Source: a virus
Reading direction: 5' to 3' (one strand)
DNA: 27,322 nucleotides
IMG/VR virus record: IMGVR_UViG_3300032011_000098
Span: 1 to 27,322 of that record
Below, in pieces: positions 1 to 27,322 of the stretch (its first letter is position 1; each line of letters starts with the position of its first letter). The notes beneath the pieces are model-generated. The model did no database searches and was not told the DNA's origin. It was given only the letters and a program-made list of their open reading frames with translations. The position numbers and the translations under genes are program-made.

Positions 1-145
1 AAACAAATATTGAAAATAATTACAGAACACCCAATAGCTAAAAAGAAGCTTTCTAAGGAGCTGGAATTATATTGTAATGGTATAACATCTGTAAAGCATT
101 ATAACGCGGTAGGGATTATGTGGTGGGATTACTGTGCACCTAATA
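1..145. repeat. Terminal direct repeat, left copy (genome circle overlap)
   Basis: Bases 1-145 are the same as 27178-27322 at a constant offset of 27177, except for one mismatch (G at 127, A at 27304). The reading frame that ends at 525 continues unbroken through the join from an ATG at 27067. The simplest reading is a circular or circularly permuted genome of about 27,177 bp written slightly beyond one unit. A true 145-bp terminal repeat is possible but less likely, because the join falls inside a gene. Confidence 0.93.
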
Positions 146-525
146 TGGTAAATACATATCCAACATACTTCAAAAAGCTACCAGCGCTTGTAGCAAAAAT
201 AAATAAAGAAAAAAGACCTTCAAAAAATTATATGCTTTTTATTGGAGAAACTGGAGTACAAACTAGTCAATTACCTTGCTTGTCTTTATTTCAATTTCAA
301 ATTAGCAATAATAAATTACATATAACAGTATATCAAAGGTCAGCAGATAGTAATTTAGGCCTGCCTAGTGATATATATCATGCTTATTTAATAAGTAAAA
401 TGATTGATATCCCATTAGCTAATATAACTTTTTTCATAGGCAACGCTCATATTTATGCTAATAATATAGATAAAACTAGCTTACTATTAAATGGCTCTCC
501 TGTAAAATTTGAATTAAATGTATAA
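1..525 (+). CDS. Thymidylate synthase / dCMP hydroxymethylase superfamily protein (3' part; gene wraps the join)
   Basis: This is the C-terminal part of a protein that starts at 27067 on the other side of the circle (about 211 aa in all; the frame is open from base 1). Numbering from the TTG at 10, it aligns without gaps to the thymidylate synthase core. It has LPC with the catalytic Cys (C90), FQF, YQRSAD (R110, S111, D113), LGLP, and NAHIY (H147, Y149), matching E. coli ThyA C146, R166, S167, D169, H207 and Y209. The residue equal to ThyA N177 is Asp (D121); Asp there is the dCMP-selecting residue in T4 dCMP hydroxymethylase. The residue equal to H147 is Leu. Compared with ThyA (264 aa) it lacks much of the N-terminal region and about 50 C-terminal residues. 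It may act on dCMP, or be a degenerate or repurposed relative. The superfamily call is firm; substrate and activity are inferred. Confidence 0.75.
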   Translation, partial: KQILKIITEHPIAKKKLSKELELYCNGITSVKHYNAVGIMWWDYCAPNMVNTYPTYFKKLPALVAKINKEKRPSKNYMLFIGETGVQTSQLPCLSLFQFQISNNKLHITVYQRSADSNLGLPSDIYHAYLISKMIDIPLANITFFIGNAHIYANNIDKTSLLLNGSPVKFELNV

Positions 526-772
526 AAAAATGAATGCACAAATAATAAATGTAATTGGACCTTACGATGGACCTTATGATTTTAATATAATAACGTATAA
601 ATTAAAATTACCAAATGGTGAAATAATTGCTTGGCATGAAAACGGCAGAAGAGGGTTCCCAAAAAACTTAAGTAAAAATTGTCTTATAACAGGGTTAAAA
701 CTTTTAGGGACTAGACCTAATTATAAAAATAGTAAAATAAAACAATTACATAAACAAGTTTCTTTGTTTTGA
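518..772 (+). CDS. Hypothetical protein, 84 aa
   Basis: The start ATG overlaps the end of the thymidylate-synthase-like gene by 8 bases, and the stop overlaps the TTG start of ninG (TTGA), so translational coupling is likely. The protein is basic, with a beta-rich N-terminal half (a GPYDGPYD segment, then a KLPNGEIIAWHENG hairpin-like stretch) and a Lys-rich tail. No family was recognised. It sits between a nucleotide-metabolism-type gene and a recombination nuclease, but function cannot be assigned from position. Confidence 0.7.
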   Translation: MYKKMNAQIINVIGPYDGPYDFNIITYKLKLPNGEIIAWHENGRRGFPKNLSKNCLITGLKLLGTRPNYKNSKIKQLHKQVSLF

Positions 773-1179
773 AAAAATCTATTAGCAAACTAAAAAAAGA
801 ACTAGATAAATGGTTTAGTCTTTACATTAGACTAAGAGAGGCAACAGCAGAGGGTTCAATACAATGCTTCACCTGCTCACACATTTCGCATTATAGGTCA
901 GGTATGCAATGTGGTCACTTTCAAAGCAGACGGCATCACTCAACGAGGTGGCATGAACAAAATTGTCAAGTTCAATGTGTGAAGTGTAATATGTATGAAC
1001 AGGGTGAACAGTTTAGGTTTGGAATTGGTTTGGATCACAAATACGGTGAGGGTACTGCTGAAGAACTTGAGTTTTTATCAAGAATGGTTATGAAGTTTAG
1101 CAGAGTAGATTATGAAGAAAAAATAAGTTATTACAAATCGGCTGTTGATAAGTTAAAAAAAGAAAAAGGAATTGAATAA
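769..1179 (+). CDS. ninG: NinG/Rap-family recombination endonuclease
   Basis: This 136-aa protein matches the phage lambda NinG (Rap) family, which cuts branched recombination intermediates such as Holliday junctions and D-loops. The N-terminal amphipathic helix (KKLKKELDKWFSLYIRLR-like) is followed by a Cys/His cluster: C33-x2-C36, C48-G-H50-F, R54/R55-H, then an E-x-N-C segment with C70-x2-C73-N, giving HNH-like zinc-binding geometry. Translation most likely begins at TTG 769, which gives the usual family N-terminus and overlaps the preceding stop by four bases; no in-frame ATG precedes the conserved helix. It probably works with the NinB-like protein at 3204-3587 in phage recombination. 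Confidence 0.88.
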   Translation: MKKSISKLKKELDKWFSLYIRLREATAEGSIQCFTCSHISHYRSGMQCGHFQSRRHHSTRWHEQNCQVQCVKCNMYEQGEQFRFGIGLDHKYGEGTAEELEFLSRMVMKFSRVDYEEKISYYKSAVDKLKKEKGIE

Positions 1180-1200
1180 ATATTTTGCTAAATTTGAAAT

Positions 1201-1557
1201 ATGATAAAAACAGTCTATGCAAGCCAAGAACATAAAGCAATTATTGAAAACTATATGATAATGTGCAAGGAGTTTGCTAAGGAGGTTGCGTCAAAAAACA
1301 AATATCAAAATTATTTACAAGTAATAGAAACGATTATTGACTATCATAATAATTATGGAAACGGGGTTAGGGAAAATAATTGGTATGATTGGCTAATGAT
1401 TATACCGATAAATGTCTCAATAGCAACTAACGGCTTTTTTGCAGGGCTAGAAACAAAAGGAAACAGAGGTATAATAAGGGCGTATAAGATTGTTTTAAAT
1501 GAATTGGTCATCGAAGTCGTTGATAAAATAGATAGACTGGAGCAAATAAATGAATAA
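1201..1557 (+). CDS. Hypothetical protein, 118 aa
   Basis: Starts at ATG 1201, 21 bases after ninG, and overlaps the start of the sigma-like gene by 8 bases. It is predicted to be mostly helical, with a Trp-rich centre (NNWYDWL) followed by a hydrophobic stretch (MIIPINVSIATNGFFAGL) that is short and interrupted for a membrane segment. No family was recognised. An A/T-rich TAAATTTG lies just upstream but lacks a well-placed -33 element. Confidence 0.7.
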   Translation: MIKTVYASQEHKAIIENYMIMCKEFAKEVASKNKYQNYLQVIETIIDYHNNYGNGVRENNWYDWLMIIPINVSIATNGFFAGLETKGNRGIIRAYKIVLNELVIEVVDKIDRLEQINE

Positions 1558-2113
1558 AATATATAAAGAAATATCAAGCTTAAGTGATAAGTTTAAAACT
1601 ATGTGCTATGGTCTAACACAAAATGAAACAGATATTGAAGAGGCCGTACAAGAATTATTTGTTTATTTTTTAGAACGACCTGAATTGGTAAAAAAAGTAT
1701 ATGATAAAGATGGGCTGGAAGGTATTACAAAATATGGAGCAGTTGTTTTAAAACGAGCGTTAACAAGTAATCGCAGCGTATTTTATTATAAATATAAAAA
1801 ATACTACACGCATATTGATGATTATGCTACTAGTACAACTTATGACGTTACAGAAACAGGAGAGGTAGTCCCAACAAAACATTTGTATAATATACCTGAA
1901 GAAATAGTTGAAAATATAGGATTTAAAAAATTAGATAAAATTGACGCGGCCTTAAGCGAAATGTATTGGTATGACCGAAAGGTTTTTGAATTATATTATT
2001 ACGAAGCGAATACACTTGATTCTTTAGCGAAAAAAACTAAAATATCGCGAGGTAGTCTTTTTGTAACAATAGATAAAGTAAGAACAGCACTAAAAGAAAT
2101 ATTAAATGAATAG
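1550..2113 (+). CDS. Phage sigma-70-like (ECF-type) factor / late transcription regulator
   Basis: This 187-aa protein has the layout of a small two-domain sigma factor. Residues about 10-75 resemble region 2, including a DIEEAVQELFVYFL segment like the region 2.1/2.2 helix of ECF factors (DAEDLVQE-type). Residues about 127-185 resemble region 4, with a D-R-x-V-F-x-L-Y-Y-x-E segment and a helix-turn-helix at about 154-180 (TLDSLAKKTKISRGSLFVTI). A linker of about 50 residues joins them. It may direct RNA polymerase to phage promoters. Its place upstream of the terminase also matches RinA/ArpU-type late activators, whose DNA-binding domain is sigma region 4-like. The five CAAAT-N14-TCTATTATAT elements are its candidate targets. 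The fold call is moderately strong; the target is inferred. Confidence 0.68.
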   Translation: MNKIYKEISSLSDKFKTMCYGLTQNETDIEEAVQELFVYFLERPELVKKVYDKDGLEGITKYGAVVLKRALTSNRSVFYYKYKKYYTHIDDYATSTTYDVTETGEVVPTKHLYNIPEEIVENIGFKKLDKIDAALSEMYWYDRKVFELYYYEANTLDSLAKKTKISRGSLFVTIDKVRTALKEILNE

Positions 2114-2507
2114 GTTTTTTGTTCCTGATAATATTTACCAAGACAGGTTAGCAATATGCAAAGCGTGCGTATATTACTCTAATACCTTAGGGCAATGCAA
2201 ACGCTGTTTATGTTTTATGAAAATCAAAGCAAGGATAGCACCAATGGAATGCCCACAGAAGTATTGGGCTAAGACAACAGAAATGCAAACACCTGACGAC
2301 TTGCCACAAGAAATAATAGATGAAATATTAGATATGTGGAAAGACTTAAAAACAGGTAAAGCAAAAAACCAAGCAGCTAAAAAAAGAATGATTGAAACTT
2401 ACAACACAATATATAACACCTCTTATAGCCCATCAACAAATTGTGGTTCGTGCATAGCATCTTGTTTTGACGGAATTAAAAAACTTTATAAAAAATACAA
2501 TGAATAA
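2106..2507 (+). CDS. Cys-rich putative zinc-binding protein
   Basis: A 133-aa protein overlapping the sigma-like gene by 8 bases. The N-terminal half has a tight Cys cluster (CKAC, then CKRCLC about nine residues on, then a conserved-looking MECPQKYW), as in the small treble-clef or zinc-ribbon proteins common in Bacteroidota phages. The C-terminal part has another CGSC-x3-C group before a basic tail. A metal-binding role is inferred from the Cys spacing. No function is known to me. Confidence 0.75.
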   Translation: MNRFFVPDNIYQDRLAICKACVYYSNTLGQCKRCLCFMKIKARIAPMECPQKYWAKTTEMQTPDDLPQEIIDEILDMWKDLKTGKAKNQAAKKRMIETYNTIYNTSYSPSTNCGSCIASCFDGIKKLYKKYNE

Positions 2508-2691
2508 AAGAACATATAAAACAATTAAGTCAGTTCTTAGAGATCATATAAAAAAGAATGTGAACTCACTATGGACTTTTGAAGACGATAATTTTACTTG
2601 CCTTTTTAATGAATATAGGGCGGTTAAAAAAAATAGAACAATTTACACAAGTGAACAATTATTAAACAAACTACAAAATGGTGATACCTAA
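2500..2691 (+). CDS. Hypothetical protein, 63 aa
   Basis: The ATG at 2500 overlaps the preceding stop by 8 bases and is preferred over an in-frame TTG at 2467, which would give a 33-base overlap. The product is small, basic and helical, with aromatic residues (LWTFEDDNFTCLF). No family was recognised. The 3' end overlaps the DUF3310 gene by 14 bases. Confidence 0.6.
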   Translation: MNKRTYKTIKSVLRDHIKKNVNSLWTFEDDNFTCLFNEYRAVKKNRTIYTSEQLLNKLQNGDT

Positions 2692-2950
2692 CAGCAACTA
2701 CGAAGAAACAGAAATACCTGAATACTACAAAGGCAAGAATGGCTATATGGCAAAAGATGTTGTAGCTAATTTTGACCTTAGTTATAATGTCGGAACGGCA
2801 GTAACTTATTTGCTTCGTTCAAAGAATAAACATGATGACGGCGGAATACAAGACTTAAGGAAAGCAATAAACCACTTACACTTTGAGCTAGACGCTTTAA
2901 CAAGTAAAACAAGAACAGGTGCATTAGCACCGACAGGAGTTAGAAAATGA
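2678..2950 (+). CDS. DUF3310-family protein
   Basis: This 90-aa protein carries the DUF3310 pattern seen across phages: a tyrosine/glycine start (YYKGKNGY), D-V-x2-N-F, L-S-Y-N-V-G, a loop, and a DLRKAINHLHFEL helix. The family is widespread in phages, sometimes labelled nucleotide kinase-like from fusions, but its biochemical role is not settled. It overlaps the genes on both sides (14 and 4 bases), consistent with an operon. Confidence 0.75.
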   Translation: MVIPNSNYEETEIPEYYKGKNGYMAKDVVANFDLSYNVGTAVTYLLRSKNKHDDGGIQDLRKAINHLHFELDALTSKTRTGALAPTGVRK

Positions 2951-3204
2951 CATTATATAAATGCGAATGTGGTAATTCTAAAGAGTTACAAAAAGCCACA
3001 ATGAAAATCATTGATAACAAAGTAGTGGTTGCAGAAGCTTTATGCAAGTGTGGTCTATACATGGACAGCGACCCCACAGACGGAATACCAAACCTAAAAA
3101 GAACCGAAGCATCATTAAGTAAAAAAAAAAGAGGTGAAAAACTTTGGGATAGTGCAAAAGAAAAACTAATTGGTGAACGAGGTGTTAACGAACCGTTTGA
3201 CTAA
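2947..3204 (+). CDS. Small zinc-ribbon protein
   Basis: An 85-aa protein with CECG near the N-terminus and CKCG about 27 residues later, the standard two-knuckle zinc-ribbon arrangement, followed by a basic helical tail (SKKKRGEKLWDSAKEKL). It overlaps the previous gene by four bases (ATGA) and shares one base with the next. Small zinc-ribbon proteins next to recombination genes are common in flavobacterial phages. Nucleic-acid binding is plausible but unproven. Confidence 0.75.
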   Translation: MTLYKCECGNSKELQKATMKIIDNKVVVAEALCKCGLYMDSDPTDGIPNLKRTEASLSKKKRGEKLWDSAKEKLIGERGVNEPFD

Positions 3205-3587
3205 TGAAGTTTGTAATAAAAGACAAGCAAGATAAACAAAGCTTGATAAACTATTTAAAAGAGTTAGAAAACAATTATATAGTTGATGTCAAGAAACAAA
3301 GAAACAATAGGTCTAATATGCAGAACAGTTATTATTGGAAATGTATTGTACAAGGACTAGCCGAAGAACTAGGATATTTTCCTGACGAAATGCACGAGAT
3401 ATTAAAAGTGAAGTTTGCAAGTGAATGGCAAAGCATAGAGATACACGACAAGACAATAGGACTTCAAGTTGTAAAGAGTTCAGCAAGAATGAACACTAAA
3501 GAGTTTGAAGTCTATGCAGACCAAATAAGGATTTGGGCTTTGACAGAACTAGGCATAAGATTAATGATGCCAAATGAATATCAATAA
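3204..3587 (+). CDS. NinB-like recombination mediator
   Basis: A 127-aa protein resembling the lambda NinB (Orf) family, which binds single-stranded DNA and helps load recombinase. Matching features are an R-x3-MQN-x-YYW segment near residues 36-46, PDEMHEILKVKF, and a C-terminal STK-like EF-x-VYADQIRIWALTELGI helix ending in a proline-containing strand. It is the last gene before the first late-type promoter element, which begins inside its 3' end at 3571. Together with NinG it suggests an Orf/Rap-like recombination pair. Confidence 0.65.
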   Translation: MKFVIKDKQDKQSLINYLKELENNYIVDVKKQRNNRSNMQNSYYWKCIVQGLAEELGYFPDEMHEILKVKFASEWQSIEIHDKTIGLQVVKSSARMNTKEFEVYADQIRIWALTELGIRLMMPNEYQ

Positions 3588-3599
3588 TTTCTATTATAT
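3571..3599 (+). promoter_or_regulatory. Candidate phage late promoter P1 (before TerS)
   Basis: CAAAT at 3571 is followed 14 bases later by TCTATTATAT at 3590. The CAAAT-to-TATTAT spacer is 16 bp, normal for a -35/-10 pair. The same two-part element occurs before 5145, 14293, 15593 and 17994. A start site near 3604 would put a TTG at 3609 almost on it, and favours ATG 3633 for TerS. Confidence 0.65.
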
Positions 3600-3632
3600 A
3601 ATATAGAATTGAATAATCAATCTATTTCAATT

Positions 3633-3902
3633 ATGGATAAACGAAGAAACAATGGCGGTTCTAGGAAAGGAGCAGGACGCAAAAGCAAAGCTGACGAACA
3701 GAAGTTAATAGAGAACTTAACGCCTATGAATAGTATGGCTTTAAAGTCTTTAGAGCAGGGCTTAGAGAAAAAGGAACAATGGGCTGTCAAATTGTTCTTT
3801 GAATACTTTTATGGGAAACCTCAACAAAGAGTAGATGTTACTTCAAATGAAGAAAGTATCAATATGCCTTTAATAAACTTTGTAGAAACTGAAACTGAAT
3901 AG
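3633..3902 (+). CDS. terS: Terminase small subunit
   Basis: An 89-aa protein with the typical Bacteroidota phage TerS start, NNGGSRKGAGRKSKADE, a basic glycine-rich DNA-binding lead-in. A helical region follows, then a conserved-looking WAVKLFFEYFYGKP segment and an acidic tail. TerS recognises the packaging site and regulates the TerL motor. ATG 3633 is chosen over TTG 3609 because it gives the usual family N-terminus and leaves a leader after the promoter element. It overlaps TerL by 14 bases. Confidence 0.82.
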   Translation: MDKRRNNGGSRKGAGRKSKADEQKLIENLTPMNSMALKSLEQGLEKKEQWAVKLFFEYFYGKPQQRVDVTSNEESINMPLINFVETETE

Positions 3903-5091
3903 TAAATATCAAGCACTATTTTCTGCTGACGCTAGGTACTTCATAATCACAGGGGGGCGAGGGTCAGGTAAGTCTTTTGCTGTAACGGTGTTCTTGACAC
4001 TATTAACAATGTCAAAGAATATAAGAGTATTGTTTACAAGATACACAATGGTATCAGCTCACTTGTCAATCATACCTGAGTTCTTAGAAAAGATAGGACT
4101 ACTAGGTTTTGAGAATATCTTTAGTGTCAACAAAGCAGAGGTTGTAAACTTAGGCAATCAATCTGACATATTATTCAGAGGTATTAAAACGTCATCAGGA
4201 AACCAAACGGCATCATTGAAATCATTACAAGGCATAAGCTGTTGGGTTTTAGACGAAGCCGAAGAACTTATTGACGAAGATATATTTGATACAATAGATT
4301 TGAGTATTAGAGAGAAAGGAATTCAGAACAGAATTATATTAGTATTGAACCCTGTGACTAAAGAACACTGGATATATAATAGGTTCTTTCAAGACAAAGG
4401 CGTTGAAGCAGGTTTTAATGGCGTTAAAGACAATGTATGCTATATACACAGTACATACCTAGACAACAAAGATAATCTCTCTAGCAGCTTCCTAGACCGT
4501 ATTAACACTATAAAGCATAGGAACTTTAAAAAGTATATGCATAAGATCATGGGTGGTTGGCTAGACAAAGCAGAGGGGGTGGTCTTTGAGAATTGGTCAA
4601 TAGGCGAATTTAATCCTGACAATCTACAAACATCTTGTGGCATGGACTTTGGATTTTCAGTTGACCCTGATAGTTTAACAGAAGTTGCTATTGACAAAAA
4701 ACAAAACAAGGTTTATTTGCACGAACATATTTATAAGAATGGCTTGAAGTCACAAGAGTTAGCAAAGATAGTTTTAGACAAAGTAGGTGACAAACTAATT
4801 ATTGCCGATAGTGCCGAACCAAGATTAATCGCTGACCTTAAACACTTAGGGGTTAACATCAAAGCTGTAAAAAAAGGAACTATTGAAAGTGGTATTACGA
4901 GAATGCAAGACTATGAATTAATTGTATCGCCACCCTCTACCAATATAGCAAAGGAACTTAACAACTATGTCTATGCAGACAAGGGTTCAAAACTATATGT
5001 TGACAACTACAACCACGCAATAGACGGCATAAGATATAATGTGATATATCACTTAGACAATCCTAATGCAGGAAAGTATTTTATACATTAA
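3889..5091 (+). CDS. terL: Terminase large subunit (packaging ATPase/nuclease), probable CTG start
   Basis: From CTG 3889 this is a 400-aa TerL (Terminase_3 type). The start region reads KLNSKYQALF, then the Walker A motif GGRGSGKS at about residues 22-29. Walker B with catalytic Glu is VLDEAEE at about 120-126. The RNase H-like nuclease domain has its acidic residues in GMDFG, IADSAEP and HAIDGIRY. The first conventional start codon in frame, GTG 3988, lies after Walker A and would remove an essential motif; a stop at 3883 bounds the frame. CTG 3889 gives the usual family N-terminus and a 14-base overlap with TerS. Either a rare CTG start is used or an ATG was mutated or mis-sequenced here. 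Confidence 0.93.
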   Translation: MKLNSKYQALFSADARYFIITGGRGSGKSFAVTVFLTLLTMSKNIRVLFTRYTMVSAHLSIIPEFLEKIGLLGFENIFSVNKAEVVNLGNQSDILFRGIKTSSGNQTASLKSLQGISCWVLDEAEELIDEDIFDTIDLSIREKGIQNRIILVLNPVTKEHWIYNRFFQDKGVEAGFNGVKDNVCYIHSTYLDNKDNLSSSFLDRINTIKHRNFKKYMHKIMGGWLDKAEGVVFENWSIGEFNPDNLQTSCGMDFGFSVDPDSLTEVAIDKKQNKVYLHEHIYKNGLKSQELAKIVLDKVGDKLIIADSAEPRLIADLKHLGVNIKAVKKGTIESGITRMQDYELIVSPPSTNIAKELNNYVYADKGSKLYVDNYNHAIDGIRYNVIYHLDNPNAGKYFIH

Positions 5092-5101
5092 AAAAACGAG
5101 T

Positions 5102-5130
5102 AAACTATTTTTAACAAATTTCTATTATAT
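5102..5130 (+). promoter_or_regulatory. Candidate phage late promoter P2 (before tail chaperone)
   Basis: TCTATTATAT at 5121 matches the other four copies exactly. The upstream half at the fixed spacing is AAACT at 5102, a 3-of-5 match to CAAAT. It sits in the 53-base gap after terL, with its predicted start about 10 bases before ATG 5145. Confidence 0.5.
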
Positions 5131-5144
5131 AACAAGATAAGACT

Positions 5145-5786
5145 ATGAAAGTAAAAATTAAGAAGAAGGGCAAAAAGAAAAGCTATAATCTTATAACCTC
5201 TTGGGCTGATGTTACCCTTGAAAAATGGATTAAGATAATTGCAGCACAAACAGGAACAAAGACAAAAGAAGCAAGAGCAACAATAACAGCTATGTCTGAC
5301 ATTCCTAAGTCATTAATAAATGAAATGTCTTTAAAAGATGTTGCAGTTTTAATGACTAAGCTAAGTGAGATACAAGCACAAAAAGACACTAAGCTAAAAA
5401 AGATTATAGAGTTAGACGGTTTGCAATATGCGTTCCACCCTAATTTAGATGACATAACTTTGGGTGAATATGCAGACCTTGAAAACTTTATAAAGATTGG
5501 AATAGACAAAAGTATGCCTGAAATAATGGCTGTGCTTTTTAGACCAATAGTTGAGCAAGAGAAAGACATATATTCCATAGCTGCTTATGACGGAAACATA
5601 ACCATAAGGGCGGAGAAAATGAAGCAGATGTCAGCAGAGCAAGTGCAAAGTGCGCTGGTTTTTTTTTGGAATTTCGCAATAGAATTGTCCAAGATTTTGC
5701 CGTCATTTTTAGTGGAACGAACACAGGAGATAGCGAAGAGTTTTCAGACCAAAACTTCGCAGAAAAGTGGGGGTGGTTCGGAGTGA
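5145..5786 (+). CDS. Tail assembly chaperone, short (unshifted) form
   Basis: A 213-aa protein: Lys-rich N-terminus, then a helical core with a W-A-D-V-T-L-E-K-W segment and a LDDITLGEYADLENF segment of the kind seen in phage tail assembly chaperones. It ends in an amphipathic helix and SGGGSE. Near its 3' end a run of nine T (5659-5667) contains the heptamer T TTT TTT in the right frame. Beyond it a -1 frame stays open to 5935 and encodes a protein-like domain. This is the gpG/gpGT arrangement: both forms are needed for tail assembly, in a fixed ratio. Unusually, the gene lies about 6.8 kb upstream of the tape measure gene rather than next to it. Chaperone identity is inferred from the frameshift layout and sequence character. 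Confidence 0.65.
   Translation: MKVKIKKKGKKKSYNLITSWADVTLEKWIKIIAAQTGTKTKEARATITAMSDIPKSLINEMSLKDVAVLMTKLSEIQAQKDTKLKKIIELDGLQYAFHPNLDDITLGEYADLENFIKIGIDKSMPEIMAVLFRPIVEQEKDIYSIAAYDGNITIRAEKMKQMSAEQVQSALVFFWNFAIELSKILPSFLVERTQEIAKSFQTKTSQKSGGGSE
5660..5666 (+). promoter_or_regulatory. Programmed -1 frameshift slippery site
   Basis: In the 5145 frame the codons are GTT TTT TTT TGG, so T-TTT-TTT at 5660-5666 is a perfect X-XXY-YYZ heptamer. Slipping back one base continues as TTG GAA TTT in the frame that ends at 5935. The fusion would be 263 aa (174 + 89). The downstream sequence was not folded, so no stimulator structure is claimed. Confidence 0.7.
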
Positions 5787-5935
5787 TGCACAGGCTTTGT
5801 AACCAAGACATAAGCAAGTTAGAAACAATATCTAAATTGAACTTATTGGAATGTTTGACTTGGTTAACTTATGAAACAGATTTGAATTTAAGTAATAAAG
5901 TAAATATAAATGATAGCAAACAAAACTTACAATAA
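5666..5935 (+). CDS. Tail assembly chaperone, -1 frameshift extension
   Basis: An 89-codon extension in the -1 frame, overlapping the short form by 121 bases and made by slippage at 5660-5666 rather than by starting at the TTG. Its core, NFAEKWGWFGVMHRLC followed by DISKLETISKL and an L-x-E-C-L-T-W-L-x-YETD helix, looks like the conserved gpT-type extension in Bacteroidota phages (KWGWY, gDi, i-x-L-x2-L). Both frames look protein-like in the overlap, which argues against a simple base-calling error in the T run. It overlaps the next gene by 26 bases. Confidence 0.65.
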   Translation: MEFRNRIVQDFAVIFSGTNTGDSEEFSDQNFAEKWGWFGVMHRLCNQDISKLETISKLNLLECLTWLTYETDLNLSNKVNINDSKQNLQ

Positions 5936-6440
5936 CGTTATAGACACCCTTAAACAGTTGGGTGACGAACACCAACAGATTACAACAACAACAACAGGGG
6001 ACATTTGGAAAATTGATTTAAGTAACGAAACGCTGTTTCCTTTGTTTCATATAAACCCTGTTAGCGTAAGCACAGGGCAATCTCAATTAATTTATAACTT
6101 TCAGCTATTTGTTATGGATGCTGTAACTGAAAAAGAGAATTGGACAGAAGCTAATTTTCAATCGGCTAATTATTTAAGTAATGAACAAGAAGTAATGTCA
6201 AGCTGTTTGCAAGTGTGTGTTGATATAATAGGAATGATGCGACATAGTAAATGGCAAGGTGCAGGTGAATTAGATATTAATGACCCTGTTTATTTTACAG
6301 AGGGTGAATATAGCTTAGAGCCGTTTCAGGAAAGGTTTGATAATCTTTTAACAGGGTGGGTGTTTTCAATAGGCGTGTTGGTTCAAAATGACTTTCAAAC
6401 TTGTACGATACCTGTTGCAGATAATCCAATAGGTAAATAA
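5910..6440 (+). CDS. Virion protein, possible tail terminator/completion protein
   Basis: A 176-aa protein of a type common in Bacteroidota phages. It has a polar Thr-rich N-terminus, a TLFPLFHINPVSV strand, a Cys-containing helix (LQVCVDIIGMMR), and a C-terminal EPFQERFDNLLTGWVFSIGV segment. Its size and its place between the tail chaperone and a neck-like protein suggest tail completion or terminator function. That assignment is from context. I recognise the family as recurring but know no experimentally fixed role. Confidence 0.55.
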   Translation: MIANKTYNNVIDTLKQLGDEHQQITTTTTGDIWKIDLSNETLFPLFHINPVSVSTGQSQLIYNFQLFVMDAVTEKENWTEANFQSANYLSNEQEVMSSCLQVCVDIIGMMRHSKWQGAGELDINDPVYFTEGEYSLEPFQERFDNLLTGWVFSIGVLVQNDFQTCTIPVADNPIGK

Positions 6441-6505
6441 TGAAATTCAAAATAGGAAAATACAAAATAGAAATAGGGTTTTTTAAAATAACAATAAATA
6501 TATAA
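6440..6505 (+). CDS. Possible 21-aa peptide
   Basis: A TAATG junction with the preceding gene opens a 21-residue frame, MKFKIGKYKIEIGFFKITI plus two more residues, filling almost the whole gap before 6508. Alternating Lys and Ile/Phe would form an amphipathic beta strand. It may be a real micro-gene or just an A/T-rich leader; there is no other support. Confidence 0.3.
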   Translation: MKFKIGKYKIEIGFFKITINI

Positions 6506-6507
6506 TA

Positions 6508-6957
6508 ATGGCAGATTTAACAGTAACAATTTCCGAGAGTGTAACAATCAATGGTGCATTACGAGGTTCAACAAATAGTATTACAACGTCTAGCATAGTT
6601 GATACTTATGAAAGGGTGTTAACAGCAGCACACTCAAACACCACAACAATATGTACGTTTGCAGCAACTCCGCATACTTCAGCAGGGGCTTTAGATGTTG
6701 AGAATTGTAAATACTTAAGGATTACAAATTTAAGCACAACAGAAGACATGAAGTTAGCTTTAGTAACTACAAACACTAATTATCAAGTTACGGTTCGTGC
6801 AGGTGGTTCTCATGTATTATTTCAAGCAGAAAATGGTGCGATTGCTGAAGCAGATACAACTCCTAACTTTCCAACTTTAGAAGACATTACAAGCGTACAA
6901 GTAAGGCCGTCAGGAAGTGCTGATGTTCAGGTTGAAACATTTGTGGCACTTGTATAA
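6508..6957 (+). CDS. Small beta-rich virion structural protein
   Basis: A 149-aa protein rich in Thr, Ser and Val. It opens with ADLTVTISESVTINGALRGS and contains a KYLRITNLS core and a repeated strand pattern, ending in a VQVETFVALV strand. Proteins of this look are frequent in marine phage tail clusters and are probably tail- or fibre-associated. No enzymatic motif is visible. The ATG follows an AT-rich leader; the stop overlaps the next start (TAATGG). Confidence 0.6.
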   Translation: MADLTVTISESVTINGALRGSTNSITTSSIVDTYERVLTAAHSNTTTICTFAATPHTSAGALDVENCKYLRITNLSTTEDMKLALVTTNTNYQVTVRAGGSHVLFQAENGAIAEADTTPNFPTLEDITSVQVRPSGSADVQVETFVALV

Positions 6958-7532
6958 TGGACACTAAAAGTTTAGAAAATTATTTAGAGAAATTTGGTGA
7001 CAAAGTAATAAAGGCTGCTCAAAGGAAGTTAAGTAAATCAAAAAATGCTTTAGGGAAACCTAGAGGTGAAACAGCATTAGGGCAATCACTTAGGGTTACT
7101 GTCACTAGGGAAACTGACGGTTATAGCACTAAATTCTTTATGGCAGATTATGGAACTTTTTTAGACAAAGGTGTTTCAGGCAATAAGACAAAACAATCTT
7201 TTACAGATTATAAGAATAAAACACAACCCACCCCTTATAGTTACAAAGCAAAGGGTCCACCTATTGATATTCTTTCTAAATGGATAAAGAAAAAAGGAAT
7301 AAAACCTAAAGGCTTAGGTAGAGGGCGTTCTAAAAAAACAGGGCAATTTGTGTCAGGGTTTGCTTACTTAATAAGTAAAAAAATAAAACGAGAGGGAATT
7401 AAAAGCCTTAGTTTCTTTCAAGAACCTTTGGGTGCAGCCTTTAAAGACATGGACAAAGAAATATTAAGTAATATAAAACTTGATATTGAAAGTTATGTAA
7501 CAACATTTTACACACCGAAAACAAAAACATAA
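6957..7532 (+). CDS. HK97 gp10-like neck/tail-completion protein
   Basis: A 191-aa basic protein with an N-terminal helix, strands, then MADYGTFLDKGVSG, the YG-x2-LDKG signature of gp10-like head-tail joining proteins. A disordered Lys/Gly-rich loop (GLGRGRSKKTGQF) and a C-terminal helix with FFQEPLGAAF follow. It probably helps connect the tail to the head. Confidence 0.6.
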   Translation: MDTKSLENYLEKFGDKVIKAAQRKLSKSKNALGKPRGETALGQSLRVTVTRETDGYSTKFFMADYGTFLDKGVSGNKTKQSFTDYKNKTQPTPYSYKAKGPPIDILSKWIKKKGIKPKGLGRGRSKKTGQFVSGFAYLISKKIKREGIKSLSFFQEPLGAAFKDMDKEILSNIKLDIESYVTTFYTPKTKT

Positions 7533-7536
7533 AAGT

Positions 7537-8976
7537 ATGGCAACAATAATAGAACAGAAACCCTTATATGAAACAATGCCAATAGGGCAACAGGTAATGT
7601 TCGTAATCTCTAACAATACAATCGTAGCAAATAACTTCAAGGTAAAGTTTATTGCAGAAGTTCATTGTGGTAGCGACCCTATTAATTTAAGTAGCACTTC
7701 ACAAATCATAGGAACTTTTAAAACAACACCTAACAATGCAGGGGTTGGAATATTTGACCTTAAGTCTGTTTTAGAAACCTTTATAACCCCTGACCATAAT
7801 GGCTCTACGTGGGGTGCAGGTAGTACATTCAGGGGGACTGATGTGCCACACCCAATTCATATTATTGACAAATGTGCCGTAACAACAACAAGTGCTAAAT
7901 ACTTTGCTGTTCAATTCAAATTAGAGTATGCAGAAACTGCTACAGGGGCTATCCTTAATGCAGGTGACGGAAGTAACACAGGCAACGCAGAAAACAGCGA
8001 ACAATACCTTATTACAAATGGTGTGCTGCAATATGATGATGCCCTAACTTATGTTTCTGACACAGGATATGGCTATAATATAAACAAATTTATTGCTAAT
8101 GGTGGGGGTTACTATTTTTTAACTAATGCACCCACTACTCAATATGCAAGTTTGACAGATTACGGAACACTTGCATTCTATAATTTTGTACAACCTTTAG
8201 ACCCTGCCGCACAAAGCACCGAAGACGCTTATGTTAGTGGCTTGAACCTGACATATTATAATAGTGCAGGTGCGGTGTTAGATAGTGAAATCTTAGGCAT
8301 AGATTACAGCAATGGTTCTGTTACCACCTTGCACCCTGATGTTAACACTAGGTTAAACTATGTTGGTGCTTACCCTGCTAACCTTAGAGAATGGAGTACA
8401 AAAATACAAGCATTAATTTCTGCTGACACACTTTCTTATTATACTGTTCAACTTGAAAATGAAGACGGTTGGAATAGTGTTATTTACACAATTAATGTTT
8501 TATGCCCTAACCTTAAAGGCTATGAACCAATAAGGCTTACTTGGTTAAACCAATGGGGGGTTTGGGATTATTATACTTTTAATATGAAGTCAACAAAAGC
8601 AATGACAACTAACAGGACTTCTTACACACAACAAAGTGGTACGTGGAATGAAAGCCTTTTTAAAATATCAGGTTATAAAGGTGGAAAGAAAAACTTTAGG
8701 GTAAACGCAACAGAAAGGATTACATTAAACACCGACTTTGTTACAGAGGAAGAGGGCGTTTGGTTTGAAGAACTAATTAATAGCACAGAAGTTTATATTG
8801 TAAATGGCTATCAACCTGTAATTGATGCACCAACAAATACAATTACCAATAGGTATGTTGAACCTGTTGTTGTAACAACTTCCGATTATATTAAAAAGAC
8901 TATTGCTAATGACAAGCTGATGCAATACACTATCAATATTGAAAAAAGTAAAATGCAAAGAATACAAGCTGTCTAA
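7537..8976 (+). CDS. Tail protein (distal-tail/tip region)
   Basis: A 479-aa beta-rich protein. The C-terminal third is the most conserved-looking part: IRLTWLNQWGVWDYYTFN, a K-x2-Y-x8-W motif, and EEEGVWFEELINSTEVYIV. This resembles large tail-tip proteins of Bacteroidota phages. It precedes the 920-aa hub-like protein and is joined to it by a TAATG overlap, so a role at the tail tip is likely. Specific identity (Dit-like or other) is not established. Confidence 0.6.
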   Translation: MATIIEQKPLYETMPIGQQVMFVISNNTIVANNFKVKFIAEVHCGSDPINLSSTSQIIGTFKTTPNNAGVGIFDLKSVLETFITPDHNGSTWGAGSTFRGTDVPHPIHIIDKCAVTTTSAKYFAVQFKLEYAETATGAILNAGDGSNTGNAENSEQYLITNGVLQYDDALTYVSDTGYGYNINKFIANGGGYYFLTNAPTTQYASLTDYGTLAFYNFVQPLDPAAQSTEDAYVSGLNLTYYNSAGAVLDSEILGIDYSNGSVTTLHPDVNTRLNYVGAYPANLREWSTKIQALISADTLSYYTVQLENEDGWNSVIYTINVLCPNLKGYEPIRLTWLNQWGVWDYYTFNMKSTKAMTTNRTSYTQQSGTWNESLFKISGYKGGKKNFRVNATERITLNTDFVTEEEGVWFEELINSTEVYIVNGYQPVIDAPTNTITNRYVEPVVVTTSDYIKKTIANDKLMQYTINIEKSKMQRIQAV

Positions 8977-11738
8977 TGAATACACAATTAATATTATATC
9001 CGCAGAATTATGACGGTATGTTTAATTCAACAGCCAATGTTGTTAGCCCTAATTATATTGCTAACGGTGCTTTTTTTACAGGGCTAAGTTCTGCACCTTT
9101 AAATTCTAACAATGCTGTAATACCTTATTTTTATGCAATAAATACACAAGGTTCTGCAATTCCAAATGCTTGGTATAGATATACAACCATAGCAGGTGGT
9201 AGTTCAGGTTGGGGTGCAGTAACAGCACCAACAAATACAAGCGGTAATTTAGTGCTATCACACAATTCAACGACAGCAGGGAAGACAGGGGTTTATCAAC
9301 GGATATTAGGTCTTTCAGTTGGTGGGGTTTATAACGTAATAATAGACTTTCAAACCGTAGGTGCAGGGGTTCTTGGTAACCCACCTATTGAGATTGCTAT
9401 GTTTAATGGCAGCACTTATGTTTCAGGTGCATATTACACACTAACGTCAGGGGTGTTAACCCACCAATTCACAGCACAAAGCGTAAATAATGATGTGTTT
9501 CTTATTGATTATTTTAGTGGTTCAGAAGATTGTATAATTAATTCAATATCTATAAAAGAAGTTACCACAACACCGACCACAGTTTACACAGATTTATTTG
9601 ATGGTCAAGTTATTTGTGACTTATACCAAGAAGAAGACATTCCGTTAACACTAAGCATTGACGATTTTAAAAATGTAGCTGAAAAGGTGCAATCCTATTC
9701 TAAAGATTTTAACTTACCTGCAACGAAAAGGAATAACCGTATCTTTAATAATATGTTTGAAATAACAAGAACAGATGACGGATTAATATTTAACCCTTAT
9801 ATAAAAACTAAATGCGTATTAAAGCAAGACGGTTTTATTTTGTTTGAGGGTTATCTTAGATTAATAGATGTAAAAGAAGAAAAAGCTGAAGTAAGTTATA
9901 ATGTAAACCTATATTCAGAAGTTGTTGCGTTGGCTGATATATTAAAAAATAAAACCTTACAAGACCTTGACCTTTCAGAGCTATCACACGAATATAACAA
10001 AACATCAATTAAGAACAGTTGGGAAACAGGTGCAGGAAATGGTTTGCCATTATCAACACCACTTACAGACCCTAACGAGTTTGCAGGTGCTGTTGGTGCA
10101 ACAGTTACACAGGTTCTGAAATACCCTTTTATAGATTGGACAGGGCAAACATTAATAGGTGGAAATTTTAATACATCTGCAACAATAGGTAATGTAGAGT
10201 TAACAAGTTTAGAACAAGCGTTTAGACCTTGTATAAAGCTTAAATATTTAATTGATAAGATATTTGCAGACGCAGGGTTTAATTATACATCTGCGTTTTT
10301 TGATACTACGGATTTTGGAAACTTATTTATGGACTTTAATTGGGGTTCAGATATATCGGCAAATACTTCTTATGACGGTGGTGGTCAAGCGTTTACAAGT
10401 TCTAATGTAGTTGCAGGAACAAGTTTTGCGACAGTAGAACAAGACAATAATACTTTTAGTTCAAATGTAGGTTATAGTTCAGGGGTTTATACATCACCAC
10501 AAAATGCAAGAACTTATGCGATTGACTATTTGTTTTTTTACCAAATAACAGGTTCAGGTACTTTTACAGCAGAATTTAGGTGGAAACATTATAACGCAGC
10601 AACAGGTGTGACAAGCTATATTGACTTAACTTCATTCACAGGCAACACAACTTTGGCTAGTCATTATGGTCAAATCAATATGACCTTAAATCAAAACGAC
10701 ACTTTAACGCCTGAAATTAAAAGGACAGGTAGCAGGGTTTTCACAGTTGTTCCTGCATTGGCAGGTTCTATTGGAACAGTTGTTAGTGTAGGGAATGCAG
10801 ATGTTAATGCTGAATCACTATTAAATTTGCGTGGTGAACTCGGACAATGGGATTTTTTAAAAGGCATTTTTACAATGTTTAACCTTGTCAGCTTAACAGG
10901 CGAAGATAACCAAAACAATATATTAATAGAACCTTATGCTGATGTCTTCGTAAATAGTACAAGTGGAACGACTTTAGCGTCAAGGAGTGTGCAGCATGAT
11001 TGGACAGATAAAATAGATGTATCTAAAATGGAGTTAAAACCATTATCTGATTTGAACAAAGAAACTATTTTTAAGTTTGTTGAAGAAGATGACGATTTTA
11101 CTTTCCAAAATTATAAAAAATATACAAGTGGTTATTTATACGGAAGCCAAACTTTTGATGCGTCAAGTTTTACTATATTAGAGGGTACAGAAGAAATAAC
11201 AGCAGACCCTTTTGCAGCAACTATCCAAAGACCCATTAAGCCACAGTTTCCTGAATTTATAGTACCGATTATTTTTGCTAAAACTGAAGAGGGCTCAACA
11301 GAGGGGTTTGACAATGCACCAAGAATATTCTTTGACAATGGAAAGGTTGATATGACAGGTATTTCAACTTATTTTATACCTGACCAAAACGGACTTACTG
11401 CTGAAAACCAACCTAAATTTTTACAGTTTAGCCATTTGTCAGAAATACCAACAACAGTTACGACTAATGATTTTGTGTTTTCAAGCCACCAACTCTATCA
11501 GCCTATTGGTGCAAGTCCTACGAATAATTTGTATTCTCTTTATTGGCAGCCTTATTTCAATGAACTTTACAACCCTGACACAAGAATAATGACTTTAAAG
11601 GTAAATCTAAGTCCGTCAGATGTGGCTGCTTTTAAATTTAATGATACCGTATTTATTAAAAATAGAGTGTTTAGGGTGAACAACATTAACTACAAACCAA
11701 ACGACCTAGCAACCGTTGAATTTATACTTATACCATAA
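8976..11738 (+). CDS. Large tail-tip/hub protein with N-terminal carbohydrate-binding-like domain
   Basis: A 920-aa protein, the largest in the genome. Residues about 25-195 look like a jelly-roll carbohydrate-binding module (NYIANGAF, GVYQRI, then a DCIINSISIKEV end strand). From about 205 the sequence changes to DLYQEEDIPLTLSIDDFK and SKDFNLPATKRNN, a segment recurrent in Bacteroidota phage baseplate or hub proteins, then a long region with FEGYLRLIDVKEEKAEVSY. The C-terminus has a beta barrel-like end (VFIKNRVFRVNNINY). It may form the tail tip and contact surface glycans. The lectin-like domain assignment is by sequence look only. Confidence 0.62.
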   Translation: MNTQLILYPQNYDGMFNSTANVVSPNYIANGAFFTGLSSAPLNSNNAVIPYFYAINTQGSAIPNAWYRYTTIAGGSSGWGAVTAPTNTSGNLVLSHNSTTAGKTGVYQRILGLSVGGVYNVIIDFQTVGAGVLGNPPIEIAMFNGSTYVSGAYYTLTSGVLTHQFTAQSVNNDVFLIDYFSGSEDCIINSISIKEVTTTPTTVYTDLFDGQVICDLYQEEDIPLTLSIDDFKNVAEKVQSYSKDFNLPATKRNNRIFNNMFEITRTDDGLIFNPYIKTKCVLKQDGFILFEGYLRLIDVKEEKAEVSYNVNLYSEVVALADILKNKTLQDLDLSELSHEYNKTSIKNSWETGAGNGLPLSTPLTDPNEFAGAVGATVTQVLKYPFIDWTGQTLIGGNFNTSATIGNVELTSLEQAFRPCIKLKYLIDKIFADAGFNYTSAFFDTTDFGNLFMDFNWGSDISANTSYDGGGQAFTSSNVVAGTSFATVEQDNNTFSSNVGYSSGVYTSPQNARTYAIDYLFFYQITGSGTFTAEFRWKHYNAATGVTSYIDLTSFTGNTTLASHYGQINMTLNQNDTLTPEIKRTGSRVFTVVPALAGSIGTVVSVGNADVNAESLLNLRGELGQWDFLKGIFTMFNLVSLTGEDNQNNILIEPYADVFVNSTSGTTLASRSVQHDWTDKIDVSKMELKPLSDLNKETIFKFVEEDDDFTFQNYKKYTSGYLYGSQTFDASSFTILEGTEEITADPFAATIQRPIKPQFPEFIVPIIFAKTEEGSTEGFDNAPRIFFDNGKVDMTGISTYFIPDQNGLTAENQPKFLQFSHLSEIPTTVTTNDFVFSSHQLYQPIGASPTNNLYSLYWQPYFNELYNPDTRIMTLKVNLSPSDVAAFKFNDTVFIKNRVFRVNNINYKPNDLATVEFILIP

Positions 11739-12583
11739 TGGAATATTTAACAGGACAAATATTGAAGCCTTATAGAGTAGATAGTACAGGTCAAGTTTTA
11801 TTTACAGACGGCAAGGTTACAGATATGATAGCAAACCAAGTTACCTGTGAGGCTTACGGTTATACTTATGACACCGAAACACAGACTTGCAGGGCTTATA
11901 CTCATAACACAAACATTGAACAAAATACAAGCAATGTTAGTAATAGCATAAATGGGGTTGGTAATAGCACAGAACTAGGAACACAAATTGTTCAAATAAA
12001 TGGAACTAAGAATGTATTGCGTGGGTTTAATACTAATTGTCTTATAAATGGTACAGGTAATGAAATTGCAAATGGGGTTAGCAATTCTTTTGTAGGTGGG
12101 CGAATGGCAGAAGTCACAGCAGACCAATCAATAGTCTTAGGTGGCACTATGTTTGGTAATACAATAATAGGTCACAAGCAAAGCATTCAATTAATGTGCG
12201 GAACAAGGACAACTAATGGCACAAATACCGTCAGCTACTTAAATAATGACGGTTCAAGTCTTTTTGCTGTACCTGAAAATACAGTTATGTACTTTCATGC
12301 AGACGTTGTAGCCGTAAGGATAGGGGGTTCAGCAGGGTCAGGTGCAGCAGGTGACTTTGGTAGTTGGGTTGAAAGGGGTGTGGTAATTAATGAAAGTGGT
12401 TCAATGACTATAAGTAGAGAACGAGATACAATTAAAAGTAACGGTGCAACATCAAATTGGCAACCAACAGGTATTACCCAAGATACAAACTTCGCTATGC
12501 GAGTGAGAGGTGATACAGACATGAATATTGAATGGTTGTCAAACATTACATTCACACAAATAAAAACAGGGGTTAGTTTATAA
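11738..12583 (+). CDS. Tail fibre / receptor-binding protein candidate
   Basis: A 281-aa protein. The N-terminal part, LTGQILKPYRVDSTGQVLF, is followed by a Cys pair (CEAYGYTYDTETQTC). Degenerate repeats of N-G-x-G-N-S type (about residues 70-135) are typical of a trimeric beta-helix shaft. The C-terminal domain starts with a GHKQSIQLMCGTRT segment and is rich in Gly, Asn and Thr, like fibre tips with peptidase_G2-like folds. It is located between the hub and tape measure genes. Receptor binding is inferred. Confidence 0.6.
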   Translation: MEYLTGQILKPYRVDSTGQVLFTDGKVTDMIANQVTCEAYGYTYDTETQTCRAYTHNTNIEQNTSNVSNSINGVGNSTELGTQIVQINGTKNVLRGFNTNCLINGTGNEIANGVSNSFVGGRMAEVTADQSIVLGGTMFGNTIIGHKQSIQLMCGTRTTNGTNTVSYLNNDGSSLFAVPENTVMYFHADVVAVRIGGSAGSGAAGDFGSWVERGVVINESGSMTISRERDTIKSNGATSNWQPTGITQDTNFAMRVRGDTDMNIEWLSNITFTQIKTGVSL

Positions 12584-12595
12584 AAATACAAAGCA

Positions 12596-14257
12596 ATGGC
12601 AACAGAAATACTAGAACTAGATGTTAAGACAAATATAAAAGGTGTCACAAAAGAAGTTGACAATTTAGGTAAAAGCGTAAAAAAGACAGCAGGTGAAACC
12701 GAAAAACTAGGTGAAGCAACAGAAGAGGGTGCAGGTGGCTTTAAGAAAGTAGGCCTCGCAGTTAGAGCAGTTGGTGCTGCAATTAAGGCTATTGGTATTG
12801 GTATGATTATTGCAGGTTTTGTAGCCTTGAAAGAAGCCTTTATGAGAAACCAAAGGGCGGCTGATTTACTTAATACAGCAATGAACTCTGTTAGTATTGT
12901 GTTTAATGAAGTAGTTGACATAATTATAGAAATGATTGATTGGGTCTCAGAAAACAGAGAGCAATTTGAACCTTATATTAAGGTAATGAGAGGTTTAGTA
13001 ACTTTTGGTCTTGAGCCTTTGAAAATGGCTTTTAATTCTACGGAACTTGCTATTAGAGCATTCATAGACGGCTTTATGCGACTTAGAAAGTTTTTAGGTG
13101 AAAGTGGTCTGCAAGATTCTATAGACAAAAATATGTTGGTGATTGAAGACCTGCAAGATAAACTTAGAACTTCAGGCGAAAACCTTTTAGAAGCAGGAAA
13201 GGATGTTTACGAGAATTGGAGTGCAGCTAATGGTGTAATGAACGAGTTTTTGGGTCAAGTCACTACTAGGATTAAAAACATAGACACCAAAAAGATTCTG
13301 GAGTTAGCACATACCATGACGGAAGCAGAGAAAAGAGCAAGGAAAGCAGCAGTTGCAATAGCAGGGGTGATAGCAGAGAATGACCGATTAGCAGAAACAG
13401 AACGAAGAAACAGAGATGACATCACTAAGAATTTTGAAGACAGAATAGCAGCTAGTGAAGAGTTGTTAGTTATCCTAAAAGAGCAAGAAAAACAAATGCT
13501 TTTATTAGTTGCTAAAGAAATAGAAGCAGCTAGACTTGCATCAGAAGCTAACAAAGATAATTTAGATTTAGAGTTGGCTTTAACCCAAGCAATAAACAAA
13601 GAAAAAGAAGTAAAAGCACAAATCAATGGTTTTTTAACAGAGCAAACAATGGCTCACAATGCTTTACTCAAAGAAGAAAAAGAAATACAAGAAGAGGTAA
13701 GGTTAGCAGGTGTTGATAATAGAAAATCAGAGTTAGCAGAGCTAGATGCTCATTACAACCTACTAATGGACAAAGCTAATAAGGTAGGTGCAGACACAAC
13801 TAAAATTCAGGCTAAATGGGATAAGGCAAAAGCTGATTTAGCAAGAGAAAATGTCAACGCACAATTAGAAGCGTTTTCAGGTTTAGCAAAAGGGTTAAGT
13901 GCTTTAGCAGGTGACAACAAAGCCTTAGCCGTAGCGTCAGCCCTTATAGACACTTATGTGGGTGCTAACAAAGCCTTTGCACAAGGGGGTGTTGTTGGTT
14001 ATGTTACAGCAGCAGGGGTGATAGCAGCAGGACTTGCTAATGTCAATAAAATATTGCAAACAGAAGTGCCTGATTCAGGGGGTGGTGGTGGAGCTCCACC
14101 TGCTGCAACCCAAACACCTGCACCACAAATGATGTCAGGAAGTTTTAATTTAGAAAATGCAATACCTGCTGAACCAATACAAGCCTATGTAGTTTCTGAC
14201 GATATAACTAACAATCAAAATAAATTAGCCATTATTAGAAGAAGGGCAACAATCTAA
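12596..14257 (+). CDS. Tail tape measure protein
   Basis: A 553-aa protein with tape-measure architecture. It has a short N-terminal coil, a hydrophobic glycine/alanine stretch at about 51-80 (AIKAIGIGMIIAGFVALKEAF), long helical coiled-coil regions rich in Glu, Lys and Ala (about 230-420), and a second hydrophobic Ala/Gly segment at about 435-485 before a Pro/Gly-rich tail. Tape measure length sets tail length; at about 1.5 angstrom per residue this predicts a tail of roughly 80 nm, so a siphovirus is likely. Confidence 0.8.
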   Translation: MATEILELDVKTNIKGVTKEVDNLGKSVKKTAGETEKLGEATEEGAGGFKKVGLAVRAVGAAIKAIGIGMIIAGFVALKEAFMRNQRAADLLNTAMNSVSIVFNEVVDIIIEMIDWVSENREQFEPYIKVMRGLVTFGLEPLKMAFNSTELAIRAFIDGFMRLRKFLGESGLQDSIDKNMLVIEDLQDKLRTSGENLLEAGKDVYENWSAANGVMNEFLGQVTTRIKNIDTKKILELAHTMTEAEKRARKAAVAIAGVIAENDRLAETERRNRDDITKNFEDRIAASEELLVILKEQEKQMLLLVAKEIEAARLASEANKDNLDLELALTQAINKEKEVKAQINGFLTEQTMAHNALLKEEKEIQEEVRLAGVDNRKSELAELDAHYNLLMDKANKVGADTTKIQAKWDKAKADLARENVNAQLEAFSGLAKGLSALAGDNKALAVASALIDTYVGANKAFAQGGVVGYVTAAGVIAAGLANVNKILQTEVPDSGGGGGAPPAATQTPAPQMMSGSFNLENAIPAEPIQAYVVSDDITNNQNKLAIIRRRATI

Positions 14258-14260
14258 AAT

Positions 14261-14289
14261 CAAATAAATTAACTTAAAATCTATTATAT
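14261..14289 (+). promoter_or_regulatory. Candidate phage late promoter P3 (before coiled-coil protein)
   Basis: CAAAT at 14261 and TCTATTATAT at 14280, with exactly the same 19-base offset as P1, P4 and P5. The start ATG is only four bases after the element, so a start site at the usual distance gives a leaderless or nearly leaderless transcript. Confidence 0.65.
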
Positions 14290-14292
14290 AAT

Positions 14293-14934
14293 ATGCCATG
14301 TACTAAATGTAAAGACGGAAAATATAAATGGGGTGAAACAGGTGAGTGTAAATATGACACTAAAGAAGCCTGTGAAAAAGCTAACCCAAAACACTATAAT
14401 AAAATGAAACCAACACCAATAGGAAAAAAGACGTATGAAGAATATGCGAAAGAATTAAAAGAATATAACTTGAGTGCTAATTATAGAGTAGAATTAGGGT
14501 TAGCTGATGATGTAGAGAAACAAACTTTACAAGCTAAAGAAATACTGGCTACATTAAAAGAACAAAAAAAAAGAATTGACTCTATTGAAAAATTAAGTGA
14601 AAAAGCTTCAAAAGAAAGAGAAAAGAAAAAAGATAATTCAAGAAAAGCAGCCGATAAGTTTTTTGCTTTACAAGACAAATACCAAAAAGCAGAAGTAGCT
14701 TATGATGATGCAGAAAAGGAATTAGATAGGTCAATGAAAAGATTGGTAGAACTTGATGATGAAATTAAAAAATCAACAGCTGTTTTTGATAAAGAAAAAT
14801 CAAAGGGTTCTAAAATAACAACTACATTAAGAAAGAACTTAGATAAATTAGAAAAAGCAGCAAAAGAATTAGGAGTAAAAATACCTACTGCACAAGCTAC
14901 AAAAGTATTAGACCAACTAAAATCTTTGATATAA
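14293..14934 (+). CDS. Coiled-coil protein with N-terminal Cys knuckle
   Basis: A 213-aa protein. It begins MPCTKCKDGKYKWGETGEC and continues with YDTKEACEKANP, a four-Cys module that recurs in Bacteroidota phage structural genes. The rest is long charged helix (Lys/Glu-rich, about residues 55-190), strongly suggestive of a coiled coil. It sits directly before the protease and scaffold genes, so a head-assembly role is possible. No function is established. Confidence 0.65.
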   Translation: MPCTKCKDGKYKWGETGECKYDTKEACEKANPKHYNKMKPTPIGKKTYEEYAKELKEYNLSANYRVELGLADDVEKQTLQAKEILATLKEQKKRIDSIEKLSEKASKEREKKKDNSRKAADKFFALQDKYQKAEVAYDDAEKELDRSMKRLVELDDEIKKSTAVFDKEKSKGSKITTTLRKNLDKLEKAAKELGVKIPTAQATKVLDQLKSLI

Positions 14935-14935
14935 T

Positions 14936-15544
14936 ATGAAAGAAACTAGAATAGTAGAATTAGTAATTGATGAAAATAGTGAAGAACTTGCTATTGATGC
15001 AATCAGCTTAGTTGCTGCACCTGCGATAGAACAAGACTTTGTTTTCTTTGGAAAAGAGAAAAACAACTTGACATTTGCTAAGGTTGATAAAGAAAAGAGA
15101 ATGCTTGTTAGCCCTGCTTTGATACCGAATAAGCAAATATTTAGATATGACCCAAATACAGATTCAGACTACTATGTTTATTTCAGCCCTGAAACTGTAA
15201 GAAAAGCGAGTGAGTTATATTTGAAAAATAACAACCACCACAAAGCAACTCATGAACACCAAGATAGAGTGTCAGGAGTTTTAACTGTTGAAAGTTGGAT
15301 AATAGAAGATAGCAAAAAAGATAAGAGTACATTATACGGATTTAGTTTACCAAAAGGAACGTGGATGGTAAAAATGAAAATTGAGAATGACGACTTATGG
15401 GCTAAGATTAAAGACGGCTCGTTAAAAGGCTTGTCTATTGAGGGCTATTTTACGGATAAAATGCAAAAGATGTCAGAAAGACAACCAACAGACTTAGAGA
15501 TACTTTCAGCACTTAACGAAATAATTAGAAAATCAAATAAATAA
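14936..15544 (+). CDS. Prohead protease, XkdF-like (Peptidase_S78_2 type)
   Basis: A 202-aa protein with the XkdF-like serine protease layout: RMLVSPALIPNKQIFRYD, VYFSPETV, NNHHKATHEHQ with candidate catalytic His (H106 or H108), VESWIIED, GFSLPKGTWMVKMKI, and LKGLSIEGYF with the candidate nucleophile S167. It would process the scaffold and capsid precursors during head maturation. It lies just before the scaffold and capsid genes, the usual order. Confidence 0.82.
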   Translation: MKETRIVELVIDENSEELAIDAISLVAAPAIEQDFVFFGKEKNNLTFAKVDKEKRMLVSPALIPNKQIFRYDPNTDSDYYVYFSPETVRKASELYLKNNNHHKATHEHQDRVSGVLTVESWIIEDSKKDKSTLYGFSLPKGTWMVKMKIENDDLWAKIKDGSLKGLSIEGYFTDKMQKMSERQPTDLEILSALNEIIRKSNK

Positions 15545-15562
15545 ATAACTATTCTATTATAT
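15534..15562 (+). promoter_or_regulatory. Candidate phage late promoter P4 (before scaffold and capsid)
   Basis: CAAAT at 15534 (in the end of the protease gene) and TCTATTATAT at 15553, same 19-base offset. Predicted start near 15567, giving a leader of about 26 bases to ATG 15593. Extra copies for the capsid genes would fit their need for high expression. Confidence 0.65.
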
Positions 15563-15592
15563 TAATATAACTCACTATTAAAAAAAGACACA

Positions 15593-16306
15593 ATGGATTT
15601 AAAACAACAAATATTAGTAGCACTTGGTCTTAATAAAGACGAAGAAGTGCAATTAGCTTGGCAGTCTAAAAGCGAAGATGGAACAATTTTTGTAAGCACC
15701 GCAGAAACTTTAGAAGCAGGTGTGGATATTTCTGTATTAACAGAAGACGGCACGACCATACTTTTACCAATCGGCACTTATAAGACACAAGACGGTGTTA
15801 GCTTTAGAGTAGAAGTTGAGGGTGTTGTCGCTGAAGTTATTGAAAGTGAAACAGAAGAGAAAGAAGAAGCGAAAAAAGAAGACGATTACGAAGAAGATAA
15901 AGAAGAAAAAGAAGAAATGGGCGAAGACAGAGGCGAAGATGATGACGAAGCTGCTGTTGATGATTGGCAAGGAATGGAAAAGCGAATTAAAAATCTTGAA
16001 GACGCTGTTGCTGACCTTAAAAAACAAATCGGTGAAAATGGTGATGTTGAAGAAATGACAGAAGAAACTGTTGAGCCGTCTAAAAACCCAAAGACTATAA
16101 CAACAAAAGAAGTTGTAGAATTTTCAGCAGAAGAAGTTGAAGCAATAAAAGCTGAAAACGAAAAACTTAAAACGGAACTAGCAGAAAGTCCTGCCGAAGC
16201 TCCAATAAATACAAATAAATTTAGTTCAGAAAAAACTGAATTAACTAAAAAACAATATAATAAGTTATCTAGGCAGCAAAGATTCTTATATAACTTAAAC
16301 AAATAA
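15593..16306 (+). CDS. Scaffolding protein
   Basis: A 237-aa, very acidic protein. The N-terminal half is beta-rich with a T-Y-x-T-Q-D-G-V-S-F-x-V-x-V-E-G repeat-like strand pattern. A long Glu/Asp/Lys stretch follows (about 84-125), then a coiled-coil (KRIKNLEDAVADLKKQI, and later AEEVEAIKAENEKLKTEL), and a basic C-terminus (KKQYNKLSRQQRFLYNLNK) of the kind that binds capsid protein. Its place between protease and major capsid protein supports the call. Confidence 0.75.
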   Translation: MDLKQQILVALGLNKDEEVQLAWQSKSEDGTIFVSTAETLEAGVDISVLTEDGTTILLPIGTYKTQDGVSFRVEVEGVVAEVIESETEEKEEAKKEDDYEEDKEEKEEMGEDRGEDDDEAAVDDWQGMEKRIKNLEDAVADLKKQIGENGDVEEMTEETVEPSKNPKTITTKEVVEFSAEEVEAIKAENEKLKTELAESPAEAPINTNKFSSEKTELTKKQYNKLSRQQRFLYNLNK

Positions 16307-16327
16307 TAACTTAAAAAATAAAAAATT

Positions 16328-17263
16328 ATGGCAATAGCAGTAACTAGCTCGTATGCGGGGAAAAGTGCAGGAATGTACATAGCCGCAGCTTTAAAAGAAG
16401 CAAAATCTTTAGATTATTTAACGCAAATGAACAATGTGCGTTTTAAGAGTGCAATACAGACGATGGCAAACACAGGTTTCGTGAGAAACGCTACTTGTGA
16501 TTTCACAGGAAACGGAACACTCACAATGAACGAAAAGGTCATTGAAGTAAAACCGTTACAAATTAATATTGATTTGTGCAAAGAATCGTTAGTTTCATCA
16601 TGGGAATCGGCTGAAATGTCAGGTGCTTATGGTAACCCACCAGCATCATTTGTAGATTATGTAATTTCTTACATGGGGTCAATTATCGCTGATGCAACTG
16701 AAACAGGTATATGGCAAGATGATAACGGTAATGGAGAATTAACAACATCATTCTTACAAGCAGCAGGTTTATTACTACCTGGTACAGATGCAACAGTAAT
16801 ACAATCATCAGCATCAGGTGCTTATACAACAGCTAACATTCTAGCAAACTTACAAACTTTAGCTGCCGATATGGCAGGTAATGTACCAGCTATCTTAGGA
16901 AAGGAAGATTTATATATTTATATGAACAATAAAACTTTCTCATATTATATTTCAGCAATTTCTTCATTTACAGGTACGCCTTGGGGAAGTTTAAATACTA
17001 GAGGCGATTATGAGCCAGTTTTTGAAGGCTACAAAATTGCAGTTTGTCCAGGAATGGTTGACAACCAAATGGTAGCAGCTCAAAAATCTAACTTATTCTG
17101 GGGTACGGATTTGGTTTCAGACTTAGGAACAACGGGAACAGGACCTAGTATAAAAATTATGGACATGTCAGACCTTGATGGATCAGATAATTTACGTTGT
17201 GTAGCTCGTTATTCAGGTGCAGTTCAGACAGGAATTGGTGCTGACATTGTAAGACAATCATAA
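16328..17263 (+). CDS. Major capsid protein (HK97-like)
   Basis: A 311-aa protein after the scaffold. Features fitting an HK97-fold capsid protein in Bacteroidota phages are an N-terminal helical region (AGMYIAAALKEAKSLDYLTQM), the E-loop-like VIEVKPLQINIDLCKESL, a DYVISYMGSIIADATETGIW spine-like helix, and a C-terminal P-domain with EGYKIAVCPGM. A strong hairpin follows at 17278-17299. Confidence 0.8.
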   Translation: MAIAVTSSYAGKSAGMYIAAALKEAKSLDYLTQMNNVRFKSAIQTMANTGFVRNATCDFTGNGTLTMNEKVIEVKPLQINIDLCKESLVSSWESAEMSGAYGNPPASFVDYVISYMGSIIADATETGIWQDDNGNGELTTSFLQAAGLLLPGTDATVIQSSASGAYTTANILANLQTLAADMAGNVPAILGKEDLYIYMNNKTFSYYISAISSFTGTPWGSLNTRGDYEPVFEGYKIAVCPGMVDNQMVAAQKSNLFWGTDLVSDLGTTGTGPSIKIMDMSDLDGSDNLRCVARYSGAVQTGIGADIVRQS

Positions 17264-17277
17264 AACAAATTACAAGA

Positions 17278-17299
17278 AGTGAGGGCTTAGGCTCTCACT
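17278..17299 (+). terminator. Hairpin after the capsid gene (attenuator or stabiliser)
   Basis: A 9-bp stem (AGTGAGGGC / GCTCTCACT, with one G-T pair) closes a TTAG loop. There is no clean T tract after it, so it is more likely a partial terminator or an mRNA-stabilising hairpin than a full terminator. Confidence 0.6.
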
Positions 17300-17326
17300 C
17301 CTTTAACCTTTAAAACATAAAAATCA

Positions 17327-17893
17327 ATGGCGTGTACAGCATTAACAAAAGGTAGAGGACTTGATTGTAATAGAATATCAGGTGGAATAAAATTTATATA
17401 TTTCGCAGTTTATGACCAAGTGACTTCAATACCAACAGCAAACGGAGCAATTACAGACTTAGAAATGGGTAGTAATATGTTATACAGATATACAATGCCT
17501 TTAGGTGTTGCTAGTCTTACAGATACAATTACAGGTAGTCGTGAAAACGGCACAATTTTTTACACCCCAACTGTTAATGTTATACTTAACAGATTGACAA
17601 CAGCAGATCAAAATGAAGTGAAGCTGTTAGGGGCAACAAAGACAATAATATTTGCACAGCTAAATCAAACAGTAACGGCAACAGGGAATGACGTAATAGT
17701 GTGTTTAGGTAGTGTAAATGGAATGGAATTAAACGCAGGTACTATGGATAGTGGTGCTGCATTTGGTGACCGTAATGGGTACACTCTGACCTTTGACGGC
17801 TTAGAGCACCAACCTTTCCAATTCGTACCTGACTATACTACAAACCCATTTGACAATGGAGGGTTTACGTTAGGTGGTGTTGATAGTAACTAG
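17327..17893 (+). CDS. Probable major tail (tube) protein
   Basis: A 188-aa protein with a well-conserved look: TALTKGRGLDCNRISGGIK, TDLEMGSNMLYRYTMPLG, ENGTIFYTP, and GDRNGYTLTFDGLEHQPF. It follows the capsid gene and ends in a strong terminator, as expected for an abundant structural product. A tape-measure phage needs a tube protein, and this is the best candidate by size and abundance cues. A head decoration role is an alternative. Confidence 0.55.
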   Translation: MACTALTKGRGLDCNRISGGIKFIYFAVYDQVTSIPTANGAITDLEMGSNMLYRYTMPLGVASLTDTITGSRENGTIFYTPTVNVILNRLTTADQNEVKLLGATKTIIFAQLNQTVTATGNDVIVCLGSVNGMELNAGTMDSGAAFGDRNGYTLTFDGLEHQPFQFVPDYTTNPFDNGGFTLGGVDSN

Positions 17894-17929
17894 ACTTTAA
17901 TTAGTAGTTTTCATATATCTTGGATTAGG

Positions 17930-17951
17930 GGTGGCTTTTGCCACCTTTTTT
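17930..17951 (+). terminator. Rho-independent terminator
   Basis: A perfect GGTGGC / GCCACC stem with a TTTT loop, followed directly by six T (17946-17951). It ends the capsid/tube unit and lies 11 bases upstream of promoter element P5. Confidence 0.9.
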
Positions 17952-17961
17952 CTTACATTAG

Positions 17962-17990
17962 CAAATATTTAAGTACGTTTTCTATTATAT
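17962..17990 (+). promoter_or_regulatory. Candidate phage late promoter P5 (after the terminator)
   Basis: CAAAT at 17962 and TCTATTATAT at 17981, with the same 19-base offset. It lies just past a strong terminator, so the genes from 17994 need a new promoter here. ATG 17994 is three bases after the element, giving a leaderless or nearly leaderless transcript. Confidence 0.7.
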
Positions 17991-17993
17991 ATT

Positions 17994-18476
17994 ATGATAC
18001 AAGCAACAAGGGAAGCTAATATTAGGGCGTATATTGAAACGGAAGCACAAAGAATTGATACAGGTGTTGCTAAAACTAATATAAGGTTTTTAGCTAAATT
18101 CATTAATGACTTAGACGGTGCAGTATTTTATGGCTATCCTACGACTTACACTATAAATGACAGATATACATTAATGTCTTGGACTTATAATACAACCCCT
18201 GACGTATATGGAGGCAGAATAAATTTAAAACCTGCTGGATATTATAAGTATGAAATTTATGAAGTTAGTTGGCAAGGTGGTGTCGATTTAGCTTCAGGAA
18301 ACGCACCTGCAACAGAAACAGATGTATTGACACCCCCTGCTGCAACAAAAGGAGTGGTGAAAGGACTTGTAGCAATAGGGAAACTATACTTAGCAGAAAA
18401 ATCAGGAAGTGAGGAAGTTCAGTACACAGAGTATGACCAACCTGCTTCAACAAATTATATATATTACGGACAATAA
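17994..18476 (+). CDS. Virion-associated hypothetical protein, 160 aa
   Basis: A 160-aa protein with an N-terminal helix (REANIRAYIETEAQRI), then beta strands (DRYTLMSWTYNTTPDVYGG, YYKYEIYEVSW) and a C-terminal segment VQYTEYDQPASTNYIYYGQ. The pattern recurs in Bacteroidota phage head clusters, often before lectin-like proteins. A head surface or fibre-anchor role is plausible; no defined family function is known to me. Confidence 0.6.
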   Translation: MIQATREANIRAYIETEAQRIDTGVAKTNIRFLAKFINDLDGAVFYGYPTTYTINDRYTLMSWTYNTTPDVYGGRINLKPAGYYKYEIYEVSWQGGVDLASGNAPATETDVLTPPAATKGVVKGLVAIGKLYLAEKSGSEEVQYTEYDQPASTNYIYYGQ

Positions 18477-18487
18477 AAAATTAAAAA

Positions 18488-18763
18488 ATGGCAATAGAAA
18501 ATGTACAACAGCTCTTAGTCGAGCAATTAGGTAAAAATGGTGATACAGTAGTATTTACAACAGTAGCACAAACAAGTAAAGATTGGTATTGCGTTCATTT
18601 CCCTGTTGAAAGTGTAGTAGCTTCAATAACGGTAGCTGATGCAACAGGAGAAGCTGCCCTGCAAACGACTTTACCAGCAGGTACAACTCTTTTTATGAAT
18701 ATTACAGCGATTACCCTGACAAGTGGTGTAGGAATAGGGTATTCAGAAGGTCCAACTACATAA
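18488..18763 (+). CDS. Small beta-rich virion protein
   Basis: A 91-aa protein rich in Thr and Val with alternating strand pattern (VVASITVADATGEAAL, TTLFMNITAITLTSGVGIGY). It starts 12 bases after the preceding gene. It probably decorates the virion together with the LamG-like protein that follows. No family function was recognised. Confidence 0.6.
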   Translation: MAIENVQQLLVEQLGKNGDTVVFTTVAQTSKDWYCVHFPVESVVASITVADATGEAALQTTLPAGTTLFMNITAITLTSGVGIGYSEGPTT

Positions 18764-18766
18764 GAT

Positions 18767-19453
18767 ATGTTAGCACTTAAACAAGGATTAAGCCTATCGA
18801 CACTTAGACCGATGGGTAAATGGTCGCCTGATGACGAAACAAGCTTAGTTGCTTGGTATCAAAATAAGGTGGGTATAACTCTTAATGGCTCTGATGTTTC
18901 TGCTTGGGCAGATAGCTCAAGTAATAGTTATAATATGGTACAAGCTACGGCTACAGAACAACCTGCTTATAATGCTTCAACAGGAGCTTTGACTTTTGTA
19001 AGTGCTGATGACAATAATTTACAAACAACAGGGCAAATTTCTTTATCAGGTAATTTTACCATAGGTATTAAATTAAACCCTTCTACAGCAGCAGCAGGTA
19101 CATTTTTAGCAGACAATACTACTACCAAAGAATTATTTAAAATTGCTAGTGCTACAAGGGTTGTTGTGAAAATCGATTTATCAGGGGCAACCAATTTAGA
19201 TTTAGATAGTGGTACTTTTGGAGACGATTACTTAGTTATTACTAGAGTTTCTAATGTCTTAACTTTACACAAAAACGGAGTGGCTCAAACAGGAACAACA
19301 CCGACACTTTCAGGAACATCTGATATTGATGCAATAGGTATAAGGCACTCTGACACTAACGGCTTTGAGGGAACAATAAAAGAAATACAAATATATAGTA
19401 GTTCTTCGGCAGATTTAACTGCTAATATAAACGATAGACTTTCAACTTTATAA
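18767..19453 (+). CDS. LamG/concanavalin A-like lectin domain protein
   Basis: A 228-aa protein with the Laminin_G_3-like pattern: LVAWYQNKVGITLNGSDVSA, W-x-D-S-S, FTIGIKLNPS, LTLHKNGVAQTG, and a final GTIKEIQIYSSS strand. Such domains bind glycans or act as structural jelly rolls on phage heads and fibres. It sits between head genes, so a head-surface lectin is plausible. Ligand is unknown. Confidence 0.7.
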   Translation: MLALKQGLSLSTLRPMGKWSPDDETSLVAWYQNKVGITLNGSDVSAWADSSSNSYNMVQATATEQPAYNASTGALTFVSADDNNLQTTGQISLSGNFTIGIKLNPSTAAAGTFLADNTTTKELFKIASATRVVVKIDLSGATNLDLDSGTFGDDYLVITRVSNVLTLHKNGVAQTGTTPTLSGTSDIDAIGIRHSDTNGFEGTIKEIQIYSSSSADLTANINDRLSTL

Positions 19454-19454
19454 A

Positions 19455-21479
19455 ATGGAAAACATAATTAGCGTAGATTTAAGCACATCAACAGCCCCAG
19501 TAGTTACTGAAACTAGAGGCAAAGAATGGATTTCTTATGGAACAGATGATTGGGCGAACCTTTATCCTCAATTCTTAATAGACCTTTATTATAACAGTTC
19601 TACACAAGCAGCGATAATTAATGCTACAGCGGAAATGATTGCAGGTGAAAACTTAGTAATTGATGACGAAGATGAGAGAGAATTAGATGCTATTGTAAAA
19701 CTAAAGAAATTCTTTGCAGAAGCTAACAGCAATGAAACGCTACACGAAGTAATTAAAAAGATTAGTTTTGACTTTAAACTACAAGGTGCGTTTGCTCTTA
19801 ACGTCGTATGGTCACAAGACAGAACACAAATCGCAGAAATTTACCATATTGGAGTAGAAAAAATCAGAGCAGAAAAACCTAATGAGTTTGGAAAAGTAGA
19901 TGCTTATTATGTATGTTCAGATTGGTCTAATACAAGAATCAATAAACCTTATAGAGTACCTGCCTTTAATACTAAAGACAGAACAAGTGCAAATCAGATT
20001 TTATATTCAGGTCTTTACAGTCCGAGTATGAATGTGTACCACACACCTGACTATTTAGCTGCAAATAATTGGGCTTTAGTAGATCAAAGAGTTGCAGAGT
20101 TTCACCTTAACAATATTTCTAATGGTTTTTCAGGAAGTTTTATGATTAGCTTTGCGAATGGAGTGCCGACACAAGAGGAGCGTTTTCAGATAGAACAAAG
20201 CCTTACAGATAAGTTCGCATCAGAAAAAAATGCAGGAAAATTTATATTGACATTTTCTGACGATAAAACAAGAACCCCTGAAATTACAGCAATAACACCT
20301 AGCGATTTAGACAAACAATATTTAGCACTTCAAGAACTCTTGGTGCAGAACATTCTTAGTGGTCACAGAGTGACGTCAAAGACGCTAATGGGTATTGATA
20401 GCACTAATGGGTTTTCGTCAAATACAGACGAACTTGTAAATGCAGCGAATTTTTATCTTAATACTGTCGTTGCTCCATTTCAAGAACACATTATTAAGAC
20501 TTTAAGGAAAATATTTAGGGTCAATAATATGGATATGCCTGTTAGTTTTGTTCAGCTTAAGCCTATAACGGTTCAATTTGATTCAGCTACGATAAGAGAT
20601 GTAATGACACAAGACGAAATACGTGAAGAACTTGGCTTACCACCTTTAAATGACCAAGAAGTTGTGCGTGACGAATATTCAAAAGTCGGAAAGGTTGACG
20701 GTAAGCCTGTTTTTAGCACAATAGAGGAAGCTAAGGCACAATCAAAGACTTTAGGGTGTAAGGGTTACCATGAACACGAATACGAGGGTAAAACGGTCTA
20801 TATGGCTTGTGAGAGCCATGATGAACTAATGAACTTTAATAAGACAGAGTTAGACAGTTGGATTCAAGAGTTTGGCGAAGATATGCCTGAGGATTGGGAA
20901 TTAATTGAAGAAGAAGTTGTTGATGGTGAACATCAAGATTTTGACTTTGAAGAAACACTTAATGAAGTAGCAAATGAGAAAATAGAACTTGCTTCAACTA
21001 TAACTGCACGACCTAATGCTAAAACACGAGATAACAAAAGTGATTCTGACAAAAATAATCAAGACGGGGTAAGTAAAGATTTTAATAATTATTATAAGGT
21101 TAGATATGTTTATGAAAAAGACGATTTTTTAGTAAACAAATCAGGCACTAGCAGGGAGTTCTGTCGGAAAATGGAGGCAGCAAATAAAGTTTATAGAAAA
21201 GCCGATATTGTAAAGACAAATAGCAATACAGTCAATAAAGGGTTTGGACATGATGGTAAACCGTATAATTTATTTTTATACAAAGGCGGACCTCAATGCT
21301 TTCATTTTTGGCTTCGTAGGATTTACAAGACATCTTTAAGAAATGCGAAGCAGCCGATTAGTGACAGTCAAATAATATCTTATACGAAGGCTAAGTCAGA
21401 AGGGTTTACTGCTAAAAAGAATGACAAGTTGGTGGCAATACCACCACGTAAAATGAAAAATAACGGATATTATAACTAG
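19455..21479 (+). CDS. Portal protein with fused C-terminal domains
   Basis: A 674-aa protein. Residues about 1-405 fit a phage portal: an N-terminal Y-G-x-D-D-W-x-N-L-Y-P segment, clip/stem region, helix with AFALNVVW, and the typical end MTQDEIREELGLPPL. Two more parts follow. One is a short Cys/His module (GCKGYHEHEYEGKTVYMAC, then ESH). The other is a C-terminal domain of about 130 residues with KSGTSREFCRKM, NKGFGHDG, and GGPQCFHFWLRRIY. That last domain recurs in Bacteroidota phages and may be a minor-capsid or ejected domain. Its function is unknown. At 674 aa it is longer than the usual 400-500 aa portal. Confidence 0.75.
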   Translation: MENIISVDLSTSTAPVVTETRGKEWISYGTDDWANLYPQFLIDLYYNSSTQAAIINATAEMIAGENLVIDDEDERELDAIVKLKKFFAEANSNETLHEVIKKISFDFKLQGAFALNVVWSQDRTQIAEIYHIGVEKIRAEKPNEFGKVDAYYVCSDWSNTRINKPYRVPAFNTKDRTSANQILYSGLYSPSMNVYHTPDYLAANNWALVDQRVAEFHLNNISNGFSGSFMISFANGVPTQEERFQIEQSLTDKFASEKNAGKFILTFSDDKTRTPEITAITPSDLDKQYLALQELLVQNILSGHRVTSKTLMGIDSTNGFSSNTDELVNAANFYLNTVVAPFQEHIIKTLRKIFRVNNMDMPVSFVQLKPITVQFDSATIRDVMTQDEIREELGLPPLNDQEVVRDEYSKVGKVDGKPVFSTIEEAKAQSKTLGCKGYHEHEYEGKTVYMACESHDELMNFNKTELDSWIQEFGEDMPEDWELIEEEVVDGEHQDFDFEETLNEVANEKIELASTITARPNAKTRDNKSDSDKNNQDGVSKDFNNYYKVRYVYEKDDFLVNKSGTSREFCRKMEAANKVYRKADIVKTNSNTVNKGFGHDGKPYNLFLYKGGPQCFHFWLRRIYKTSLRNAKQPISDSQIISYTKAKSEGFTAKKNDKLVAIPPRKMKNNGYYN

Positions 21480-21482
21480 ACT

Positions 21483-22058
21483 ATGGCAAATTATGTATTA
21501 TTTATATCAGAAGAAAAACTAAAAGACAGTTCAGCAATTAACTTAAATGTTGATACAACGCTTTTACTCCCGTATATACGCCAAAGTCAAAAGCTGTATT
21601 GTGAGACTGCACTTGGCACAGACCTTAACCAAAAATTGAAAGACCTAATCATAGCAGGTACAGTCAATAATGCAGGGAATGAAGCTTATGCAACTTTATT
21701 AAACGATTACATTTCTGATGTTCTTGTATCGTATAGTTTTTACCACGCTATACCATTTCTTAGATTTAAAATTGAAAATGGGAATATCTACTCTAAGACA
21801 TCAGAAACAGGAACAGCTTTAAGTACAGAAGAAGCACAACATCTTAGAGAGGAAATAATGAACACAGGACAGTATTATCGTGAAAGACTTATTGATTATA
21901 TAAGAAACAATACAGCTAGTTTTCCTGAATACTCTACAAACACAGGTGCAGATGTTAGTCCTTCAACTGCAAATTATTACGCGGGGATGAACCTTGAAAG
22001 ACCTAGAAGGCAAGGGTCAAAACTAACATTAAGTGACTTTTTAAGTGCATCCGACTAA
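21483..22058 (+). CDS. Head-tail adaptor-like protein (DUF6712-like)
   Basis: A 191-aa mostly helical protein right after the portal. It has a DTTLLLPYIRQSQKLYCETALG segment, a KFKIENGNIYSKTSETGTAL-like stretch, and a REEIMNTGQYYRERLIDYI helix, as in Bacteroidota phage head-tail connector proteins. It would dock on the portal ring. It is joined to a following short frame by a TAATG overlap. Confidence 0.65.
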   Translation: MANYVLFISEEKLKDSSAINLNVDTTLLLPYIRQSQKLYCETALGTDLNQKLKDLIIAGTVNNAGNEAYATLLNDYISDVLVSYSFYHAIPFLRFKIENGNIYSKTSETGTALSTEEAQHLREEIMNTGQYYRERLIDYIRNNTASFPEYSTNTGADVSPSTANYYAGMNLERPRRQGSKLTLSDFLSASD

Positions 22059-22201
22059 TGAAGAAAAGATATAAAGTAAAAGACAAAAATATAACTAAAC
22101 TAAAAACATACTTAGAGAATGGCAGTAAAACAACTAATAGGAGAGGTAGCAGATGTACTAATACTAAATACAACAATTCTAAGCGTTGCAACATTCTCTA
22201 A
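22058..22201 (+). CDS. Possible 47-aa basic peptide
   Basis: A TAATG junction opens a 47-codon, very basic frame that overlaps the next membrane-protein gene by 83 bases in another frame. It may be a coupling leader that lets ribosomes reach ATG 22119, or a chance frame. No similarity was recognised. Confidence 0.25.
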   Translation: MKKRYKVKDKNITKLKTYLENGSKTTNRRGSRCTNTKYNNSKRCNIL

Positions 22202-22298
22202 TTTAGAAACATTTTTAAAAATCATTCTTTTATTAGTGTCGATATTTTATACTGCTAATAAGTGGTATTACCAAAAAAAGAAACGAGATAATGAGTAA
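22119..22298 (+). CDS. Small membrane protein (lysis cassette)
   Basis: A 59-aa protein with an amphipathic N-terminal helix, one clear transmembrane segment (about residues 32-46, FLKIILLLVSIFYTA) and a basic tail (KWYYQKKKRDNE) that should lie in the cytoplasm. Size, topology and position before the DUF5675 and holin-like genes suggest a holin, pinholin or accessory lysis protein. Not proven. Confidence 0.6.
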   Translation: MAVKQLIGEVADVLILNTTILSVATFSNLETFLKIILLLVSIFYTANKWYYQKKKRDNE

Positions 22299-22422
22299 GA
22301 AGCGAAAACTAAATAGTACAAACCCTAAATGGAAAAAGGCAGATGAAAAAGCTATTAAAATGCGTAAAGAATTTATTAAGGAAGTCAAAGGCGTTAGAAT
22401 CTCAGCCATCTACTATCTCTAA
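22291..22422 (+). CDS. Possible 43-aa basic protein
   Basis: The ATG at 22291 overlaps the end of the preceding gene by 8 bases (ATGAGTAA), as real genes in this genome do. It reads MSKKRKLNSTNPKWKKADEK and continues as a basic helix. Its 3' half overlaps the DUF5675 gene by 80 bases in another frame. Either both are translated or the true DUF5675 start is further downstream. Confidence 0.4.
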   Translation: MSKKRKLNSTNPKWKKADEKAIKMRKEFIKEVKGVRISAIYYL

Positions 22423-22837
22423 AGTAGATCATACTATTAATCTCTTAGTTATTAGAGAGGTGTTTACCGAAGAATCAGTTATTGGAAAATTGTATTTAAA
22501 CGGTGAATTAATGTGCGACACCCTAGAAAATGCGTGGCGTGATAATCAAAGAAATATCAGTTGCATACCATCAGGTGAATATCCAGTAAGAATGAGAGTG
22601 GCAAGAGAATCAGCTACAAAAGACTATTTGCACTTATTGGTTAAAGATGTTCCGAATAGAGATTTAATCTTATTTCATACAGGAAATACAGCAAAAGATA
22701 CAAGGGGCTGCGTTCTAGTAGGAATAGGAACTGAACAAGACCTTGTTAAAAACTCTAGATTGGCTATGGAATTACTAATGAAAGAAATCGTTAATTTGGG
22801 CGGTATTAAAATAAATTTAATAATTAAAAATAAATAA
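22343..22837 (+). CDS. DUF5675-family protein, likely cell-wall/lysis related
   Basis: A 164-aa protein. After a basic N-terminus (about 30 residues), it matches DUF5675: LLVIREVFTEESVIGKLYL, C-D-T-L-E-N, CIPSGEYPVRM, and FHTGNTAKDTRGCVLVG with His and Cys in an order like the H...GC active site of L,D-transpeptidase-type folds. The family is common in Bacteroidota phages beside holin-like genes, so a peptidoglycan-related role is plausible. That activity is inferred from the motif and position. The upstream overlap leaves the exact start uncertain. Confidence 0.72.
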   Translation: MKKLLKCVKNLLRKSKALESQPSTISKVDHTINLLVIREVFTEESVIGKLYLNGELMCDTLENAWRDNQRNISCIPSGEYPVRMRVARESATKDYLHLLVKDVPNRDLILFHTGNTAKDTRGCVLVGIGTEQDLVKNSRLAMELLMKEIVNLGGIKINLIIKNK

Positions 22838-22838
22838 G

Positions 22839-23021
22839 ATGAAACAATGGTTAATTAGTCAAATGCTTTCGAGCAAGAAATTTTGGTACACTATTGCAGG
22901 AATTGTTGTGCCTTTAATTGTAAAATATTTAGGTGTAGATGAAGAAACTGCAACAAATGTATTCTATGCAATCCTTACACTTGTAGTTGGTCAAGGAATC
23001 GCTGATAGTGGTAAAAAGTAA
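22839..23021 (+). CDS. Holin-like small membrane protein
   Basis: A 60-aa protein with two hydrophobic segments (about 17-30, YTIAGIVVPLIVKYL; about 39-53, TNVFYAILTLVVGQG) separated by a short charged loop (GVDEETA), and a basic end. This is the topology of small class II-type holins. It starts one base after the DUF5675 stop and overlaps the phosphoesterase start. No membrane-disrupting activity can be read from sequence alone. Confidence 0.7.
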   Translation: MKQWLISQMLSSKKFWYTIAGIVVPLIVKYLGVDEETATNVFYAILTLVVGQGIADSGKK

Positions 23022-23745
23022 TAGGTACAGACTTAAACCCCACGAGGTAGAGCTTATAAAAGAAAGCAGGGCAAAAGATGAAAGAAGAAAGTTAATCATA
23101 CCTGATTTACATGCTCCTTTCATTGAGCCTGGCTTTTTTGAGCACTGCAAAGCTATCTATAAGAAATGGAATTGCACGTCTGTTCATCTGACAGGAGATT
23201 TGTTGGACAACTCATTTTCTAGTTTTCATGAGATATGCCCTGACGGCAAAAGTGCAGGAGATGAACTCTCTTTAGCAATAGAACAAATAAAACCATTTTG
23301 GGAAGAATGGAATGAAGCTACTGTTTGCATTGGCAATCATGATGCCATTATTTCAAGAAAGCTAGTAGCCTCAGGCTTATCTAGTGCTTGGTTAAAAGAT
23401 TTTAATGATGTTTTAGGAACTCCAGGTTGGATATGGAAAGATAAGTTTGTAGAAGACGGAGTTATGTATATTCATGGAACAGGAAGCTCAGGAAGAAATG
23501 GTGCTATTAACAGAGCTATAAATTGGAACACTAAAATTTGTCAAGGTCATATACATACAGAATCTAGTATAATCTATCATGCAAATAAAGATAGTCTTCT
23601 TTGGTCTATGCAATTAGGTGCAGCTTTTGATGTTAATTCTTACGCAGCGAACTATGCAAAAAACTTTACTAAAAAACCCATTATAGCAGTAGGGGTAATA
23701 TTAGATAATGGGCGTTTGCCTATTTTAGAACCAATGCCTTTATAA
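23008..23745 (+). CDS. Metallophosphoesterase (calcineurin-like)
   Basis: A 245-aa protein with the full metallophosphoesterase set: D-x-H (D33, H35 in DLHAPF), G-D-L-L-D (D64), GNHD at about 109-112, and G-H-I-H at about 180-183. It would hydrolyse a phosphomonoester or phosphodiester with two bound metals. GTG 23008 is preferred over TTG 22987 because it limits the overlap with the holin-like gene to 14 bases. No ATG lies upstream of the first motif. Substrate is unknown; nucleic acid, cyclic nucleotide or cell-envelope phosphate are all possible. Confidence 0.8.
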   Translation: MVKSNRYRLKPHEVELIKESRAKDERRKLIIPDLHAPFIEPGFFEHCKAIYKKWNCTSVHLTGDLLDNSFSSFHEICPDGKSAGDELSLAIEQIKPFWEEWNEATVCIGNHDAIISRKLVASGLSSAWLKDFNDVLGTPGWIWKDKFVEDGVMYIHGTGSSGRNGAINRAINWNTKICQGHIHTESSIIYHANKDSLLWSMQLGAAFDVNSYAANYAKNFTKKPIIAVGVILDNGRLPILEPMPL

Positions 23746-23822
23746 TGGACGACAACCCCAACGGAAAACTCTTACTTATTTATATGCTTATTATAATAGG
23801 TATCTTATTGCTTAGTTTATAG
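23745..23822 (+). CDS. Possible 25-aa membrane peptide
   Basis: A TAATG junction with the phosphoesterase opens a 25-codon frame: a short charged start (MDDNPNGK) and then a continuous hydrophobic helix (LLLIYMLIIIGILLLSL). The clean topology and coupled start argue for a real small membrane peptide, perhaps a lysis accessory. There is no other evidence. Confidence 0.5.
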   Translation: MDDNPNGKLLLIYMLIIIGILLLSL

Positions 23823-23860
23823 CCCCCCTTTAGCCGTTCTAAGCACTTTCTTTTCTTTTT
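23809..23860 (+). terminator. Candidate terminator at the end of the late block
   Basis: TGCTTAG at 23809 pairs with CTAAGCA at 23839 (7 bp, loop of 23 bases containing a C6 run), followed by a T-rich tract to 23860. The long loop makes it weaker than the 17930 terminator, but the position just before the early promoters fits. Confidence 0.45.
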
Positions 23861-23921
23861 AATGGTAATATACTAGAGGACACTTAAAGTTGCTCTATGT
23901 TATAAACACCTAAATTGTTAA

Positions 23922-23929
23922 TAACTTTG
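23922..23929 (+). promoter_or_regulatory. Second host-type -7 element (upstream tandem promoter?)
   Basis: TAACTTTG matches the Bacteroidota -7 consensus TAnnTTTG. No TTG lies at the expected distance upstream, so it is weaker than the one at 23951. Confidence 0.4.
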
Positions 23930-23950
23930 TAAATAATTGTGTTAATATAG

Positions 23951-23980
23951 TTGTTAATTCAAATATTTGTTATATGTTTG
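23951..23980 (+). promoter_or_regulatory. Bacteroidota host-type promoter for the early genes
   Basis: TTG at 23951-23953, a 19-base spacer, and TATGTTTG at 23973-23980 match the Bacteroidota housekeeping consensus TTG-N19-TAnnTTTG. It lies 27 bases before the first early gene at 24008. Together with the gene-free 23823-24007 stretch it marks the start of early transcription, and it is the best host indicator here. Confidence 0.82.
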
Positions 23981-24007
23981 TACCATTATTAATTAAAAAA
24001 AAGAAAA

Positions 24008-24223
24008 ATGAAAACAATTTGGAAAATGATGGAAGCTACAAATAAGCAAGAAGCTATTATTAGCTTAAAAGATGTACAAAAAAACAAACCTGAATTATTA
24101 ACCGAATACGTAAGGCTATCAATGTTTGATATTGATAAAATGTCTTTCCAAGAAATCAGAGATATATATATACAAGTAAAAAGTAGATATTATGACACTC
24201 TTGATTATTCAACTAAATTTTAA
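24008..24223 (+). CDS. Hypothetical early protein, 71 aa
   Basis: The first gene after the host-type promoter, with an A-rich leader. The product is small, helical and charged (WKMMEATNKQEAIISLKDVQ, then MSFQEIRDIYIQV). No family was recognised. First-position early phage genes often act on the host, but nothing here shows that. Confidence 0.65.
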   Translation: MKTIWKMMEATNKQEAIISLKDVQKNKPELLTEYVRLSMFDIDKMSFQEIRDIYIQVKSRYYDTLDYSTKF

Positions 24224-24224
24224 T

Positions 24225-24545
24225 ATGACAACAATACCTGAATACTTAAAATGTCAAGACTTCTATTTTTACCCAAATGGTACTTATAGCAGGGAAAGAA
24301 AGTATGACAATAACACGCATACGTATTTTTCAGATGTTCAAGAGGGTTCAAGAGCAATTAGAATATTTGGAACATTAGAGCAAATAGACAAAGCGTTAGA
24401 CGACTATGTAGAACGCACAGGCTTAAACCTAGATGAATGTTATGATTACGACACACCGTCTAAATTAAGGCAATATCAAGAATTATATTTGGAAAGAAAT
24501 AACCATGCTAGAAAGTTTAAGGCAATAATCATAAATATAGTATAA
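24225..24545 (+). CDS. Hypothetical protein, 106 aa
   Basis: ATG 24225 lies right after the preceding stop and is preferred over an in-frame TTG at 24192, which overlaps it. The protein is rich in Tyr and acidic residues (CQDFYFYPNGTYSRERKYD, DDYVERTGLNLDECYDYD). No family was recognised. It shares one base with the next start (TAATG). Confidence 0.65.
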   Translation: MTTIPEYLKCQDFYFYPNGTYSRERKYDNNTHTYFSDVQEGSRAIRIFGTLEQIDKALDDYVERTGLNLDECYDYDTPSKLRQYQELYLERNNHARKFKAIIINIV

Positions 24546-24748
24546 TGAAAGACGAATTAATACACAAAAGAATGAATGATATTAATACATTCCAAGCACA
24601 CGAAAACGAAGTTTATTTAAGAGGAACCGATGAATATGGCAAAGATTTTCAAATCTGTTTTGATAGCTATAACTTTTTAGAATGGATTGATACAGAACAA
24701 TTAGAATATATAAAAAAACAACTAATTAAACATATAAAAACAAAATAA
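24545..24748 (+). CDS. Hypothetical protein, 67 aa
   Basis: A small protein coupled to the previous gene by TAATG. It has a central strand pair (EVYLRGTDEYGKDFQICFD) and a C-terminal helix (LEWIDTEQLEYIKKQLIKHI). No family was recognised. Confidence 0.65.
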   Translation: MKDELIHKRMNDINTFQAHENEVYLRGTDEYGKDFQICFDSYNFLEWIDTEQLEYIKKQLIKHIKTK

Positions 24749-24772
24749 TATATATTTACAAAAAAAAATAAT

Positions 24773-25156
24773 ATGAAAACAGAAATTTTAAAAGAAAAAT
24801 ATGTTAGGTATGGTTTAACCAAAGATGACATATTTAAGCATCAGCATTTTTTAATCATTACAAGGTCAGGAATTGAAAAGATACAAGCCATAGAGGGCAT
24901 CAGTATTGACTATGATGTAATAAATTGTCAGAAAGATTTTTGCGTTGTAAAAGCTAAGGCAAAAAAAGAGAATGCAGTTATACAAACATTTGGATCAGCA
25001 TTAAAAGGTGCAGGATTTAAAGACGGAAACACAAACACTTGGTATGTTATGGAAATGGCAGAGAAACGAGCATTAAGTCGAGCCGTTCTGAAACTTACAG
25101 GGTTTTATGAGTTAGGGGTTTTTGGTGAAGATGAAAGCGAAGAATTTAAAAAATAG
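24773..25156 (+). CDS. Possible ssDNA-annealing/recombination protein
   Basis: A 127-aa protein. The layout is ITRSGIEKIQAIEGI, a strand with CVVKAKA, a TFGSA turn, and a C-terminal MAEKRALSRAVLKLTGFYELGVFGEDESEEF. The A-E-K-R-A-x2-R-A-x-L-x-L motif before a Gly is shared by several single-strand annealing and ssDNA-handling phage proteins. It lies directly before an SSB-like gene. The role is inferred and family placement is uncertain. Confidence 0.5.
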   Translation: MKTEILKEKYVRYGLTKDDIFKHQHFLIITRSGIEKIQAIEGISIDYDVINCQKDFCVVKAKAKKENAVIQTFGSALKGAGFKDGNTNTWYVMEMAEKRALSRAVLKLTGFYELGVFGEDESEEFKK

Positions 25157-25180
25157 TATTAATTAAACAAATAAATAAAA

Positions 25181-25492
25181 ATGGAAATTACAGGAAAACT
25201 AATTAAGAAACTAGACATTGAGGGTGGTGTTAGTAAAGCAGGGAAAGAATGGCAAAGACAATCTATATTAATAGAGCAAAACGCAGACTTTAACAAAGAA
25301 GTTGTTGTTGGGTTCTTTGGCAATATTGCCATACAAAAGCTAAGAGATATACAAGAGGGTCTTGATATTACAGTTATGGTAAATGTTTATTCAAGAGAAT
25401 TTAAGGGCAAATATTACCATTCTATTGACGGCTATTGGGTAAGTCAAGGTGCTGAAGAAAATGTGCAGGACAACGAAGACATGCCATTTTAA
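25181..25492 (+). CDS. DUF3127 / SSB-like OB-fold protein
   Basis: A 103-aa protein with the DUF3127 pattern: MEITGKLIKKLDIEGGVSKAG, WQRQSILIEQ, SREFKGKYYHSIDGYW, forming an OB fold. The C-terminus, DNEDMPF, resembles the acidic D-D-x-P-F tip by which SSB recruits partners. It probably coats ssDNA during replication and recombination. It sits between the annealing-like and DnaA-like genes. Confidence 0.78.
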   Translation: MEITGKLIKKLDIEGGVSKAGKEWQRQSILIEQNADFNKEVVVGFFGNIAIQKLRDIQEGLDITVMVNVYSREFKGKYYHSIDGYWVSQGAEENVQDNEDMPF

Positions 25493-25493
25493 T

Positions 25494-26003
25494 ATGACAG
25501 CAGAAGATAACTTCAGAAATTTATGCAACCTCACTACTTCATTAATGGGGTTGACCAAAGGTTCTTTGTCTTATAAAAGCCGAAGAACTGAATTACAAGT
25601 ACCTAGAGCTGTTGCATCAGTAATTGCAAGGATTGAAGATAAGACACACCATTCTGTTATTGCAAAGGTGTTAAAACGAGATAGGACTTTAGTGTATCAT
25701 TATGAAAATGCACATGAAGCAAATTACTCTTCTTGGGCTCAATACAGAGATACTTTCAATAAAGTATATACAGCTTACACTAATATATTAAGTGCTAAAA
25801 AGGAATTTTTTGATTTACCACACTTAAAAAACCACTTAAAAGAAAATGGGGTCAGAAATAGTAGCAAACATCAAACAACACTTAGGGTTCAATGTGGTAA
25901 GGTTGGCACAGATGTAAAAGTTTCTTACAGAGAGTTTTATAATCAATTAGAATTATGTAAACTTGCACTGCAAGATTATAAATATCAAATTGAAATAATA
26001 TGA
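25494..26003 (+). CDS. DnaA domain IV-like DNA-binding protein
   Basis: A 169-aa protein from ATG 25494, which directly follows the SSB-like stop (an in-frame ATG at 25449 would overlap that gene by 44 bases). Residues about 24-75 read like the DnaA origin-binding domain: S-x-KSRRTELQVPRAVASVIAR, then HHSVIAKVLKRDRTLVYHY and a His, matching the R-D-H-S-T-V-x-H-A signature (here R-D-R-T-L-V-Y-H-Y). The rest is helical with a basic C-terminal part. It may recognise the phage origin. No ATPase domain is present. Confidence 0.65.
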   Translation: MTAEDNFRNLCNLTTSLMGLTKGSLSYKSRRTELQVPRAVASVIARIEDKTHHSVIAKVLKRDRTLVYHYENAHEANYSSWAQYRDTFNKVYTAYTNILSAKKEFFDLPHLKNHLKENGVRNSSKHQTTLRVQCGKVGTDVKVSYREFYNQLELCKLALQDYKYQIEII

Positions 26004-26605
26004 TCAAACCAAATTACTATGCTGTTATCCCTGCGGAAGTTAGGTATAATAAAAAGCTAACCCCAAACGCTAAATTATTATACGCAGAGATAACGGCACT
26101 ATGTAATATGAACGGTAAATGTACAGCATCAACACAATATTTTTGCAAACTTTATGAAGTTAGCAGAGGGTCAGTTCAAAATTGGTTACGATTATTAGAG
26201 AAAAGTGGTTATATTTCAAGAGAGGTGATTTACAAGAAAGGTAGTAAAGAAATTTTGTCTAGGTCTATTAAATTAAAGGACAACCCTAGTGTAAATAATT
26301 GCATAGATAATATTAATAATAAATTATATACTAATAATAATATTACATATAGTAATAAGGCTCGTTTTAAAAAACCAACTATTGAAGAGGTTAAAAATTA
26401 TTGTAATGAAAGAAATAATAATATAGACCCTGAAGCGTTTATTGCTTTTTACGCAAGTAAAGATTGGATGGTTGGAAGTAATAAAATGAAAAATTGGAAA
26501 CAAGCTATAATTACTTGGGAAAAACGAGAAAAAAACAAACCACAAACAATGTCTAAGTTGGACACTCAAATTAATGAATACTTAAAAGGAAAAGAATATC
26601 TATGA
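26000..26605 (+). CDS. Replisome-organiser-like helix-turn-helix protein
   Basis: A 201-aa protein overlapping its neighbours by four bases on each side. Residues about 1-95 form a winged-helix of the phage replication-initiator type (NYYAVIPAEVRYNKKLTPNA, LLYAEITAL, SRGSVQNWLRLLEKSGYI). A low-complexity Asn-rich linker follows (NNCIDNINNKLYTNNN). The C-terminal part, PTIEEVKNYCNERNNNIDPE and WKQAIITWEKR, is a domain recurrent in phage replication proteins. It probably works with the DnaA-like protein at the origin. Confidence 0.72.
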   Translation: MIKPNYYAVIPAEVRYNKKLTPNAKLLYAEITALCNMNGKCTASTQYFCKLYEVSRGSVQNWLRLLEKSGYISREVIYKKGSKEILSRSIKLKDNPSVNNCIDNINNKLYTNNNITYSNKARFKKPTIEEVKNYCNERNNNIDPEAFIAFYASKDWMVGSNKMKNWKQAIITWEKREKNKPQTMSKLDTQINEYLKGKEYL

Positions 26606-26970
26606 CACTACTTAAACACGAAAACTTACAAGAACTAAAAGAAAAGGTGTATGAATTAATTTCAAAAACATCAGTAGAAATTGGTCATAAAACTGACGGA
26701 AAAACAATGGCAGCTTTAGCTAAAATATTTGCAGCAGACCTTATAAGAGAAAAACGTTTTGGCAATATGAGTTTCAATCAGGTAATTGACGCCTTTCATA
26801 TCGGAATAAGATTTGGTAAAGACGAACCTTTTTTAAACATCAGAACATTTTACAAATGGGTGTATGCCCACAAAAAAGAAAGATTAGATGCAGCATATTA
26901 CGAAGTTCATACTTTAGGGAAAGACCCTAAAACAGTACCTTATTATCAATCACAAAAACTATTAAAATGA
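26602..26970 (+). CDS. Hypothetical replication-associated protein (possible helicase loader)
   Basis: A 122-aa helical protein overlapping both neighbours by four bases (ATGA). It contains TDGKTMAALAKIFAADLIRE, a FNQVIDAFHIGIRFGKDEPF segment, and LNIRTFYKWVYAHKKER. The last pattern is seen in small phage proteins next to initiators. No Walker motif is present, so it is not a DnaC-type ATPase. A loader or adaptor role is a guess from position. Confidence 0.5.
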   Translation: MTLLKHENLQELKEKVYELISKTSVEIGHKTDGKTMAALAKIFAADLIREKRFGNMSFNQVIDAFHIGIRFGKDEPFLNIRTFYKWVYAHKKERLDAAYYEVHTLGKDPKTVPYYQSQKLLK

Positions 26971-27065
26971 AAAAAAAAGAAATTGAATATACTTGTTGCG
27001 GAGATGAAGTTACAGGAATAATCGCAGACATTAGAATTTGTCCAACTTGTAAAGAACATATATAA
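26967..27065 (+). CDS. Tiny zinc-ribbon protein, 32 aa
   Basis: It starts at the ATGA junction with the preceding gene and ends one base before ATG 27067. The sequence has CCG near the start and CPTC near the end (C10, C11, C25, C28), a compact zinc-ribbon. Micro-proteins of this kind are common in Bacteroidota phages. A metal-binding role is inferred. Confidence 0.65.
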   Translation: MKKKEIEYTCCGDEVTGIIADIRICPTCKEHI

Positions 27066-27066
27066 A

Positions 27067-27322
27067 ATGAATAAATATTATAAACTATTAAGTAAGATTT
27101 TAAAAAAAGGACAAAAGCAAAAAAATAAAAAGGGTGATATAAAATATTTGTTAAATGAAGTATTATCAATGAACACTAAACAAATATTGAAAATAATTAC
27201 AGAACACCCAATAGCTAAAAAGAAGCTTTCTAAGGAGCTGGAATTATATTGTAATGGTATAACATCTGTAAAGCATTATAACGCGGTAGGGATTATGTGG
27301 TGGAATTACTGTGCACCTAATA
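27067..27322 (+). CDS. Thymidylate synthase-superfamily protein (5' part; continues at base 1)
   Basis: ATG 27067 opens a frame that runs through 27187 (= base 10) and on to 525 on the circle, giving about 211 aa. The first 35 residues are very basic (YYKLLSKILKKGQKQKNKKG). An internal ATG at 27169 would give a 177-aa protein without that extension. The copy here has Asn (AAT at 27304) where the other copy has Asp (GAT at 127) in a WW[D/N]YC segment. Confidence 0.72.
   Translation, partial: MNKYYKLLSKILKKGQKQKNKKGDIKYLLNEVLSMNTKQILKIITEHPIAKKKLSKELELYCNGITSVKHYNAVGIMWWNYCAPN
27178..27322. repeat. Terminal direct repeat, right copy
   Basis: Same as 1-145 except A at 27304 where the left copy has G at 127. 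See the left copy for interpretation. Confidence 0.93.

Follow-up and report, generated by a model that had tools for sequence, protein, structure and literature searches.

Five copies of a bipartite sequence element are found in a stretch of viral DNA of 27,322 nucleotides (IMG/VR record IMGVR_UViG_3300032011_000098, hereafter the window), and we consider it about 85% probable that they are late promoters read by the host core RNA polymerase together with an ECF-like sigma factor encoded by the phage itself (ORF 1550-2113). An initial annotation had proposed a late-promoter-like element of a non-host type. This proposal is supported by our analysis, as equally good matches within genes are missing and the element is very strongly conserved in relatives.

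Exact searches recovered TCTATTATAT at all five places where it had been noted, all on the + strand, and found no exact copy on the - strand of the whole window (Table 1). Four copies read CAAAT-N14-TCTATTATAT (from 3571, 14261, 15534 and 17962), while the fifth, at 5102, reads AAACT-N14-TCTATTATAT. The fifth copy had been taken to differ, which is right as to its letters, but it represents a conserved second form and no degraded copy, as 59/64 relatives have AAACT at this offset in the gap after TerL. The consensus of 313 distinct sites consists of an upstream box, [C/A/T]AA[A/C]T[A/G]AA, a spacer and TTTCTATTATATA, the two boxes lying at a fixed distance. The refined element is [C/A/T]AA[A/C]TAAA-N9-TTTCTATTATATA, and a Y-A initiator follows 32 nt past the upstream box's first base. 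When a weight matrix derived solely from relatives was applied, scores were 39.3, 32.4, 28.6, 24.3 and 23.0 bits for the five sites and -2.9 bits for the best window site not overlapping them, and the top of 20 shuffles reached 7.5; the five elements are far above chance, which is excluded.

Some details of the initial annotation need correction. Not all copies are intergenic, since two of them begin inside the ORF before (3204-3587 and 14936-15544), whose 3' end covers their upstream half. The perfect terminator before P5 is present, but it was scored at 17927-17948 and not at 17930-17951; a GC stem with a T run is also seen there in most relatives. The host-type promoter TTG-N19-TATGTTTG is found at 23951 as described. 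The annotation overlooked the sigma-like protein at 1550-2113, the sigma/element pairs of sister clades and the ATG at the predicted +1 of P3 and P5.

Table 1 Features of the window discussed in the text (all genes considered lie on the + strand).
Feature	Coordinates	Strand	Details
Host-type -7 box	1189..1196	+	TAAATTTG; 4 nt before ATG 1201; weak -33 box; candidate
Small conserved protein	1201..1557	+	Upstream of the sigma gene and overlapping it
Phage sigma factor, proposed reader of P1-P5	1550..2113	+	187 aa; sigma2 and sigma4 joined by a disordered linker (ECF-like)
Late promoter P1	3571..3603	+	Box CAAATGAA 3571-3578; TCTATTATAT 3590-3599; predicted +1 A3603; target: terminase genes (TerS ATG 3633; leader ~30 nt)
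Late promoter P2	5102..5134	+	Box AAACTATT 5102-5109; TCTATTATAT 5121-5130; predicted +1 A5134; target: ATG 5145, genes 5145-14257 (tail region assigned by gene order)
Late promoter P3	14261..14293	+	Box CAAATAAA 14261-14268; TCTATTATAT 14280-14289; predicted +1 A14293, the A of an ATG (probably leaderless)
Late promoter P4	15534..15567	+	Box CAAATAAA 15534-15541; TCTATTATAT 15553-15562; predicted +1 15566-15567; ATG 15593
Intrinsic terminator	17927..17948	+	9 pairs; directly 5' of P5
Late promoter P5	17962..17994	+	Box CAAATATT 17962-17969; TCTATTATAT 17981-17990; predicted +1 A17994, the A of an ATG (probably leaderless); target: 17994 onward, portal included
Host-type promoter	23951..23980	+	TTG-N19-TATGTTTG; start of the early gene run

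Relatives were gathered by similarity to the sigma protein, TerL and the gene at 16328. At the five orthologous gaps, the element is present in 63/69, 70/76, 17/36, 19/24 and 20/22 distinct upstream regions. Pooled, this amounts to 189/227 upstreams versus 1/1670 before other genes, a contrast for which the Fisher p is indicative only because the relatives are not independent. A homology-free scan of IMG/VR, which used the CAAAT pattern and thereby left out P2 (AAACT), returned at least 80 loci, all of this phage family among the matches listed; among these listed matches, 76 of 87 sites lie just 5' of a family gene, and 75 of these 76 fall at four of the five expected gaps. Thirty near-full-length related genomes hold 126 sites on one strand and 15 on the other, compared with 12 on both strands for a reversed-pattern control; nearly all copies share one strand and stand where a gene block begins. 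The P1 element is retained even where TerS is of another type, and there it abuts the ATG of the new gene. The TerS leader (3608-3632) is a separate matter: conserved there among relatives is a palindrome-like GATTGAATAATCAATC or ACTTGATTAATCAAAT with TTTCAA after it. This sequence, which could possibly be an operator or a packaging site, is lacking in genomes with a different type of TerS.

The sites in relatives also point to where transcription may begin. The first ATG lies 3 nt past the element in 107 of the 313 sites (34%) and 5 nt past it in 60, with chance at ~2% per position. Among the 97 sites whose ATG is at least 12 nt away, 96% have A at offset 32 and 84% a pyrimidine at offset 31, a pattern that marks an initiator independent of the start codon, and we infer from it a transcription start at offset 32. 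In the window, P1, P2, P3 and P5 have A at this offset; P4 has T15566 there and A15567 one base later. The starts expected in the initial annotation are shifted, our predictions lying 1 base upstream for P1, P2, P3 and P5 and at 15566-15567 for P4. The N-termini encoded at 14293 (MPCxKC...) and 17994 (MIQA...) are conserved in relatives, so both ATGs look like true starts and the messages from P3 and P5 seem to begin exactly at the first codon. With +1 at the A of the ATG, these mRNAs, like those of a third of the related sites, would be leaderless, which we regard as likely for P3 and P5. Leaderless mRNAs make up 5.5% in Flavobacterium psychrophilum (PMC9723704), and most F. johnsoniae mRNAs carry leaders (PMC6847099).

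The candidate reader, ORF 1550-2113, matches PHROG sigma families in a profile search, and its match to Pfam Sigma70_r4 is weak and below the cut-off. The AlphaFold model (pLDDT 77) comprises two helical domains joined by a disordered linker. Its top PDB matches in Foldseek are the ECF sigmas SigL, SigH, RpoE and SigW, with modest global E-values, and its C-terminal domain fits sigma4 of 3hug at 1.9 Å over 66 columns. The ECF layout, with sigma2 and sigma4 alone and a short linker, is seen in both the model and these matches, and the sequence scores for it are weak. A profile search of PDB sequences gave nothing significant, and tblastn against annotated phages was negative at E 0.01. Across the family alignment, the region-4 helix hardly varies, and the gene lies a few kb upstream of the terminase across the clade. 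Together, the profiles and the predicted fold support ORF 1550-2113 as a sigma-family protein. The small conserved protein encoded by the overlapping ORF 1201-1557 might, as a guess, be its partner. A TAHHTTTG box stands 3-5 nt, mostly 4, before the corresponding ATG in 72/92 relatives, a spacing that would likewise place the start at the ATG. The box at 1189 is a candidate promoter from which a host sigma could drive the sigma operon.

Sister phages carry diverged sigmas upstream of the terminase and other -10 boxes (CGTTTATA, CCGTTAATATA) at the same places. TerL relatives of Nonlabens phage P12024S encode proteins that match window-type or P12024S-type sigma profiles, many of them both; the genes mostly lie a few kb 5' of TerL. 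In many sister clades, the gap after TerL holds clade-specific boxes directly 5' of the ATG (for example, AACAAA...ACGTTTATATAAT-ATG, AACAAATTTGTTTATACCAT-ATG and AAACATTAAC...GTATTATATAAAT-ATG), and the sigma4 helices of these clades differ. Some of these variants repeat within one genome; as automatic upstream pairing gave many false pairs, we used solely those repeated at late genes. TCTATTATAT is present in 8/8 loci with a window-type sigma versus 0/34 with a diverged sigma, counts that are not independent as the loci are related. Co-divergence of sigma and promoter beyond that of TerL is weakly supported (partial Mantel r ~0.2, p 0.02-0.06). The pairing of sigma and element thus rests mainly on the 8/8 versus 0/34 split, part of which could be due to common ancestry.

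The phage genome yielded no RNA polymerase gene, so that the host enzyme must act, and one may ask whether a host sigma, either the primary one or a host ECF sigma, reads the elements, perhaps aided by a phage activator at the upstream box. Several ECF sigmas are indeed encoded by flavobacteria and act at promoters with CGT as the -10 box (PMC9723704), a box that many sister-clade elements also have. As for the ECF promoter type, with an AAC-type -35 and a CGT-type -10, P2 has AAC and the window clade is without a CGT -10 box, which several sister clades possess. However, the TAnnTTTG -7 box of Bacteroidota primary sigma-A promoters is absent at the right place in P1-P5, while such boxes are found at early genes, and the -10 box changes between phage clades along with the phage sigma, which a constant host sigma with an activator site would not predict. 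We therefore consider a host sigma unlikely, and the primary sigma-A promoter was rejected for want of TAnnTTTG; a scan with the sigma-70 consensus (83 matches vs 75 expected) is uninformative here. A non-promoter role, as signals for translation start or as sites of replication or packaging, is very improbable, and so is an origin as AT-rich repeats arising by chance: many copies do abut an ATG, and A-rich sequence before start codons is favoured in flavobacteria (PMC6847099), yet the two boxes keep a fixed spacing, the 3' edge and the initiator are kept with the ATG 12-45 nt away, the element is absent before ~30 other genes, and the strand bias at gene-block starts and the shuffle scores speak against these readings, so that chance and a translation signal were both rejected.

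We then propose a mechanistic model in which the phage sigma is the reader of the five elements. Early genes, including the sigma gene, would be transcribed from host-type TAnnTTTG promoters. The host core RNA polymerase would then carry the product of ORF 1550-2113 and recognise P1-P5, with TTTCTATTATATA read by sigma region 2 and the upstream box [C/A/T]AA[A/C]TAAA by region 4. The Y-A step would be the start site, and the sigma would in this way turn on the terminase, tail, head and portal genes, some of them as leaderless mRNAs. This assignment draws on the confinement of the element to five orthologous gaps with fixed box spacing and a conserved initiator, on the profiles, fold and clade-wide location of the sigma gene, on the split of TCTATTATAT between sigma types, on the repeated late element and Sigma70_r2 gene of P12024S, and on phages 7-11 and phiEco32 as experimental precedents of the principle (PMC8948821). 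Sigma-DNA binding, the temporal order and leaderless translation are what we infer. It is further reasonably probable that a whole clade of marine Bacteroidota-type phages uses fast-diverging ECF-like late sigmas, each with its own compact promoter whose +1 is often the A of the start codon, and that their late virion genes are largely leaderless.

The window very probably represents a complete, circularly mapping phage genome, as its ends (1-525 and 27150-27322) repeat each other almost exactly over ~150 bases, differing at few positions, and are spanned by a thymidylate synthase-like gene. A nucleotide search against annotated phages gave no match. A scan of genome contigs for a host or prophage returned none beyond two MAG contigs with this phage family, which are labelled Pseudooceanicola and Euryarchaeota and look misbinned; we thus take the host solely to be a flavobacterium-like organism. 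The TerL frame truly opens at 3886 and not at GTG 3988, and its Walker A motif (GGRGSGKS) is upstream of this GTG (window 3886-3990). No ATG, GTG or TTG precedes this motif in the window or in 86/106 relatives. Almost all relatives have CTG, and a few TTG, as the second codon of the open frame, at a position still within the TerS gene. TerL may start either at the conserved CTG or through a TerS-TerL frameshift.

Although IMG/VR contains many phages of this clade, the open-licence papers searched described no Bacteroidota phage whose sigma-dependent late programme has been mapped. The element yields exact predicted start sites together with a candidate sigma, and the ATG-at-+1 architecture offers a concrete test of leaderless translation. 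If the model is true, the sister clades represent a natural set of sigma/promoter pairs with different specificities, found in a phylum with few leaderless mRNAs. Such pairs could help to decode how sigma residues read DNA and to build promoters functional in Bacteroidota.

Among cultured phages, the nearest relatives by terminase are the Nonlabens phages P12024S/L (Inhavirus), whose TerL is 63% identical. A Sigma70_r2 gene likewise precedes their terminase, and their late element is repeated and directly adjoins ATGs. The exact window element is absent from P12024S, which has its own variant instead, with ~6 copies of AAAACAAA...CGTTAATA before late genes. They differ in a sigma ~17% identical to that of the window, a -10 box of CCGTTAATATA and a genome of 35.7 kb, in a record without annotated promoters; hhalign links the P12024S sigma, gp33, to the window family in region 2 alone (E 1.7e-4, probability 50). 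Riemerella phage RAP44 and Olleya phage Harreka_1, with TerL 37-43% identical, have no annotated sigma. The terminase of "Shigella phage Henu10" (record OQ791282) matches the query as that of a Riemerella phage does, to the same degree and at the same coordinates.

Chromosomal ECF regulons provide another comparison: the flavobacterial SM6 motif of F. psychrophilum (PMC9723704) belongs to such a regulon, and the window clade has CTATTATAT where SM6 has CGT. In T4, gp55 is also a very small, diverged sigma-family protein that sets late promoter specificity, but it is without sigma4, for which gp33 substitutes, and is coupled to the replication clamp (PMC2988020), whereas the window sigma would combine both domains in one protein and read a two-box promoter. 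By analogy, the nearest known systems are the phage sigmas phiEco32 gp36 and Salmonella phage 7-11 gp47, which redirect the host core RNA polymerase to late promoters (PMC8948821). The 7-11 promoter is bipartite (GTAAtg-16-aCTA), with starts 6-9 nt from the element, and the two sigmas are 15% identical and have dissimilar promoters (PMC8948821). Those systems belong to another host phylum, are unrelated in sequence at the level tested and have promoters not described as sitting on an ATG; the system proposed here would be a clade-wide variant of the same principle in marine Bacteroidota-type phages.
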